This document shows positions 1 to 64,000 of a DNA stretch of 64,000 nt, piece by piece. The DNA is from an uncultured Marivita sp. GTDB lineage: Bacteria > Pseudomonadota > Alphaproteobacteria > Rhodobacterales > Rhodobacteraceae. Position 1 is the stretch's first letter, and each line of letters starts with the position of its first letter. The DNA lies in NCBI RefSeq assembly GCF_947488135.1, contig NZ_CANKYW010000001.1:434001-498000 (forward strand), written 5' to 3'. A program made the translations under genes and the position numbers. The notes beneath the pieces were generated by a model. It saw only the letters and a list, made by a program, of their open reading frames with translations, had not been told where the DNA came from and did not search any database.

Positions 1-628
1 TGGCGTCTGAGCCGTACTTGAAAGCGCAACATGATTTCATACCAGTCGAGGCGATTGTGCAGATCGACCAGCTGTCGGCTGAGGACGCGCAGAACGTCCG
101 TCGCGAGCTCGGACAATTGCGTATGGCTGCATTCGAGACGGACTTTGCAAACGCGATGGCACGGGCGACACCATGAGCGATGGTGATCCCGAACTCCACT
201 GCAAGGCTCCGGACCATGTTGATCAGCTGCGTACGCTGGCGCACGACGAAATCCCGGGCGCGATGCAGCGATAGAAGTGCCTGCTGCTGCTCGGTCTAGA
301 TCTTGACAAAGCGCATGGTCGGAAGGGTCACCGCCTCGCAGATCGCCTCTGCATGAACGGTATCGGAATTGCTCTGCTTCACGCAGGGCTTGACGTACAC
401 CGGTGGCATCAGTCGAACAGTGTGACCGAGCTTAGAAAGCTTTCGGGCCCGGTGATGGCTCGATGCGCAGGCTTCGATGCCAACAAAACAAGGGTCCAGG
501 CACTGGAATAACGCCAGGACCTGCGCCCATCTCAATGGTCGGTTGAAGGCAACGTCTTCGGTCGCGGTTACTCCATGGGCTTAAAAGATGTTCTTGGCCA
601 GGTCGAGGCCGACGGTGGTAACTTGCAT
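1..628 (-). pseudogene. IS110-family transposase remnant, runs off left edge
   Basis: Read on the minus strand from an ATG at 628, the N-terminal part of an IS110/IS1111-type transposase is clear: a VGLDLAKNIF start (the RuvC-like DEDD Asp region), then VGIEACASSHH and AEAICEAVTLPTMRF. The reading frame is broken. An in-frame TAA at 581-583 replaces the residue after NIF (usually Gln), a TAG at 296-298 follows MRFVKI, and a shift of frame is needed around 110-150 to recover the C-terminal SRQLVDLHNRLDWYE segment. The 3' part, with the Ser-containing C-terminal domain, lies outside the window. It is a dead copy. IS110 elements lack clear terminal inverted repeats, so the boundary near 630-780 cannot be placed. 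Confidence 0.88.
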
Positions 629-988
629 GGGGTGAACGTCTGCGCGCTATTGAGCGTGTGATGTGGGCATTCGACCGAGCGAAACAACCCGACTGACATC
701 ATTAAAAAGATTGCTGACCCTATCCGCCACGAGACGAGTGAACTAACCGACGCCGGAAGCACGATGAAGTCGGAAAGAACCTTTTTACGATATTGTCGGC
801 ATTTACCGCGTGGGACACTGTAGTCCTAACCCTTTGTTCCGCATAGATGGTGCTTACAGCATTGGTGGGACACGTCGGCCTTTATTCCTTGGGTTTTTCG
901 GGCTGATGGCAATCCCCTACGGGCTGCCACCTTTTCCTTACAACATCGCAGACTTGCAAACGCGGGCCTTACTCGACATATCCGGGCT
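629..988. other. Gap between IS110 relic and protease gene, no gene seen
   Basis: This 360-bp stretch has no convincing gene. The part next to 628 is presumably the upstream end of the IS110 element. The rest should hold the promoter of the downstream protease. A short open frame on the plus strand (810-998) has no family features and overlaps the protease start, so it is not called. Confidence 0.5.
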
Positions 989-2386
989 ATGGGTGTGACA
1001 AGACGCATTCTCACGGTTCTTGCCGTTGTTCTGGCCGGATTTGCCGCGGCCGAGACATCGGACGCGCCGCGCGTGCCGACTTCGGCCGCCGAAATCAGCC
1101 TGTCCTTCGCGCCGCTGGTCAAAGAGGCGGCTCCGGCGGTCGTAAACATCTACGCCCGCCGCGTGGTTCAGGCGCGGCGTAGCCCGTTCGAGGGTGATCC
1201 GTTCTTCGGCGGCTTGTTCCGTGATTTCGGAACGACTCGCCCCCGTGTGCAGAACTCGCTTGGGTCGGGGGTGATCGTTTCGTCTGACGGCTACGTGGTT
1301 TCGAACTACCATGTGGTTGGGCAGGCTGACGACATCCGCGTGGTACTCAATGACCGCCGCGAATACCAGGCGCGCGTCCTGATCGGGGACGAGGATTCCG
1401 ACCTTGCCATCCTGAAAGTCGACGCCGAGGATATGCCCTTTCTCGAATTCCGAGACAGTGACACGGTCGAGGTCGGTGAGCTTGTTCTTGCCATCGGCAA
1501 TCCGTTCGGCGTGGGGCAGACCGTGTCGTCGGGGATCGTGTCGGGCCTTGCCCGATCCGGTGCGGCGACCGGCAGCGCACGGGGGTATTTCATCCAGACC
1601 GATGCGCCCATCAATCCCGGCAATTCGGGTGGCGCTCTGATCGACATTGCGGGGCGCATGATCGGGATCAACACCTCCATTCTCACCCGATCAGGCGGGT
1701 CGAACGGGATCGGTTTTGCCATTCCGGCAGCGCTGGTCGCGCAGTTTCTTGAACAGGCGCGCGACGGCAAGACGGTGTTCGAACGCCCTTGGGCGGGCGC
1801 GACGGGGCAGCCTGTTGACGCTGATCTCTCGGACGGCCTGGGCCTGTCACGACCCGAGGGCGTGATCCTCACGGCGCTGCACCCCGCCAGTCCTTTGTCA
1901 GCAGCCGGAATGACCGTAGGCGATGTCGTCGTCGAGGTCGCGGGCCAGCCCGTGAACACCCCCGCCGAGATGGTGTTCCGCATGTCGGTGCGGGGCTTAG
2001 GCAAGACAGTCGACATGGGCTACCTGCACGAGGGCGCGTTGAAGCGCGCGACGGTGGCGCTGATCGCGCCGCCCGACGATCCCCCGCGAGACGCGCGCGT
2101 TCTGGGAGAGCGCGAGGTGCTGACCGGCCTCGAAGTCGCGCGGATCAACCCGGCGGTGTCCGCAGACCTGAACCTTCCTTTGACCGCCGAGGGCGTGGTG
2201 GTCGTTGACCCGGGCCCTTTGGGGCGGCGCGTCGGGCTGCAAACCGGCGACATCCTGCGGGGCATCGGGCGCATCGCGATTACCCATCCCGATGATATCG
2301 GCCCGGCCTTGCGCCGCGCCGCTCCCAGCATCGCCATTCAGGCAGAACGCCGAGGACAACGCCTGATCCTGCGGTTCCGGGCCTGA
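989..2386 (+). CDS. degP: Do/DegP-family periplasmic serine protease with PDZ domains
   Basis: This is a trypsin-fold Do-family (HtrA) protease for quality control of misfolded envelope proteins. The 465-residue product starts with a short cleavable signal peptide (residues 1 to about 21, ending GFAAAE). The catalytic triad is readable: His108 in SNYHVV, Asp138 in DSDLAI and Ser213 in GNSGG. Two C-terminal PDZ domains follow (about 265-365 and 375-465), the first with an EGVILTALHPASPL-type carboxylate-binding loop. The length is near the usual 450-500 for the family. rarA follows 3 nt after the stop, so the two are probably cotranscribed. Whether it is closer to DegP, DegQ or MucD cannot be settled by eye. 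Confidence 0.93.
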   Translation: MGVTRRILTVLAVVLAGFAAAETSDAPRVPTSAAEISLSFAPLVKEAAPAVVNIYARRVVQARRSPFEGDPFFGGLFRDFGTTRPRVQNSLGSGVIVSSDGYVVSNYHVVGQADDIRVVLNDRREYQARVLIGDEDSDLAILKVDAEDMPFLEFRDSDTVEVGELVLAIGNPFGVGQTVSSGIVSGLARSGAATGSARGYFIQTDAPINPGNSGGALIDIAGRMIGINTSILTRSGGSNGIGFAIPAALVAQFLEQARDGKTVFERPWAGATGQPVDADLSDGLGLSRPEGVILTALHPASPLSAAGMTVGDVVVEVAGQPVNTPAEMVFRMSVRGLGKTVDMGYLHEGALKRATVALIAPPDDPPRDARVLGEREVLTGLEVARINPAVSADLNLPLTAEGVVVVDPGPLGRRVGLQTGDILRGIGRIAITHPDDIGPALRRAAPSIAIQAERRGQRLILRFRA

Positions 2387-2389
2387 CCG

Positions 2390-3694
2390 GTGGCGGATCT
2401 TTTCGATACCGATGACACGCCTGACGACGCGCCGCGGCCACTGGCGGATCGGCTCCGGCCCAGGAAATTGTCCGAAGTAATCGGGCAATCGCAGGTGATC
2501 GGGCCGGAGGCGCCGCTGACCGTGATGCTCGAGGCGGGCAGCCTTGGGTCGGTTGTCTTCTGGGGGCCACCCGGCGTGGGAAAAACCACGATCGCGCGGC
2601 TGCTGGCGGATGAAACCGATCTTCATTTCGTTCAGATCAGCGCCATTTTCTCGGGCGTTCCGGAACTGCGCAAGGTGTTCGATGCGGCCAAGCAACGGCG
2701 CAAGGCAGGACAGGGGACGCTGCTTTTCGTGGACGAAATCCACCGTTTCAACAAGGCGCAGCAGGACAGCTTTCTGCCGCATATGGAAGACGGCACGATC
2801 CTTCTGGTCGGTGCCACTACGGAAAACCCGTCCTTCGAGTTGAACGCCGCTCTGCTCAGCCGGGCCCAGGTTCTGGTGCTCGAGCGGCTTGACCTGGCCG
2901 ATCTTGAAAGGCTTGCGCAGAGGGCCGAAGTGGAACTGGACCGCACCCTTCCGCTTGATGGCCCGGCGCGGGAGAACCTGCTCGAGATGGCGGATGGCGA
3001 CGGGCGTGCGCTGCTCAACCTGATCGAACAGGTGATGGCGTGGAAAACGGACAAAAAGCTGGATAGTGCGGCGCTGGCGCAACGTCTGATGAAGCGGGCC
3101 GCGCAATACGACAAATCCGGTGATGCGCATTACAACCTGATCTCGGCGCTGCATAAGTCGGTGCGCGGGTCCGACCCGGACGCGGCGCTCTACTGGTTCG
3201 CGCGGATGCTGGATGCGGGGGAAGATCCCCGTTACCTCGCGCGCCGCATTACCCGGATGGCGGTCGAAGATATCGGCCTTGCCGATCCGCAGGCGCAGGC
3301 GGTCTGCCTGCAAAGCTGGGAAACCTTCGAACGGCTTGGCAGCCCCGAGGGCGAATTGGCGATTGCGCAGGCGCTTGTCTACATCGCCCTGGCTCCGAAA
3401 TCGAACGCCGTCTATGCCGCTTACAAAGCCGCGCGCCGTGCCGCCAAGACGACCGGATCGCTGGTGCCGCCCAAGCACATTCTCAACGCACCGACCAAGC
3501 TGATGAAAGAACAAGGCTACGGGTCGGGCTATGCCTACGATCACGACGCCGAGGATGGGTTCTCAGGACAGGACTATTTCCCCGAAAGCATGGGCCGGTC
3601 CGAGTTCTACGCACCCGTCGAACGCGGGTTCGAGCGGGACCTGAAAAAACGGCTCGACTATTTCGCGCGCCTGCGGTCCAAGCGGAACGGGTGA
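2390..3694 (+). CDS. rarA: Replication-associated recombination protein RarA (MgsA)
   Basis: This is a clamp-loader-like AAA+ ATPase acting at stalled replication forks. The 434-residue product has Walker A GPPGVGKTT at about 59-67, Walker B LLFVDEIHRF at 111-120 and sensor 1 GATTENPSFE. A C-terminal tetramerisation region follows (KSVRGSDPDAALYW; TGSLVPPKHILNAPTKLM), which is diagnostic of the RarA/MgsA/WRNIP1 family. The start is a GTG at 2390, three bases after the protease stop. The gene is full length. It converges on the multicopper oxidase gene with only 4 nt between stop codons and no terminator visible. Confidence 0.95.
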   Translation: MADLFDTDDTPDDAPRPLADRLRPRKLSEVIGQSQVIGPEAPLTVMLEAGSLGSVVFWGPPGVGKTTIARLLADETDLHFVQISAIFSGVPELRKVFDAAKQRRKAGQGTLLFVDEIHRFNKAQQDSFLPHMEDGTILLVGATTENPSFELNAALLSRAQVLVLERLDLADLERLAQRAEVELDRTLPLDGPARENLLEMADGDGRALLNLIEQVMAWKTDKKLDSAALAQRLMKRAAQYDKSGDAHYNLISALHKSVRGSDPDAALYWFARMLDAGEDPRYLARRITRMAVEDIGLADPQAQAVCLQSWETFERLGSPEGELAIAQALVYIALAPKSNAVYAAYKAARRAAKTTGSLVPPKHILNAPTKLMKEQGYGSGYAYDHDAEDGFSGQDYFPESMGRSEFYAPVERGFERDLKKRLDYFARLRSKRNG

Positions 3695-3698
3695 TCCG

Positions 3699-5063
3699 TC
3701 ACGCCGTGACCCTGATCCATGTGCCCATCCCGGCCTGATGGTGGGCCAGCATGTGACAGTGTAACAGCCAATCACCGGGATTGTGCGCCTGAAACGCGAT
3801 CTCGCGGGTTTCCTGCGGGTTGAGCAAGACGGTGTCGCGCAGCGGGCCGAGCCTACCATCCTCGTATACTTCGGAGAAATGCATCCCGTGCAGATGCATG
3901 GCGTGCGGAAACGCGGTGTCATTTGCCATCCCGATACGGACGCTTTCGCCAAGGGAGAGATCCAGCAACGGCGCGTCAGGCCGCCCGGCAACACCATTGA
4001 GTGCCCAGAAAAGACCCCGCCCGGCCAAGTCTCGGGCGTCCAGTTCTTGCCCGTCCACGCGCGCGGCGCGCATGCCGCCCATCGCGCCGCCTTCGACCAA
4101 CAAGGTCGCGGTGCGCGCATTGGCAAGGTCGATGGGATAGTCCGGGTTGGGCGGCAGTGCATCAATCCTGTCGCGTGTCGCGACGGCCGGGCCTGAGATC
4201 GGGAAGCGCGCGATCGCGTATCCCCCGTTGCGTTCGTAAGTCACCAGAACCGCCTCATCCTCGGCCGAGGTGACATCGACGATCAGATCAACCCGTTGGG
4301 CCGGGGCAAGGACCAGTTCCTCGGGTATCCGCTGGGGCTGGGCAAGCGGCATCCCGTCCAGCGCGACCACCCAACCCTCCACTCCCATAAGCCCCAGGGT
4401 GAAGGTGCGCGCATTGGCGGCGCTGATAAGCCGTAACCGCAGACGCTCACCGCGTTTGACGGGGTAGGCCGGGTCGATCAGACCATTGGCAAGCCACAGG
4501 TTTCCGATCCGGCCTGCATGGCTGAGATCGTGAAAATTGTCGAATGCGGCGAGTGTGCCGTCCTGGTTGAGCCGGATATCATCGAGAACGAATGTCAGAT
4601 CCTGATCGACATCCGGCGGATCGGTTTCGTCGATGATCAAGGGGCCGTACAGTCCGCGCTCGACCTGCTCCATGCTCTTGGCGTGGCTGTGATACCAATA
4701 GGTGCCCGCATCGGGCAGGGCGAAATCATAGGCGAACACCTCGCCGGTCCCGATGGGCGCTTGCGTCAGGCCCGGCACACCATCCATCGCGTTGTCCAGA
4801 CGCAACCCGTGCCAATGCACGGCGGTGGCTTGCGGCAGCGTATTCTCCACGTCGATGGTCAGACGATCCCCCTGCCGCGCCCTCAGCGGACGACCGGGAA
4901 ACGCTGCGTCAAAGGCCCAAAGATCGGTTTCGGGATATTCTGCCGGAAGAACCTGTTGCCGATGCGGAGCCGCGATCAGTCTCTGCGTGGCTGGTTGCGC
5001 AAGTGATGCCGATGACAGCAGCGGCGCGGCTGCAAGACTGCCGATGAACTGACGACGATCCAT
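3699..5063 (-). CDS. Multicopper oxidase, Tat-exported
   Basis: A 454-residue three-cupredoxin multicopper oxidase acting in the periplasm, probably on Cu(I) or phenolics. The start is the ATG at 5063 because it is preceded by AAGGGG and begins a Tat signal (MDRRQFIGSLAAAPLLSSAS). Copper-ligand motifs are all present: AVHWHG (His83, His85), YWYHSH (His125, His127), HAMHLHG and the C-terminal HCHMLAHHQAGM carrying the T1 Cys, His and Met. No long Met-rich insert, as in CueO, is seen. It is divergent from crcB and convergent with rarA. No copper-regulator gene is adjacent, so the substrate is unknown. Confidence 0.93.
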   Translation of the reverse strand: MDRRQFIGSLAAAPLLSSASLAQPATQRLIAAPHRQQVLPAEYPETDLWAFDAAFPGRPLRARQGDRLTIDVENTLPQATAVHWHGLRLDNAMDGVPGLTQAPIGTGEVFAYDFALPDAGTYWYHSHAKSMEQVERGLYGPLIIDETDPPDVDQDLTFVLDDIRLNQDGTLAAFDNFHDLSHAGRIGNLWLANGLIDPAYPVKRGERLRLRLISAANARTFTLGLMGVEGWVVALDGMPLAQPQRIPEELVLAPAQRVDLIVDVTSAEDEAVLVTYERNGGYAIARFPISGPAVATRDRIDALPPNPDYPIDLANARTATLLVEGGAMGGMRAARVDGQELDARDLAGRGLFWALNGVAGRPDAPLLDLSLGESVRIGMANDTAFPHAMHLHGMHFSEVYEDGRLGPLRDTVLLNPQETREIAFQAHNPGDWLLHCHMLAHHQAGMGTWIRVTA

Positions 5064-5164
5064 AGATGTCCCCTTCAAAACGATGAACGAAAGGTAGCTG
5101 ACGCTAGCTAAAGCGCAACGGGGCTTTGCTTGACATCCCCCAGGCCGCGCGCGACAGAGCGTGC

Positions 5165-5545
5165 ATGTTGACCACCCTGACACTCGTGGCCCTTGGCGGC
5201 GCTCTTGGTGCGAGCCTTCGCTACCTCACCGGGCTGGGCGTTCTGCGCCTGTTCGGGCATGGCGATTTCCCGGTCGCGATCCTGACGGTCAATGTCGTCG
5301 GGTCGTTCCTGATGGGGGTCTTCGTTGTGGCCGCTGCGCATCGCGGGCTGACGCATCTGTCGCCCTTCGTGATGACGGGTGTGCTTGGCGGGTTCACCAC
5401 GTTTTCGGCGTTTTCGCTGGAAACGATGACGTTGATCGAACGCGGGCAACTCGGATCAGCGGCTCTATATATCACCCTGTCGGTCGGCCTTTCGGTCGGC
5501 GCGTTGGCGGTCGGCCTTTTGGCTGCGCGGAGTGTCCTTGCATGA
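5165..5545 (+). CDS. crcB: Fluoride exporter CrcB/FluC
   Basis: A small four-helix membrane protein of the Fluc family, a dimeric fluoride channel that keeps cytoplasmic fluoride low. Family signatures are GGALGASLRY near the N-terminus, NVVGSFLMG in TM2 and GGFTTFSAFSLE (the phenylalanine-box and Na+-site helix break). I start at the ATG at 5165, giving 126 residues, the usual size; an in-frame TTG at 5126 would add 13 residues of no hydrophobic character. The stop overlaps the rluC start as ATGA, so translation is coupled. I see no fluoride-riboswitch-like leader in the 100 bp upstream. Confidence 0.94.
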   Translation: MLTTLTLVALGGALGASLRYLTGLGVLRLFGHGDFPVAILTVNVVGSFLMGVFVVAAAHRGLTHLSPFVMTGVLGGFTTFSAFSLETMTLIERGQLGSAALYITLSVGLSVGALAVGLLAARSVLA

Positions 5546-6588
5546 GCCAGGTTCAGAAAATCACAGTTGGGCCAGGGGACGCGGATCAGCGGCTGGATCG
5601 CTGGCTGAAACGGCTGTTCCCGCATCTGGGGCAGGGCCGTATCGAAAAGATGTGCCGCAAAGGCGAGCTTCGTGTAGACGGAGGCCGGGTCAAGGCCAGC
5701 ACGCGACTGGCCACCGGGCAGGAGGTGCGCATCCCGCCTCTGCCGGAACCCGGTGAGGTCAAGTCCCGCCCGAAACCCAGCGTGTCCGACAAGGATGCCG
5801 CCATGATGAAGGCGTTGGTCCTATACAAGGACGACCACATCATCGCGCTGAACAAGCCACCGGGCCTGCCGACCCAAGGTGGCAGCAAGCAGACCCGCCA
5901 TGTCGACGGTCTCGCCGAGGCGTTGACCTTCGGTCTCGATGAAAAGCCGCGCCTTGTACACCGGCTCGACAAGGACACGTCGGGGGTGCTCTTGCTCGCT
6001 CGCACGAGGGCAGTTGCCGGTGCCTTGACCGAAGCCTTCCGTGCGCGTGAAACCCGCAAGATCTACTGGGCCGCCGTCGCCGGCGTTCCCACCCCGCCGA
6101 TGGGCACGATCAAGTTCGGTCTCGTCAAGGCGCCCGGCCACGGCAAAGGCGGCGAAAACGAGAAGATGCGCGTCCTGCATCCGCGCGAAGTGGCCACGAC
6201 CGAAGGCGCAAAACACGCAACCACCGATTACGCGGTGCTGAGCGCGCTTGCCAAACGGGCGGCGTGGGTGGCGTTGGTCCCTGTCACCGGGCGGACGCAT
6301 CAGCTACGCGCTCATATGGCAGCCTTGGGACATCCGATTATCGGTGACGGAAAATACGGCGGATCGGGTCAGGAGAACCTCGGCGACGGGTGGGGTGCCA
6401 TGATGGGCGGCGCGGTAAGCAACAAGCTTCATCTTCATGCACGTTCGCTTTCGTTCAAGCATCCGGTGACCGGATCGAAAGTGACCATCACCGCGCCTCT
6501 GCCCGAGCATATGCAGCGCACCTGGGGGTTCCTTCAGTGGGACCCGCGCGATGTACCTGCCGATCCGTTCGAGGAAATCGACGAATGA
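5542..6588 (+). CDS. rluC: 23S rRNA pseudouridine synthase, RluC/RluA type
   Basis: A 348-residue pseudouridine synthase. An S4 RNA-binding domain at about 12-75 (DQRLDRWLKRLFP) precedes the catalytic domain, whose active-site motif HRLDKDTSG carries the catalytic Asp. TGRTHQLRAH and the KLHLHA region complete the RluA-family pattern. S4 plus RluA domain fits RluC or RluD; exact uridine targets cannot be read from sequence. The start ATG (5542) overlaps the crcB stop. The ATP12 gene lies about 100 bp downstream in the same direction. Confidence 0.92.
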   Translation: MSQVQKITVGPGDADQRLDRWLKRLFPHLGQGRIEKMCRKGELRVDGGRVKASTRLATGQEVRIPPLPEPGEVKSRPKPSVSDKDAAMMKALVLYKDDHIIALNKPPGLPTQGGSKQTRHVDGLAEALTFGLDEKPRLVHRLDKDTSGVLLLARTRAVAGALTEAFRARETRKIYWAAVAGVPTPPMGTIKFGLVKAPGHGKGGENEKMRVLHPREVATTEGAKHATTDYAVLSALAKRAAWVALVPVTGRTHQLRAHMAALGHPIIGDGKYGGSGQENLGDGWGAMMGGAVSNKLHLHARSLSFKHPVTGSKVTITAPLPEHMQRTWGFLQWDPRDVPADPFEEIDE

Positions 6589-6685
6589 TCCTCTCGACGT
6601 CGCGTTTGACGCAGACTGTTTCCGTCACGGTCAGCTTCGGCGGACGGCCAGCTACCCAAAGACCTGCCTGAAGGGAGAACCACTC

Positions 6686-7408
6686 ATGAGCGAATGGGCC
6701 CCCAAACGTTTCTGGAAAACCGCCGATACCGTCGAAGTCCCTGGCGGCTATGGCGTGGTTCTTGACAGTCGTCCCGTGCGAACCCCGGCCAAGGCCGTTC
6801 TTCACGTTCCGAGTGCCGCGTTGGCACAGGAAATCGCCGCCGAGTTCGACGCGCAGGAAGATCGCATCGATCCGCGCACGATGCCGTTCACCCGCATGGC
6901 GAATGCAGCTGTGGATAAGGTGTCGATCCAACGTTCCGAAGTTGCCGATATGCTCGCCGAATACGGGGACAGCGATCTTCTGTGCTACCGGGCCGACGCG
7001 CCCGACGAACTGGTCGCCCGACAGAACCAGCAATGGGATCCGCTTCTGGACTGGGCCGCGCAGGCGTTGAATGCCCGTCTGGTGCCTCGCGTTGGCGTTA
7101 TCCACGAGCCGCAGGATCCGGCGGCCCTGTCCGAGCTCCGGACCAGAGTGCACAAAATGTCGGCATTCGAACTGGCGGCCTTTCACGATCTCGTGTCGAT
7201 CAGTGGCTCTCTGGTGATCGGGTTTGCCGCCAAGGAACGAGCCGTCCCGGCCACCGAGCTCTGGGCAGTCTCAAGGGTCGACGAAGCCTGGCAGGAAGAG
7301 CAATGGGGCAGGGATGATGAGGCTCACGAGATGGCCGAGTTGAAGAAGGCCGCCTTTTTGCACGCCGACCGTTTCATGCGATTGATCGACAGGCAAAGCG
7401 CATCCTGA
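6686..7408 (+). CDS. ATP12-family F1-ATPase assembly chaperone
   Basis: A 240-residue protein of the ATP12 family, which in mitochondria binds free F1 alpha subunit during ATP synthase assembly and in alphaproteobacteria is conserved with unproven function. Matching features are MSEWAPKRFWKTADTVE at the start, DSRPVRTPAKAVLHVPS, the conserved DLLCYRADAP segment and a C-terminal acidic WGRDDEAHEMAELKKAA region. The ATG at 6686 is chosen because it is preceded by GAAGGGA and matches the family N-terminus; the open frame extends upstream without homology. An ATP12 gene is a strong alphaproteobacterial marker. Confidence 0.92.
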   Translation: MSEWAPKRFWKTADTVEVPGGYGVVLDSRPVRTPAKAVLHVPSAALAQEIAAEFDAQEDRIDPRTMPFTRMANAAVDKVSIQRSEVADMLAEYGDSDLLCYRADAPDELVARQNQQWDPLLDWAAQALNARLVPRVGVIHEPQDPAALSELRTRVHKMSAFELAAFHDLVSISGSLVIGFAAKERAVPATELWAVSRVDEAWQEEQWGRDDEAHEMAELKKAAFLHADRFMRLIDRQSAS

Positions 7409-7498
7409 CGCAAGGGAAAGTCAGAGGCTCTGGTCAAAAATTAGGCTATTCGGCTTGACCTCTGCGCGTGAATCCTAACAAAATTGACTCCATCGTCG

Positions 7499-7514
7499 GT
7501 AGGGTTCACCCTAC
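7499..7514. promoter_or_regulatory. Perfect 7-2-7 inverted repeat upstream of aapJ
   Basis: GTAGGGT-TC-ACCCTAC lies about 70 bp before the aapJ start. It could be an operator or a transcript hairpin. A candidate -35 (TTGACC, 7455-7460) with TAACAA (7476-7481) lies just upstream, which would put the repeat near the transcription start. No matching regulator is encoded nearby. Confidence 0.4.
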
Positions 7515-7583
7515 TTTCGTAGCATGGGCGGACATTCGCTCGTAAACCGCGCGCAACGCGCGGGCTAACAGGAAGAGGTAAAC

Positions 7584-8603
7584 ATGAAAAAAATTGCAAT
7601 TCTTGGCGCGATGACCGCGGCTGGCCTTTCGGCTGGCGTTGCGTCTGCTGCCACGCTTGACGACGTGAAGGCGCGCGGCAAGCTGAACTGCGGCGTGACC
7701 ACCGGTCTCGTCGGATTTGCAGCTCCGAACGCAAACGGCGAATGGGAAGGCTTCGACGTCGGCGTTTGCCGTGCTGTTGCCGCTGCCGTTCTCGGAGACC
7801 CGACCGCGGTTGAGTTCGTCCCGACAACCGGTAAGACGCGCTTCACCGCGCTTGCTTCGGGTGAAATCGATCTGCTCGCACGTAACACAACCTGGACATT
7901 CTCGCGCGATGTCGACCTCGGCTTCGAGTTCGTTGGCATCAACTATTACGACGGTCAGGGCTTCATGGTTCCGAAAGAACTGGGCGTGTCCTCTGCCAAG
8001 GAACTCGACGGCGCGACAGTCTGCATCCAGACCGGCACCACGACCGAGCTGAACCTCGCGGACTACTTCCGCAAGAACAACATCAGCTACGAGCCGGTTC
8101 CGATCGAAACCAACGCCGAAGCGCAGCCGCTCTACCTCGAAGGGGCGTGCGACGTCTACACGACCGACGCATCCGGCCTTGCCGCGACACGCGCCGCGTT
8201 TGAAAACCCGGGCGACCACGTCGTTCTGCCGGAAATCATCTCGAAAGAACCGCTGGGCCCGCTCGTGCGTCACGGCGACAACCAATGGGGTGATATCAAC
8301 CGCTGGGTCCTCAACGCGCTGATCGCGGCCGAGGAACTGGGTGTCACATCCGCAAACGTCGAAGAACTGGCATCGGCAGCGGGTGAAAACCCCGAAGTCA
8401 ACCGTCTGCTGGGCACAGAAGGCACGCTGGGCGAAATGCTTGGCCTCGATGCCGACTGGGCTGTTCGCGCCATCGCTGCCGGCGGCAACTACGGTGAACT
8501 CTTCGAGAAGAACATCGGTGAGAACACACCGATCGGTCTGGCACGCGGTCTCAACGCACAGTGGACCGAAGGCGGCCTGCTCTACAGCCCGCCCTTCCGC
8601 TAA
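7584..8603 (+). CDS. aapJ: General L-amino-acid ABC transporter, periplasmic binding protein
   Basis: A 339-residue substrate-binding protein (SBP family 3) of the Aap/Bzt polar amino-acid importer. It has a signal peptide (MKKIAILGAMTAAGLSAGVASA) and the AapJ/BztA pattern DDVKARGKLNCGVTTGLVGF, FDVGVCRAVAAAVLG and LLARNTTWTFSRD, ending WTEGGLLYSPPFR. It is preceded by an AGGAAGAGG ribosome site. As first gene of aapJQMP it is followed by a strong hairpin (8619-8648), so it is likely made in excess over the membrane subunits. The symbol bztA would suit equally. Confidence 0.96.
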   Translation: MKKIAILGAMTAAGLSAGVASAATLDDVKARGKLNCGVTTGLVGFAAPNANGEWEGFDVGVCRAVAAAVLGDPTAVEFVPTTGKTRFTALASGEIDLLARNTTWTFSRDVDLGFEFVGINYYDGQGFMVPKELGVSSAKELDGATVCIQTGTTTELNLADYFRKNNISYEPVPIETNAEAQPLYLEGACDVYTTDASGLAATRAAFENPGDHVVLPEIISKEPLGPLVRHGDNQWGDINRWVLNALIAAEELGVTSANVEELASAAGENPEVNRLLGTEGTLGEMLGLDADWAVRAIAAGGNYGELFEKNIGENTPIGLARGLNAQWTEGGLLYSPPFR

Positions 8604-8618
8604 GATCGAAACTTCGGA

Positions 8619-8649
8619 AAAGGGCGCGGATCACTCCGCGCCCTTTTTC
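8619..8649 (+). terminator. Intrinsic terminator or attenuator after aapJ
   Basis: Perfect 13-bp stem (8619-8631 with 8636-8648), TCAC loop, and a T-run at 8645-8649. It sits between the binding-protein gene and the permease genes, the classic position for partial termination or 3' mRNA stabilisation of a binding-protein transcript. Confidence 0.85.
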
Positions 8650-8731
8650 AAATCAAAGAACAAGCCTTCGGAGACGGCATCAGAGCACGTGAAGTGCCGC
8701 CAGCGAACTCCGGAAAAACAGGGATAAGAGA

Positions 8732-9946
8732 ATGTCGACAATTACAGACCCACCGGCGGGGTCGTTTCGGCTGTCTATGCTGATCAACGACACGCGTTAC
8801 CGGTCGTACACGTTCCAATTCATAGCGCTGGTCCTATTGATCGTGGCCTTCGCGTATCTTGGCCTGAACCTTATTGCCAATCTGCAAGCCGCCGGCCTGA
8901 ATATTTCATATCAGTTTCTCGGGGAACCCGCCGGGTACGACATCAACCAGACCCTGATCCCGTATACCAGCCAGTCCACCCATTGGCAGGCGTCACTGGT
9001 CGGCGTTCTGAACACGCTGCTCGTCGCGCTTCTGGGCTGCCTCATGGCCACGGTGATCGGCGTGTTCGTCGGCGTCATGCGCCTGAGCAACAACTGGCTC
9101 GTGCGCCAGCTGATGTCGATCTATGTCGAGATTTTCCGCAACGTTCCGGTGCTGATCTGGATCCTGATCATCATGGCGATCTTCATCGCCGTGTTGCCGC
9201 AGCCCCGCGATTTCCGCGGTGAAGATGCCGAGGCGTCGATGGTGCTTGGGGCCTTCGCCTTCACAGGGCGTGGCTTCTACTCGCCGGCTCCGATCTTCGG
9301 TCCGGGCTCCGGTGTGGTGGTTGCCGTGTTCCTCGCCTCGATCGCGGGTATCTTCGCGTTCCGCAACTATGCCAAGAAAGCCCTCTACGACCGTGGCCAA
9401 CTGATCCCGACACTCTGGCCGTCGATTGCGATCTTCTTTATCCCGGTCATCCTTGCCTACTTCGTCATGGGCCGACCGATCACTCTGGATTACCCGTCGC
9501 TTCAGGGCTTCAACTTCCAGGGCGGCATCTTCATGCGCAACTCCCTGATTGCGCTCTGGTTCGCCTTGTCCATCTACACCGCGGCCTTCATCGCCGAGAA
9601 CGTGCGCGCCGGGATCCTTGCCGTGAGCAAGGGCCAGACAGAGGCCGCCGCATCTCTGGGCCTGCGCCCGCGTCGGATCATGAACCTTGTCGTTCTGCCG
9701 CAAGCGCTGCGTGTCATCATCCCGCCGCTGATTTCGCAATACCTGAACCTCACCAAGAACTCGTCGCTGGCGATTGCCGTGGGGTACATGGATCTCACCG
9801 GGACGCTGGGGGGCATCACGCTCAATCAGACGGGCCGCGCGATCGAAGCGATCTTCCTGTTGATGTTGTTCTACCTCGCCATCTCTCTTGCGATTTCGGC
9901 GATCATGAACGTCTACAACAACGCCGTAAGACTGAAGGAGCGCTGA
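8732..9946 (+). CDS. aapQ: General L-amino-acid ABC transporter, permease 1
   Basis: A 404-residue inner-membrane permease of the His/Glu/Gln family. It has an N-terminal TM (about 27-50), the LLVALLGCLMATVIGVFVGV segment, and the EAA loop region GQTEAAASLGLRPRRIMNLVVLPQALR that contacts the ATPase. The large insert between TM segments and the 400-residue length are typical of AapQ/BztB rather than small HisQ-like permeases. The next gene starts 1 nt after the stop, so the heterodimer partner AapM is translated with it. Confidence 0.95.
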   Translation: MSTITDPPAGSFRLSMLINDTRYRSYTFQFIALVLLIVAFAYLGLNLIANLQAAGLNISYQFLGEPAGYDINQTLIPYTSQSTHWQASLVGVLNTLLVALLGCLMATVIGVFVGVMRLSNNWLVRQLMSIYVEIFRNVPVLIWILIIMAIFIAVLPQPRDFRGEDAEASMVLGAFAFTGRGFYSPAPIFGPGSGVVVAVFLASIAGIFAFRNYAKKALYDRGQLIPTLWPSIAIFFIPVILAYFVMGRPITLDYPSLQGFNFQGGIFMRNSLIALWFALSIYTAAFIAENVRAGILAVSKGQTEAAASLGLRPRRIMNLVVLPQALRVIIPPLISQYLNLTKNSSLAIAVGYMDLTGTLGGITLNQTGRAIEAIFLLMLFYLAISLAISAIMNVYNNAVRLKER

Positions 9947-9947
9947 G

Positions 9948-11243
9948 ATGTCGGACACACACGCACAGACAGTTGCCTTCGTCAGGGACACCATGCTGCC
10001 CGAGCAACCGCCCCCCGCATCCGAGGCGGGCGTCATCAAATGGATGCGGGAAAACCTTTTCAAGGGCTGGTTCAACTCGCTCCTGACGATTGTCTCGCTC
10101 TACTTCATCTACAAGATCGTCAGCGGCGCGTATCCCTGGTTTGCCAACGGTATCTGGACCACCAGTTCGCTTGCGGAATGCCGCGAAATGCTGGGCGGCA
10201 TGACCGGGGCCTGTTTCTCGGTCCTGACCGAACGCTGGAACCAATTGCTGTTCGGGTTCCAATACCCGTCCGACGCCTATTGGCGCCCGACGCTGGCGTT
10301 CTTCGGGCTGATCTTGGCTCTCGTTCCGGTGCTCTACCCAAAGGCAGCTCGACAGTTGTTGATCGTCACCGGCCTTTACCCGTTCGTCGCCTATTGGCTG
10401 ATCTGGGGCGGGACGCTTCTTATTCCGCTGATGGTGCTGGCGGGTCTGATCGCAGGCTACTTCGCGTTCAAGCAATTCGAACGCCAAAGCTTTGCAATGG
10501 GCCTGCTCGCGGGCGCCGTGGCGACGATCGTTGTCATCTGGGCCGGGGGCATCATCCCTGCGTCGATGCCCGATGTCTTGGCACTTGAGGCCGTTCAGTC
10601 GCGCAACCTTGGGGGGTTCATGCTCAACATGATCCTCGGCACGGTCTGCGTGTCGCTGTCGCTGCCGTTCGGCATCCTTCTCGCTCTTGGGCGTCAGTCC
10701 TCAATGCCGATCATCAAATGGATCTGCGTGATCTTCATCGAATTCATCCGGGGTGTGCCGCTCATCACGTTGCTCTTCGTGGCGAACGTGGTTCTGGCCT
10801 ATTTCTTCCCGCCGGGGTCGAACATCGACCTTGTTCTGCGCGTGATCATAATGATCACGATGTTCGCATCGGCCTACATCGCCGAGGTCATCCGAGGCGG
10901 CCTCGCGGCGCTTCCGCGCGGGCAGTACGAGGCGGCGGACAGCCTTGGTCTTGATTACGCGCAAGCGATGCGGCTGATCATCCTGCCACAGGCGCTGAAG
11001 ATTTCCATCCCCGGGATCGTGAACGTCGCGGTGGGCCTCTTCAAGGACACCACGCTTGTGTCGGTCATTTCGATGTTCGATCTCGTGGGCATGATCCGCG
11101 GCCCGATCCTTGCCTCGACTGAATGGAACGGCGTGTATTGGGAACTCTGGGGCTTTGCGGTCTTCGTGTTCTTCATCGTCTGCTTCAGCATTTCCAAATA
11201 TTCGCAGTGGCTCGAGCGTCAGCTTGCCACCGATCATCGATAA
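9948..11243 (+). CDS. aapM: General L-amino-acid ABC transporter, permease 2
   Basis: A 431-residue permease, partner of AapQ. It carries an extended N-terminal half with several TM segments (about 40-190) and then the ABC transporter permease domain, with FIRGVPLITLLF and the EAA loop GQYEAADSLGLDYAQAMRLIILPQALK. The GAAGGAG ribosome site lies in the end of aapQ. Size and architecture match AapM/BztC. It is followed 48 bp later by the ATPase gene. Confidence 0.95.
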   Translation: MSDTHAQTVAFVRDTMLPEQPPPASEAGVIKWMRENLFKGWFNSLLTIVSLYFIYKIVSGAYPWFANGIWTTSSLAECREMLGGMTGACFSVLTERWNQLLFGFQYPSDAYWRPTLAFFGLILALVPVLYPKAARQLLIVTGLYPFVAYWLIWGGTLLIPLMVLAGLIAGYFAFKQFERQSFAMGLLAGAVATIVVIWAGGIIPASMPDVLALEAVQSRNLGGFMLNMILGTVCVSLSLPFGILLALGRQSSMPIIKWICVIFIEFIRGVPLITLLFVANVVLAYFFPPGSNIDLVLRVIIMITMFASAYIAEVIRGGLAALPRGQYEAADSLGLDYAQAMRLIILPQALKISIPGIVNVAVGLFKDTTLVSVISMFDLVGMIRGPILASTEWNGVYWELWGFAVFVFFIVCFSISKYSQWLERQLATDHR

Positions 11244-11291
11244 AGCCCTCAAGTCGCAAAAGCGCTAGGGTAATAATCAGGAGGCCTGACA

Positions 11292-12077
11292 ATGGCTGAA
11301 ACAATGCTTCAAAACGCCCCCGTGGATCGTACGGTCTCGGATGAGGTGGCGATCCAGATCCAGAACATGAACAAGTGGTACGGCACGTTCCACGTTCTGC
11401 GCGACATCGACCTTACGGTCTATCGCGGCGAACGGATTGTCATCGCGGGCCCGTCCGGATCCGGCAAATCCACGCTCATCCGCTGCATCAACGCGCTCGA
11501 GGAACACCAGAAGGGCTCGATCACCGTCGATGGCACCTTGCTGTCCAACGACATCAAGAACATCGACACGATCCGCTCCGAGGTCGGGATGGTGTTCCAG
11601 CACTTCAACCTGTTCCCGCACCTAACCATCCTGGAAAACTGCACGCTCGCCCCGATCTGGGTCCGCAAGACACCCAAGCGCGAGGCCGAGGAAACGGCGA
11701 TGCACTTCCTCGAAAAGGTCAAAATCCCCGAGCAGGCCAACAAGTACCCCGGTCAATTGTCAGGCGGTCAGCAGCAGCGCGTGGCGATCGCCCGTTCGCT
11801 CTGCATGAAGCCCCGGATCATGCTGTTCGACGAACCGACATCGGCGCTCGACCCCGAGATGATCAAGGAGGTGCTCGATACGATGGTGAGCCTTGCCGAA
11901 GAGGGTATGACGATGCTCTGCGTGACGCACGAAATGGGCTTCGCCCGTCAGGTCGCGAACCGCGTGATCTTCATGGACGCGGGTCAGATCGTGGAGCAGA
12001 ACGAACCCGAAGAGTTCTTCAACAATCCGCAGAACGAACGCACCAAGCTTTTCCTGAGCCAGATCCTAGGCCACTAA
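11292..12077 (+). CDS. aapP: General L-amino-acid ABC transporter, ATP-binding protein
   Basis: A 261-residue ABC ATPase with Walker [10 protein letters not shown] at about 53-61, Q-loop [12 protein letters not shown], signature LSGGQQQR, Walker [15 protein letters not shown] and H-loop VTHEMGFA. It energises AapJQM uptake of Glu, Asp, Gln, Asn and related amino acids. It has a short acidic N-terminal extension (about 20 residues) before [11 protein letters not shown], as usual in AapP/BztD. It is the last gene of the operon; a bidirectional terminator follows 20 nt later. Confidence 0.96.
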
Positions 12078-12091
12078 AAGACGCCACCTGT

Positions 12092-12132
12092 TGAACGAAA
12101 CGCCCCGGAGGATGTCCGGGGCGTTTTGCGTT
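12092..12132. terminator. Bidirectional intrinsic terminator between aapP and phosphatase gene
   Basis: A 12-bp perfect stem, AAACGCCCCGGA (12098-12109) with TCCGGGGCGTTT (12115-12126), loop GGATG, extended outward by TGAACG/CGTTCA. Flanking A and T runs on both sides allow it to stop both the plus-strand aap operon and the minus-strand argB group. Confidence 0.85.
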
Positions 12133-12635
12133 CAGGGCGTTCCTGTGGCAATCACTTCGCGCGGCACAGCAAAACCGTCGCATCGGCCCATGCCCATACG
12201 CACATCCGCCCAGTCATCAACGTCGAACGAAACCAGGGTAGTCGCGCAGGTCGGGTAATCCGAAAAGCGCGAATGGTCTGGCGCCGACGACACCAGTTGA
12301 TGTGCGCAGTCCGCGATGCCGTAGTTGTGCCCCAGCAACAGCACCGTGTCGGCAGAGGCGGTTTGTAAGACCGACAGGATGTCCTCGGCTTCGGAGAGAT
12401 ACAACGCCCGCTCGAAACGCGTGGGACATTCGGGCAGATCAAGCAGATCGAGCGTCTGACGCGTGCGGGTGGCGGTCGAGCACAGAACCTCGTCCGGCAC
12501 CCAACCCTGCGCAACCTGCCATGCGCCCATCGCCGGTGCGCTTTGCTGTCCACGCGTATTCAACGGACGGCTGTGATCATCGCCGGTCGCCGACCAGTCC
12601 GATTTCGCATGTCGCATGAGGATCAATCGTTTCAC
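12132..12635 (-). CDS. SixA-like phosphohistidine phosphatase
   Basis: A 167-residue histidine-phosphatase-superfamily protein. The catalytic RHG-type motif is MRHAKSDW near the N-terminus; LCSTATRTRQTLD, LYLSEAEDILSVL and VLLLGHNYGIAD (second catalytic His) follow the SixA pattern. SixA acts on phosphohistidine proteins, but the substrate here is unknown. I start at GTG 12635 (VKRLILMRHAK), the family N-terminus, 29 bp after the ferredoxin-like gene. It is last in the yidC-argB group and ends in the shared terminator. Confidence 0.88.
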   Translation of the reverse strand: MKRLILMRHAKSDWSATGDDHSRPLNTRGQQSAPAMGAWQVAQGWVPDEVLCSTATRTRQTLDLLDLPECPTRFERALYLSEAEDILSVLQTASADTVLLLGHNYGIADCAHQLVSSAPDHSRFSDYPTCATTLVSFDVDDWADVRMGMGRCDGFAVPREVIATGTP

Positions 12636-12664
12636 GAGGACGCGGCCTTTCGTTGGACGTTGGA

Positions 12665-13321
12665 TCACTCTCCCAAAAATGCCCGCATGTGGAAAGCGGA
12701 TTGTTCCGGCAGGCGCCCGAACCTTTGCGAGACCGGACAGGCCCGGCGCACCAGGCATCCCTCGCGACACGCTGCTCCCTCGGGCGACCTGATATGCGCC
12801 ATGCAGGCGGGTACATCGTAGGCCTGTCCCTCGACCAAGGCTCCGACCGGGCAGGCGGTCTTGCAAGGTGTCCCGGCGCAGCTGTCGCAGGGGGCGCGGA
12901 GTGGGGATAACGGAAGTTCAATCCTCTCACGCAGTGCGAGGGCCGCGCGAAAGCTGATGAAAAGACCCGCCGTATCATGGACCAGGAGCCCCACCGGTGA
13001 CGGCCAGCTCTGGCCGGTGCGCTCTGCCCAAAGCAGGAAGGGCGCGTAAGGTGGCCCGTCATAAGGAAAGATACCTGTGCCGCCAAGTGGCGTCGCAAGT
13101 TCGCTGACCACCCGCTTTGACCAGCGGTCCAACGGATGCGCTTGCCCGTCGCGATACTCTGGCGATGCTGTGAAGATCGCCCAGAAGTTGGGCTCATCGG
13201 GGCCGAGCAGGACCAGTGTACCTGTGTCTGCAGGAGCGCCATCGCCGCCGCCGGGATGAAACGCGCCCCGAACCGCCAGACCAAGCGACCGGGCGGCCGT
13301 GTCCAGTTCAGACACACTCAC
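12665..13321 (-). CDS. 4Fe-4S ferredoxin-like protein, QueG-related C-terminus
   Basis: A 218-residue soluble protein with two cysteine groups: Cys145, Cys148, Cys153 and Cys157 ([14 protein letters not shown]) and Cys173, Cys185, Cys189 and Cys195 (ending CLVRRACP). The arrangement resembles the two-cluster ferredoxin region of epoxyqueuosine reductase. However, the protein is much shorter than QueG (about 350) and its N-terminal half lacks a recognisable corrinoid-binding domain. Function unknown. The start is a GTG (13321) overlapping the argB stop as GTGA, so the two are translationally coupled. The redox role and any link to arginine synthesis are undetermined. Confidence 0.8.
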
Positions 13322-14187
13322 CGCAAGGGACGGATCAAAGACCCCGCGCCATGCTCGGTGAACAGCTCCAGAAGACAGGCATTCGGCACCCGACCGTCCA
13401 GGATAACCACCGCCCGCACGCCCTCTTCGATGGCCTTTAGCGCAGTTTCGGTTTTCGGGATCATACCGCCCGCGATCGTGCCATCCTCGATCATGGCGGT
13501 CACTTCCTCCGGGGTCATGGAGGTGACGACATTGCCGCTGCCGTCCTTCACGCCACTGACATCGGTCAACAGCAAAAGCCGGTCGGCCTTCAACGCCCCG
13601 GCAATCGCTCCGGCAGCGGTATCACCATTGACGTTGAATGTCTCGTTCGGTTGCATCCCTGTCGCGACCGGGGCCACGACCGGGATGATGCCCGCCTTGA
13701 ACAGATCGCGCAGAACCTGCGGATTCATCTCGACCGGGCGGCCGACGAACCCTAGTTCCGGGTCATCCGCCTCGCAGACCATGAGGTCATCATCCTTACC
13801 CGACAGGCCTACGGCGCGTCCACCTTCGTCCATGATCGCCTGCACGATGCGCTTGTTGACCAGACCGGTCAGCACCATTTCCACGACCTGCACAGTGGCC
13901 TTGTCCGTGACCCGCTTGCCGCGCACGAATTCCGATTGGATGCCCAGCTTGGTCAGCATGTCGTTGATCATCGGCCCGCCTCCGTGCACCACGATCGGGT
14001 TGATCCCGACCTGGCGCATCAGAACGATATCGCGCGCAAATTCAGCCATCGCGTCATCGTCGCCCATCGCGTTGCCGCCGAATTTCACGACGACGACCGC
14101 CCCCGCGTAGCGCTGCATATAGGGCAGGGCCTCGGACAAGGTGCGGGCGGTTGCGATCCAGTCGTGGTTCATATCTCGGGATTTCAT
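13318..14187 (-). CDS. argB: Acetylglutamate kinase
   Basis: Second enzyme of arginine synthesis; it phosphorylates N-acetylglutamate in the cytoplasm. About 289 residues from the ATG at 14187 ([21 protein letters not shown]), which has AAGGA 11 nt upstream; ATGs at 14199 and 14241 are also in frame. Motifs: [10 protein letters not shown] (phosphate-binding Lys), VVHGGGPMI (substrate loop), [13 protein letters not shown] and [12 protein letters not shown] of the amino-acid kinase fold. It lies downstream of engB in the yidC-MOSC-engB-argB order typical of the group. Confidence 0.95.
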
Positions 14188-14278
14188 CTGGTTGTTCATC
14201 CTTGCCAGAACGCGGCCTGACCCTGACCTTGTGTGCGACATGCCCGATCAGGAGGCAAGCCGATTTGCAATCCCGACC

Positions 14279-14938
14279 CTAGCTGATCCCGGCGATGATG
14301 CTGCGCAAGGTCGCGATGCCGTCGCCCTTTTCGCTGCTCGTCAGAACCAGCTCGGGGTAGGCGGCCGGGTGTTTCGCCAGCTTGTCACGCACCTGCGCCA
14401 GCAGGCTGTCGCAATGCGACGGTTTGATCTTGTCTGCCTTGGTCAGAACCACCTGAAACGTCACGGCGCTTTTGTCGAGAAGGGTCATGATCTCCTCATC
14501 GACGGGCTTGATGCCGTGTCGGCTGTCCACCAGCACGAAAGCGCGACGCAGGCTGGCCCGCCCCGAAAGATACTGCTTGAGCAATGCCTGCCATTTTTCG
14601 ACCACCTGCACGGGCGCATTGGCATAACCATAGCCGGGCAGGTCGACGATGTAGCGTTCATCGCCAAGCGTGAAATAGTTGATCTCTTGCGTCCGTCCGG
14701 GCGTGTTCGACGCACGGGCAAGCGCCTTACGTCCGGTCACGGCGTTGATGAGCGACGATTTCCCCACGTTCGATCGCCCCGCGAAACAGACCTCGATCCG
14801 GTCATCCGCCGGAAGGCCGGACATCGCAACGACGCCTTTGAGGAAATCCACCTCACCCGCGAAAAGCTTGCGCCCGGTTTCACGGCTGATCTCGTCCGGC
14901 TCTTCGGCCAGAGGGAAACGAAGCTGCATGTCAGACAC
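14279..14938 (-). CDS. engB: Ribosome biogenesis GTPase EngB (YihA/YsxC)
   Basis: A 219-residue small GTPase for large-subunit ribosome assembly. G1 is GRSNVGKSS, G2 lies in NTPGRTQEINYF, G3 is DLPGYGYA and G4 is TKADK, with SSEKGDGI as G5. The usual family length is about 200-220. Its start overlaps the MOSC gene end by 8 nt, and 91 bp separate it from argB. Confidence 0.95.
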   Translation of the reverse strand: MSDMQLRFPLAEEPDEISRETGRKLFAGEVDFLKGVVAMSGLPADDRIEVCFAGRSNVGKSSLINAVTGRKALARASNTPGRTQEINYFTLGDERYIVDLPGYGYANAPVQVVEKWQALLKQYLSGRASLRRAFVLVDSRHGIKPVDEEIMTLLDKSAVTFQVVLTKADKIKPSHCDSLLAQVRDKLAKHPAAYPELVLTSSEKGDGIATLRSIIAGIS

Positions 14939-15674
14939 GGGTCACCTCATCGCCAGCTTTGATCTCGCCACCTTGGATCACCTCGGCCCGGACCGAGAAA
15001 TCCTGATGCCCCCAACTGGCCAACGCGCCCAGAACATCGGCGTCCCGCAATCCCGTGTCGGGATTGCTATGCGTCGACTTGCACCGATCCGTGCGTTCCC
15101 GCACCCGCAGCACCGCGTCGCCGATGCGGATTTCACGATCGTCCCAATCGAACTCTTCCCACGGTGCAAGACCGTCGATCCAGATATTGCCCCGCCACCG
15201 CAGATGCGACAGGGGCCGACCGACGCGCTGCTCGACCGCGCGGTGCGAGGCATGGTTGCACAAGGTCACGCTGGGAAAATCGCTGTCGGTGAATGCCTGT
15301 GCCTGACCCTTGACAAGCCGGGTCGGCTGCAATGCATCATCGGGGGCAAGGGCCTTTGCCCATGTGATGAACAGGTCGCTTTCGGTTTCGGGATCGAAGG
15401 TCAGTGCGTCCTGATCCGGATGGTGCAGCGTGATCCGGCCGGATGCGGGATCGTGGCGTGCGGAGATTGCCATCAAACTTGGCAATTTCGCCACGCGGCA
15501 GAAATTACCGCACGGTGCCCAAGCGCTGCCATCTACCTTCGACCGTTCGTGCGCCACGGCCCAAAGCCGGTCCAGCGGCATCGCCTTGCCGGGTTCGAGG
15601 GTCACCGACATCAGCGCTTCCCGACCGTGGCTCTTGATCGGATGCCGCCAGATCTCGGTGACTGTCGCCGTCAT
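14931..15674 (-). CDS. MOSC domain protein
   Basis: A 247-residue protein with an N-terminal MOSC_N beta-barrel (VTEIWRHPIKSHGRE, LDRLWAVAHERSKVDGS) and a MOSC core carrying the conserved Cys in RTDRCKSTHSNPDTG. MOSC proteins relate to molybdenum cofactor sulfuration or mARC-type N-hydroxylamine reduction; this free-standing form has no assigned substrate. It overlaps yidC by 4 nt upstream and engB by 8 nt downstream, so it is fixed within the operon. Confidence 0.9.
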   Translation of the reverse strand: MTATVTEIWRHPIKSHGREALMSVTLEPGKAMPLDRLWAVAHERSKVDGSAWAPCGNFCRVAKLPSLMAISARHDPASGRITLHHPDQDALTFDPETESDLFITWAKALAPDDALQPTRLVKGQAQAFTDSDFPSVTLCNHASHRAVEQRVGRPLSHLRWRGNIWIDGLAPWEEFDWDDREIRIGDAVLRVRERTDRCKSTHSNPDTGLRDADVLGALASWGHQDFSVRAEVIQGGEIKAGDEVTRV

Positions 15675-17485
15675 TTTTCGCCCGTTTTGGCGCTGCGCTT
15701 GATGCTCGATTTGATGTTTCCGAACACGTCCGGCTTATACCCTTGCGAGCGCATGATCAGGTACTGCTGCGTGAACGTGATCGTGTTGTTCGCGATCCAG
15801 TAGACCACGAGACCGCTTGCAAAGCCGCCCAGCATGAACATGAACACCCACGGCATCCAGGCAAAGATCATCGCCTGGGTCGCATCAGTGGGCGCCGGGT
15901 TCAGCTTTTGCTGCAACCACATCGAAATGCCCAGAAGCAGCGGCAGGATGCCGATAAAGACAAGCGCCAGCAACGATCCCGGTTCCGGCGCGGCCCAGGG
16001 CAGTAAACCGAAGAGGTTGAAGATCGATGTCGGGTCCGGCGCGGACAGGTCCTGGAACGGACCGAGCCAGGGCGCGTGGCGCAGTTCCAGAGTGACGAAG
16101 ATCACCTTGTAGAGCGAGAAGAAGATCGGGATTTGCAACAGGATCGGCAGGCAGCCAGAAGCCGGGTTCACCTTCTCCTTCTTGTACATCTCCATCATTT
16201 CCTGCTGGAGCTTCTGCCGGTCGTCGCCCGCGCGCTCCTTGATCTTTTCCATCTCCGGCTGAAGCTCTTTCATCTTCGCCATCGACACGTAGGATTTGTA
16301 TGCCAACGGGAACAGGATGGCCTTGATGATCAGTGTCAGGCCGATGATCGCCCAGCCCATGTTGCCGATCAGCAGATTGAGATGGTGCAGCAGCCAGAAG
16401 ATCGGCTTGGTCAGGAAAAAGAACCAGCCCCAGTCAATCGCGTCGATGAAACGGTCGACGCCGTTGTTCTGGTACTCGCGGATGGTTTCCCATTCCTTGG
16501 CCCCGGCGAACAGCTGTGTGGTCACTTCCTGCGTCTGACCGGGGGCGATGGTCACTGTCGGCTGCACCGCCTCGGTCTGGTAGATATTGCTGGCGTCGTT
16601 GTACTTGGCCACCTGCCGGAACGGCGTGCCGGTATCCGGAATCAGCGTCGTCATCCAGTAGTGGTCGGTAAAGCCGATCCAGCCGCTTTCCGCCACCTGC
16701 GTGACCTCGGCCCGGGCGCCCTCGGTCGGGACCACCGGGAAATCGGTCATGTCGTCGTAGTCGATCTCGGCAAGCGTGCCGTCCGCCATCGCGACGACGC
16801 CTTCGTGCAGAATGAAGAAATTCTTCAGGTCCGCAGGTTCGCCATGCCGCGCAATCAGGCCATAGGGCGCGACCGATATCGCGGTGTCGGTGGTGTTCTC
16901 GATCGATTGGGTGACGGTGAACATGAAGTCGTCGTCGACCTCGATCAATCGGCGGAAAATCGTTCCGTTGGGGCTTTCCCAGCGGAGCGTGATCGGGCTG
17001 TCCGTGGTCAGCCTGTCACCGCTTTCGACGGTCCAGTCGGTCGTGACACTGGGCACGTCCTCGAGCGTCAGGCCACCGCCGGGTGCCCAGCCGAAAAGCG
17101 CATAATAAGGGCTGGCGGTGCCGACCGGATTGAGAAGATGCACCACGTCGGAATTCGGCTCCACGCTGACCCGGTAGTCCTTCAGGGACAGGTCGTCGAT
17201 CCGGCCGCCGGCAAGCGAGATCGAGCCGGTCAAACGGTCGGTTTCGATCTCCACGCGCGGCGCATCGGCGACCGCCGTGGGGCCGGCCTGCGTGGCTGTG
17301 GAGGTGTCGACCGGGGCCGCATCCGGGGTGGTTGCGATCGGCGCGGTCTCGGTCTGGCTCGCTGGCGGCAAGGCCGTTTCAGGATCGAGCGCCGGGTCCG
17401 GTGGCGGGAACAGCACAAACCAAACGAGAATGACCGCAAAGCTCAGCGCTGTCGCGATTAAAAGATTCTTGTTCTGATCGTCCAT
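15671..17485 (-). CDS. yidC: Membrane protein insertase YidC
   Basis: A 604-residue YidC/Oxa1 insertase. An N-terminal TM (about 7-25, LLIATALSFAVILVWFVLF) precedes a long Ala/Thr-rich linker and the periplasmic P1 beta-sandwich domain. The conserved five-helix region follows, including WAIIGLTLIIKAILFPLAYKS, the cytoplasmic hairpin MKELQPEMEKIKER, GCLPILLQIPIFFSLYKV and a C-terminal TM ending ITFTQQYLIMRSQGYKPD. Full length for a Gram-negative YidC. Unlike the usual rpmH-rnpA-yidC order, no rnpA precedes it. Confidence 0.96.
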   Translation of the reverse strand: MDDQNKNLLIATALSFAVILVWFVLFPPPDPALDPETALPPASQTETAPIATTPDAAPVDTSTATQAGPTAVADAPRVEIETDRLTGSISLAGGRIDDLSLKDYRVSVEPNSDVVHLLNPVGTASPYYALFGWAPGGGLTLEDVPSVTTDWTVESGDRLTTDSPITLRWESPNGTIFRRLIEVDDDFMFTVTQSIENTTDTAISVAPYGLIARHGEPADLKNFFILHEGVVAMADGTLAEIDYDDMTDFPVVPTEGARAEVTQVAESGWIGFTDHYWMTTLIPDTGTPFRQVAKYNDASNIYQTEAVQPTVTIAPGQTQEVTTQLFAGAKEWETIREYQNNGVDRFIDAIDWGWFFFLTKPIFWLLHHLNLLIGNMGWAIIGLTLIIKAILFPLAYKSYVSMAKMKELQPEMEKIKERAGDDRQKLQQEMMEMYKKEKVNPASGCLPILLQIPIFFSLYKVIFVTLELRHAPWLGPFQDLSAPDPTSIFNLFGLLPWAAPEPGSLLALVFIGILPLLLGISMWLQQKLNPAPTDATQAMIFAWMPWVFMFMLGGFASGLVVYWIANNTITFTQQYLIMRSQGYKPDVFGNIKSSIKRSAKTGEK

Positions 17486-17618
17486 AGGGGACCGCCGCCT
17501 GTGGTTTTTGGATTACCGCTGCGTTCAACAGGCACTGTGCCTGAAGGTCAAGCGGATTCACAGGCAAGTTCGGCCTATGCGGCATTTGTTCAGCAGGTTG
17601 TGAAGCCGAGGTTGATGA

Positions 17619-19154
17619 CTATTTGACCCGCCGTAAACGGACCCCATTGGCGGGTTCTTCGCGCCCCTGTCGTTCAGCCAGCCATGCGCCGATATCGCCT
17701 GCCGATCCCGGTTCGGCGAAAAGAAATCCCTGTGCGTGACCACAGCCAAGGTCCCGCAGGACACCGTGCTCACCCAACGTTTCGACACCGCATCCGACAG
17801 TCTGCATCTCGAGCCGGTCGGCCAGCCCGATGATCGCGCTCAGGATGCGTTGCCGATCTTCCGACAGGTCCGAGCCCATAACCAACTGCCTATCGATCTT
17901 CAGCCGCTGAAACGGAACGCTTTGCAATTGGGAGACACCGCACGTCCCGGTGCCGAAATTGTCGAGGTCGATCGCGCATCCGATCTCGGACAGGGCGATC
18001 AGGTTGCGTTGGCTGATATCGTCATTCGAGCCGCGCAAAACGGTTTCTGAAATCTCCAAGACAAGGCGATGCGCGAGGACGCCGCTTCGATCCAACGCGA
18101 CCGCGATATGATCAGGCAGATCCGGATCAAGCAACTCGGCTTCGGACAGGTTGACGCTGATCGTCGGGACCGACAGGCCCGCACCATCCCAAGTCTGAAG
18201 CGCGTTCAGAGCTCGTATCACCACCGATTGGCCGAGCCTAACCATCTGTCCGGTCTCCATTGCCGCAGGAAGAAACGCCGCCGCAGGGAGGATTCCCCGT
18301 GTTGGATGATCCCATCGCGCCAGTGCTTCCATGCCGGTCACATCGCCCGTCCGAACGCTGACCTGTGGTTGAAAGAAAGCCTGTATCTGGCCCGCATCCA
18401 GCGCCCCGGCGATGTCATCCTGCAAATCGCGGCGGGCCTTGTGTCTGCGCGACAGCTTGTCCGACCAGACGCGCGTTGTCGGCGTGCCCGACTCCACCGC
18501 ATCGGTCAGCGCCTGTATGGCGGAGTCGAGCCATATGTCCGCCGTCACGTTTCTCCCGAAATTCAGTGATGACGCGATTCCGATGTTCACTGTCACATAC
18601 TGGCTGACGCCATTGATGGAAATCGGCTCTTCTGCGGCGAGGCGCAGTCGCTTGGCCAGATCGAGGAGGCTGTCCAGCTTGAGCCTGAATCCCGGCGCGA
18701 TGAGGAGGGTGAATTGGCAATCACCCGACCGGAAGACATGGTCCGATTGCCGAAGCGCCGACGTCAGACGCGTTTCGATCACGTCGCGCGCCTCATCCGC
18801 GCGGGTCGGCCCGAAGGCGTCAGAGATCGCATCGAGCCCGGATATCCGCAGTTGGAGGCAAGCGGTTGTCTGGCCGTTGTGCAAAGCCATCGCAAGGAAA
18901 TCCTCCGCGACCTCTTCGACCGAGGCCGTGTCTTCCAAATCGGTCCTGCCACCATCCGACATCTGTCCGAACCCACCGGTCAGGGCATAGACCAAGGGCG
19001 TGAGTAGGGCGCAGAACACCAACAGGACTTCGCCGCCCCCCCAGTAGGCGGCCAGCGATATGGCCGGCAGAAAGGCCAGCATTTGCGGGCCTTGCAGGCC
19101 ACGCCGGATCAAAAGCTTCAGGTTCTTCGCATCAAGTCCAGGTCGCATAGCCAT
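17619..19154 (-). CDS. Membrane-anchored GGDEF-EAL protein with degenerate active sites
   Basis: A 511-residue c-di-GMP-type protein. One or two TM segments lie at about 25-60, then a GGDEF-like domain (about 85-230) whose signature is SGDCQF (143-148), so a cyclase role is unlikely. The EAL domain (about 245-495) keeps EAL Glu276 (GMEALARWDHP), Asn335, Glu370 and Lys419. Two metal/catalytic positions differ: DDFG is DNFG (Asp398, Asn399) and EGVE is CGVE (Cys455 for Glu). It is probably a c-di-GMP-binding or inactive receptor rather than a phosphodiesterase. It stands between yidC and ttcA with 133 and 52 bp gaps. Confidence 0.9.
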   Translation of the reverse strand: MAMRPGLDAKNLKLLIRRGLQGPQMLAFLPAISLAAYWGGGEVLLVFCALLTPLVYALTGGFGQMSDGGRTDLEDTASVEEVAEDFLAMALHNGQTTACLQLRISGLDAISDAFGPTRADEARDVIETRLTSALRQSDHVFRSGDCQFTLLIAPGFRLKLDSLLDLAKRLRLAAEEPISINGVSQYVTVNIGIASSLNFGRNVTADIWLDSAIQALTDAVESGTPTTRVWSDKLSRRHKARRDLQDDIAGALDAGQIQAFFQPQVSVRTGDVTGMEALARWDHPTRGILPAAAFLPAAMETGQMVRLGQSVVIRALNALQTWDGAGLSVPTISVNLSEAELLDPDLPDHIAVALDRSGVLAHRLVLEISETVLRGSNDDISQRNLIALSEIGCAIDLDNFGTGTCGVSQLQSVPFQRLKIDRQLVMGSDLSEDRQRILSAIIGLADRLEMQTVGCGVETLGEHGVLRDLGCGHAQGFLFAEPGSAGDIGAWLAERQGREEPANGVRLRRVK

Positions 19155-19206
19155 CGTGCCCCGAATTCGTTTCGAGGACGATGACAGAAAACCGGTGACT
19201 CAAGGT

Positions 19207-20076
19207 TTAACGCAGAACAGGAATTTCCGAAGAATTCTCATTATCCTGGGTTGCAGATGTCCGAAGCCCTTTGAAATCAAAGAGATCACTGTCCAGGAGA
19301 TGCGACGGGCGCGCATTGGTCAAGGCCCGGAACATGACTTGCCGACGGCCCGGGCTGTTCTTTTCCCAACCATCGAGGATCGCCTTGACCTGTTGCCGTT
19401 GCAGCCCGTCCTGGCTGCCGCACAGGTCGCAGGGAATGATCGGATACCGCATCGCTGTCGCGAATTTTTCGCAATCGGCCTCGGCGACATGGGCGAGAGG
19501 GCGGTAGACGAAAAGATCGCCCTCTTCGTTGACCAGTTTCGGCGGCATGGTCGCAAGCCGTCCTCCGTGAAAAAGGTTCATGAAGAAGGTCTCTAGAATA
19601 TCGTCGCGATGGTGGCCAAGCACCACGGCAGAGCACCCTTCTTCGCGTGCGATCCGGTAGAGATTGCCACGCCGAAGCCGCGAACAGAGCGCGCAGTAAG
19701 TGCGCCCCTGCGGGACCTTATCGACGACGATGGAATATGTGTCCTGGTATTCGATCCGATGGGGAACCCCCATTTTCTCCAGAAACTCGGGCAAAACCGT
19801 CGCCGGAAATCCCGGCTGCCCTTGATCGAGATTGCAGGCCAGAAGCTCCACCGGCAAAAGGCCGCGCCATTTGAGCTCGTGCAGCACCGCGAGCAGGGTG
19901 TAGCTGTCCTTGCCGCCCGACAGGCACACCAGCCAACGGGCATCGCGTTCGATCATGCCATATTGCTCGATCGCTTCGCGCACATTCTGCACGATGCGCT
20001 TGCGCAGCTTCTTGAACTCGGTGGTTTTGGGTGCACCGTAGAACAGCGGGTGAATGTCGTCGGCATCATCAAGCAT
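19207..20076 (-). CDS. ttcA: tRNA 2-thiocytidine(32) biosynthesis protein TtcA
   Basis: A 289-residue PP-loop ATPase with an iron-sulfur cluster that thiolates C32 of certain tRNAs. The PP-loop is SGGKDS (53-58). The two TtcA CxxC motifs are CALC (Cys128 and Cys131) and CDLC near residue 218. The family tail [16 protein letters not shown] is also present. Full length, with a slightly extended Ser/Asn-rich C-terminus. The start ATG at 20076 has no strong ribosome site. Confidence 0.95.
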
Positions 20077-20117
20077 GTGCTGGATCTACGTTGGAACCGG
20101 CAGGCCGACAAGTCCCG

Positions 20118-22568
20118 TCAGCGCGCGCGCGGTTTGGCGCGCAGGGTGGGGTCTGCCTCGGTCGGGTCTTCGGGCCAGGGGTGTTTCGGATAGGCCGCGC
20201 GCATGTCCTTGCGTACATCCGCATAAGACCCGGCCCAGAAGCCCGGCAAATCCATAGTGGTCTGCACCGGACGGCGGGCGGGGGACAACAGTGTCACACG
20301 TAACGGTGTCCTGCCGACGCAGGGGTGGGTCTTCTGGCCGAACATCTCTTGCAGGCGCAGGGCGATCTCGGGATGGTCCCCGGAATAATCAATCGGGATC
20401 TCGCGGCCCAGAGGGGTGGTGAACTTGCCCGGCACGGATTGATCCAAGGCCTGCATCTGTGGCCAGTCCAGCATGGCGCGCAGGGGACCCAAAAGGTCGA
20501 AACGTTTCCAGTCCTCGGCGCTGCGAACCCCGGTCAGGTGCGGCAGCAACCAGTCGTCCAGAGACGTCAGCAGCGCGCCATCGGACATATCCGGCAGGTC
20601 CTGCCCGGCTTCTCGAGCCAATGCCACGCGGGCAATGAAACGCCGCGCTGCATCCGTCATCGCCGGGGCAAGCCCGAGGTCGCGCACCCCGTCCAGCATC
20701 GCTTCCGCCACCGCCTCGGGAGGCGCGTCTTTCCACACCCGGTCGTCCAGCGCGATCGCACCCAGCTTTTCCTGCTGCCGCGACACCACGCGCCGGTCGC
20801 GCTTCGACCAGGCGCACAGGTCGACCCATGTGATCTGGTCGGAAAACAGCGCCCGAACCGCGCTTTCGGTGATCTGCACGGCCTGTCGGATGCGGGCTTC
20901 GCGCGGGTTGCCGTCCAGATCCGTCGCCACGATCAGGCGCGCACCGGCCAGCGCATCGCAGTCCTCCATCACCGCGCCCTTGCCGCCCGACAGTTGATAA
21001 CGCGGGGCGTCGCCCTTGCGGCGCAGACCGATCCGGTCTGGATAGGCCAGTGCTGCCATTTCCGCGGAGCTCAACCCTTGGGTTGAACCAGCAGGCGCGG
21101 CATTCGCCAGCCGTTTGGTCTCGGTCCGGATCCGGTCCAGCGCGCCGCGATTGAGCGTTGCGCGCCGTGTCTCGGCAAAGCGCTTGGGATCGCGCAGCGC
21201 CTTGAGCCGCAGGGTCAGGTCAACCCCGCCGCCCTGCACCGGGTCGCGATCGGCCATTAGCGCGGCAAGCGGTGCCGCGTCTTTCCCGGCAACAGCCACC
21301 ATATGAGCCAGCCTCGGGTGCAGCGGCAAACCCGACAGCATGCGCCCGTGGTCCGTGATCCGGTTCTGCCGGTCAAGCGCGCCCAGCATCCGCAGCAGCG
21401 CCTGCGCCTCGGCATAGGCCCCTTCGGGAGGCGGGGTCAGGAACGGCAGATCCGCCGGCTGTGCGCCCCAGAGCGCCAGTTCCAGCGCCAGGCCGGCCAG
21501 GTCTGCCGCTTCGATCTCTGCCGGGGGAAAGGCGCTCAGGGCGCCGTCTTCGCCCTTGGTCCACAGCTTGTAGGCCACCCCTTCGGCAACCCGCCCCGCA
21601 CGTCCTGCGCGCTGCGTCGCCTCGGCCTTGGTGACCTTTTCCGTCACCAGCCGCGACATGCCAGACCCCGGATCGAACCGGGCGCGGCGGGCAAGGCCGC
21701 CATCGACCACCACGCGAATGTCCTCGATGGTCAGCGAGGTCTCGGCGATCGACGTGGCCAGCACCACCTTACGCCCATGCGGTTCGGGGCGGATCGCGTC
21801 CTGCTGTGCCTTGAAGGGCATGGCACCGAACAGCGGGCGGATATGGCAATCGCCGGGCAAACGTCCGTTCAGCGCGGCCTGCACCCTTCGGATTTCGCCT
21901 TCCCCTGGAAGGAATGCCAAGAGACCACCTTCGGTCTCCGCAATCGCCTGCGCGATCAGATCAGCAGCAGCGGTCTCAAACCGTGTCCCCTTGGGGACCG
22001 GTCTTTCGAGCCAGCGGGTGTCCACCGGAAAGCTTCGCCCTTCCGAGGTGACGATGGGCGCATCCATCAACGCCGCCACCGGCGCCGCATCGAGCGTCGC
22101 GGACATCGCCAGCAGGATCAGATCGTCCCGCAACGCGCCGGTGATTTCGAGGCAAAGCGCAAGGCCCAGGTCGGCGTTCAGTGATCGTTCGTGAAACTCG
22201 TCAAAGATCACCGCTCCTATGCCCGAGAGTGCCGGGTCGGATTGGATCATCCGGGTCAGGATACCTTCGGTCACAACTTCGATCCGGGTTTTGTTGGAAA
22301 TCTTCGCCTCGCCCCGCACGCGGTAACCGACTGTTTTCCCGGCGGTTTCCCCAAGTGATTGCGCCATGCGTTCTGCCGCCGCACGGGCGGCCAGGCGGCG
22401 CGGTTCGAGCATGACGATCTTCTGCCCGGTCAGCCCGGCCTCCAGCATCGCCAATGGCACACGCGTGGTCTTGCCCGCGCCAGGTGGGGCCTGCAACACG
22501 GCCCGCCCCTTGGTGCGAAGGTGCTCCAGAAGCTCGGGCAGGACAGGGTCGATGGGAAGACGGGTCAT
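20118..22568 (-). CDS. hrpB: ATP-dependent helicase HrpB
   Basis: An 816-residue DEAH/RHA-type helicase of the HrpB family. Motif I is PPGAGKTTRVPLAML, motif II is DEFHERS (DEFH variant typical of HrpB), motif III is SATLD and motif VI is QRAGRAGR. The C-terminal HrpB domain ends PLLGRE-like (TPLGREIPIDYSGDHPEIALRLQEMFG) and SPARRPVQTTMDLPGFW. The start is placed at ATG 22568 (MTRLPIDPVLPELL), where homology begins; the frame is open further up without family features. The cellular role of HrpB is not well established. Confidence 0.94.
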   Translation of the reverse strand: MTRLPIDPVLPELLEHLRTKGRAVLQAPPGAGKTTRVPLAMLEAGLTGQKIVMLEPRRLAARAAAERMAQSLGETAGKTVGYRVRGEAKISNKTRIEVVTEGILTRMIQSDPALSGIGAVIFDEFHERSLNADLGLALCLEITGALRDDLILLAMSATLDAAPVAALMDAPIVTSEGRSFPVDTRWLERPVPKGTRFETAAADLIAQAIAETEGGLLAFLPGEGEIRRVQAALNGRLPGDCHIRPLFGAMPFKAQQDAIRPEPHGRKVVLATSIAETSLTIEDIRVVVDGGLARRARFDPGSGMSRLVTEKVTKAEATQRAGRAGRVAEGVAYKLWTKGEDGALSAFPPAEIEAADLAGLALELALWGAQPADLPFLTPPPEGAYAEAQALLRMLGALDRQNRITDHGRMLSGLPLHPRLAHMVAVAGKDAAPLAALMADRDPVQGGGVDLTLRLKALRDPKRFAETRRATLNRGALDRIRTETKRLANAAPAGSTQGLSSAEMAALAYPDRIGLRRKGDAPRYQLSGGKGAVMEDCDALAGARLIVATDLDGNPREARIRQAVQITESAVRALFSDQITWVDLCAWSKRDRRVVSRQQEKLGAIALDDRVWKDAPPEAVAEAMLDGVRDLGLAPAMTDAARRFIARVALAREAGQDLPDMSDGALLTSLDDWLLPHLTGVRSAEDWKRFDLLGPLRAMLDWPQMQALDQSVPGKFTTPLGREIPIDYSGDHPEIALRLQEMFGQKTHPCVGRTPLRVTLLSPARRPVQTTMDLPGFWAGSYADVRKDMRAAYPKHPWPEDPTEADPTLRAKPRAR

Positions 22569-22608
22569 GTCGTCTTCTAGGCCGGTGCGACGCGCCGGGG
22601 CAAGCGGA

Positions 22609-22986
22609 TCAGCTGTCGTCTTCGGGAAGGGCTGCGATGCAGGCGGCGGCACCACGTTCGGCGGCGCGTTGCAGGCTTGGTAGATCGCGGGCCAACTGCG
22701 CATCGCGCCGTTGCAGCGTTTCGCGGTCGATGGGAACGCGGCGGGTCACGGGATAGGTTTCGCGGTCCCAACAGGGCACCCAGCCGCCCTTATGGGTCTT
22801 GCAGCGGGTAAACACGCGGCGGGTCTGGTATTCGGTGACGTAATCGAACCCGCGTGACAGTGATTTCGCGATCTCTGACCGCTCCTTGAGGGCCGCGCGA
22901 TAGGGCGCTGCCGCATCGTTGATGCAGCGATCCTGCGGCGTCGCGCAGGCGGCAAGAAGCAAAAGGATCGGGATCAGGCGCAGCAT
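22609..22986 (-). CDS. Small lipoprotein, function unknown
   Basis: A 125-residue predicted lipoprotein: signal MLRLIPILLLLAAC with lipobox LAAC. The mature part is rich in Arg and Glu with three more Cys residues (positions about 21, 62 and 72), including CKTHKGGWVPCW, which could form disulfides. No family is recognised. A GAAAG ribosome site precedes the ATG. It lies 40 bp upstream of hrpB on the same strand. Confidence 0.75.
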   Translation of the reverse strand: MLRLIPILLLLAACATPQDRCINDAAAPYRAALKERSEIAKSLSRGFDYVTEYQTRRVFTRCKTHKGGWVPCWDRETYPVTRRVPIDRETLQRRDAQLARDLPSLQRAAERGAAACIAALPEDDS

Positions 22987-23090
22987 CTTTCAACGCTAGC
23001 CGAAGCGCATCAACCGGGCAATGGGATTGATCGACGCGTGCCAAGGGGCGTCACGCAAGCGTTTGAAATCAAGGGCTTGATCAGCGGGAT

Positions 23091-23561
23091 TCAGGAGTTG
23101 TTAATCTTTGTCCCCATGGGGACAAAGACAAATTGGTCCGCCGGGCAGGCGCGGAAGGCCGCGACCGCAGGGGCTGCACCGTCAAGCGATACCGAAACCT
23201 CGAGATCATCCAGCACAGCCACCGCGCGGCTGTTGAATTCGAGTCCGTTCAGAACATTGCCAAAGCCACGGTCCCGCACCGTCAACGTCTCCGGGGAGAC
23301 ATCGCCGACGACATGACGGTCGGTGGAAATCACTTGCCCGCTTGGGCCTTCGAAACGAAGCGAAAACACTGGCGCATCGGGCCAGCCTCCGTCCCGTTCA
23401 AGATGGATCGCGTATTCCTCGATCATTGGGTCATACGTGACCGTAACCGTCATGTCCTGTCCCCGGTGGGACAAGGTGCAGATCGGGTCGGGTGTGAACT
23501 GCCATGCCATCGCGGGGAGACCGGCACAGGCAAAGACAAAGGCAAGGGCAATCCGGTTCAT
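23091..23561 (-). CDS. Exported protein of unknown function
   Basis: A 156-residue protein with a signal peptide (MNRIALAFVFACAGLPAMA). The rest looks like a small beta-rich periplasmic domain: CTLSHRGQDMTVTVTYDP, a central SLRFEGPSGQ, and a Cys near the C-terminus (FRACPADQFVFVP) that could pair with Cys28. No family recognised. The last codons contain a 22-bp perfect palindrome (23106-23127). It is divergent from the zinc-ribbon gene, with three CGTACG copies in the shared promoter region. Confidence 0.7.
   Translation of the reverse strand: MNRIALAFVFACAGLPAMAWQFTPDPICTLSHRGQDMTVTVTYDPMIEEYAIHLERDGGWPDAPVFSLRFEGPSGQVISTDRHVVGDVSPETLTVRDRGFGNVLNGLEFNSRAVAVLDDLEVSVSLDGAAPAVAAFRACPADQFVFVPMGTKINNS
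23106..23127. repeat. 22-bp perfect palindrome at the end of the exported-protein gene
   Basis: CTTTGTCCCC-ATGGGGACAAAG reads identically on both strands and overlaps codons for VFVPMGTK of the preceding gene. It could be a DNA-binding site or a loop-poor hairpin. No T-run follows, so a terminator is unlikely. Confidence 0.6.
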
Positions 23562-23574
23562 GCAGGTGAGGTAG

Positions 23575-23602
23575 CGTACGTTTCGTACGGTTCCAACGTA
23601 CG
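23575..23602. promoter_or_regulatory. Three CGTACG hexamers in a divergent promoter region
   Basis: The palindromic hexamer CGTACG occurs at 23575-23580, 23584-23589 and 23597-23602, within a 122-bp gap between two divergent genes. The cluster looks like an operator array. The binding protein is not known. Confidence 0.45.
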
Positions 23603-23683
23603 GTTGCCGACATTCATACGACAGGGGGTGAAAAACGCGGGAGACTGATTAGCTCTAGGGCAATCAAACCCGAGGAGAGCCCC

Positions 23684-23974
23684 ATGAAATGCCCCATCGA
23701 CGGAACCGCCCTTGTCATCACCGATCGCTCGGGGGTCGAGATTGACTATTGCCCGCAATGCCGAGGCGTTTGGCTGGATCGCGGGGAACTGGACAAGATC
23801 ATCGAACGCAGCGCCGCCTTCGCGGCACCGCCCCCGCCGCCGCCCTCCCAGCCAGAACCGCAGCGCGGATACGAGGAGGGTTCGTATCGGGACGACGACC
23901 GGTATCGCGGGGATCAGGGCTACCGCAGGAAAAAGAAGCGCGGCGGGTTTCTCGAAGATCTCTTCGACTTCTGA
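23684..23974 (+). CDS. Zinc-ribbon (zf-TFIIB type) small protein
   Basis: A 96-residue protein. The N-terminal 45 residues form a TFIIB-like zinc ribbon: CPIDG (CPxxG), CPQCRGVWLDRGELDKII. A Pro-rich linker (eight consecutive Pro residues with one Ser break) follows, then a charged Arg/Tyr/Asp-rich stretch and a KKKRGGFLEDLFDF tail. Such proteins are widespread in Proteobacteria with no established function; nucleic-acid binding is plausible. It has a GAGGAG ribosome site 7 nt before the ATG. Confidence 0.85.
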   Translation: MKCPIDGTALVITDRSGVEIDYCPQCRGVWLDRGELDKIIERSAAFAAPPPPPPSQPEPQRGYEEGSYRDDDRYRGDQGYRRKKKRGGFLEDLFDF

Positions 23975-23988
23975 GACCGGGTCGGTTA

Positions 23989-24010
23989 GGTCGGGCAGGC
24001 TTGTCCGACC
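23989..24010. repeat. REP-like hairpin, left of RAYT
   Basis: GGTCGGGCA-GGCT-TGTCCGACC, a 9-bp stem with one G/A difference, preceded by TTAG. It has the same shape as the two REP hairpins at 24459 and 24736 but differs in sequence, so it is probably a diverged relative. Confidence 0.5.
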
Positions 24011-24023
24011 TTGGGAGACCGTC

Positions 24024-24098
24024 ATGCGGATATGGATCGCGATTGTCAGCCTGCTGGCCCTGACCGCCTGCGGAGTGCCGTTTGTGCCGTTTATCTAG
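24024..24098 (+). CDS. Tiny lipoprotein, 24 residues
   Basis: MRIWIAIVSLLALTAC followed by GVPFVPFI and a stop: a complete lipoprotein signal with lipobox LTAC and only eight mature residues after the Cys. A second, frameshifted copy lies at 24757-24830, showing that the sequence was once maintained and duplicated. GGGAGACC precedes the ATG. It would be an acylated anchor peptide of unknown role. Confidence 0.55.
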   Translation: MRIWIAIVSLLALTACGVPFVPFI

Positions 24099-24186
24099 GG
24101 GGTGACACAGACAGGGACGGGTCGTTTGGTATAAACGCCACTAGTCTGTTCACCGGGCCTTTACGAGTCTGGGTCATTGTCGGCCC

Positions 24187-24735
24187 ATGTCCCGATACCG
24201 CCGCCTGCGCGTTCCCGGCGCAACCTATTTCTTTACCGTGACCTTGGAACAGCGTGGCTCGGCCATGTTGACGGCGGAGATTGCCGCTCTGCGCTCCGCC
24301 TATGCCGCGACAGTGGCGGAAATGCCGGTGCTTTCGGACGCTTTCGTCGTTCTGCCGGACCATCTGTACGCAGTCTGGACCCTGCCAGACGGAGACAGCG
24401 ATTTCCCCGAGCGGTGGCGCAAGATCAAACATCGGTTCACGCGGGCGGTGAACAACAAGGTGGGCAGACATGCCCACCCTACGCGATCGGCCAGCAAGCT
24501 GCGCAAACGCGAGGCGGGTTTGTGGCAGCGGCGATACTGGGAACACTTGATCCGGGACGATGCCGATTACAGGGCGCATGTCGCTTATTGCTGGGGCAAT
24601 CCTGTGAAACACGGTCTCGTGTCACGTGCGGTGGAGTGGCCGTATTCGTCGATCCATCGGGATATTCGTCTTGGCCGGGTCGATCCCGAATGGTGCGGGC
24701 GCTTCGCCGAAGGTCAATTCGGCGAACCTTCGTAG
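24187..24735 (+). CDS. REP-associated tyrosine transposase (RAYT, Y1_Tnp family)
   Basis: A 182-residue single-strand DNA transposase-like protein of the type thought to mobilise REP palindromes. Family features are RRLRVPGATYFFTVTLEQR at the N-terminus, the metal-binding HUH region LPDHLYAVWTLP, and WQRRYWEH...YRAHVAYCWGNPVKHGLV with the probable catalytic Tyr134, ending WPYSSIHRD. The HUH motif is altered: the second His is Tyr61 (DHLY). Residues 91-99 are encoded by an inverted REP hairpin inside the gene. The TAG stop is part of the GTAG that precedes the right-hand REP. It is possibly inactive. Confidence 0.9.
   Translation: MSRYRRLRVPGATYFFTVTLEQRGSAMLTAEIAALRSAYAATVAEMPVLSDAFVVLPDHLYAVWTLPDGDSDFPERWRKIKHRFTRAVNNKVGRHAHPTRSASKLRKREAGLWQRRYWEHLIRDDADYRAHVAYCWGNPVKHGLVSRAVEWPYSSIHRDIRLGRVDPEWCGRFAEGQFGEPS
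24459..24482 (-). repeat. REP hairpin inside the RAYT coding sequence
   Basis: GGTGGGCA-GACA-TGCCCACC (8-bp perfect stem, 24459-24478) followed by CTAC. On the minus strand this reads GTAG plus hairpin, the standard form recognised by RAYT proteins. It encodes VGRHAHPT in frame. Confidence 0.75.
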
Positions 24736-24756
24736 GGTGGGCAAGTCTTGCCCACC
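24732..24756 (+). repeat. REP hairpin with GTAG, right of RAYT
   Basis: GTAG (24732-24735) followed by GGTGGGCAAG-T-CTTGCCCACC, a 10-bp perfect stem with one central base. It is inverted relative to the copy inside the gene, so the two could form a BIME-like pair. Confidence 0.75.
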
Positions 24757-24830
24757 ATGGTCGACTGGATCGCGATTGTGAGTACGTTTCCCCTGACCGC
24801 CTGCCTGTGCCTTTCGTGCCGTTCATCTGA
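24757..24830 (+). pseudogene. Frameshifted copy of the 24-residue lipoprotein gene
   Basis: It aligns with 24024-24098: ATGnnnnnnTGGATCGCGATTGT, CTGACCGCCTGC and GTGCCnTTnGTGCCGTTnATCT are shared. One base is missing just after the Cys codon (about 24805), so the VPFVPFI end is out of frame. The two copies bracket the RAYT gene, each preceded by a REP-like hairpin. Confidence 0.7.
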
Positions 24831-24931
24831 ACACCTGTCAGCCAAGCACGCGCTGGTTGTCCACTCACGCGGATCGGTGGAGCACCAGATGAGCATCGGA
24901 GGATCGGTCTGCCCCTGCGACAAGCAGCGGG

Positions 24932-25312
24932 TCAATGACCAAGGACGCGCAACCGTTCCTGCATCCATTCGATTTCGACCGTTTGCGCCGCGATAACGGC
25001 TTCCGCCAATTTGCGAACTTCCGGGTCGGTACCGTGTTCGAGCACAATCCGGGCCATGTCGACGGCGCCTTGATGATGCGGGATCATGCCCAACAAGAAA
25101 TCCACATCGGCGTTGCCGGTATAGGTGATGGCCATGTCCCGATGCATGACATCGTTCGCTTCCATGAAGGCTTGTGTCGAGGCGGGCAGACTTTGATCCA
25201 CTGCCACGCCATGCCCGGAATGCGCCGTCGCGCCTGTTTCCGTGGCGTGACCCGGATGGACCGAGGCGAAAAGCAATCCGATCAAGGCAAAAGAGTATAG
25301 GCGGCGGGCCAT
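24932..25312 (-). CDS. DUF305 family exported protein
   Basis: A 126-residue periplasmic protein with a signal peptide (MARRLYSFALIGLLFASVHPGHA) and the DUF305 signature: FMEANDVMHRDMAITYTGNADVDFLLGMIPHHQGAVDMA, with several His/Met residues of copper-binding character, and WMQERL at the end. DUF305/CopM relatives are linked to copper handling; no metal-resistance partner is adjacent here. GAGGGAG lies about 9 nt before the ATG. It is convergent with nothing on its 3' side. Confidence 0.88.
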   Translation of the reverse strand: MARRLYSFALIGLLFASVHPGHATETGATAHSGHGVAVDQSLPASTQAFMEANDVMHRDMAITYTGNADVDFLLGMIPHHQGAVDMARIVLEHGTDPEVRKLAEAVIAAQTVEIEWMQERLRVLGH

Positions 25313-25379
25313 GGAGGTGACTCCCTCAAGGAATGTTATGCGTCAAGATCGCACTTTCCAGTGACCGAAAGGCAAGCGA

Positions 25380-25397
25380 CGTTTGAGTGATCAAACG
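25380..25397. repeat. 7-bp perfect inverted repeat between DUF305 gene and uvrB
   Basis: CGTTTGA-GTGA-TCAAACG lies about 70 bp upstream of the DUF305 gene start and about 30 bp past the uvrB stop. No T-run follows on either strand, so an operator is as likely as a terminator. Confidence 0.35.
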
Positions 25398-25427
25398 CAC
25401 AACTGCGTGAACGGTGACGCCGAAGGA

Positions 25428-27611
<2,184 letters not shown>

Positions 27612-28019
27612 GGGTCACCGGGTGGATTCGACTGGGTGGCCAAAGACGTGCGGCCACGCGGGAGAAAGTCAAAATGGGGGGGCGGAGCCCGAATTGCAAC
27701 CTAAGTCGTAGATGGCTTGAAACCGCAGGTTTTCAAAGCGTTTGGCGGGATGCGTCAGGGGGTGGTCCGGCCCAAAGTGACGCACACGGCTTTTTTTCTT
27801 TTAAAGTTGTATGAAATCTGTACCTTTTTCCTGCAAGCAGTTGGTAACACCTGTTTCGGGCGGCACTCACCCACCCCTCGCTCCCCGCCGTTCGGAGGCC
27901 GTTGATACCCTGCTTGCACCGATCTCCCGTTTGCCTGCGACACTTTCCATGTGCCGAACCGCTTGCGCGCGAGGCCAATTTTGACCATATCTGCCTCACA
28001 GACAGATCAGGTGAGAGCC
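27612..28019. other. 408-bp gap between uvrB and NDUFS4-like gene
   Basis: It holds two divergent promoters' worth of space. A T-rich patch (27790-27835) stands out against the GC-rich surroundings. One 62-codon frame (27717-27905) has no ribosome site, family or domain and is not called. No hairpin terminator is evident. Confidence 0.5.
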
Positions 28020-28331
28020 ATGCGCGCCCGAATTTACCAGCCATCGAGAACCGCCATGTCGTCCGGCACGGCCAAGACCCATCACTGGATCCTGGAATTC
28101 GCTCCCGAAAGCCCGCGCGAGATTGATCCGTTGATGGGCTGGACCTCGTCCTCGGACACCCAAAGCCAAGTCCGGCTCAAGTTCGACACGCTGGATGCCG
28201 CCAAGGCCTATGCCAAGGAACACGGCATCGAGGTGATTGAGTTCAGCCCGCACAAGCGCAAGCCGAATATCCGGCCGCGCGGCTATGCCGAGAATTTCGC
28301 AGTGGATCGCAGAGGCGCCTGGACCCATTGA
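28020..28331 (+). CDS. NDUFS4-like complex I accessory subunit (ETC complex I region)
   Basis: A 103-residue homologue of the mitochondrial 18-kDa AQDQ/NDUFS4 subunit of NADH dehydrogenase, found in alphaproteobacteria. Visible features are [45 protein letters not shown], the [20 protein letters not shown] helix and [20 protein letters not shown] near the end. The start ATG 28020 has AGGTGAGAG upstream. It is isolated from any nuo operon, as is usual. The following GNAT gene overlaps its stop. Confidence 0.92.
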
Positions 28332-28795
28332 ACGGGTCGTTTCGCATTGACCCTGTCGTTGCCCTGACCTGGGACGTGGCCGATCTGGTCAATCGACATT
28401 TCGAAATGATGCGGTCGCAATCACCGGCCGAAAGCTGCCACGTGATGAGCGCCGATGACCTGTTCGCCGCCGGTGCGCATGTCTACGCCCTGCGGGACGG
28501 GGACACGATGCTGGGCATCGCGGCGCTGAAGCCGCTGGACGACACCCATGGTGAACTGAAATCCATGCACACCAAGGCCGAATCCCGTGGTCTCGGGGTG
28601 GCCTCGGCGCTGGTGATGCACATTCTATCCGAAGCGCGGAACCTTGGCATGACGCAGATCAGCCTCGAAACAGGATCGGAAGCGCCCTTCGCGCCGGCCC
28701 GTCGGCTGTACGAACGGCACGGCTTCACCTATTGCGCGCCATTCGGCGATTACGTCGAAGACCCGCTCAGCGTTTTCATGACCCGGTCAGTCTGA
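28328..28795 (+). CDS. GNAT family N-acetyltransferase
   Basis: A 155-residue GNAT protein. The acetyl-CoA loop is [16 protein letters not shown], preceded by [18 protein letters not shown] and followed by [23 protein letters not shown], a pattern shared with the YafP/AtsE-like subgroup. The acceptor is unknown. The start is a TTG overlapping the NDUFS4-like stop (TTGA). Its 3' end overlaps that of convergent sodC by 9 bp. Confidence 0.87.
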
Positions 28796-29317
28796 CGCCG
28801 GGCCATCGGCTTCGGCCCGTCGCACGAATGCGCCGCACGCGATCCGGTCGCCAGCATCGCCGGAGGGTTGCGACGTGTAGTCGTCCTGACCGGAGTGGAC
28901 GATGATCGCTGCGCCGTCCTCGTCGAAAATCATGTTCTCGATTTCGAGCCGGTTGTTGAAATGCTCGACATTTGCGGTGCCGTCGCTGTGTACGATGAGA
29001 TTGGGCAGATCGCCGGGATGCGGTCCGTCTTCGGTCATCACACCATGCGCGGCATCACCTGCCAGATGGCCCCCCGCCGACGAGAAATCGTCAGCCGAAC
29101 AATCGCCCGTTTCGTGGATGTGAAGGCCATGCCCGCCTTCGGGCAGATCGGTCAGGGCGACGATCACACGCACGTAACCCGAGGCGGTGTCGCGCAGATA
29201 GACCGAGCCGACACTTTCGCCGTCGCGGTTCTGAACCTCGGCTGCAGCGATGTCCTGAGCATGAAGCGGCGTCGCGGCTACCGCGGACAAGGAAAGTGCA
29301 AAGAGCGCATGTTTCAT
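28787..29317 (-). CDS. sodC: Copper/zinc superoxide dismutase, periplasmic
   Basis: A 176-residue bacterial Cu,Zn-SOD with a signal peptide (MKHALFALSLSAVAATPLHA). Metal ligands are seen in HGLHIHETGDC, the Zn loop GGHLAGDAAHG...DGPHPGDLPN and VHSGQDDYTSQPSGDAGDRIACG, with the Cys pair for the intrasubunit disulfide and the active-site Arg. The ATG at 29317 follows AGGAGATATCCC. It protects the periplasm against superoxide. Confidence 0.95.
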   Translation of the reverse strand: MKHALFALSLSAVAATPLHAQDIAAAEVQNRDGESVGSVYLRDTASGYVRVIVALTDLPEGGHGLHIHETGDCSADDFSSAGGHLAGDAAHGVMTEDGPHPGDLPNLIVHSDGTANVEHFNNRLEIENMIFDEDGAAIIVHSGQDDYTSQPSGDAGDRIACGAFVRRAEADGPASD

Positions 29318-29385
29318 GGGATATCTCCTCTGATTAATTGAGAGAGTGAAACGCTGCACTCGGTGTGCCGTTCCGATTTACCCCT

Positions 29386-29414
29386 TTGACGAACCGACCG
29401 GTCTGTCGTAACCG
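29386..29414 (+). promoter_or_regulatory. Candidate sigma-70 promoter for tRNA-Arg
   Basis: TTGACG (29386-29391), a 17-nt spacer, then TAACCG (29409-29414). The predicted start would be a few bases before the tRNA 5' end at 29426. Confidence 0.5.
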
Positions 29415-29425
29415 ATTTCCCGTGC

Positions 29426-29502
29426 GGTCCCTTAGCTCAACTGGATAGAGCAGCTGACTTCTAATCAGCAGGTTGAGGGTTCGAGTCCTTCAGGGATCGC
29501 CA
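29426..29502 (+). tRNA. tRNA-Arg (anticodon UCU)
   Basis: A complete 77-nt cloverleaf. The acceptor stem is GGTCCCT/AGGGATC (one G-T pair) and the D arm is GCTC-AACTGGATA-GAGC. The anticodon arm is GCTGA-CTTCTAA-TCAGC with TCT at positions 34-36, and the T arm is GAGGG-TTCGAGT-CCTTC. The discriminator is G, and CCA is encoded at 29500-29502. It decodes AGA/AGG. Confidence 0.96.
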
Positions 29503-29631
29503 GTTTCCGCTTTTCGAATTTCAGCGCCAAGAACATGCGCTCGCGCAGGCGCAGCTTCGGCTTTCAGGGAACTCGGCTCTTGTCAGACGGTTGGAATACC
29601 AGAGAAGCCTGTTCTGACGCCCGGAAGCCGA

Positions 29632-31365
29632 ATGTCATTTATTTTGCCAGCATTCACGAAATTTGCACGGCGTTTCGTGACGCGAGGTGTGTGCGCGCTT
29701 GGGATGCTGTTGAGCCTACTGCTTCTTGTTGCACACGCGCAGGAGGCTCCTTCCGAATGGTATCCGGCGGATGAAATCAACGCAGGATTGCCCGATGTTC
29801 AATCCGGGCGGCTTGATCGAAGCTCACCCCGGCAGACGCTTCGCGGCTTCCTCCAAGCGACTGACGCCGGCGATTTCGGTCTGGCGGCGCACTATCTGTA
29901 CCTGTCAGAGATCGACCCGGCAAACCAAAGCGACCTCGGCAAAGACGCGGCCCGTCACCTTTCTTCCGTGATCGCGCGGCAGGTCTGGATCGACTGGAGC
30001 GATCTTCCGGCGCGACCGGATGCGATGATTGAAGGAACGGCAGGATCGGATCCGCGCGAAGGTCAGCCGCGCCTCAATTTGCGCATCGCGTCTTTCGAGA
30101 CAGCCAAAGCCGCCTACGACATTCGTCTGGCCCGCTACAAACCAGAGGATCAACCTGCCATCTGGCTTTTTACGCCGCAAACGGTGGACAACGCGAATGC
30201 GCTATACGAATTGTACGGCCCACGGCCTTACGAACGCTGGATTCCCGAGGCGCTGAAGCGCGAATTCGCGGGTTTGTGGTTATGGGAGTGGATCACGCTC
30301 CCGATTTTTGCATCTGCCCTGTTATTCATGGGGTGGTTGGCCCGCAAGGGCGCTTTGCGTCTTGCGGAGAAAACCGACCGCCATTGGCTCAGCAAGGGAC
30401 TGGAGCGCAGCGGCTTGCCTCTTGCCATTCTCATCATGGCGGGGACGGCGCAACTTTTTCTAAGCCACGTTTTGTCGTTCTCCGGCCCTGTGCAGGCATT
30501 TTTGCGACCGGCGCTTATCATACTGATGGTCTGGGGCGTTGGCATGACGGCCTTGCGCGTTGTCGATGCTGTCCTCCAACGCATCACGGTTCGTTACGTC
30601 GGTGAGATCGACGACAAACGCGGCGTTGACGAGCGCGAGCTTTATACGTCGATCTATGCCTTGCGCCGATTGATCGTACTCTTGATGATCGGCATCGCGG
30701 TGTCGATCGTGCTGGCGCAGATGAATTTGTTCGAAAGTGTGGGCCTTACGCTTTTGGCGTCCGCCGGTGTTCTCACCGTTGTTTTCGGCATCGCGGGCCA
30801 AGCGGTGTTGGGCAACATCCTCGCATCGTTGCAAATCGCGTTCGCAAAGCCGGTAAGGATCGGCGACTCGGTTCTGTTCGAAGGCGATTGGGCCTATGTC
30901 GAAGCGGTGTTCTATACGTTCTTGCGATTGCGAACCTGGGACCATCGGCGGATCGTGGTGCCTGTGACCTATTTCGTGTCCAAGCCATTCGAGAATTGGT
31001 CGGTCGCCGAGGCACGGATGATGAAGGTTATCTCACTTCGTCTCGATCCTTGCGCGGATGTCGATGAATTGCGTGCGCGGTTCGAAGACATGGTCGGGGA
31101 TGACCCGGACATCTCGGAATCGGACAGCGCTATCACTCGCACGACGGATCAATCCGCCGACGGGTTGGAGGTGAGCTTCTACGCGATGATGGACGACCCC
31201 TCGACCGGATGGACCGTGCAATGCCGATTGCGAGAGCAGTTGATGGCTTTCATCAAGAACGACCGCCCGACCTGGCTTCCGAGGGAGCGGGTGCAGGAGG
31301 TTACGCCGGGACGCGACCGCGAGTCGACCGGACTTACGGCGTCGTCGCTCACGCCGAACGGGTGA
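29632..31365 (+). CDS. MscS-family mechanosensitive channel, large periplasmic N-domain
   Basis: A 577-residue inner-membrane protein. An N-terminal signal or TM segment (about 20-42, LGMLLSLLLLVAHAQ) leads to a soluble region of about 170 residues. Then come TM helices (from about 215) and the MscS core: the pore-lining TM3 TLLASAGVLTVVFGIAGQAVLGNILASLQIAF and beta domain KPVRIGDSVLFEGDWAYVEAVFYTFLRLRTWDHRRIVVPVTYF. It protects against osmotic downshock or acts as a small solute channel. The ATG at 29632 follows CGGAAG. A shorter paralogue is at 45762-46886. Confidence 0.9.
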   Translation: MSFILPAFTKFARRFVTRGVCALGMLLSLLLLVAHAQEAPSEWYPADEINAGLPDVQSGRLDRSSPRQTLRGFLQATDAGDFGLAAHYLYLSEIDPANQSDLGKDAARHLSSVIARQVWIDWSDLPARPDAMIEGTAGSDPREGQPRLNLRIASFETAKAAYDIRLARYKPEDQPAIWLFTPQTVDNANALYELYGPRPYERWIPEALKREFAGLWLWEWITLPIFASALLFMGWLARKGALRLAEKTDRHWLSKGLERSGLPLAILIMAGTAQLFLSHVLSFSGPVQAFLRPALIILMVWGVGMTALRVVDAVLQRITVRYVGEIDDKRGVDERELYTSIYALRRLIVLLMIGIAVSIVLAQMNLFESVGLTLLASAGVLTVVFGIAGQAVLGNILASLQIAFAKPVRIGDSVLFEGDWAYVEAVFYTFLRLRTWDHRRIVVPVTYFVSKPFENWSVAEARMMKVISLRLDPCADVDELRARFEDMVGDDPDISESDSAITRTTDQSADGLEVSFYAMMDDPSTGWTVQCRLREQLMAFIKNDRPTWLPRERVQEVTPGRDRESTGLTASSLTPNG

Positions 31366-31495
31366 TGCAGGGCGTCTTCCGCGAGATGCCGCAAGCTTCG
31401 TGGACCCAATCCGAGAAAGGCAATTTTTTTGGGAACCAAGCAGCGCCTTATCTGCGTTTTCCCTAGGTAAGTCGAATTTCTTGCCAAGGTGATCC

Positions 31496-33091
31496 ATGTC
31501 ACACGAGCCCTTTCGTCCATCCCGCCGAGCATTGTTGCAACTGATAGGCCTGACCGCAGGGTCGAGCGCCATGATGAGCGCGATGACCAGTCTTGGTCAC
31601 GCCCAACAAAGTCCCTATCGCGGTCCGCCCGACCTTAACGGCGCACCCGAAGGAACAAGCGTCGTCGTGTTGGGCGCGGGTCTTGCCGGGATGTGCGCTG
31701 CGATGGAACTGCGGAACGCGGGCTATTCGGTCCAGATACTCGAATATCAGGACCGGGCAGGCGGACGCTGCTGGACCCTCAAGGGCGGAGACACCATCGA
31801 GGAATTGGGCGGCTATTCACAAAACGTCGAATTCTCCGATGGGCAGTACATCAATATCGGACCCTGGCGAATCCCGCATCACCACTTGGCGTTGCTGGAT
31901 TACTGCCACCGATTGAACGTACCGCTTGAGGTATTCGTTCAGGAAAACCAAAACGCCTATCTTCACTCCACCCAGCATTTTGGCGGCAAGCCTGTCCGTT
32001 ACGGTCATGCCTGGGCGGATTACGTCGGCGGGATCACCGAACTGCTGGCCAAAGCCGCCGACAAGGGGGCGCTGGAGCAAGCTGTCAGTGTCGAGGATAC
32101 GGAAATCCTTTTGGAGTCGCTCAAATCCTTCGGCATCTTGGACAAAAATTATCGTTATACCGCCAGTCTCGATACCGCTGAGTATCGTGGCTACCCCGAC
32201 GCGGGTGCGCCCGGCGGAGGATTGTGGGACGCCGCGCCTGAACCGTCAGAGCCGATTGCCCTCAACGAGCTTCTGCAATCGCGCTTCTGGCAATACATGC
32301 GCAACCACACCACCTACCGTCACCATGCGCCGATGTTCCAGCCGGTCGGAGGGATGGAGGAAATCGCGCATGCCTTTGAGCGCGAGGTCGGCGATCTGAT
32401 CACGCACAACGCCCGCGTCACGCGCGTGGTGCAGGGCGAAGACGGTGTGACCGTGGATTATGAACCTGCGCGCGACGGTGGTGAGGGCGGCCAGGTTACG
32501 GCGGATTACTGTATCTGCACGATTCCGTTCACGGTGCTGAGCCAGCTTGACATCGACGTGTCGCCCGAGATGCGTCGCGTCATGCGTCAGTTGCACTATC
32601 ACGAGGCCGTCAAGGCAGGGCTGGAAATGAAGCGGCGGTTCTGGGAGCGGGACGAGCAGATTTACGGCGGCATTACTCTCACCGATCTGCCGATCGCGGA
32701 AATCGGCTATCCGGCAAACGAAATGCATTCCGACGGTCCCGGGGTGCTGCTCGGGGCCTATGTCTATGGCCCACAAGCCTATGTCTACAATTCCATGTCG
32801 CCGCAGGAACGGCTTGAGTCGGTCTTGTCGCAAGGCGAGCAGATCCATCCGCAATACCGGGACGAGTTCTCAAGCGGTGTCGTTTTGAGTTGGCACCGCG
32901 TGCCGTGGATGCTCGGCTGCTACAGCAATTGGGACGATCGCGGGCGCGATTACGAGATCGCGGCAACGATGGATCAGCGCTTTGTTTGCGCGGGCGAGCA
33001 CATCTCCTACCTGCCGGGATGGCAGGAGGGGTCCCTGCTATCGGCGCTGGATGCGGTCCGCCAGGTGCATGAACGCGCGACCAGTCAGTAA
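31496..33091 (+). CDS. Tat-exported FAD-dependent amine oxidase
   Basis: A 531-residue flavoprotein of the monoamine/L-amino-acid oxidase superfamily. A Tat signal (SRRALLQLIGL, to about residue 36) places it in the periplasm. The FAD site is SVVVLGAGLAGMCAAMELRNAG with the RAGGRCWT arginine motif, and the C-terminal FAD loop is CAGEHISYLPGWQEGSLLSAL. Two cytochrome c genes follow at once (22 and 4 bp gaps), so electrons probably go to cytochrome c rather than O2, making it a dehydrogenase in practice. AAGGTGAT precedes the ATG. Substrate unknown. Confidence 0.9.
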   Translation: MSHEPFRPSRRALLQLIGLTAGSSAMMSAMTSLGHAQQSPYRGPPDLNGAPEGTSVVVLGAGLAGMCAAMELRNAGYSVQILEYQDRAGGRCWTLKGGDTIEELGGYSQNVEFSDGQYINIGPWRIPHHHLALLDYCHRLNVPLEVFVQENQNAYLHSTQHFGGKPVRYGHAWADYVGGITELLAKAADKGALEQAVSVEDTEILLESLKSFGILDKNYRYTASLDTAEYRGYPDAGAPGGGLWDAAPEPSEPIALNELLQSRFWQYMRNHTTYRHHAPMFQPVGGMEEIAHAFEREVGDLITHNARVTRVVQGEDGVTVDYEPARDGGEGGQVTADYCICTIPFTVLSQLDIDVSPEMRRVMRQLHYHEAVKAGLEMKRRFWERDEQIYGGITLTDLPIAEIGYPANEMHSDGPGVLLGAYVYGPQAYVYNSMSPQERLESVLSQGEQIHPQYRDEFSSGVVLSWHRVPWMLGCYSNWDDRGRDYEIAATMDQRFVCAGEHISYLPGWQEGSLLSALDAVRQVHERATSQ

Positions 33092-33112
33092 CTGTCGGAA
33101 AGGATCAAGAGC

Positions 33113-33553
33113 ATGAAACATGCAACATCTTTCGCCGTGGTGCTTCTGTTGTCAGGGGGCGCGGTTTTGGCGCAGAACGACGGAAACGAGGCTCAACAGG
33201 GTGGGCATGATCTTGGCGCAACAACCGAGAGCTTCACCGACACGGATGGAGCCACATTGTACCGACGGGCCTGTTCGGGGTGCCACGGTCCAGATGGCGG
33301 GGGTGCCTATGGCGCAGCGGCGTACCCGGCATTGGCAGGCAACGCGCGCATGGGGTCTGCACGCTATCCCATCAACCTGATGATCGAAGGTAACGGAGCG
33401 ATGCCGTCATTTGCCGACTGGCTGAACGACGACCAGATCGCGGCCGTTGCGAATTTCTTGCGGAGCAATCTTGGCAATGATTACGAGGGTGAGGTCACTG
33501 CGGACGAGGTGGCGCAAATGCGCGAGGAATTTGCCGACCTGGATGGGGGCTGA
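33113..33553 (+). CDS. Monoheme cytochrome c
   Basis: A 146-residue periplasmic class I cytochrome c: signal peptide (to about residue 20, ending VLAQ), heme site CSGCH (Cys54, Cys57, His58) and a distal Met in GNGAMPSFADWL. The C-terminus is acidic. It is the middle gene of amine oxidase, cytochrome and diheme cytochrome, and is a likely electron acceptor of that enzyme. Confidence 0.93.
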   Translation: MKHATSFAVVLLLSGGAVLAQNDGNEAQQGGHDLGATTESFTDTDGATLYRRACSGCHGPDGGGAYGAAAYPALAGNARMGSARYPINLMIEGNGAMPSFADWLNDDQIAAVANFLRSNLGNDYEGEVTADEVAQMREEFADLDGG

Positions 33554-33557
33554 GATA

Positions 33558-34304
33558 ATGGCGGTCCGTTCTTCCAAGCGGTTTGGCTTGATTGTGGCCA
33601 CGGCTGTGGCGTGCAGTGCCCCAATCTCCGTATTCTCGCAGGAGTCGCATTCGGTCGCGAGCCTTGACCCCAGGATTACCCCAGAGACCTTTTCCGAGGA
33701 CCGTATCGCGACCGGACGCGACATTGCCAAGGGCGGCTCGCAAGCAGGTGGGGTGGGCATGAAGTGCATGGCGTGCCATGGGCTTCAGGGCGCAGGTGGT
33801 GGCGACATTCCACGCTTGGCGGCGTTGCCCTATGACTATCTCGTATCGCAGCTTCAATCCTATCTCGATGGTGGTCGGGTGAGCGCCGTGATGGCTCCGA
33901 TTTCGGCGCAACTGACGGCGTCGGAAGCGCAGGCCGTACTGGCCTATTACGCGGATCTGCCCGCGCCCGACATCGATCCGCCGTCCGATCTGGACTGGCA
34001 GCTTGCCAAGGCCGGTGAGGTGCTGGCCTATGCCGGGCGCCGGTCTGCGAGCGGGACTGAAGTGACGGCCTGTGTGATGTGCCACAACGCGGCGGGTGAT
34101 CTCGACGAAGTTCCGATTGCGCCCCCGCTGGAGGGGCAGCCTACCGGATATATCGAGGCCCAGCTCACTGCGTGGAAAACCGGTCAGCGCAGGGGCGATC
34201 CGCTTGGCACGATGGCGCGGATTGCAGAAGCGATGACCGATGAAGAAATTTCCGCCGTTGCCGCGTTCTATGCCAGTCGCAACCCGGCCGAAGTTGCAGA
34301 CTAA
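33558..34304 (+). CDS. Diheme cytochrome c
   Basis: A 248-residue c4-like cytochrome with a signal peptide (to about 28, SVFSQ) and two heme sites, CMACH (Cys70-His74) and CVMCH (Cys162-His166). Each is followed by a domain with a Met ligand candidate (SAVMAPIS; PLGTMARI) and a terminal AVLAYYAD/AVAAFYAS helix. The start ATG 33558 is 4 bp past the preceding stop. It closely resembles the diheme proteins at 52568 and 61643, which also follow flavoprotein dehydrogenases. Confidence 0.93.
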   Translation: MAVRSSKRFGLIVATAVACSAPISVFSQESHSVASLDPRITPETFSEDRIATGRDIAKGGSQAGGVGMKCMACHGLQGAGGGDIPRLAALPYDYLVSQLQSYLDGGRVSAVMAPISAQLTASEAQAVLAYYADLPAPDIDPPSDLDWQLAKAGEVLAYAGRRSASGTEVTACVMCHNAAGDLDEVPIAPPLEGQPTGYIEAQLTAWKTGQRRGDPLGTMARIAEAMTDEEISAVAAFYASRNPAEVAD

Positions 34305-34318
34305 GCGTCATCTACACG

Positions 34319-36367
34319 CTATCGCATCCCTTGGCTTGTGACGGTGATCGGTAAGGTCTGACCGTCATTCGCAAAGGAAATCATCACCTCATTGGCGGTC
34401 TCTAGCGTTGGAAACACCCGGAACGCCGCGCTGCCGCCGGTGTCGGTGAAGAGCGTGACGAACGACCCGTCTATGAACAGGTCGAATTCGCGGGTCTCGG
34501 ACGGCAAATCGGCCCAGAGAATATCCGACCGGCTGTGCGGCGTCAGAGACGACTTCGAGAAATCGAGCGACAGACGCTGATCGTCGGGATACCAGGTGAG
34601 GATCGTCGCTTCCTCAAGGTCCGGGGTGGCACGAAGGGCGATGCGGATGGGCACTGTGCTATTGGCATCGAGCGTCAGTGTGACCCGACCGTGGTCGAGG
34701 CCCGACGCGACGCTTTGCCAGTCCGGACCAAGCATCGCCTGATCTTGCTGCGGGTCAGTGAAGAGCGAGCCGATATCGGGCATCGGGCGGTGACACAGCC
34801 GTTCGCGGCTTTCGCACAGGGACACGATCCGGGGCAGGCCGAAGCCGTGAATCCACCCCGCCTCCAACCGCTCTTCTCCGGTGCGGTTTTCCTCGGGCAC
34901 GACACCGGTGGCGACATGCGAGCTGTCGTCGTAGCGGGCGAAGGTGTGGGCCAGATGGGTGCGGTACAGGTCCAGGAGCTGCGGTTTGGGGTCTTGCGGC
35001 GCGAAACGGGTGCCGTCCCAGTCGCCAAGCCAGTATTGCGTCCGTGCCGGTGTGCCGGGCTGCACCGTGGTCACGAAAAGCGCCCAGAGATCGCCGACCG
35101 GGAAAAGCTTGGGCACTTCCCAATAGACGCCGAACCGCTCGATAGAGCCTGTGTCGAGCGGCCCGGTAAAGCGCCAGTCGATCAGGTCGTCGGACCGGAA
35201 AGTGAGGATCTCCGGGCGGGTGCGGTCGGCGGTGCCGGAGCCGATGAGCATCAGCCAGCCATCCTCCTGCCGGATCAGGAACGGATCGCGCATGTCCTGA
35301 TAGCCGGGGGGTGTCTTGGCGATCACCGGGTTGCGCGGGCTTTTCTGCAAGCCGGCCCCGTCATCCTGCGCCAGACCGACCCCGGCCCATTGGCCGTTGA
35401 CGCCGGTATAGACCGACGTGACCGTGCCACCTGGTGCTTCGAACGTGTCGCCGACCCAGACGCCCTGGCTGTCGAAGCCCGGCGTCGGCCAAAGCGCCTG
35501 CGGGCGGGGTTCCCAGGTGATCATATCGGTGCTGACAAGATGCCCCCATTGCATGAGGTCCCACCACGGTCCGTTCGGATTGGCCTGATAGTAAAGATGC
35601 CATTCATCGCCGCTCTTGAAGAACGCATGCGGCTCGTTGGTCCACCCGGCAGGCGGGATCGGGTGGTATTCGGGGCGATTGGGGTCTCCCTCGAACCGGG
35701 AGGCGACGATGGAGAGATCAGGCTCGGAAAAGGGCAGGGGCCCGTCGTCGGTCGGTGCGCCGATCCGGATGTCGTCCATAAGTCCATTGAAATGCCCGGT
35801 CGGATAGGTCCCATCGACGAGGGCAGCATCGGGGTTGTTGCCGATGCGCAGTTCTGTGCCAAGTGTGGTGTCACCCGGCAGATCGTGGTTCCGCCGCGCC
35901 ACGGTGTCGCCGTTCAGGATCAGGCGCAATTCGTCGGTGTCGACCACCAATTCGACCCTGTTCCAATCGAACAGCGTCACCGGTGTGTCGGACAGGAGCG
36001 AGATTTCCACGCCCTCAGGCGTTTCGAGATGTGCGATCGGATAGCCCCAGCGGTTCATGCCCAGCCGCAGGTTCGTGTCCCCCGTCAGACGCACCAGACC
36101 GGCAGTGTTCGGCGCGTGCGAGCGTGGCGCGATCAGCGTCGAGATGGAGACCGGCAGGGAAGGGGCGGCGATGGTCCCCAGCACCTCTGTCGAATAGCCG
36201 TCGAAATCGAAGGCCTGACCGCTGGCGCCGGGTTTCATCTCGACCGGGTGGTAGGGCGACACCACGCGTCGGTCGCTCAGGCCGGTGTCGGCGTCGAAAT
36301 CGATCACCACCTCCGCCCCGGCGGGCGCGGCCAGCGCCAGACAGGCGAGAACCGCCGCGTGGCGCAT
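34319..36367 (-). CDS. GH32-like fructan hydrolase with N-terminal LamG-type domain
   Basis: A 682-residue secreted protein with a signal peptide (to about 18, APAGA). A concanavalin/LamG-like domain (about 20-205) is followed by a five-blade beta-propeller of family GH32 and a C-terminal beta-sandwich. The RDP motif (Asp361) and acid/base Glu417 (YWEVPKLF) are conserved. The nucleophile motif, usually WMNDPNG, reads WTNEPHA, with Glu at about 245 in place of Asp. Its ATG overlaps the levansucrase stop (TGATG), so the two are coupled. It probably degrades levan or a related fructan, but the motif change leaves specificity and activity open. Confidence 0.85.
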   Translation of the reverse strand: MRHAAVLACLALAAPAGAEVVIDFDADTGLSDRRVVSPYHPVEMKPGASGQAFDFDGYSTEVLGTIAAPSLPVSISTLIAPRSHAPNTAGLVRLTGDTNLRLGMNRWGYPIAHLETPEGVEISLLSDTPVTLFDWNRVELVVDTDELRLILNGDTVARRNHDLPGDTTLGTELRIGNNPDAALVDGTYPTGHFNGLMDDIRIGAPTDDGPLPFSEPDLSIVASRFEGDPNRPEYHPIPPAGWTNEPHAFFKSGDEWHLYYQANPNGPWWDLMQWGHLVSTDMITWEPRPQALWPTPGFDSQGVWVGDTFEAPGGTVTSVYTGVNGQWAGVGLAQDDGAGLQKSPRNPVIAKTPPGYQDMRDPFLIRQEDGWLMLIGSGTADRTRPEILTFRSDDLIDWRFTGPLDTGSIERFGVYWEVPKLFPVGDLWALFVTTVQPGTPARTQYWLGDWDGTRFAPQDPKPQLLDLYRTHLAHTFARYDDSSHVATGVVPEENRTGEERLEAGWIHGFGLPRIVSLCESRERLCHRPMPDIGSLFTDPQQDQAMLGPDWQSVASGLDHGRVTLTLDANSTVPIRIALRATPDLEEATILTWYPDDQRLSLDFSKSSLTPHSRSDILWADLPSETREFDLFIDGSFVTLFTDTGGSAAFRVFPTLETANEVMISFANDGQTLPITVTSQGMR

Positions 36368-37788
36368 CACCGGGACCCAGAGAGCGCCGTGTCGGGCGCG
36401 GCGAGCAAAGTCGATTGGCCTTCTTTCATTCCGATCTGCACCAGCGGGGCAGGGGCACCGATGAACTCTTTCTCGCTGTCGGGATCGTCGGCGAACCCGT
36501 AGGGCGTGTTGACATAGCTCATCACCTTGCCATCCGGCAGCACGAGATAGGAATAGGTCTGGTTCGGCGCGGCGGGCGGGTTGCCCAGCACCAGCCCAGT
36601 GCCGTTCATCGCGGTATAGGTGCCGCGAATGTCGCCATCGGCGTTGTAGAACCCGTAAAGCCCTTCCGGCCCGTTCAGGCCGTCGGCAAAGGTGAAACTG
36701 TGGGTCGAGAAGAACACATAAAGCCCGTCGTCGCGCACAACGACATGCGGCCGTTCAAGCTGGGACGACACGCCGGGCGCGGCGATGATCGGGCGTTGCA
36801 GGGTCCATTCCCCGTCGATCTTCTCGGCCAGTCCGACAACGCCGTTGAACGGGTCGGGCATGCCCGCGGCGTTGGCGGTGAAAAGGATGTATTCGCGGCC
36901 CGTTTCGTCATCGAGCCAGTAATGCGGATCGCGCATGCCGTAGATGACATTGCCGGGGATATAGGCGGCCTCGGTCACGTAAATCTCGCCATCGGCCTCG
37001 AGGATCATCTCGTGCTCACCGAAATCCGAGAAGGACACGCCGGTATCGCCGGCCGATACGGAGGCGGTGACCATCGCCATGCGCTGTTCGGTGTTAGGAC
37101 GGCCCGCGCCGGGGTGGCTGTTGCTCATGGCGCGCGGCGGATCGTCGGCCTCGAGGCTTTCGGCATTCAGCGCCCCGACGGCGGTGTAGTAGAAGGTGAT
37201 CTCGTTGCTGTCGGGATCAAAGATCGTCGAGCCCGCCCATTGCCGCGATCCCAGCGCCTCGGTCCGTTCAAAGGCCACGCCGCCGGGAATCCAGTTGCCG
37301 TCGCGGGTGTACCAGTAGCGCCAGGTCGAGCGGGTGTAGAACGGGTAGTCGGAACCCGCGTCGGTTTCGCTCGACAGGCCCACCATGAGAACCCAGTCAT
37401 CGATCACCGCAACCGCCCCGTCCGGCGTGCGCACGGGCCATGCGTCCCAGACGTAGACGCCTTCTTCGAAGGGTTCCGTGTCGGGCAAAAGATAGGGGAA
37501 GGTGTTGCTGTCGTTGAGCTGGATGCCCCGCGCGGCCGATGGCGACCAGCCCGACACGTAGGTGCCCTTGAAGCGGAAAGCGTCGGGCGTCTGCTTGGCC
37601 TCGGGAATGTCGATAGTAGAGAAATCCGCGGTGCCAGCGGCGGATCCGACCTGACTGCCATCACTTACGGCGGAGGGCGGCGAGATGTCGGTGGACTGGG
37701 ACGACGCATCACTTCCGGGCGAGGCAGTCACCGTCGTTCCGGCAATACAAATGCAGAAGGCGAGCAGCGCGCTGTGAGGCGAAGTCAT
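36367..37788 (-). CDS. Levansucrase (GH68)
   Basis: A 473-residue extracellular fructosyltransferase that splits sucrose, releasing glucose and building levan or fructo-oligosaccharides. A signal peptide (to about 22) and a low-complexity Ser/Ala linker lead to the GH68 propeller. Catalytic residues are nucleophile Asp115 (VWDAWPVR), transition-state stabiliser Asp287 (RDPHY) and acid/base Glu345 (QLERPHVV). AAGGA lies 8 nt before the ATG. It is first in a two-gene unit with the GH32 protein. No sucrose regulator is adjacent. Confidence 0.93.
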   Translation of the reverse strand: MTSPHSALLAFCICIAGTTVTASPGSDASSQSTDISPPSAVSDGSQVGSAAGTADFSTIDIPEAKQTPDAFRFKGTYVSGWSPSAARGIQLNDSNTFPYLLPDTEPFEEGVYVWDAWPVRTPDGAVAVIDDWVLMVGLSSETDAGSDYPFYTRSTWRYWYTRDGNWIPGGVAFERTEALGSRQWAGSTIFDPDSNEITFYYTAVGALNAESLEADDPPRAMSNSHPGAGRPNTEQRMAMVTASVSAGDTGVSFSDFGEHEMILEADGEIYVTEAAYIPGNVIYGMRDPHYWLDDETGREYILFTANAAGMPDPFNGVVGLAEKIDGEWTLQRPIIAAPGVSSQLERPHVVVRDDGLYVFFSTHSFTFADGLNGPEGLYGFYNADGDIRGTYTAMNGTGLVLGNPPAAPNQTYSYLVLPDGKVMSYVNTPYGFADDPDSEKEFIGAPAPLVQIGMKEGQSTLLAAPDTALSGSR

Positions 37789-37903
37789 GGCAGCAATCCT
37801 TATGACGTGATTGCAAACTCAACGCGGCCTCACGGGATTTTGTTCCGGTCGTGCCGGGCAGCCCCATCTGGTCAAGGCGCGTTGGCCGACAGGACGATCA
37901 TCG

Positions 37904-38275
37904 TCACATGGGCGTCAGAGACCCCGCCTGTCTGATCGCTGCCATCAACTCACCTTCGTTGACGGGCTTGGTGAGGCGCTGCATGGAGGTCAGTTGTTCC
38001 GGCACATCGACCACGCTGGGCGAGTAACCGGACAAGAAGACAATCGGAACACCCATCTCATGCAGCTTGATCGCCACGGAAAAGCTGGTTTCCTCCCGAC
38101 CCAGGTTCACGTCGAGCAACGCGATGTCCGGTGTGTCGTTTTCAAGAACGGTTTGCGCCTCTGCAACGGATTGGCAAGGCCCCAAGACCTTGTATCCCTG
38201 CGCTTCCAAGGTCATTTCCATGTCCATTGCGATGATTGCTTCGTCTTCGAGTAAAAGAACCTTTTGCGCGTTCAT
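37904..38275 (-). CDS. Stand-alone response regulator receiver
   Basis: A 123-residue receiver domain with acidic pair Glu10/Asp11 (LLLEDE), phospho-acceptor Asp55 (IALLDVNLG), Ser/Thr position in VFLSGYS and Lys in RLTKPV. No output domain. It overlaps the upstream CheB/CheR/HWE kinase gene by 4 nt, so it is its probable phosphotransfer partner, as is common for HWE kinases. Confidence 0.92.
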   Translation of the reverse strand: MNAQKVLLLEDEAIIAMDMEMTLEAQGYKVLGPCQSVAEAQTVLENDTPDIALLDVNLGREETSFSVAIKLHEMGVPIVFLSGYSPSVVDVPEQLTSMQRLTKPVNEGELMAAIRQAGSLTPM

Positions 38276-41200
38276 TTCTCCCCCCGTAGGTGAAAGCGTG
38301 CCGAAAAAGTTAACCCCTCGGGACCAAAATGGTTCCGTACTTCGGCCTTCAAGTCCCGGGCCAGAACCTTTTCGAAGACAACGCTGCCGAAGCCTTGCCT
38401 GTCTGGGCTCGTTTCGATTTTGGGGCCATCGATTTCGGACCAGGTGAGGAGAATCTCACTTTCGTCGTCCGAAATTTGGGACATTTCGGTTTCGATGACG
38501 ACCTTTCCGTTCGGCACGGACAAGGAGCCGTACTTGGCCGCGTTTGTGGCAAGCTCGTGCAGAGTCATCCCGAGTGACAGCGCTTCGGACGCACCAAGTT
38601 CAAGGTCCGGGCCATGACGGATCAACCTTCTGTTGTTTTTCGACGAGTAGGGGGCCAGTTCCGCCTCAATCATATCGTTGAGGGATACGCCGGCCCACCT
38701 GACGCTGGTGAGCAGATTGTGCGTGCGGGCGATCGCCTGAAGGCGCTGGGTCAGACGTTTTTGATAATCGGCCGCGGAATCGTCATCCCGCAGCAATAGC
38801 TTTGAAATTGCACTGATGGTCGCAAGGGTGTTCTTGACGCGGTGTTCCAGTTCGCCAAGCAGAAGCTTCTGCTGCTCGGCCTGTTCCGACAGTTTTCGGG
38901 TAAGGCGGCGTTCATCGGTGACGTCGCGCACGCATGCCCCAACGGCGAAAACCTCGGCCCCGTCGTCAACCGGATAGTAGTCGACCAGGTATTCTCTCAA
39001 ACCTGCCCCGGGGGTTGCGACTTGCACTTCGAGGTGGTTGATCGACTTCCCTGTTTCGAACACCTGGTTCAAGTATTTTATGATTTGAGCATCGGGCTCG
39101 TCGAAGACTTCATAAATCGTTTTTCCAAGGTGGTCTTCGACCGAAAAACCATTGATCTTCGCCAATGCCTCGTTGATGCGGATGTATCTCAGGTCGCGGT
39201 CCTGCAAACACAGACCGACCGGGGTCGTGTCATATAGTTTTTCCAGTTCGGCGAATTGTTCCGCCAGTTCTTGCTGATTGCGCTGGAGAGTTTCCTCGAA
39301 TTTTTTTCGTTTGGTGATGTCGACGAAGGAGAGGACATAGCCGTCGATCACATTCTCGGTCGTGCGGTACGGCTTGATCCGTAGGAGGAAGGTTTCCCCC
39401 GAGGCTTTGACATGCACCTCGCGCTCTAGCCCTTGCAGGCTTTCGTCTACCTCGGCCGCGTCTTCGGCGAGTCCAGGATAATCCATCTTCGAGGACAGGT
39501 CCGAGATCGGTCGCCCTATATCGCGGCGGCGAATGCCGAAAAGCCGCGTGGTGGCCGGGGTGAAATTGCGTACGCAGAAATTGCGGTCGAGGAAAAGAAC
39601 CGCAACATCGGTACTTTCGAAGAGGTTTTTCAGATCGCTGTTGGCGCGCGTCAGCAGCCGATTATTTTCCTGAAGCTCGGAGTTGACGGTTTCCAGCTCC
39701 TCGTTGATCGACTGCAATTCCTCTCGCGATGTTTCCAGTTCCTCGTTCGAGCTTTGCAGCTCTTCGTTCATCGAAAGCAATTCTTCGTTGGTGCTCTTGA
39801 GCTCCTGGCTCGATGTTTCTGATTCCTGAAGGATCGCGGAAAGTTGCCGCCGAAGATTGAAGTTTTCACTTTCCAGCATGTCCTGATCCGCGTTCTCGCG
39901 CCGTTGGACCGCGACACCAAGAGACCCCGCTTCGATGCTGCGGACGCGGTTCAGCGACAGAAGGAACAGTGACTCGTCTCGTTGCGTCGGACCAAGTTGG
40001 ATATCGACAAAGGCGGCGGGGCCTTCATCGTCGATCATCACATCCTGCACGCTGACCATCTCGCCGCTGTCGCGCGCCTGTTTGAGCGCATTGCGCACCG
40101 GAAGGCGCAATTCGCGGCGCAGAAACGTGTCGATATTGCTCGATGGCACACCTGCGTTCGGCTGTACGAATTCGGTCATGCGTTCCGAAAGATAGGCGAT
40201 CTCGCCGCTGCCGGTGATCAGAGCATAAGGCGCGGCGAACCGTTTAAGGTATTCACGTTCGGCGAGAGTTTCCCGCGCGATCTCGCTATGGGCGGCGGGC
40301 GCAACCTGTGTTTCGGTGATGCGGGTACGACGCCCGAGAGCTTGCAGGCGTGGCAAGGGATCGTTCAAGGCCGAATATTTGGTCGAGGCGCTGGCGTTCT
40401 TGGCGAATATCTTGTTGGTTCGGTCGACGACCGTGAATAATTCCCAATCGTCGCCGACCCCTTCCGAAGGTCCCAGCACAAGGTGGCCTTCTTCACGCAA
40501 GGCAAAGTGCATGCGAGGGATCACACGATCCTGAAGCTCTGACGAGAGATAGATCAGGAGGTTGCGGCAGGAAATGAGATCGAGCCGCGAGAAGGGTGGA
40601 TCCTGCGCCAGATTGTGCGGCGCGAAAACACAGCATTCGCGCAAGGCTGGACTGGCCCGGTATTGACCGTTCTCGATCGAGAAGAACTTTTCCAGCTGGG
40701 TTTCACTCAGAGCTTCTACCGCTGAGGGAGAGAACACCCCGTAGCGCGCTGAGGTGAGGGCCGGAACGTCAATATCCGTTCCGAACACCTGCAATGTCTT
40801 GTGCTCTTTTTGCGCTTCCATTTCCTCGAGAAAAAGAATGGCGAGCGTGTAGGCCTCTTCTCCGGTCGAACAGCCGGGCACCCAAATCCGGACATGCGTC
40901 TGGTTTCGCTGCAACAAGGGGCGCACGACCTGTTTGCGAACAGCATTCCAGACTTCGGGATCGCGGAAAAACCGCGTGACCCCGATCAGGAATTCCTGCG
41001 CGAGAAGCTCGGCCTGGGCGTCATCCTCTTGCAGCTTTTCCATGAACTGGTCGACTGTCTGTGTCCGCAACAGCGCCATGCGTCGTTCTATTCGACGCAC
41101 AAGGGTTCCGGGTTTGTATTCGGAAAAGTCGTTTCCCGACACTTCGGCAAGACGCTTCGCGATTCCGGGCAAATGGCGCTTTACCGCATCACGCAATTCT

Positions 41201-41814
41201 TCTTGCGTCTTGTCATCCATCTGTTCGCGGCGGTGATTGATGATGTCTTGCAGACGTCCCGCGATCCGCGACACGGGCAGGATGAAATCCACCAGCCCGG
41301 TCGCAACCGCGCTGTCGGGCATGCCGGGAAACCGTGCTCCGGTGCTTTCCTGAACAAGGGCGAACCCGCCTGCAGCCTTGATCGTTTTCAATCCCTCCGA
41401 ACCGTCGGTGCCGGTTCCGGACAAGACGACACAATAGGCATCGCGCTTTTTGACTTGTGCCAGCGAGTTGAAGAAGATGTCGATCGGGCGAAACGCGCCT
41501 CGGTCCTTTCCGCGCTCGGACAACTTGAAATGATCGTCGGTCAATTCGAGCGTCGCGCCCGGGGGGACGATGTACACGTGATCCGGACGAGCCGCTTCGC
41601 CATCCTTGATTTGAGTGACCGGCACCGGCGACTCCGGCTGGAGGAGTTGATGCATGATCGACTCCTGATCGGCGGCCAGATGCTGTACGATAACGTAGCA
41701 CGCCCCAAGGTCAGGCGGGATCGTCGCGACGAACGCCTTGAGGGCTTCCAACCCGCCGGCGGACGCACCGATACCGATTATCGGTGTACCGAATTGAACA
41801 GACCCATCACTCAT
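38272..41814 (-). CDS. CheB-CheR-PAS-HWE hybrid histidine kinase
   Basis: A 1180-residue soluble multidomain sensor. The order is a CheB methylesterase domain (about 1-195, IGASAGGLEA with Ser18, GTGTDGSEG), then CheR N and methyltransferase domains (about 215-480, VPGCSTGEEAYTLA). A long coiled coil follows (about 650-720, repeating NEEL and EELQ heptads), then two PAS domains, and an HWE/HisKA_2 kinase with phospho-acceptor His991 (ELEHRVKNTL) and ATP-binding HELATNAAKYGSL. This architecture is known in alphaproteobacteria and cyanobacteria; signals are rarely identified. No chemotaxis genes are nearby, so the CheB/CheR parts likely act as sensory or scaffold modules. Confidence 0.92.
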   Translation of the reverse strand: MSDGSVQFGTPIIGIGASAGGLEALKAFVATIPPDLGACYVIVQHLAADQESIMHQLLQPESPVPVTQIKDGEAARPDHVYIVPPGATLELTDDHFKLSERGKDRGAFRPIDIFFNSLAQVKKRDAYCVVLSGTGTDGSEGLKTIKAAGGFALVQESTGARFPGMPDSAVATGLVDFILPVSRIAGRLQDIINHRREQMDDKTQEELRDAVKRHLPGIAKRLAEVSGNDFSEYKPGTLVRRIERRMALLRTQTVDQFMEKLQEDDAQAELLAQEFLIGVTRFFRDPEVWNAVRKQVVRPLLQRNQTHVRIWVPGCSTGEEAYTLAILFLEEMEAQKEHKTLQVFGTDIDVPALTSARYGVFSPSAVEALSETQLEKFFSIENGQYRASPALRECCVFAPHNLAQDPPFSRLDLISCRNLLIYLSSELQDRVIPRMHFALREEGHLVLGPSEGVGDDWELFTVVDRTNKIFAKNASASTKYSALNDPLPRLQALGRRTRITETQVAPAAHSEIARETLAEREYLKRFAAPYALITGSGEIAYLSERMTEFVQPNAGVPSSNIDTFLRRELRLPVRNALKQARDSGEMVSVQDVMIDDEGPAAFVDIQLGPTQRDESLFLLSLNRVRSIEAGSLGVAVQRRENADQDMLESENFNLRRQLSAILQESETSSQELKSTNEELLSMNEELQSSNEELETSREELQSINEELETVNSELQENNRLLTRANSDLKNLFESTDVAVLFLDRNFCVRNFTPATTRLFGIRRRDIGRPISDLSSKMDYPGLAEDAAEVDESLQGLEREVHVKASGETFLLRIKPYRTTENVIDGYVLSFVDITKRKKFEETLQRNQQELAEQFAELEKLYDTTPVGLCLQDRDLRYIRINEALAKINGFSVEDHLGKTIYEVFDEPDAQIIKYLNQVFETGKSINHLEVQVATPGAGLREYLVDYYPVDDGAEVFAVGACVRDVTDERRLTRKLSEQAEQQKLLLGELEHRVKNTLATISAISKLLLRDDDSAADYQKRLTQRLQAIARTHNLLTSVRWAGVSLNDMIEAELAPYSSKNNRRLIRHGPDLELGASEALSLGMTLHELATNAAKYGSLSVPNGKVVIETEMSQISDDESEILLTWSEIDGPKIETSPDRQGFGSVVFEKVLARDLKAEVRNHFGPEGLTFSARFHLRGEK

Positions 41815-42048
41815 ACGAATAGCCCAAAGAAAGCGTACCAGAGACGCAAACGCGATCTGGCATTTCCGAATGGCAACCGTTGCATGTCAAGAATATCTGA
41901 CACATTCGCGCCTGGGAGTCTAGTTGATCGCTGCCGCGCGGCGCAACCGTGAGGAGAAGATGGGCTGGATTCCCGGTTTGGTGGCCGTTCTGGTGCCGTA
42001 GCGTAATCCGATCAGTTTTTTTCGCTAAAAAAATAGGCGGTTTTGCGG

Positions 42049-42073
42049 CTCGTGGCGGCAAGACCGCCACGAG
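42049..42073 (-). terminator. Hairpin downstream of DedA-like gene
   Basis: A 10-bp perfect stem, CTCGTGGCGG (42049-42058) with CCGCCACGAG (42064-42073), loop of 5. On the minus strand a T-rich tract follows about 15 nt later (T7 at 42027-42033 read in reverse). It may terminate the DedA-like transcript. Confidence 0.4.
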
Positions 42074-42083
42074 GTGCTTGCGC

Positions 42084-42132
42084 GGTCCAAGACCTGCGGT
42101 GCGCTGTATCCTTGGGCAAAAAGTCTTGGACC
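42084..42132. repeat. 10-bp inverted repeat with 29-nt spacer
   Basis: GGTCCAAGAC (42084-42093) and GTCTTGGACC (42123-42132) pair perfectly. Together with the hairpin at 42049-42073 this makes a structured 85-nt segment after the DedA-like gene. It could be part of the 3' UTR or a small RNA. Confidence 0.45.
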
Positions 42133-42155
42133 CGGACGGAAATTCTGGACTGTCT

Positions 42156-42737
42156 CTAGAACAATTGCATGATGCCCCAGACAAGCACGAAGATCAGGAT
42201 CAACCCGGGGACGAGATATCGTTTGGGAATTTGGAACTCGGCTATGCGAGGGCCGACAATCTGCGCCAATACGGCAAGGCCGAAATAACGTACACCGCGG
42301 GACAGGGCGATGGCCGAAAGGAAGACGACAAAATTGCCTTTTATCGCCCCGGCACCCAAGGTCGCGAACTGCATCGGAGCGGGTGAGAAAGAAACCAGGA
42401 AAACCGTCCAGAACAGGCCATTGCCATCCAGCTTTTGGCTCATGTCGGTGAATCCCTGTTCCAGCCCGAGCGCCTCGAGCGCCGGTCGTACCACCGGTTC
42501 GGCCAGCCACGCGCCGGCAAGGTAGAACGTGATCGCACCGAGCAGACACCCAATCCAGATTGCCGTGGCGATTTTCAGAGACTGTTTCGGGTGCCCGACC
42601 ATCAATGGGGCCACCACCGTCTCAAGGGGTATTGGAACCACTGTGCTTTCGGCAAAGGACATTGTAGCCAATCCGGTGCGATGTCGTGCAAGCCTGCCCA
42701 ACACATCGTCTTTCGATTTTTTGAGTTCCGTCGTCAC
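42156..42737 (-). CDS. DedA/VTT-type membrane protein (YqaA-like)
   Basis: A 193-residue inner-membrane protein. FAESTVVPIPLETVVAPLM (re-entrant-loop-like segment with Glu and Pro), GAITFYLAG and a second amphipathic segment FSPAPMQFATLGAGAIKGNF followed by SRGVRYFGLA (conserved Arg) match VTT/SNARE-associated proteins. Such proteins are implicated in lipid carrier flipping or membrane homeostasis. Divergent from the FNT-type gene, with 200 bp between starts. Confidence 0.83.
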   Translation of the reverse strand: MTTELKKSKDDVLGRLARHRTGLATMSFAESTVVPIPLETVVAPLMVGHPKQSLKIATAIWIGCLLGAITFYLAGAWLAEPVVRPALEALGLEQGFTDMSQKLDGNGLFWTVFLVSFSPAPMQFATLGAGAIKGNFVVFLSAIALSRGVRYFGLAVLAQIVGPRIAEFQIPKRYLVPGLILIFVLVWGIMQLF

Positions 42738-42937
42738 GGCAAAGCTCCAGTATTCTAAAAAATATCTTCAGACTCGAAACGCGGGAGAACTGCTTTCAGT
42801 TCATACATCTCAAGATCGACGCGAATGTTTAGCTCGCGACCATTCCGTTACGGCGCATGACAACTTGGGTTGCGCCCCCTCTTGAGAACGGCTGCTCCTG
42901 CTCATGGAACCCGTATTATGCCAGAGCGTTTACAGGC

Positions 42938-43807
42938 ATGGCCCCAAGCGACAAAAACCAGACCGATCGCCCCACCGACACGCGGACGCAAGAAGAGGAA
43001 GCGCACGTCAAAGATGCGTCTCGCCTCTCGGCGCGGCTTATCTACGAGGTGATCCGTCGCGATGGCGAGGAAGAATTGGAGCGCCCGACGGCCTCGCTGA
43101 TCTGGTCCGGGCTTGCCGCGGGCATCCTCATCAGCCTGTCTGTCATCGGCGAAGCGACTCTCCGGACGTACCTGCCGGAGACGCGCAGTGCGTTTCTGGT
43201 CGAGAACCTTGGGTATTCGCTTGGGTTTCTTGTCGTGATCCTTGGCCGGATGCAGCTTTTCACCGAAAACACGATCACAACCGTTCTTCCGGTGATGAAG
43301 CGAAAATCGCTGTCCTGTTTTCTTTCGATGCTGCGCTTATGGGCAGTTGTTCTTGTGGCCAATATCGTAGGTGCGTTCATAGCGGCGTATTTCATGACGG
43401 TATCGGGAGTTTTCTCCGCAGAGATGCAAAACTCGCTGATGAACTTGTCCCAACACGCGGTCGGAATGGGCGCGGCACAAAGCCTTCTGCGAGGTATCCC
43501 GGCGGGAGTTCTGGTGGCGTCGATCGTATGGATGATGGCGTCGTCGCATAGCGATGGATTCTTTATCATCCTGGCGTTCACCTGGATGATCGCAGCTGGT
43601 GACTTCACGCACATCATCGCGGGTTCGGTCGAGATGGCCTATCTCATCTGGCTCGGAGAGTTGGGAGCCGCGCCCGCACTGATCGATTTTTTCCTGCCGG
43701 TTCTTGTCGGCAATGTCGTAGGCGGAACAGTCATCTTCACGATGCTGGCGTGGGGGCAGGTGAAAAACGAAGTGGCCCACGGAGCCGAAGCAAACAAAGA
43801 CCGTTAA
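42938..43807 (+). CDS. Formate/nitrite transporter family protein (YfdC-like)
   Basis: A 289-residue membrane protein with six TM segments and a charged 60-residue N-terminus. Features are SGLAAGILISLSVIGEATLR, LGRMQLFTENTIT (the TENT signature of YfdC-type FNT proteins), a central MGAAQSLLRGIPAGVLVASIVWM and a final LVGNVVGGTVIFTML. FNT proteins are pentameric channels for small monovalent anions; the YfdC branch has no assigned substrate. The ATG at 42938 is preferred; an upstream ATG (42857) would add 27 residues. Confidence 0.85.
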   Translation: MAPSDKNQTDRPTDTRTQEEEAHVKDASRLSARLIYEVIRRDGEEELERPTASLIWSGLAAGILISLSVIGEATLRTYLPETRSAFLVENLGYSLGFLVVILGRMQLFTENTITTVLPVMKRKSLSCFLSMLRLWAVVLVANIVGAFIAAYFMTVSGVFSAEMQNSLMNLSQHAVGMGAAQSLLRGIPAGVLVASIVWMMASSHSDGFFIILAFTWMIAAGDFTHIIAGSVEMAYLIWLGELGAAPALIDFFLPVLVGNVVGGTVIFTMLAWGQVKNEVAHGAEANKDR

Positions 43808-43892
43808 ATCCAACGAGGCACCGACCGGTGGACTGGCCGCGCTGGATGCTAAGGTCAGAAACGCGGTCCAGTAATCCGTAAAATGCCTTGGC

Positions 43893-44690
43893 TTACGTGG
43901 CCAAAGCGCCGACAGAGCCGCCGTCAACACGGTAATTTGCCCCGACAACGAAGCTCGCCTGCGCCGAGCAGAGAAACGCAATGGCTGCGGCCACTTCCTC
44001 TGGCTTTCCGCGCCGTTTGAGTTCGAGGTAAGGGCGTTCCTCGTCAAGGAAGCTTTCGACGGCCTCGTCGCGGGTCACGCCCTGCTGGTCGGCGCGCTTG
44101 TCCATCATGCCATCGGTCATCGGAGTTTCAATGAAGGCCGGGGACACAGCATTGACCAATACGCCGTTCCGGGCGGTGACACGCGACAGACCCTTCGCAA
44201 AGTTGAGCAAGCCCGCCTTGGCGACGTTATAGACCGCTTCCTCGGGGTAGGGCTGCACTGCGTTTTCACTGGTGATAACCACTGCGCGCCCCCAGCCTTT
44301 GCGTTCCATCGGTGGGATGAACTTGCGCATGGTGCGTACGACGGACATGAAATCGGTGTCCCACGCGTGTTGCCAGTCGGAGTCGTTCAGTTCAAGAGGA
44401 TGACCTTTCGCCCCTGTAACCCCGGCGGCGCAGACAAGAATATCGGGCATCTGGAAACGCTCTTCGACCGAAGCGGCCAGTCCGTCAACCTGGCGCGGAT
44501 CGGTGAGGTCGGCTTGCAAGGCATTGACGCCGTCTCCGAGATCGGCGGCGGCCTTGGAGACATCATCGCCCTTGAGGTCCACGAGGATTACCTTGACGCC
44601 TTCGGCTTGCAGCGCCTTGGCTGTCGCGCGGCCGATCCCCGACGCTCCACCTGTGATGAGGGCGGTTTTCCCTTCGATTCCGAAATCCAT
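43893..44690 (-). CDS. Short-chain dehydrogenase/reductase
   Basis: A 265-residue classical SDR. The cofactor site is TGGASGIG with Asp at the end of beta-2 (VDLKGDD), predicting NAD(H). NAG-type motif VCAAGVTG, catalytic Ser in VITSENAV and YNVAK are present, and it ends VVGANYRVDGGS. Unusual is the two-residue difference around the Ser (TSENAV rather than SSxxG). Substrate unknown; the upstream Gfo/Idh/MocA and SSS symporter genes suggest sugar or polyol catabolism. Confidence 0.9.
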   Translation of the reverse strand: MDFGIEGKTALITGGASGIGRATAKALQAEGVKVILVDLKGDDVSKAAADLGDGVNALQADLTDPRQVDGLAASVEERFQMPDILVCAAGVTGAKGHPLELNDSDWQHAWDTDFMSVVRTMRKFIPPMERKGWGRAVVITSENAVQPYPEEAVYNVAKAGLLNFAKGLSRVTARNGVLVNAVSPAFIETPMTDGMMDKRADQQGVTRDEAVESFLDEERPYLELKRRGKPEEVAAAIAFLCSAQASFVVGANYRVDGGSVGALAT

Positions 44691-44758
44691 GGTGCTTCCT
44701 TCATATCTGAGATGTTGGGTTGTCCTCTCGAAAACGTTTCAGAGAAAACCGTGGTTCC

Positions 44759-45757
44759 CTAATCGCAAAGCCGAAGTCCCATGGCATCCAGCACCGTGTT
44801 CACACGGGCGGCCTCAGCCGCTGCCACGAGCCCCTCAGCAGGGCGGTTCGCGAGCGCGTCGAGGAATGGCTCGATCCCGGCACCTGCATCAAGGCGCTCC
44901 AGCTTCATCTGAAGATTGGGCGCTGTGCCCGCATCCCGACTTTCCCAAACAGACAGCTGGTTGTTCACAAGGCGCGCATGGCCCGACTGTCCAATGATGT
45001 CGAGTTCAAGACGCATCTCGGTATCCGTCCAACCGGCCTCGATGACGCCCGTCGCACCGTTTTCGAATTTGACGACTGCGGCGCCGTGATCGTCTACAGA
45101 CCAACCGAGCGTATTCCCCGTGACGGCGTGCCCCGAGGTGATGGGGCCGACGAGCCAGGACAAGGTGTCGATGCAATGCACGGCCTCATCCACAAATCCG
45201 TCGTAACAGGCGAGACCCGGATCGGTCATCCAACAATCAAGATCAAGCCAATCCGCATAGCCTCCGTCATGGGAAAATCGCATGCGTGCATGGCTGATTG
45301 TGCCGAGACGTCGTGTCTGAAGGATGTCGTGCAATCTGCGCAAGGTCGGGTTGGTGCGCATGAAGTAGGCGGTATACAGGCCCAGACCGGCCCGTTCGGC
45401 CTGGTCCGCCATCCTGTAAGCGGCCTCGGCACTGCCGCCCAACGGTTTTTCGCAGAACACCGGCAGACCGGCGTCCAGCGCGGCGCTGACATCGTCTTCA
45501 TGGTGTCGCGTCTCGCTGCACACGATCACGCCGTCGCACATCTCTGCTGTCAACGACTTGAGGTCCGTAAGCGGCTTTGCGGCGAGCGTCTCGCAAAAGG
45601 ACGCACAGCGTTCCGGGACGCGATCGTGAACCCAAGCGACAGACCATCCTCGCTGTGCGATCCGGTCGAGATGGTCAGGTAGGTGGACATGGGCCGCGCC
45701 CAGAAGGGCGAGTGTCCGGGTAGGTGCTTTGGCATAGGCCGCGTCGGATCGTAGCAT
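44759..45757 (-). CDS. Gfo/Idh/MocA family oxidoreductase
   Basis: A 332-residue NAD(P)-dependent dehydrogenase of the glucose-fructose oxidoreductase/inositol dehydrogenase family. It has an N-terminal Rossmann domain (LALLGAAHVHLPDHLDR), the EKP signature FCEKPLGG with catalytic-site Lys, and the C-terminal domain containing DEAVHCIDTLSWLVG (catalytic His region) and VKFENGATGVIEAGW. The start ATG 45757 is 5 bp past the MscS stop. It probably oxidises a sugar or cyclitol imported by the linked symporter. Confidence 0.9.
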   Translation of the reverse strand: MLRSDAAYAKAPTRTLALLGAAHVHLPDHLDRIAQRGWSVAWVHDRVPERCASFCETLAAKPLTDLKSLTAEMCDGVIVCSETRHHEDDVSAALDAGLPVFCEKPLGGSAEAAYRMADQAERAGLGLYTAYFMRTNPTLRRLHDILQTRRLGTISHARMRFSHDGGYADWLDLDCWMTDPGLACYDGFVDEAVHCIDTLSWLVGPITSGHAVTGNTLGWSVDDHGAAVVKFENGATGVIEAGWTDTEMRLELDIIGQSGHARLVNNQLSVWESRDAGTAPNLQMKLERLDAGAGIEPFLDALANRPAEGLVAAAEAARVNTVLDAMGLRLCD

Positions 45758-45761
45758 GGTG

Positions 45762-46886
45762 TCAGACCGTTTTTTCTGGCTGTGATCTGGGTGTTTTGCC
45801 GCTGTAGGTTTCCAGTTCTCCACGCAGGCGCGGCAAGGCATCGGGATATTCTTTCTGGAACCAGTCGATCATCTTCTCGCGGATTTCGCAGCGCAAATCC
45901 CACGCTTGTGGCGACGTCCGTGCGCTCATGAGTCCGCGTAGGGTGATCGTGTCCTTTTCGGTGTCAGTGACTTGCAGGTTCACCACCTGACCGTCCCAAT
46001 GCGGAGACTTCTCGACCAGCTCTTCCAGCTTGGTGCGCGCTTCGCCCACGGGGACCGTATAATCGAGATGCCAGAACACTGCGCCGATGATCGACGCACT
46101 TTCGCGCGTCCAGTTCTGAAAAGGTTTTTCGATGAAGTAGGACAGCGGCACGACCATGCGTCGCCAGTCCCAGATGCGGACAACCACATAAGTCGCAAAG
46201 ATTTCTTCGACCCAACCCCATTCTCCTTCCACGATGACGACATCATCGAGGCGAATGGGCTGCGTTATTGCGATCTGGATTCCGGCGATTAGGTTGGCCA
46301 GCACTGGTCGCGCGGCAAGACCAAGGATCAAACCCGCGGCACCCGCTGAGGCAAACAGGCTCACGCCGTATTTCTGCACGCTCTCGAAAGTAAGCAAGAC
46401 GGCAGCCGACGTCAGAATGACGAGCATGATTACCGCCGTGCGGCGAAGGACGCGCACCTGGGTCACGTATTTTCGCGCGGCAAGGTTATCCTCCGTGTCG
46501 AGGCGATACCGCCGCATCGACCGTTCCGAGAAATGATTGACCAGAAGGATCGCTGTCCAACCGATCAGGACGATCAAAAGGATCAGAGCGATGTGCTGCA
46601 GCCCGTCACGCCATGCACCGGGCAGCCGCACCATCGGCAGGACGATGACGAGGCTCGCCAACACGAATGCAAGTCGCATCGGACGACGGGCCCGGCGCAC
46701 CAGTGACCCGGCCAGCCCGACATTCGCCCGAAAAATACGTTCCAGCGTGCGAAAGACCAACCAGTAGGCCAAAAGGCCCAGGCACATCGCCAAAAGCACA
46801 ACCAGAGACGGCAAGAGAAAATCGGGCAAGGACGCTGCCCGATCTCTCATCGTCTCGATGACGGCGATTACGTCATTCCAGGCCAT
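45762..46886 (-). CDS. MscS-family mechanosensitive channel
   Basis: A 374-residue membrane protein with three or four N-terminal TM segments. The pore helix is SLFASAGAAGLILGLAARPVLANLIAGIQIA. The beta domain PIRLDDVVIVEGEWGWVEEIFATYVVVRIWDWRRMVVPLSYF is very like the corresponding part of the channel at 29632-31365. It sits between the SSS symporter (6 bp) and the Gfo/Idh/MocA gene (4 bp), so it is cotranscribed with them. A C-terminal cytoplasmic cage of about 110 residues follows. Confidence 0.92.
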   Translation of the reverse strand: MAWNDVIAVIETMRDRAASLPDFLLPSLVVLLAMCLGLLAYWLVFRTLERIFRANVGLAGSLVRRARRPMRLAFVLASLVIVLPMVRLPGAWRDGLQHIALILLIVLIGWTAILLVNHFSERSMRRYRLDTEDNLAARKYVTQVRVLRRTAVIMLVILTSAAVLLTFESVQKYGVSLFASAGAAGLILGLAARPVLANLIAGIQIAITQPIRLDDVVIVEGEWGWVEEIFATYVVVRIWDWRRMVVPLSYFIEKPFQNWTRESASIIGAVFWHLDYTVPVGEARTKLEELVEKSPHWDGQVVNLQVTDTEKDTITLRGLMSARTSPQAWDLRCEIREKMIDWFQKEYPDALPRLRGELETYSGKTPRSQPEKTV

Positions 46887-46892
46887 GCGGCG

Positions 46893-48494
46893 TTACCAGA
46901 ACCAAATGACGAAACCGGCGGTCGCTGCGATCAGGAACCCTGCCCAAAGGGTCCGGTCCTGCCAGAGGGGTGTTTCCCATTTGGTAAACACTTCAAGCGT
47001 CTCTTTTCCTGACCAGACAAGCTCGTTGATATTCTCCTTGTCCTCGCGCGACGTCATTGCCGAGATGCCGACGTGGATTACGATCCCGAGGCACATCATG
47101 ATGGACGACATGATCGTGTAATGAATTTCCGGCAGACCCAGATTGGCCCAGACTTCGGTAACTTCCTTCATGATGAACAGCGGAATACCGACGACCAGCC
47201 CGAGTACGATTGTCCAGAAGGCTCCGTTGCCGTTCAGCCAAGGAATGAACAGGCCGAGGATATACACCACCACGATGGTCGGGATGATATAGCTCAGCGA
47301 GGACTGGAAATAGCTGAACAGACTCTCGAACCCGGCGATCGACGGGGCATAGATCGCGCCGAACACCATGACGACGCCGGTCACGACACGGCCAAGCCAG
47401 ACCTGGCGTTCTTCGCTCACATCCCAGATGGGCTCGATGAAATCCTTTACGACGAGTGTCGACGCGGAGTTCATGGCACTGTCGAGCGACGACATGATCG
47501 CGGCGATCAGCGCCGCCATGATGAGTCCGCGCAAGCCAATGGGCATCAACTCGAACGCGAGTGTGGGGAAGGCGAGGTCAGGGGTTTCCAGTTCCGGGTA
47601 CAGTTTCAAGGCGATCAGGCCCGGCAGGATCATGAGAAACAGGTTCGGCAGCTTCAGGAAACCGGCAAACAGGGCGCCGATCTGGCCTTCCTTCAAATCC
47701 TTCGCGCCCAACGTTCGCTGCACCACGAACTGGTTGATCGTCCAGTAATAGAACCCGAGCAAAACCACGCCCCAAAGGCCCGTCCACGGCAGGAAATCAT
47801 CATTTGCCGGCAGGATCAGTTTGGTTTTCTCTTCGGGGATGTCGACGAACAGCTCTTGCCAACCACCGATCTCGTTGAGGCCCAGCCAAAACAGGATGGC
47901 GGCAGCGACGATGAGCAGAATGGCCTGTACCGTATCCGTCACGACGACGGCTGAAAGGCCACCGAGAATGGTGTAAATGCCCGCCACAAGCGCAAGAACT
48001 GCCACAGCCGTCCAGAGGTTGAGGTAGCCGGTCACATTCGAAATCACCAGGCCACCGGCATAAAGAGCACCAGCGGTGTCGATAAACAGGATGGCCAGAA
48101 TGGTGAATAAAGAAAACGCGCGGCGCGACCGCACGTCATAGCGCTCTTCGAGGAATTGGGGAACCGTTGAGATTTTCGCTCTGAGAAAAGACGGCAGAAT
48201 AAAAATGGCAAAAAGGATCAATACAAGGGCGGCCGTCCACTCGTAGTTGAAGATAACCACGCCATTTGCATACGCGCCCCCCATGAGCCCGACGAAGCTT
48301 GACCCGGACATATTAGAAGCAAAAAGCGAGAAGCCAATCAAATACCACGGGAGCGATCGTCCGGCGAGGAAGTAGTCTTCGGATCCCCCGCTCGATTTCT
48401 TGGAGACGTACACGCCATGTGCGACGACACCGATAAAATAAACGACGACGATTGCATAATCGATCCAGTGCAGATCAAACTTTGCATCACCCAT
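46893..48494 (-). CDS. Sodium:solute symporter (SSS/SLC5 family)
   Basis: A 533-residue symporter with about 14 TM helices. Features: YFLAGRSLPWYLIGFSLFASNMSGSSFVGL (TM1/TM2 region), the Na2 site area IMSSLDSAMNSASTLVVKDF, and WTINQFVVQRTLGAKD typical of SGLT-like sugar or inositol transporters. It is first in a minus-strand unit symporter, MscS, Gfo/Idh/MocA, SDR. Likely imports a sugar or cyclitol with Na+. Confidence 0.92.
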   Translation of the reverse strand: MGDAKFDLHWIDYAIVVVYFIGVVAHGVYVSKKSSGGSEDYFLAGRSLPWYLIGFSLFASNMSGSSFVGLMGGAYANGVVIFNYEWTAALVLILFAIFILPSFLRAKISTVPQFLEERYDVRSRRAFSLFTILAILFIDTAGALYAGGLVISNVTGYLNLWTAVAVLALVAGIYTILGGLSAVVVTDTVQAILLIVAAAILFWLGLNEIGGWQELFVDIPEEKTKLILPANDDFLPWTGLWGVVLLGFYYWTINQFVVQRTLGAKDLKEGQIGALFAGFLKLPNLFLMILPGLIALKLYPELETPDLAFPTLAFELMPIGLRGLIMAALIAAIMSSLDSAMNSASTLVVKDFIEPIWDVSEERQVWLGRVVTGVVMVFGAIYAPSIAGFESLFSYFQSSLSYIIPTIVVVYILGLFIPWLNGNGAFWTIVLGLVVGIPLFIMKEVTEVWANLGLPEIHYTIMSSIMMCLGIVIHVGISAMTSREDKENINELVWSGKETLEVFTKWETPLWQDRTLWAGFLIAATAGFVIWFW

Positions 48495-48946
48495 GATCTT
48501 GTCCTCTTAGCTCATGAATTTAGGGGATTTAGCGCGCCGGATCGAACCTCTGCGCTGCTCGTGTACCGGAATGGGAAGGGGTGAAAGAGCTTTAGCCCTA
48601 GGATTCCGTTTTCCATCAAACGTCGGGAATGAGTTTGCAAAAACAAACTCGCAAATTTTGGAGATCACGTTGATAAGAAGATAGACGTCATATCTGAAAT
48701 CTCGAAAATGTAGGGTATCCTTCAGGCGGAATTTCTGCTGCACTTCTTCCGATGTATATTTTGAAATGAGATGTCTCATGGAGAGTCCCCCTCATCAAAC
48801 CAGCCGAAAGACCAATCTCCGGCCTCGCAAAGTCTTAACTCCAGCGGGCGGAATGAAGTTTCACGGGAACTTGAAAAAACGTGTCCGGGGAGCAGGGATA
48901 ACGGCTACCGGCCAATAAAACCGTTTCAAAACCGTCCGGGTGCGCC
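48495..48946. other. 452-bp AT-richer gap upstream of symporter
   Basis: The stretch is clearly lower in GC than its neighbours. It contains a hairpin GAGTTTG-CAAAAA-CAAACTC (48631-48650) in the presumed symporter leader and a doubtful 90-codon frame (listed separately). The part from 48780 to 48946 holds no gene and no classic terminator for the exchanger gene that ends at 48947. Confidence 0.5.
48507..48779 (-). CDS. Possible small protein before symporter gene
   Basis: A 90-codon frame starting MRHLISKYTSEEVQQ with GAGGGGGA about 7 nt before the ATG and ending 12 bp before the symporter start. The composition is normal for a basic soluble protein, but no domain, signal or TM is seen and the AT-rich context could be leader DNA. 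It is reported because of its ribosome site and position; it may not be real. Confidence 0.3.
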   Translation of the reverse strand: MRHLISKYTSEEVQQKFRLKDTLHFRDFRYDVYLLINVISKICEFVFANSFPTFDGKRNPRAKALSPLPIPVHEQRRGSIRRAKSPKFMS

Positions 48947-49978
48947 TCAACCGATGCCGGTCTGGACAGCAATTGCTCCTGCGTAAATGAGGAGGATCGC
49001 AAGACTTTCGCGACCAATCCCCCCGGGCCCTTGCCGTTCGCGATAGACCAGCCCAAGCAGCATGACAGCGGTCATGAGAAGTCCGACCGTCAGCCAGAAG
49101 AGGTCGCCGGTTTCGATAGCGTGGTAGATCGAGCCCTCCCGATAGCCGATATCGGACACGGTGAGGAACAGCGTGTCGAACGTATTGCCGCCAATGATGC
49201 CGCCGACGGCCAATTGCAGCGCACCACGACGGATTGCAGCAAGTGTGGTCACAAGCTCCGGCAAGGAGGTAACGACCGCGGTCATCAAGGCGCCAACCAG
49301 GGAAGCTGACACATCAAGCCTGTCCGTCAGTTCGGCGCCGACCCTGCTGACTGTCCAGCCCGCGACACCCATGACCAGCATAAGCCCCAGAAACCGTACG
49401 ATGAGACCCTTGCTGGATTTGTCGGTGTCATCGTCGTTCTCGGGCGTATCTGACCGGGTGTCCCCGGTTTGCACGGGTTGCCACATCGGGGCTTCGCGCA
49501 ACCGCGAGGTGGCGACCACTCCAAAACCGTAGACCAGAACCAGAACGAGCGAGGCCGGGTGCACACCCCAGATCGCAAATTCGGGCAGGGTGTAGGCGGC
49601 CAGCGGGACGCTGAGCAGCAAAAGCAGCAATCCGCATTGAAAGACATTGGCCAATTCAGCCGCGGCATGTTCCAGGTTCGCGCGTCGGTAAAGAATGTCG
49701 GCAATGGCGAGAAACGCGGTTTGCGCGGCAATTCCTCCGATGCCGTTCGAAAATGCCAGTGATGCCCGCCCATCGAGCGCCGCGGTGATCGAAACGATCG
49801 TCCCGGAAAACGACGTCGCCGCGCCAAGCAGCACGCCGCCCACGACCGCTTCTCCCAATCCGGTGCGGTCCGCGATCTGATCTGCAAGGCCGGTCATCCG
49901 CAAGCCTGCAACGAGGATCACCGCCGATGCGGCAGCACCAAATCCTAGCAAGACGGAAAGAGAAAACGTGTCGAACAT
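48947..49978 (-). CDS. CaCA-type sodium/calcium exchanger-like protein
   Basis: A 343-residue membrane protein with about ten TM helices in two inverted halves. The alpha-1 repeat is GEAVVGGVLLGAATSFSGTIVSITAA...NGIGG, and alpha-2 is SLVGALMTAVVTSLPELVTTLAAIRRGALQLAVGGIIGGNTFDTLFL, which keeps the TSLPE and GGN motifs. In alpha-1 the Glu usual in TSxPE is replaced (TSFSG), so ion selectivity may differ. An acidic cytoplasmic loop joins the halves. I start at ATG 49978; ATG 50005 is an alternative. Divergent from the dehydrogenase-oxidase operon. Confidence 0.82.
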   Translation of the reverse strand: MFDTFSLSVLLGFGAAASAVILVAGLRMTGLADQIADRTGLGEAVVGGVLLGAATSFSGTIVSITAALDGRASLAFSNGIGGIAAQTAFLAIADILYRRANLEHAAAELANVFQCGLLLLLLSVPLAAYTLPEFAIWGVHPASLVLVLVYGFGVVATSRLREAPMWQPVQTGDTRSDTPENDDDTDKSSKGLIVRFLGLMLVMGVAGWTVSRVGAELTDRLDVSASLVGALMTAVVTSLPELVTTLAAIRRGALQLAVGGIIGGNTFDTLFLTVSDIGYREGSIYHAIETGDLFWLTVGLLMTAVMLLGLVYRERQGPGGIGRESLAILLIYAGAIAVQTGIG

Positions 49979-50078
49979 GGAACCCGAACGCAGGGACCCG
50001 GACATTTGTTCAAACCGATCTTGGAACCGAAACAGGAGGATCGCGTTTTTCCGATGCAAACTACTCGGAGCACAGAAG

Positions 50079-50768
50079 ATGTCGCAGCTATTTTCGCGCC
50101 GTGCCGTGCTGATGCAAATTGGGAGTGCGGTCATCGCAGGCGCGTCCTCGGTTCCGCGTCACGCATTCGCCGATCTTGACAGCCAACCATGGTTTTTTCT
50201 GACCGATGACGAAGCCAGATGGCTTGCCGCAATCGTTGATGTTTTCATTCCACAAGACGAATTTCCAAGCGCCAGTCAGGCTGGCGTTGTCGATTTCATA
50301 GATTTCCAGATGGCCACCGGATACGGGCAGGGCGAAGGGCTTTATCTCAAGGGACCGTTCCCGGAAGGCACACCCCAGCAAGGGTACCAGTTGCCTATGA
50401 CGCCGGCTGAAATGATGCGGGCCGGACTGACCGAGTTGCGCGGCGAAACCGATCTGACCGCGATGCCGACTGCCGATCGTGCCGCTTGGGTGGACGATCT
50501 GTCCAATCGTGACAACATGCTGGGCGACGTGCCCTCATCGACATTTTTCGAAGAACTTCTGAGTTTGACCAACGAAGGGTATTTCGCTGATCCGATCTAT
50601 CGCGGCAATGCCGATTACGCTGGCTGGCGCATGGTCGGCTTTCCGGGGGCACATGCATATTACACCGAACGGGTCGGCGACAACAAACCCACCAATCAGC
50701 CGCCTATGGGCATTGCGCATGGTCAGTTGAATCAGGTGTCGCCCCGCAAAATCGAACAGGGAGGGTAG
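50079..50768 (+). CDS. Gluconate 2-dehydrogenase subunit 3 family protein, Tat signal
   Basis: A 229-residue small subunit of a GMC-type membrane dehydrogenase. The Tat signal (SRRAVLMQIGSAVIAGASS, to about 31) is followed by the family motif WFFLTDDEARWLAAIVDVFIPQDEFPSASQAGVVDFID, and GWRMVGFPGAHAYY near the end. Such subunits carry their signal-less flavoprotein partner through the Tat pore and stabilise it. CGGAG lies 9 nt before the ATG. First gene of the operon; the GMC gene starts 3 nt after it. Confidence 0.92.
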   Translation: MSQLFSRRAVLMQIGSAVIAGASSVPRHAFADLDSQPWFFLTDDEARWLAAIVDVFIPQDEFPSASQAGVVDFIDFQMATGYGQGEGLYLKGPFPEGTPQQGYQLPMTPAEMMRAGLTELRGETDLTAMPTADRAAWVDDLSNRDNMLGDVPSSTFFEELLSLTNEGYFADPIYRGNADYAGWRMVGFPGAHAYYTERVGDNKPTNQPPMGIAHGQLNQVSPRKIEQGG

Positions 50769-50771
50769 GTC

Positions 50772-52556
50772 ATGTCGCAACGGACGCTACCGAAAACCGA
50801 TGTCGTCATTGTTGGCGGCGGCTGGACCGGGCTCACTGCAGCCTATGAGTTGGCCAATGCCGGGCAACGGTGCGTCGTCCTGGAGCGCGGACGGCATCGG
50901 CACACCGCGACATCCTTCGCCGGACCCGAGGAACATGACGAGCTGAAATACGCCCTGCGTTACACGCATATGCAGGATGTCAAGAAAGAGACACTGACCT
51001 TTCGCAACAACCGCGACCAGCAGGCACTGCCGATGCGCCGCCTTGGATCGTTCCTGCCGGGCAGCGGGTTGGGCGGCGCAGGCATTCACTGGAATGGCCA
51101 GATCTGGCGGCCCTTGCCTAGCGATCTTGAAATGCGGTCTCACTACGAAGACCGCTACGGCAGCCAATTCATTTCCGATGATTTGACGATTCAAGACTGG
51201 GGAGTGACCTACGACGAACTTGAGCCGCATCTTGATTTCTTCGAACGTATTTGCGGAGCGGCGGGATATGCCGGAAACCTGAATGGCGAGACCCGCGCCG
51301 GAGGCAATCCATTTGAAGGGTCGCGCACGGCCGACTATCCCAACCCCGCAATGAAACAGCCGATTTCCAACACGCTCTTCGGCAAGGCTGCGGAAAAGCT
51401 GGGGTACAACCCGTTTCCCATGCCATCGGCGAACGTCACACAAGCCTACGAAAACCCGTATGGCGCGCAGCTTCATCCCTGCACTTATTGCGGATTTTGC
51501 GAGCGGTTCGGCTGTGGTTACTACGCCAAGGCTGATCCCATCATCTGCGTTTACGACCGCATCAAGGATCACGAAAACTTCGAAATCCGCTTTGAGGCGC
51601 AGGTGCTGCAGGTCGAGAAATCCGCCGATGGGAAAACCGCGACAGGTGTCACATATCTCGATGAAAACGGTGTCGAGGTGTTTCAGCCTGCCGATACGGT
51701 CTGCCTGAATGCCTACGCGCTCTGGAATGTGCACCTGATGCTCGTCTCCGGCCTTGGCACGCCCTACGACCCCGAAACCCGCACCGGCACGGTGGGGCGC
51801 AACTACTCCTATCAAACCATTGCGGCGGTGGATGCGTTCTTCGATGACAGCATCACCACCAATCCTTTCATGGGGGCAGGGGCGCTTGGTGTGGTGGTTG
51901 ACGACTTCAACGGCGACAATTTCGACCATTCCGAACTGGGCTTTCTTGGCGGTGGCTACATCGCCTGCAAGCAGTATCACGGTCGTCCGATCAGCTATCA
52001 GCCGGTGCCCGAAGGGACGCCACGCTGGGGGGCAGAGTGGAAACGTGCGGTGCGTGAGAATTATAACCGCCACGCCGATCTCGTGATCCACGGCTCATCG
52101 GTGTCGACCCATGAAAACTATCTCGATCTGGACCCGACATGGACCGACGCCTACGGACGCCCGCTTCTGCGGATGACATTCAACTTCCCCGACAATGACC
52201 GCAAGATGAGCGATTACGTCATGAACCGCGCGGTCGAGATCGCGCGCGAGATGGACAACGTGACCTCGGTCAAATCCGTCAATCTGGCCGCGGAAGGCAA
52301 TGATTATTCCGTGGTGCCTTACCAGACGACGCACAATGTCGGCGGCGCGGTGATCGGGACTGATCCGGCCACGTCCGTCGTGAACCGCTACGGCCAGATG
52401 TGGGACCACCACAATGTGTTCGTCTTCGGTGCGTGTCTGTTTCCCCAAAACCTTGGCTACAATCCAACCGGGCCGCTGATGGGTCTGGCCTATTGGACGC
52501 TCGACCACATGAAGAACGATTACCTGTCGAACCCCCGCCCCTTGATGGACGCTTGA
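50772..52556 (+). CDS. GMC-family FAD dehydrogenase, large subunit
   Basis: A 594-residue flavoprotein of the gluconate/sorbitol/alcohol dehydrogenase branch. The FAD fold is TDVVIVGGGWTGLTAAYELANAG. GSGLGGAGIHWNGQIWRP matches the second GMC region. A Cys-rich segment, HPCTYCGFCERFGCGYYAKA (from about 236), resembles the extra Cys motif of cytochrome-linked GMC enzymes. The C-terminal catalytic region is NVGGAVIGTDP...NLGYNPTGPLMGLAYW. No signal peptide, so export depends on the preceding Tat subunit. Electrons should pass to the cytochromes encoded next. Substrate (polyol, aldose or aldonate) not determined. Confidence 0.92.
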   Translation: MSQRTLPKTDVVIVGGGWTGLTAAYELANAGQRCVVLERGRHRHTATSFAGPEEHDELKYALRYTHMQDVKKETLTFRNNRDQQALPMRRLGSFLPGSGLGGAGIHWNGQIWRPLPSDLEMRSHYEDRYGSQFISDDLTIQDWGVTYDELEPHLDFFERICGAAGYAGNLNGETRAGGNPFEGSRTADYPNPAMKQPISNTLFGKAAEKLGYNPFPMPSANVTQAYENPYGAQLHPCTYCGFCERFGCGYYAKADPIICVYDRIKDHENFEIRFEAQVLQVEKSADGKTATGVTYLDENGVEVFQPADTVCLNAYALWNVHLMLVSGLGTPYDPETRTGTVGRNYSYQTIAAVDAFFDDSITTNPFMGAGALGVVVDDFNGDNFDHSELGFLGGGYIACKQYHGRPISYQPVPEGTPRWGAEWKRAVRENYNRHADLVIHGSSVSTHENYLDLDPTWTDAYGRPLLRMTFNFPDNDRKMSDYVMNRAVEIAREMDNVTSVKSVNLAAEGNDYSVVPYQTTHNVGGAVIGTDPATSVVNRYGQMWDHHNVFVFGACLFPQNLGYNPTGPLMGLAYWTLDHMKNDYLSNPRPLMDA

Positions 52557-52567
52557 AGGAGGACCCG

Positions 52568-53392
52568 ATGACACAGCGCAGATTTGCAAAAACCACAGGG
52601 ATTGCCGCGACCCTGGGCGCCATCATCGCGGTCCCGTTCATGGGGTGGGCGCAAAACCAGGAAACGCAGCCCGCAATAGCCGCGTTGGAGGCAAACCTGA
52701 CCGATGAACGCGCGTTGTTCAACGCAACCGTGGACGCGACGGTCGATGATGACCTGCTCGAACTTGGCCAATTGGTCGCCATGGGAGGCGCCGAAAACGG
52801 TGGTTCGGGCATGGCGTGCATCACTTGTCACGGTGCCAATGGTACAGGGGACGGGTCCGGGGCGTTCCCGCGTCTTGCCGGTCAGGCGGGATGGTACACG
52901 TACAAGCAATTGGTCGACTACGCGTCCGGCGCGCGACCCAATCAGGTGATGTCCGGCATCGCGCAGCGGCTGACCGAGCGCGAGATGGAAGCCGTCGCCG
53001 CCTATTACGCCGCCATTGATGCGCCTTATCGCCCGATACCGGGTGAAGCCGATGTGTCCCTGCTGCAATGGGGCGGACAGCTGGGTGCGGTCGGGTCGGC
53101 CGAAAAGGGCATTCCGGCTTGTGTGAACTGTCACGGTCCGTCCGGTATGGGAAATCCCCCGTCGGTTCCGTATCTCGCCGGGCAATACGCCAATTACATG
53201 ACCTATCAACTTCAGCTTTGGCGCGAGGGGGGCCGAGACAATGACGCAATGAACGTCATGTCCGCGATCGCCTCTAAGATGACCGACGAAGACATGCGCG
53301 CCGTGTCGGAATATTACGCCCGCGTGAGGCCCGTCGTCGATGTGGTCGAAACGGTCCCGGCGAGCATCGACACGCCTGAAATCACGGAGTGA
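52568..53392 (+). CDS. Diheme cytochrome c
   Basis: A 274-residue periplasmic cytochrome with a signal peptide (to about 29, GWAQ). Heme sites are CITCH (Cys84-His88) and CVNCH (Cys185-His189), each with a Met ligand candidate downstream (NQVMSGIA; NVMSAIA). A strong GAAGGAGG site precedes the ATG. It likely takes electrons from the GMC dehydrogenase and hands them to the next cytochrome or to oxidase subunit II. Confidence 0.94.
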   Translation: MTQRRFAKTTGIAATLGAIIAVPFMGWAQNQETQPAIAALEANLTDERALFNATVDATVDDDLLELGQLVAMGGAENGGSGMACITCHGANGTGDGSGAFPRLAGQAGWYTYKQLVDYASGARPNQVMSGIAQRLTEREMEAVAAYYAAIDAPYRPIPGEADVSLLQWGGQLGAVGSAEKGIPACVNCHGPSGMGNPPSVPYLAGQYANYMTYQLQLWREGGRDNDAMNVMSAIASKMTDEDMRAVSEYYARVRPVVDVVETVPASIDTPEITE

Positions 53393-53895
53393 TGTCCGTG
53401 ACGAAGCTGGGTTCATACACCACGGTCGCACTCGTCGGCACCGCTTGTCTTGGCGCGATGGTTTGGTCTGCCGTCAAACCCGGTGACGGGCTTGGATCGC
53501 AGACGGTTGTCATGACGCAAGACGCGATCCGTGCGACCGCCGACTGGTTCCGAAGGGGACCAGCAGACGGAAAACCCGATTGGGAGGCGGCCTCCTACGA
53601 TATGTACGATGCAGACCCCGATCGCGGGGCGGCTCTGATGCTCGAGCATGGATGCGGGTCCTGCCACGCAATTCCCGGCGTGGTCGGCGCCCGTGGATCG
53701 GTCGGGCCGAGCCTGGAGGGCTTCCGCGACCGCGCCTATGTGGCGGGGGTCTTGCCCAACCAACCCGGCGGGCTCGTGCGCTGGCTCGTAAACCCGCCCA
53801 TGCATTCGCCGCAGACCGCGATGCCGGACCTTGGCGTGACCGAAGACGAGGCGCGCGACATGGCTTCCTATCTCTACACGTTGCGAGGCGGATGA
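53392..53895 (+). CDS. Membrane-anchored monoheme cytochrome c
   Basis: A 167-residue protein with an uncleaved-looking N-terminal TM (about 9-28), a 50-residue spacer, and one heme site CGSCH (Cys88, Cys91, His92). SVGPSLEGFRDRAYVAG and the Met in PQTAMPDLGVTEDEA match cytochrome c domains often seen in oxidase operons. The start ATG overlaps the previous stop by one base (TGATG). The next gene overlaps its stop by 4 nt. Confidence 0.92.
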   Translation: MSVTKLGSYTTVALVGTACLGAMVWSAVKPGDGLGSQTVVMTQDAIRATADWFRRGPADGKPDWEAASYDMYDADPDRGAALMLEHGCGSCHAIPGVVGARGSVGPSLEGFRDRAYVAGVLPNQPGGLVRWLVNPPMHSPQTAMPDLGVTEDEARDMASYLYTLRGG

Positions 53896-54839
53896 TGGAG
53901 CCGACGTCCGACAGCTCGACCCTCGACATCTACGGGTCTCAATCGACGCTGCGACCCTCCGGTCTGGGCGCAGAATTGACCTATGACCTGACCTTGGCCA
54001 TGACCATCGGTTTCGGCGTCGTTTTCGTTTTTGTCATGCTGCTCTTGTGGGTGGCGTGGCGCCGTCAGACACCTGCCGGACATTGGTGGGTCTGGTCTGG
54101 CGGCATCCTGCTTCCCGTTGCGGCCATCGTGGTTCTGATGACCGCCTCCACCGCCATCCTTGTCGCCAGCACGCGCAGCGACGACGAGGCTTTGGTCATC
54201 GACGTGACCGGGTATCAGTTTTGGTGGGATGTCGTATATGACCCGGATGGGATCGCCCTTCGCGACGCGAACGAGCTTGTTTTGCCGGCGGGCCGGCCAG
54301 TGACCCTCCGCCTGAAATCGGATGATGTGATCCACTCGTTCTGGGTGCCGTCGATCTCGGGGAAGATGGACATGATCCCCGGTCGCATCAATACGCTGAC
54401 CGTTCGTCCCGAAGAGCCAGGCCGGTATCGCGGCCAGTGTGCAGAATTCTGCGGCCTCAGCCATCCGCGCATGGCCTTCGAAGTGGTGGTTCTGGAACTC
54501 GATGCGTTCGATGAATGGTTGCTGACCACGCAAGGAGAGGCCCGCGACGCGGCACAGCCCGAGCTTCTGGCCGGCAAGCAGGTGTTCATCGACGCGGGCT
54601 GTTCCGCCTGCCATGAAATTCGCGGCGTCGCCGAAGGTGGCCGTCTCGGACCGGACCTGACCCGCGTCGGAGCGCGCGCCAGCCTCGGCGCCGGTATGTG
54701 GCGTATGAACCAAGGCAATCTCGCCGGATGGATCGCCGATGTGGGCGACATGAAACCGGGGGCGCAAATGCCGTCCTACAACCACCTGAGCGGGCCGGAA
54801 CTGCGCGCCGTATCCGCCTATCTGGCGAGCCTGAGATGA
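53892..54839 (+). CDS. coxB: Cytochrome c oxidase subunit II with fused cytochrome c domain
   Basis: A 315-residue caa3-type subunit II. Two TM helices (about 35-57 and 70-93) precede the cupredoxin domain with the CuA ligands His148, Cys183, Glu185, Cys187, His191 and Met194 (CAEFCGLSHPRM). A C-terminal cytochrome c domain has CSACH (Cys237, Cys240, His241) and a Met in GAQMPSYNHL. It is the entry point for electrons into the oxidase. ATGA overlaps join it to the cytochrome before and subunit I after. Confidence 0.95.
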   Translation: MMEPTSDSSTLDIYGSQSTLRPSGLGAELTYDLTLAMTIGFGVVFVFVMLLLWVAWRRQTPAGHWWVWSGGILLPVAAIVVLMTASTAILVASTRSDDEALVIDVTGYQFWWDVVYDPDGIALRDANELVLPAGRPVTLRLKSDDVIHSFWVPSISGKMDMIPGRINTLTVRPEEPGRYRGQCAEFCGLSHPRMAFEVVVLELDAFDEWLLTTQGEARDAAQPELLAGKQVFIDAGCSACHEIRGVAEGGRLGPDLTRVGARASLGAGMWRMNQGNLAGWIADVGDMKPGAQMPSYNHLSGPELRAVSAYLASLR

Positions 54840-57385
54840 CCGACGCCCCCTATGATAACAATCCGGTTCCCGGACCGCGTGACGATGCGTATGACATGGC
54901 GCCGAAAGGAGAGCCGGACAAAAGCTTCGAAGAGGTCTGGGCAACGCCACCCGGCGTCAAGGTGCTGTCCTCGGTCAGCCACCGTGTTGTCGGCAAACGT
55001 TTCCTGATCACCGGCTTCATCTTCTTCCTGATCGCCGGTGTTCTTGCGCTGTTGGTTCGGTTGCAGCTTTTGGTGTCGGAAAACACGTTCCTCGACAGCG
55101 AGACCTACAACCAGGTCTTCACGATGCACGGAACGATCATGATGTTCCTCTTCGCGATTCCGATGCTGGAAGGGTTCGCGGTCTACCTGATCCCGCTGAT
55201 GATCGGCGCGCGCGATCTGGTCTTCCCGCGTCTGGGCGCGTTCGGGTACTACTGTTACCTCTTTGGCGGCATCATTGTCTTGTCCTCGTTTCTTTTCGAC
55301 GCAGCCCCTGCGGGCGGCTGGTTCATGTACGTGCCGCTGTCGACCAGCCAATACACCGAAGGGCTGTCCGCGGATTTCTGGCTGATCGGCATCACCTTGG
55401 CCGAAATCGCCAGCGTCACCGCAGCGGTTGAGATCATCGCGGCCATCCTGTGTTCCCGCGCGCCGGGGATGAGCCTGACGAAAATGCCGATCCTCATGTG
55501 GTATCTGCTCGTCACCGCCTTCATGATCGCCATCGGCTTTCCGCCCCTCATCATCGGGTCGATCCTGCTTGAGGCCGAACGCCTGCTGGGACTGCCATTC
55601 TTCGACATTTCGCTGGGCGGAGACCCTTTGCTGTGGCAGCACCTATTCTGGCTCTTCGGCCACCCGGAGGTCTACATCATCTTCCTGCCCGCTGCCGGCA
55701 TGGTGGCGACCATGTTGCCGGTCTTCGTGGGAAAGCCGCTCTTCGGGTACGGATTCGCCGTCTCGGCAGTCATCACGATGGGCTTTCTGAGCTTCGGCCT
55801 CTGGGCGCACCATATGTTCGCGACCGGCTTGCCGATCATGTCGTTGTCGCTCTTCTCGGCCGCATCGACGATGGTGGCGGTGCCGACGGGGGTGCAGATC
55901 TTCTGTTTCATCGCCACGCTCACCCTGGGTAAACCGCGCCTCACCGTGCCGATGCTTTTCATCCTGGGATTTTTGTTCATCTTCGTTCTGGGTGGGCTGA
56001 CCGGTGTGATGCTGGCGGCGGTGCCGTTCAACCTTCAGGCACATGACAGCTACTTCGTCGTGGCACACCTGCACTACGTCCTGATCGGGGGCTTCGTCTT
56101 TCCGATGTTCGGCGCGCTCTATTACTGGGTGCCGCATTTCACCGGGCGCATGATGTCCGAGACGCTGGGGAAATGGGCCTTCTGGCTGATGTTCCTCGGC
56201 TTTAACCTTGCGTTCTTCATGATGCATCTGACGGGATTGCGCGGGATGCCCCGGCGCATCGCCACGTACCCCGAAGGCATCGGCTGGGACCGGCTCAACA
56301 TGCTGTCCACCGTGGGCGCTTTCATTCTGGCCGCCGGGATCGCGGTGTTCATCGTCGATTTCTTCCGTCATCAGCGCAGCGGACCCAAAACCGGGCGTGA
56401 TCCTTGGCGCGCGGCGACGTTGGAATGGCTCTACGAGCCCCGCACGCCGGGTTACAATTTCCGGGCGATCCCAGCGATCCGGTCGCGCGAACCGCTCTGG
56501 GATCAGCCGGAATTGACTGACCGGCCCGCCGCAGAGGTGGACGGCGCGCTCCGCATCAGCCACGACCATCGACGTGAGACGATTGGCTGCGATCCCGTGA
56601 CGGGTGAGCCGATACAGATCCTGCGTCTGCCGCACCCGACCTGGTTCCCGCTGATCTCCGCTTTGGGGCTGGCCGTTCTTTTCGCCGCGACATTGGCATC
56701 GCTATACTGGCTGTCAGCCATTGGCGGTCTGATCGCGCTGATCGGGTTGACTGGCTGGATTTGGGAGCCGTCCGACAGCGGCGTCACCCGCGAGACCGGG
56801 CTTGGCGAGGGGCTGTCCCTGCCGGTGAACGTGGTCGATCGCAAAAGTCACCTGCATGTGGGCACGATCGGCACCATTCTGATCCTCTACGCCCTTTTCG
56901 CATCGTTGCTCTTCGCCGGGCTGTTTCTGTGGAACGTCCAGCCCGAATTCGCCCAAGACACCGCACGGCCCGCGCGCATCTTCGCGCTCGTCTCTGCCGC
57001 TCTGTCGGTCATTCTCTTCGCGTTGAGCTGGATGACCGGACGCCGCGCGCTGTCGCAGGGATCGCTCGCGGCGGGAATGTTGATCAACCTTTTGACCGGC
57101 GTCGCCATCGTCGCCCTTGGTCTGTCGTTCTTCTGGGCGTTGCTGCCGGTCGATCCCTACAGCACCGCCTTCGCCGCCGTCGGCTGGGCGATGGGGGCTT
57201 ATGTGGCGGCGCTTCTGGCGGTGTCGCTCTATTGGACGCTGTTCAACGCGCTGCGCAAGGCAACGGGCAATGTCGTGCTGGGTCAGGGCCTTCCGGATCT
57301 GCTGCTGGCCGCGTTCGGCAAGGCAACTGCCGTCATGGCAGGTATCACAGCCGTCGCGTTCCTGGTCGCGGGGACACCGCAATGA
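54836..57385 (+). CDS. ctaD: Cytochrome c oxidase subunit I+III fusion
   Basis: An 849-residue heme-copper oxidase subunit. The subunit I part (about 40-560) keeps heme a ligands His98 and His413, heme a3 ligand His411, CuB ligands His276, His325 and His326, the Tyr280 cross-link (GHPEVY) and Glu278 of the D-channel. Differences from canonical A-type enzymes are Gln354 for the K-channel Lys (VPTGVQIF), Ala291 for the K-channel Ser, and Val116 and Gly134 for the two D-channel Asn residues, while Asp127 is kept. The C-terminal third is a subunit III-like TM bundle, including KSHLHVGTIGTILILYALFAS. A K-channel alternative would have to exist for proton uptake. Confidence 0.93.
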   Translation: MTDAPYDNNPVPGPRDDAYDMAPKGEPDKSFEEVWATPPGVKVLSSVSHRVVGKRFLITGFIFFLIAGVLALLVRLQLLVSENTFLDSETYNQVFTMHGTIMMFLFAIPMLEGFAVYLIPLMIGARDLVFPRLGAFGYYCYLFGGIIVLSSFLFDAAPAGGWFMYVPLSTSQYTEGLSADFWLIGITLAEIASVTAAVEIIAAILCSRAPGMSLTKMPILMWYLLVTAFMIAIGFPPLIIGSILLEAERLLGLPFFDISLGGDPLLWQHLFWLFGHPEVYIIFLPAAGMVATMLPVFVGKPLFGYGFAVSAVITMGFLSFGLWAHHMFATGLPIMSLSLFSAASTMVAVPTGVQIFCFIATLTLGKPRLTVPMLFILGFLFIFVLGGLTGVMLAAVPFNLQAHDSYFVVAHLHYVLIGGFVFPMFGALYYWVPHFTGRMMSETLGKWAFWLMFLGFNLAFFMMHLTGLRGMPRRIATYPEGIGWDRLNMLSTVGAFILAAGIAVFIVDFFRHQRSGPKTGRDPWRAATLEWLYEPRTPGYNFRAIPAIRSREPLWDQPELTDRPAAEVDGALRISHDHRRETIGCDPVTGEPIQILRLPHPTWFPLISALGLAVLFAATLASLYWLSAIGGLIALIGLTGWIWEPSDSGVTRETGLGEGLSLPVNVVDRKSHLHVGTIGTILILYALFASLLFAGLFLWNVQPEFAQDTARPARIFALVSAALSVILFALSWMTGRRALSQGSLAAGMLINLLTGVAIVALGLSFFWALLPVDPYSTAFAAVGWAMGAYVAALLAVSLYWTLFNALRKATGNVVLGQGLPDLLLAAFGKATAVMAGITAVAFLVAGTPQ

Positions 57386-57711
57386 CCCGACTGGTGTTTC
57401 ATATCGCGGGTCCAATCACGCTCTGGTCGCTGCACTTCATCGCCATCTACGCGCTGATCTCGGCGGCTTGCGCGCCGCGAGGATTGATGGATGTCGATGT
57501 CATGCGCGGTGTCGCGACGATCAGTACTCTGCTGATCGGGATAGCCATGCTTGCCTGGCTGGTGCTGGCGCTGCGCCGGTCGCGCCGCATCCCGGACGAC
57601 GCCGAAGAACGCCCGCTGGCGATCGCAGCGCTTTGGTCGGTGGGCATTTCGTTGATGGCCATCCTGGCAAACCTCTGGCCGGTGGCGACGCTTGCCACGT
57701 GTTCCGGCTGA
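57382..57711 (+). CDS. Small membrane protein in oxidase operon
   Basis: A 109-residue protein with three predicted TM helices (about 12-32, 46-64 and 82-106). It has no recognised motif apart from two Cys residues (30 and 107). ATGA overlap with subunit I+III and a position before the assembly factor argue for a subunit IV-like or assembly role; this is inference. Confidence 0.75.
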   Translation: MTRLVFHIAGPITLWSLHFIAIYALISAACAPRGLMDVDVMRGVATISTLLIGIAMLAWLVLALRRSRRIPDDAEERPLAIAALWSVGISLMAILANLWPVATLATCSG

Positions 57712-57728
57712 TCAACAAGGAGGCTCTC

Positions 57729-58445
57729 ATGGACCCCTACACACCCTTCTGCGGCACCCCTCCGCTTCCGACCGAGCTTCTGACCCGCTGGACGTTCGAT
57801 CCGGTATTGATCGCGGGCTTGATAGCCGCATTCGCAATCGGCATGAGGTACACAATAGAAAGAAAGCGCTTTACGGGGGCTTGGGCCCTTGTCGCCTTTC
57901 TGTTCATCTCGCCGCTCTGCGCGGCGTCTATGGCGCTGTTTTCCGCCCGCGTCGCCCAGCATATCCTTCTGACACTCGTGGCGGCCCCTTTGCTGGCCGC
58001 AGCCTTGCCGAAACTGCGGTTGCCGCCGATGCCCGTTGCCGTGGTGTTCGCCGTGCTGTTCTGGTTCTGGCACGCGCCCGCACCCTATCAGGCCACGCTG
58101 GAAAGCGATCTGACATACTGGGCGATGCATTTGAGCCTGTTCGGCAGCGCGACGCTTATGTTCGCCGCCTTCCGCGCGACGCCTGAGCAGTCGATTCCTG
58201 CCGCTGCATTGACCGGAGCACAGCTGACCCTGTTCGCTGTCGTACTGACCCTGGCACCAACGCCCTGGCACAGTTGGCATATGTTGACGACCATTCCCTA
58301 TGAGCTCGGACCGTTGGCGGATCAACAATTGGCGGGGGCCATGATGTGGGTGGCGGGGGGCCTCCTCTTCCTCGCCGTCATCGGCAAGCTGGCGTTGACG
58401 TTTCTTCAGGAGGCTGACGTTCCGCCAGCCAAGAGCAGGCCATGA
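57729..58445 (+). CDS. Cytochrome c oxidase assembly factor, CtaG (caa3) family
   Basis: A 238-residue membrane protein with seven TM segments. Features are FISPLCAASMALFSARVAQHILLTLVAAPLL, WFWHAPAPYQATL and WHMLTTIPYELGPLADQQLAGAMMWVAGGL, matching the Bacillus-type CtaG/DUF1404 family used in caa3 assembly (not the Cox11-type CtaG). AAGGAGG precedes the ATG. It overlaps the AI-2E gene by 4 nt. Confidence 0.9.
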   Translation: MDPYTPFCGTPPLPTELLTRWTFDPVLIAGLIAAFAIGMRYTIERKRFTGAWALVAFLFISPLCAASMALFSARVAQHILLTLVAAPLLAAALPKLRLPPMPVAVVFAVLFWFWHAPAPYQATLESDLTYWAMHLSLFGSATLMFAAFRATPEQSIPAAALTGAQLTLFAVVLTLAPTPWHSWHMLTTIPYELGPLADQQLAGAMMWVAGGLLFLAVIGKLALTFLQEADVPPAKSRP

Positions 58446-59578
58446 CCGCCACACCATCGGGTCCCGCCGAACGAAACGCATCCCCGGGCTCGGAAAGGGC
58501 CGTGTTTCGCAGAGCGCAGGTCTGGATCCTGGGTGGGTTGTTCGTGATCGCGCTGGCCGCCGCCTTGAGAGCGATGGCGCCAGTTGCGATTCCGGTCGTC
58601 TTTGCCGTGCTCATCACATTGGTCATCGCGCCTTTGCATCAAAGACTGGTGCGCGTATTGCCACCGGCACTGCGCTGGTTTGCGCATCTTGGCGCGATCC
58701 TCGTTCTTCTTACAGTGATTGCTGTATTTCTTGCGGCGTTGGTCTTCGCTGCCGAACGCGTTTTGCAGGAAATGTCGTCTTTCGACGGTAATATGGAGAC
58801 GCTGCTGCCCTCCGAGTCCGAAGCAACGGCCCTCGTGGGCGGGCAACTCAAGGATTTGGTCGGCACCATCAGCAGCGCGCTCAGTGGATGGCTGGTTGAG
58901 CAGATCACCACCGTCGCACGTGCCATCGCCGGTATGACGGGGATGTTCATCACGACCCTCGTGCTTGTCTTCTTTCTAATTCTCCTCGCTTTGACGGAGC
59001 GCGGAATATGGCGGGGGAAAATTGCGGCGCTTTGGCCGGAACAGGGGCAAACGGAATGGAGGGACGCACTGGTCACGATAACGCTCAGATTGCGGAAATT
59101 TCTGATAATCCGGACCGCAGTCGGCTTTCTGCAAGCGGCTCTCTACGTCCTGTGGCTTTGGCTGTTCGGCGTCGACATGCTGGTCGTTTGGGGTGTTTTG
59201 ACCTTCATTCTGACGTACATTCCCAACCTAGGGTCCGTCATCGCAGGAACGCTGCCGGTTCTCTATGCGCTGGTCACCAAGGATTTGGCGACGGCGTTCG
59301 CTGTCGCGGCTGGATTGCTGGTCATCGAGCAAGTGGTCGGCAATTTCATCGACCCCAAGCTGCTGGGCAAATACATCGTTCTGTCGCCCTTCATCATTCT
59401 GGTGTCACTGCTTTTCTGGGGATGGCTGTGGGGGATCGCTGGCGCGTTCCTCGCCACACCCATCTTGCTCAGCCTTCTTATCGCGCTCAATCACATTCCG
59501 CCCCTGCGTCCGGTGGCTTTGATCCTGAGTGACCAGCGCACATCCGAAGATCTCGACCGCGCGCTGAATCAGAAATAG
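58442..59578 (+). CDS. AI-2E family (PerM-like) membrane transporter
   Basis: A 378-residue membrane protein with about eight TM helices. Family features are the paired N-terminal TMs with PLHQRLVR between, a periplasmic helical domain, and the C-terminal LTYIPNLGSVIAGTLPVLYAL, VIEQVVGNFIDPKLLGKYIVLSPFIILVSLLFWGWLWG signature. Members include Na+(Li+)/H+ antiporters and quorum-signal exporters; the substrate here is unknown. Its ATGA overlap with the CtaG gene makes it the last gene of the oxidase operon. Confidence 0.9.
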   Translation: MTATPSGPAERNASPGSERAVFRRAQVWILGGLFVIALAAALRAMAPVAIPVVFAVLITLVIAPLHQRLVRVLPPALRWFAHLGAILVLLTVIAVFLAALVFAAERVLQEMSSFDGNMETLLPSESEATALVGGQLKDLVGTISSALSGWLVEQITTVARAIAGMTGMFITTLVLVFFLILLALTERGIWRGKIAALWPEQGQTEWRDALVTITLRLRKFLIIRTAVGFLQAALYVLWLWLFGVDMLVVWGVLTFILTYIPNLGSVIAGTLPVLYALVTKDLATAFAVAAGLLVIEQVVGNFIDPKLLGKYIVLSPFIILVSLLFWGWLWGIAGAFLATPILLSLLIALNHIPPLRPVALILSDQRTSEDLDRALNQK

Positions 59579-59584
59579 GCGCTA

Positions 59585-59893
59585 TCAGGCTGTGAGCATC
59601 CAAATGACGACCAACAGGACCGGGCCAGCCACCAGCAGCGCGATGAGCGGGCCCCGCCCGCGTTTCGGTTTGTCCTGCGGATTATCAAGGACGCGCGGCG
59701 CGGTCTGAGCACCGGCGTCGCCCGGACCCGCGCGGACCTCACCGTTGCTGTCCACGACATATGCCGCGTCTGAACGGGCCTTGCCTGCATGGGCGTCGGT
59801 CTGGACGCGGTCTTGGTCCGGACCGGTGCCATGCTCGGTCGGGTCCACCGGATCATTTGCGGGGCGGGGTTTGTGTATCGTGTTCTGTGCCAT
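59585..59893 (-). CDS. Small single-TM protein, function unknown
   Basis: A 102-residue protein: about 78 hydrophilic residues rich in Asp, Gly, Pro and Thr, then a basic KPKRGRGP and one C-terminal TM (GPLIALLVAGPVLLVVIWML). It resembles a tail-anchored or C-in membrane protein. AAGGAAAGG precedes the ATG. Opposite strand between the oxidase operon and the second dehydrogenase set; its 3' end is 6 bp from that of the AI-2E gene. Confidence 0.7.
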   Translation of the reverse strand: MAQNTIHKPRPANDPVDPTEHGTGPDQDRVQTDAHAGKARSDAAYVVDSNGEVRAGPGDAGAQTAPRVLDNPQDKPKRGRGPLIALLVAGPVLLVVIWMLTA

Positions 59894-60026
59894 GTCTGTT
59901 GCCTTTCCTTTTGACGAAGTGACTACCAGACAAACCGACGCTCGAGATGGCTGGTTCCGGTGAAACGATGGGAACTGCGCCTGTACCACGGGCGTTCCGT
60001 TTATATTGATGAGCGGAGTCTGCACG

Positions 60027-61646
60027 ATGGTCACAACCCTTCCCCAAACCCCTGATCTTGTCGTTGTCGGAGCAGGCGTCGCCGGAGGGCTCGTTGCGAA
60101 GCAGGCGGCCGAAGCCGGGCTTCGTGTAACGATCCTGTGCGACGGACCCACGCTTGATCGCGCCGATCTGGTGGACCGCTTCAGGCAGGCCGATCCCCAA
60201 AGCCTGATGTCGCCCTACCCGGTCGTGCCGCACGCGCCCCAGCCACAGGTCAACCGTACGGGTGATTACCTGATCCAGAAAGGCCCCGACCCCTATGATC
60301 AGCAATATATCCGCGCCGTCGGTGGCACGACCTGGCACTGGGGCGCCGCGACATGGCGCTACATTCCCAACGACATGAAGCTGAGGACGCTTTACGGCGT
60401 CGGGCGCGACTGGCCCATCGACTATGACGAGATCGAACCCTGGTATTACGAGGCCGAGGTCGAGCTGGGCGTCGCCGGCCCCGAAAACGCGCCTTTTGAT
60501 GCGCCCCGGTCAAAACCCTATCCCATGCCGGAGGCCCCGTTTTCCTATCTCGACCAAGTCTTTCACGACAAGCTGACTGCCCTTGGCTATGATGTGATCC
60601 ACGCCCCGCAATGCCGCAACAACCAGCAGGTCTATGATGGGCGGCCACCCTGTTGCGGCAACGCGAACTGTATGCCGATCTGTCCCATCGGCGCGCAGTA
60701 TTCCGGCAATATGTCCGTTGAAAAGGCGCAGGCCGCCGGGGCCGAGCTGATCACCAACGCGGTTGCGCATCATCTTGAAGTTGGCCCCGACAAACGGATC
60801 ACCGCCGTGCGCTATCTCAAACCGGACGGGTCTGAATTTCGCCTAAAGGCGCAGACCTTTGCATTGGCCGCGAACGGGATCGAAGGCCCCAAGATCATGC
60901 TGATGTCGAAACAGGAACACGCGCCCGACGGCGTGGGCAATAGCTCGGACATGGTGGGGCGCAACCTCATGGACCATCCCGGGACAATGTCCAAGTTCGA
61001 CAGCAAGGACCCGCTTTGGCCGGGCCGGGGCCCGAATATCCTGTCGGGTATCGTAAACCTGCGCGATGGCCCGTGGCGTGAAAGAATGGCCGCGCGCAAG
61101 CTGATGCCCGACAACAAGACCCATGTGCACGAAGTCACGGTCGAAGCGATCGAAGAGGGTTTGACAGGCGCCGAATTACGCGAGGCGATCCGCCACCGTG
61201 CCGCGCGGCGTCAGATCGTGTTCAGCTTCAACGAACAACTGCCCGACCCGTCGAACCGGATTGTACCGTCGTCCGAAGGTCTGACCGACGCGCTGGGCCT
61301 TCCGCGTCCTGAAATCCACTACAGGATCGACGATTACGTCCATCGCGCCGCCGAAGACACCCGCCGCCGCGTCGAAGAGATGGCCGTGGCGTTCGGTGCC
61401 ACGCGCGACAGCGTCTGGCATAATGACGGCTACTTGCCGAACAACCACATCACAGGAGCGACGATCATGGGCGACAACCCGAATGACAGCGTCGTGAACC
61501 GCGACTGCCGGACGCATGACCATCCGAACCTCTGGATCGCGTCGTCTTCGACCTTTCCATCCGTTTCCAGTGTCAACGTGACTCTGACCATCGCCGCCCT
61601 TGCGATCCGCATGGGCGAAGCCATCGCGGCGGAGGCACGGCCATGA
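60027..61646 (+). CDS. FAD-dependent glucose dehydrogenase-like alpha subunit (GMC family)
   Basis: A 539-residue GMC flavoprotein. The FAD fold is PDLVVVGAGVAGGLVAKQAAEAG. Cys209, Cys210, Cys215 and Cys219 (PPCCGNANCMPICP) match the 3Fe-4S motif of bacterial FAD-glucose dehydrogenases, whose alpha subunit is about the same length. The catalytic His and Asn region is NNHITGATIMG and SSTFPSVSSVNVTLT. No signal peptide; the Tat subunit two genes on would carry it. GGAG lies 8 nt before the ATG at 60027. Probably oxidises an aldose or polyol and reduces the coupled diheme cytochrome. Confidence 0.92.
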   Translation: MVTTLPQTPDLVVVGAGVAGGLVAKQAAEAGLRVTILCDGPTLDRADLVDRFRQADPQSLMSPYPVVPHAPQPQVNRTGDYLIQKGPDPYDQQYIRAVGGTTWHWGAATWRYIPNDMKLRTLYGVGRDWPIDYDEIEPWYYEAEVELGVAGPENAPFDAPRSKPYPMPEAPFSYLDQVFHDKLTALGYDVIHAPQCRNNQQVYDGRPPCCGNANCMPICPIGAQYSGNMSVEKAQAAGAELITNAVAHHLEVGPDKRITAVRYLKPDGSEFRLKAQTFALAANGIEGPKIMLMSKQEHAPDGVGNSSDMVGRNLMDHPGTMSKFDSKDPLWPGRGPNILSGIVNLRDGPWRERMAARKLMPDNKTHVHEVTVEAIEEGLTGAELREAIRHRAARRQIVFSFNEQLPDPSNRIVPSSEGLTDALGLPRPEIHYRIDDYVHRAAEDTRRRVEEMAVAFGATRDSVWHNDGYLPNNHITGATIMGDNPNDSVVNRDCRTHDHPNLWIASSSTFPSVSSVNVTLTIAALAIRMGEAIAAEARP

Positions 61647-62308
61647 CACGTTTTCTCCTCGCCGCAAGTGCCTGCGTCAGCGTGATGGTCGCGCAAGGTG
61701 CCACAGGACAGGGCGCGGATGTCCTGTTGAATTGCTCGACATGCCATACCGTCGGGTCCGGCTCTTCTATGGATGCCGCAACGCAGCGTGTGCCGTCACC
61801 CTATCCCAACCTCAACGGCCAGCCGGTACGCTATCTCGAGCGACAACTTGAGGCCTATCGGACGGGCTTGCGCCAGCATCCGCAGATGCAAGCGACAGCG
61901 ACTGCGTTGGGTGACGGAAGCGCAGCCATGGCGCGCATGTATGCCGATGCCGCGCCACCCAAGCTTGCGTTGCAAGGCGATGTCAGCGCCTATCTGGAGG
62001 CGCAGAAACTGATTGCCGAAGGCGACTGGTCGCGGAGTCTGCCCTCGTGCGCCAGCTGCCATGGGATCAATGAAGAGGACCGCGCGCGCCTCGCTCCGCG
62101 TCTTCATGGCCATCCGGAGGGGTACCTTGCCCGCCAACTCCGCGCATATGCCGACGGAACGCGGCAATCGGATACGATGGGCCGGATGCGCAGCTTCGCA
62201 TCGAGGCTGACAGACGCGGAAATCGCGGCTCTGGCCGCCTACTATGCCGCTTGGCGTGTGGAAGGCGCAGGCAGCACCGATGAAAACGAGGACCAGCCTG
62301 ATGGATAA
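61643..62308 (+). CDS. Diheme cytochrome c of the glucose dehydrogenase-like set
   Basis: A 221-residue periplasmic protein with a signal peptide (to about 23) and two heme sites, CSTCH (Cys31-His35) and CASCH (Cys136-His140). Typical FAD-glucose dehydrogenase beta subunits have three hemes; this one is diheme and shorter, more like the cytochromes at 33558 and 52568. It overlaps the alpha subunit by 4 nt and the next gene by 8 nt. Confidence 0.93.
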   Translation: MTRFLLAASACVSVMVAQGATGQGADVLLNCSTCHTVGSGSSMDAATQRVPSPYPNLNGQPVRYLERQLEAYRTGLRQHPQMQATATALGDGSAAMARMYADAAPPKLALQGDVSAYLEAQKLIAEGDWSRSLPSCASCHGINEEDRARLAPRLHGHPEGYLARQLRAYADGTRQSDTMGRMRSFASRLTDAEIAALAAYYAAWRVEGAGSTDENEDQPDG

Positions 62309-62717
62309 TTCGACGATCTTCTCGCGCCGAAGCTTCCTGGGGGGCGTGTCCGCTGCGGCGCTCTTGCCCGGGCTGGCCAAAGCGCAAACTCCGCTCACCT
62401 TTGAAAGCTTCGCTGCCCGTGCGCGCGCTCTTTCTGGTTTTGACGCGATCCCTCGCGCACTTCTGAGCGGCGCGCGCTCGGCTTTGGCGGATACGGAAAT
62501 AGACGCTTTTGTTTCGGAAGATGGCTCGTCCGACAACGCGGACAAAACCGTTTTGAAAGCCCTCTACACAGGTATGCATGCGCCTGCGGAGGGCACACCA
62601 GAGCGGTTCGCTTACGCGCAAGCGCTCATGTACGCGACGATCGAAGACGCGGTGAATGTGCCCAGCTATTGCGGGGGGCTGCCGGGCTATTGGTCCGAGA
62701 AACCCGACAACGTCTGA
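62301..62717 (+). CDS. Tat hitchhiker (gamma) subunit of the glucose dehydrogenase-like set
   Basis: A 138-residue protein with a Tat signal (SRRSFLGGVSAAALLPGLA) followed by a small helical domain and the C-terminal YATIEDAVNVPSYCGGLPGYWSEKPDNV, matching gamma subunits of FAD-glucose and sugar dehydrogenases. It should bind the alpha subunit in the cytoplasm and carry it across. The order here is alpha, cytochrome, gamma, whereas gamma-alpha-beta is usual. Confidence 0.9.
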   Translation: MDNSTIFSRRSFLGGVSAAALLPGLAKAQTPLTFESFAARARALSGFDAIPRALLSGARSALADTEIDAFVSEDGSSDNADKTVLKALYTGMHAPAEGTPERFAYAQALMYATIEDAVNVPSYCGGLPGYWSEKPDNV

Positions 62718-62766
62718 ACGCGCCAAGACGAACGTTCAAACTAGCCCTGGCATTATGCAGAATGTT

Positions 62767-64000
62767 TCAGGGATTTTCGTTATCCACATAAGCGGCAAGC
62801 GCCGCGCGGGTGCCGTCTTTCCAGATGCGCGAAAGCCAGGCGTCGAACGAGTCGGCGAAGGCTGCGTTGGTGTGCAGCTCGCCGTAGATATGCGACTGTT
62901 CGAGCCAGACGCGCGGCGTTTCGCGGGCGCTTTGCGCGGCTGTGACGAGGTCGGACCAGATCGGGTCGTTGGGGTCGATCACGCTGCCGTCTTCGCGTGT
63001 GCCAAAGCACATCCGCGCCCAGAGCGCCTCGGTCAGGGCCAGACCCGAGATGCGGGTGTCGGCCGCCAGGGCATCGCGGACGATGGGCAGAAGGAAGCCC
63101 GCATGGCGGGACGCGCCGTCAAAGGCGACGCGGCGGGTGGTGTCGTGGATCTCTGGATTCGAGAAGCGTCGTTCGATCAAGCCCAGATAGGCCGCGGGCG
63201 TGATGCCGGGAACGGCGTCGACGTGGGGCGCGATTTCCTCAAGCTCTACCTTGCGGAAGAACGCGGCGATCTGCGGATCGCTCATGCAGGCGGCAATGGT
63301 CGGCACGCCCAGGATCTCGCCCGCATTGGCAAGTACCTGATGACCGGCATTGAGCATCCGGATCTTCATGGCTTCGTAGCTGTGCACGTGCGGTGTCAGC
63401 GTCGCGCCGACCTCTTCCCATTCGGGGCGTCCGGCGCAGAAATCGTCTTCGATCACCCACTGGCGATAATTCTCGTGCGTCACCGGCACGGCGTCATTCA
63501 CGCCAAGCGCGCGGGCGCGGGCCAGTTCTGCCTCTCCGGTCGCGGGAACGATGCAATCCACCATGGAATTGGGAAAGCTCGCATGCGTGTCGATCCAATC
63601 GGCAAGATCGGGATCGGTGGCCTTGGCCAGACCGACGACGGTCTGCCGAAGAATTGCGCCATTGCCCTGAAGGTTGTCGCAGGACTGGCCGGTGAACGGT
63701 CCGTGACCGGCGGCGCGGCGCGCGCGCAACGCCGCGACCATGGCACCGAACGCGGTGCGCGGGCTGTCGGGGTTGGCGATGTCGTGCTGAATGTCGGGGT
63801 GGGAGAGGTCAAGCGCGCCCTTCGCGTCCACGTAATAGCCGCCCTCGGTCACGGTGAGCGACACGATGCGGATCGCGGGATCGGACATGGAGGCGATCAG
63901 GGGGCCGTTGCCTTCGGCCACGGGCACGAAGTCGATCATCGAGCCGATGACCTCGGCCGATGTGCCTGCGGGATCAAGCTCGATCAGGGTTGTCAGGCAA
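62767..64000 (-). CDS. Mannitol dehydrogenase family protein, N-terminus outside window
   Basis: The last 410 or so residues of a long-chain polyol dehydrogenase (mannitol 2-dehydrogenase, D-arabinitol dehydrogenase or fructuronate reductase). The frame stays open to 64000, so the start and the NAD-binding N-terminal residues (about 70) are missing. Present are IRIVSLTVTEGGYYVD, FPNSMVDCIVP, the catalytic Lys segment KIRMLNAGHQVLANAGEILG and FDGASRHAGFLLP. It would convert a polyol such as mannitol to its ketose. A polyol transporter is probably encoded upstream, outside the window. Confidence 0.92.
   Translation of the reverse strand, partial: CLTTLIELDPAGTSAEVIGSMIDFVPVAEGNGPLIASMSDPAIRIVSLTVTEGGYYVDAKGALDLSHPDIQHDIANPDSPRTAFGAMVAALRARRAAGHGPFTGQSCDNLQGNGAILRQTVVGLAKATDPDLADWIDTHASFPNSMVDCIVPATGEAELARARALGVNDAVPVTHENYRQWVIEDDFCAGRPEWEEVGATLTPHVHSYEAMKIRMLNAGHQVLANAGEILGVPTIAACMSDPQIAAFFRKVELEEIAPHVDAVPGITPAAYLGLIERRFSNPEIHDTTRRVAFDGASRHAGFLLPIVRDALAADTRISGLALTEALWARMCFGTREDGSVIDPNDPIWSDLVTAAQSARETPRVWLEQSHIYGELHTNAAFADSFDAWLSRIWKDGTRAALAAYVDNENP

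Follow-up and report, generated by a model that had tools for sequence, protein, structure and literature searches.

A conserved alphaproteobacterial operon for a GMC dehydrogenase, two cytochromes c and a caa3-type oxidase, with a candidate path to oxygen

Introduction

FAD dehydrogenases of the GMC type, together with operons that place electron donors beside a terminal oxidase, are the closest described counterparts of the locus reported here. In the glucose dehydrogenase of B. cepacia, a Tat hitchhiker subunit is described as escorting the flavoprotein, with a proposed electron path from FAD to a 3Fe-4S cluster and on to a heme c 7-8 Å away, according to the excerpts of two reports (PMC9727119, PMC6719666). 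A GMC oxidoreductase of Collimonas pratensis, made up of a small subunit bearing a Tat signal, a large subunit and a cytochrome subunit, is described in one excerpt as converting glucose to gluconic acid (PMC12542777). On the oxidase side, excerpts describe the rus operon of Acidithiobacillus ferrooxidans (cyc2-cyc1-hyp-coxBACD-rus), whose products are thought to form a supercomplex (PMC2621215), and the COX operons of type a, with fused COX1-3, and type a-II, with PQQ dehydrogenase genes (Degli Esposti 2014, PMC4013037).

No description of an operon joining GMC and PF13618 proteins to a caa3 oxidase was found in the open-licence literature searched. Nor is such a block described in the available portions of PMC10715153, PMC5398030, PMC5492768, PMC4013037, PMC4148975, PMC4373377, PMC12542777, PMC2621215, PMC9915066, PMC9727119, PMC6719666 and PMC11540253.

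Organization of the operon

The window, a stretch of 64,000 nucleotides from an uncultured Marivita sp., carries nine plus-strand genes at 50079-59578, listed below with the upstream gap and a second dehydrogenase cluster.

49979..50078, + strand: intergenic gap of about 100 nt between the operon and a divergent Na/Ca exchanger gene (inferred exchanger start, 49978)
50079..50768, + strand: PF13618 small subunit (Gluconate_2-dh3; Pfam 88.7 bits), RR motif at residue 7
50772..52556, + strand: GMC flavoprotein dehydrogenase (Pfam), 594 aa, Cys at 237/240/243/248
52568..53392, + strand: diheme c4-like cytochrome c, 274 aa, two CxxCH and two Cytochrom_C stretches
53392..53895, + strand: monoheme cytochrome c, 167 aa, one CxxCH, N-terminal hydrophobic segment 10-28
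53892..54839, + strand: oxidase subunit II (COX2 and Cytochrom_C), CuA-type motif, C-terminal heme c
54836..57385, + strand: fused oxidase subunit I+III, 849 aa (COX1 492 bits), GHPEVY at 275-280, Gln 354
57382..57711, + strand: small membrane protein, 109 aa, 3 hydrophobic segments
57729..58445, + strand: CtaG-type oxidase assembly factor (Caa3_CtaG 82.8 bits)
58442..59578, + strand: AI-2E family transporter-like protein (Pfam 132.7 bits), 4-nt overlap with CtaG
60018-61646, + strand: GMC protein of the second dehydrogenase cluster
61643-62308, + strand: diheme cytochrome c of the second cluster
62301-62717, + strand: PF12318 small subunit of the second cluster, with RR motif

The initial annotation had described nine genes separated by overlaps or by gaps of at most 17 nt, and the junctions indeed range from -4 to +17 nt; the domain identities it gave were borne out by Pfam, with the fused CtaD ending in a subunit III fold. 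Its view of all nine genes as a single unit holds for the first eight, which form a conserved block (see below); the AI-2E gene is accessory, with a match in 2 of the 12 block members (window included), and was rejected as part of the conserved unit. The gap at 49979..50078 is the probable promoter region; a scan returned no consensus promoter (0 promoter-like elements vs 2.9 expected) and 12 terminator-like elements vs 9.4 expected.

Upstream, genes for MscS-like, SSF symporter and Na/Ca exchanger proteins occupy the other strand at 45762-50062, and several members, L059, L061 and L064 among them, likewise have matches to two or three of these genes upstream of the block. The second FAD dehydrogenase cluster (60018-62717), of the sorbitol-dehydrogenase type, begins 439 nt downstream of the operon; parts of it were matched near the block in G065 (L048), with weaker matches in G154 (L047). 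Elsewhere the genome encodes an aa3 CtaD, a cbb3 CcoN, a bc1-type cytochrome b and one more COX1-family protein with weak CcoN similarity. Since bc1, aa3 and cbb3 are all present, any route from the dehydrogenase to caa3 would be at most an extra branch.

The dehydrogenase half

The operon small subunit is the sole PF13618 match in the genome. Judged wholly by its RR motif and its position beside the flavoprotein gene, it is probably a Tat hitchhiker subunit; no solved small subunit was related to it by sequence (best E 0.21), and any link to gluconate would derive solely from the PF13618 name. The flavoprotein has the GMC scaffold, and its four Cys, H521 and N564 are invariant in all 30 aligned rows. 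We infer that H521 and N564 form the GMC His/Asn pair found in complexes of the BcGDH/FDH kind, and the four invariant Cys may mark an Fe-S cluster. The predicted GMC model (pLDDT 85.7) has fructose dehydrogenase and B. cepacia glucose dehydrogenase as its best Foldseek matches; its Cys loop is of low confidence (pLDDT <50 at 239-251, except residue 248), and an HMMER alignment puts the four Cys in the Cys region of fructose dehydrogenase.

Complexes of that kind have an electron-transfer subunit with three hemes c. The operon has a diheme protein, with no predicted membrane segment, and a separate monoheme protein; the Shinella HZN7 cluster encodes a single protein with three Cytochrom_C stretches. 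The operon dehydrogenase may thus be said to resemble these FAD dehydrogenase complexes in how it would work, and no claim is made that it belongs to their family.

The oxidase half and its proton channels

Several features mark the oxidase as a caa3 enzyme of the A1 type. Subunit II combines a CuA motif (CAEFCGLSHPRM) with a fused heme c (CxxCH at 237), and subunit III is fused to subunit I, with a subunit III fold at 590-846. The fused protein scores 699 bits against the CtaD_CoxA profile (cut-off 671), and it has both the GHPEVY motif, whose Glu we take to be a mark of A1-type oxidases, and the metal-ligand His, with His 276, 325, 326, 411 and 413 invariant in 10 of 10 rows. In the predicted model of the 849-aa protein, overall pLDDT is 56.3 and only the subunit III part was used; no solved relative of that part was found by sequence (best E 1.4).

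The K-channel lysine and D-channel asparagines of the A1 type are replaced by Gln 354, Gly 134 and Val 116. Residue 354 (window 55895-55897) stands at the place of the K-channel Lys in aa3 enzymes, and Gln occupies it in 53 of 63 aligned CoxI rows, namely 52 fused proteins and the unfused outlier L175. These 52 are all the fused CtaD rows readable at 354, across types A, B and C (L045 being a copy of L054). The other rows have Lys in seven cases (aa3 or A2-like) and Ser in one (L176), and two end earlier. L176 also reads AHPWVY in place of GHPEVY. All five PDB alignments shown, of 41 matches, have Lys at the K-channel place, Thermus caa3 among them. Among the 53 Gln-bearing rows, the two D-channel asparagines, presumably equivalent to R. 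sphaeroides N139 and N121, have given way to other residues in 52 and 53 respectively, and the channel Asp is kept in 51, with Glu in two. Both CtaD proteins of G212 have Gln at the K-channel place, and G047 has four fused-type CtaD matches at four places in one genome (L046, L161, L170, L171). Because the channel changes are common to the whole fused group, they mark a subgroup and leave the caa3 assignment intact. In Rhodobacter, replacing the K-channel lysine cripples the enzyme; this oxidase group, with Gln throughout, is a natural case in which to ask whether the enzyme can do without that lysine.

Conservation of the block

Gene order was compared by homology, which replaced neighbour clustering of longest ORFs, spoilt by shadow ORFs. 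Among the matches listed, the eight-gene block was found in all 12 non-redundant loci, the window among them, whose GMC protein shares 70% identity or more with that of the window. The small subunit, GMC, diheme cytochrome c, CoxII, CoxI, small membrane protein (phmmer, weakest match 24.4 bits) and CtaG occur in every member, and the monoheme cytochrome c in 11, being absent in G065. Members cover two orders: Dinoroseobacter shibae belongs to the Rhodobacterales, and Hoeflea halophila and Roseitalea to the Hyphomicrobiales. In D. shibae, the block lies on plasmid pDSHI02, the same contig as G035. The initial annotation had called for the gene order to be sought in other Rhodobacterales genomes; its recurrence in 12 loci over two orders, among the matches listed, led us to reject the idea that the order is unique to this strain. 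Between Sulfitobacter maritimus (L059) and H. halophila (L061), GMC is 94% and CoxI 90% identical, with collinear genes on both sides, which suggests that the block was transferred between orders.

Ten of the 198 genomes of the family set had GMC at E 1e-60 or better. In the five at 75% identity or more (window included), CoxI is 67-100% identical, nearby and on the same strand; in the five at 49-53%, the fetched stretches, one of which ends 1.3 kb past GMC, contained no CoxI match. The class set (385 genomes) gave GMC at E 1e-130 or better in 15, CoxI at E 1e-150 or better in 25 and both in seven; the two are linked in the window genome and G212, where GMC is at least 70% identical, and unlinked in the other five.

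The genome_contigs scan covered the best 80 of a larger number of loci. All six with GMC at least 74% identical (L059-L064) are linked to CoxI, and come from Sulfitobacter maritimus, a Puniceibacterium MAG, Hoeflea halophila, a Maritimibacter MAG, a Marivita MAG and Roseitalea. In L065 (GMC 58% identical), the contig ends before the oxidase genes. For the remaining 73 of these best 80 loci (L066-L138), at about 50-56% GMC identity and many of them short, fused-type CoxI was absent from the fetched DNA in 69 and present in four (L067, L068, L088, L116); five showed another or a weakly matching CoxI (L087, L091, L110, L114, L132). A rough Poisson estimate, assuming one cassette per 4.5-Mb genome and 20 kb seen, gives 0.32 linked loci expected and P 0.0004 for at least four. 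In the reverse direction, 31 of the 32 family loci with another fused-type CoxI had no match to the window GMC, and one had a weak match (L175, 73 bits).

Repeated pairing with other caa3 lineages

GMC proteins related to that of the window also occur beside other caa3 oxidases. Seven Sulfitobacter plasmid records carry a GMC about 78% identical, and gene context was taken from one, S. pontiacus W028: GMC (79%), then cytochrome c, DedA and APC genes, then a caa3 cassette. Its CoxI, 46% identical to that of the window, belongs to a different caa3 lineage (type B), and its GMC nests within the window clade of the GMC tree (8 rows at 98, starred; 12 rows at 100, starred). In S. pontiacus, two transporter-type genes stand between GMC and the oxidase, and the monoheme cytochrome c was not seen. 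A further pairing occurs in Rhizobiaceae (L116, L139-L141), namely Rhizobium Q54, Shinella HZN7, Shinella PSBB067 and Pseudorhizobium endolithicum. Here the CoxI belongs to a third lineage (type C) and is preceded, at about 3 kb, by genes for a GMC (about 52%), its small subunit and a long cytochrome c. Plasmid annotation covered 8 of 117 GMC records (PSBB067 came without annotation) and 4 of 352 CoxI records. On a Burkholderiales MAG contig (L088), a type C-like CoxI is followed by CtaG on the other strand and directly thereafter by a small subunit, GMC and long cytochrome c, perhaps a further GMC-oxidase pairing.

On the CoxI tree, three changes are needed to explain the label 'GMC-linked', borne by 16 of 53 rows, and the starred branches force at least three; none of 500 label shuffles was as low as three. 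These changes of pairing could include losses. Both trees were of a quick kind with SH-aLRT only. The GMC tree consists of 57 hand-chosen rows. The CoxI tree, with a long-branch warning for L001 and L175, omits a copy (L045, of L054), two partial sequences (L068 and L177), L042-L044, G212 and other oxidase types (L087, L091, L132, L176), and it labels L067 and L088 'other', GMC within some kb (in L088, in an adjoining cluster) notwithstanding.

Other partners were also seen: a type B/C cassette lies beside a PQQ dehydrogenase in Sulfitobacter OXR-159 and beside a sorbosone-type dehydrogenase in Aminobacter. Some type B/C cassettes in the annotated plasmid records examined had no recognised partner dehydrogenase beside them. 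Against a small reference set, the 32 family loci with another CoxI gave two PQQ dehydrogenase-like matches and one weak GMC match. Plasmids of Thermus thermophilus and Halorussus limi (L056, L057) carry a PF13618-type and GMC pair (GMC 56% and 50% identical) with no adjacent caa3. In a broader and less likely reading, a compact, transferable alphaproteobacterial caa3 cassette, its proton channels changed from the textbook pattern (Gln for the K-channel Lys, D-channel Asn lost), would have been paired repeatedly with GMC/PF13618, PQQ and sorbosone-type dehydrogenases to give private quinone-independent chains; these would serve as electron sinks, their proton pumping altered or absent.

Proposed electron path and alternative explanations

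Our main reading, to which we assign a probability of about 0.68, is that the block is a conserved unit in which a periplasmic PF13618/GMC dehydrogenase passes electrons through the diheme and monoheme cytochromes c to a dedicated caa3 oxidase and O2. The small subunit, through its Tat-type RR motif, would escort the flavoprotein to the periplasm, where GMC would oxidise its substrate; a sugar, a polyol or another alcohol is probable. From FAD, electrons would pass through the putative Fe-S cluster to the diheme cytochrome c, then to the membrane-anchored monoheme cytochrome c and on to the heme c and CuA of caa3 subunit II, and the dedicated oxidase, served by CtaG and probably by the small membrane protein, would reduce O2. 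Step by step, this direct path is plausible from the gene products. A stable supercomplex, or zero electron flow to quinone, lies outside the proposal.

Gene content, order, conservation and repeated pairing are read directly from the genomes, and the last two support a working dehydrogenase-to-caa3 link as the probable function. The initial annotation had proposed a dedicated link between dehydrogenase and oxidase, in the form of a supercomplex that would bypass quinone and complex III, and had named as evidence against it an order confined to this strain with the halves separate in all relatives. That does not hold, because the order recurs in 12 loci and GMC/PF13618 is paired with three caa3 lineages. 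A dedicated link is supported since the block is kept in 12 of 12 members and the pairing recurs with distinct caa3 lineages; against it, the two halves also occur apart in many genomes, bc1, aa3 and cbb3 are encoded as well, the monoheme cytochrome c is missing in G065 and was not seen in S. pontiacus, and the Cys loop of the GMC model is of low confidence.

One alternative, possible and compatible with the dedicated path, is that caa3 takes electrons from several periplasmic dehydrogenases, the operon GMC being the main one and neighbouring flavin modules with their own cytochromes feeding it too. The second FAD dehydrogenase cluster 439 nt downstream fits this, as do the matches to its GMC, cytochrome c and small subunit close to the block of G065. 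In D. shibae, CtaG is immediately followed by a flavin amine oxidase-type gene and one for a cytochrome c, and L059 and L061 have similar genes near the block but on the opposite strand. Other caa3 cassettes adjoin PQQ or sorbosone-type dehydrogenases. However, the second modules vary, with none recognised near L060 and L062-L064 by a limited reference set, and neighbours can be incidental.

It is less likely that the cytochromes of the dehydrogenase feed a common cytochrome c pool for aa3 and cbb3, with caa3 also fed by bc1 and the genes kept together by co-regulation or joint transfer. Indeed, joint transfer on plasmids could hold genes together without a private path, bc1, aa3 and cbb3 are all encoded in the genome, many fused-type caa3 cassettes have no recognised GMC, and the monoheme cytochrome c is dispensable in one block member. 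Yet a shared pool accords poorly with the recurrence of GMC/PF13618 beside three caa3 lineages and with the fact that 11 of 12 members encode two donor-type cytochromes between the dehydrogenase and the oxidase.

Improbable is a route in which the complex reduces ubiquinone and the oxidase is fed via bc1, as with membrane-bound fructose dehydrogenase, which uses quinone: that enzyme is the closest solved relative and bc1 is present in the genome, but the operon has diheme and monoheme proteins instead of a triheme membrane subunit, and these cytochromes adjoin a CoxII that itself carries a heme c and a CuA motif.

If the dedicated dehydrogenase-to-caa3 link is true, D. shibae DFL12, a marine laboratory strain with the block on pDSHI02, would allow one to ask directly whether an oxidase can belong to a single dehydrogenase; gene deletions in this strain have been published, as an excerpt indicates (PMC5398030). 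More broadly, the pairing of GMC with separate oxidase lineages amounts to a natural experiment on dehydrogenase-oxidase wiring.

Comparison with known systems

The FAD dehydrogenases of B. cepacia (6a2u) and Gluconobacter (8jej, 7w2j) share with the operon a GMC fold, a small subunit with an RR motif, a Cys-rich region at the aligned place and a heme c partner. In contrast, identity between the GMC proteins is about 20%, and the Cys spacing is CxxCxxCxxxxC in the operon and CCx4Cx3C in the known enzymes. The operon small subunit is of the PF13618 type, unlike those of the known complexes, and the PF12318 type is found in the neighbouring cluster. The triheme subunit of the known FAD complexes has given place to diheme and monoheme proteins, with an oxidase in the same operon. 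The Collimonas GMC oxidoreductase, likened to the operon by its description, has no linked oxidase mentioned in the excerpt (PMC12542777).

The caa3 oxidase of Thermus thermophilus (2yev) also has a fused subunit I+III and was the first Foldseek match of our low-pLDDT model, over 826 columns; it keeps the K-channel Lys (PTGVK), where the window CtaD has Gln. As described in the excerpts, the rus operon likewise combines cytochromes of the donor side with an aa3-type oxidase, and differs in its Fe(II) donor, its outer-membrane cytochrome and the absence of a flavoprotein. The fused subunit I+III of the window matches the COX1-3 fusion of type a COX operons, and dehydrogenase genes within an oxidase cluster are also a feature of type a-II; for a-II the excerpts name PQQ dehydrogenases and a COX1-COX4 fusion, and no GMC/PF13618 pair (PMC4013037). 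The operon is a real, conserved respiratory unit, carried on plasmids too, of a kind already known from the rus and PQQ-dehydrogenase COX operons.
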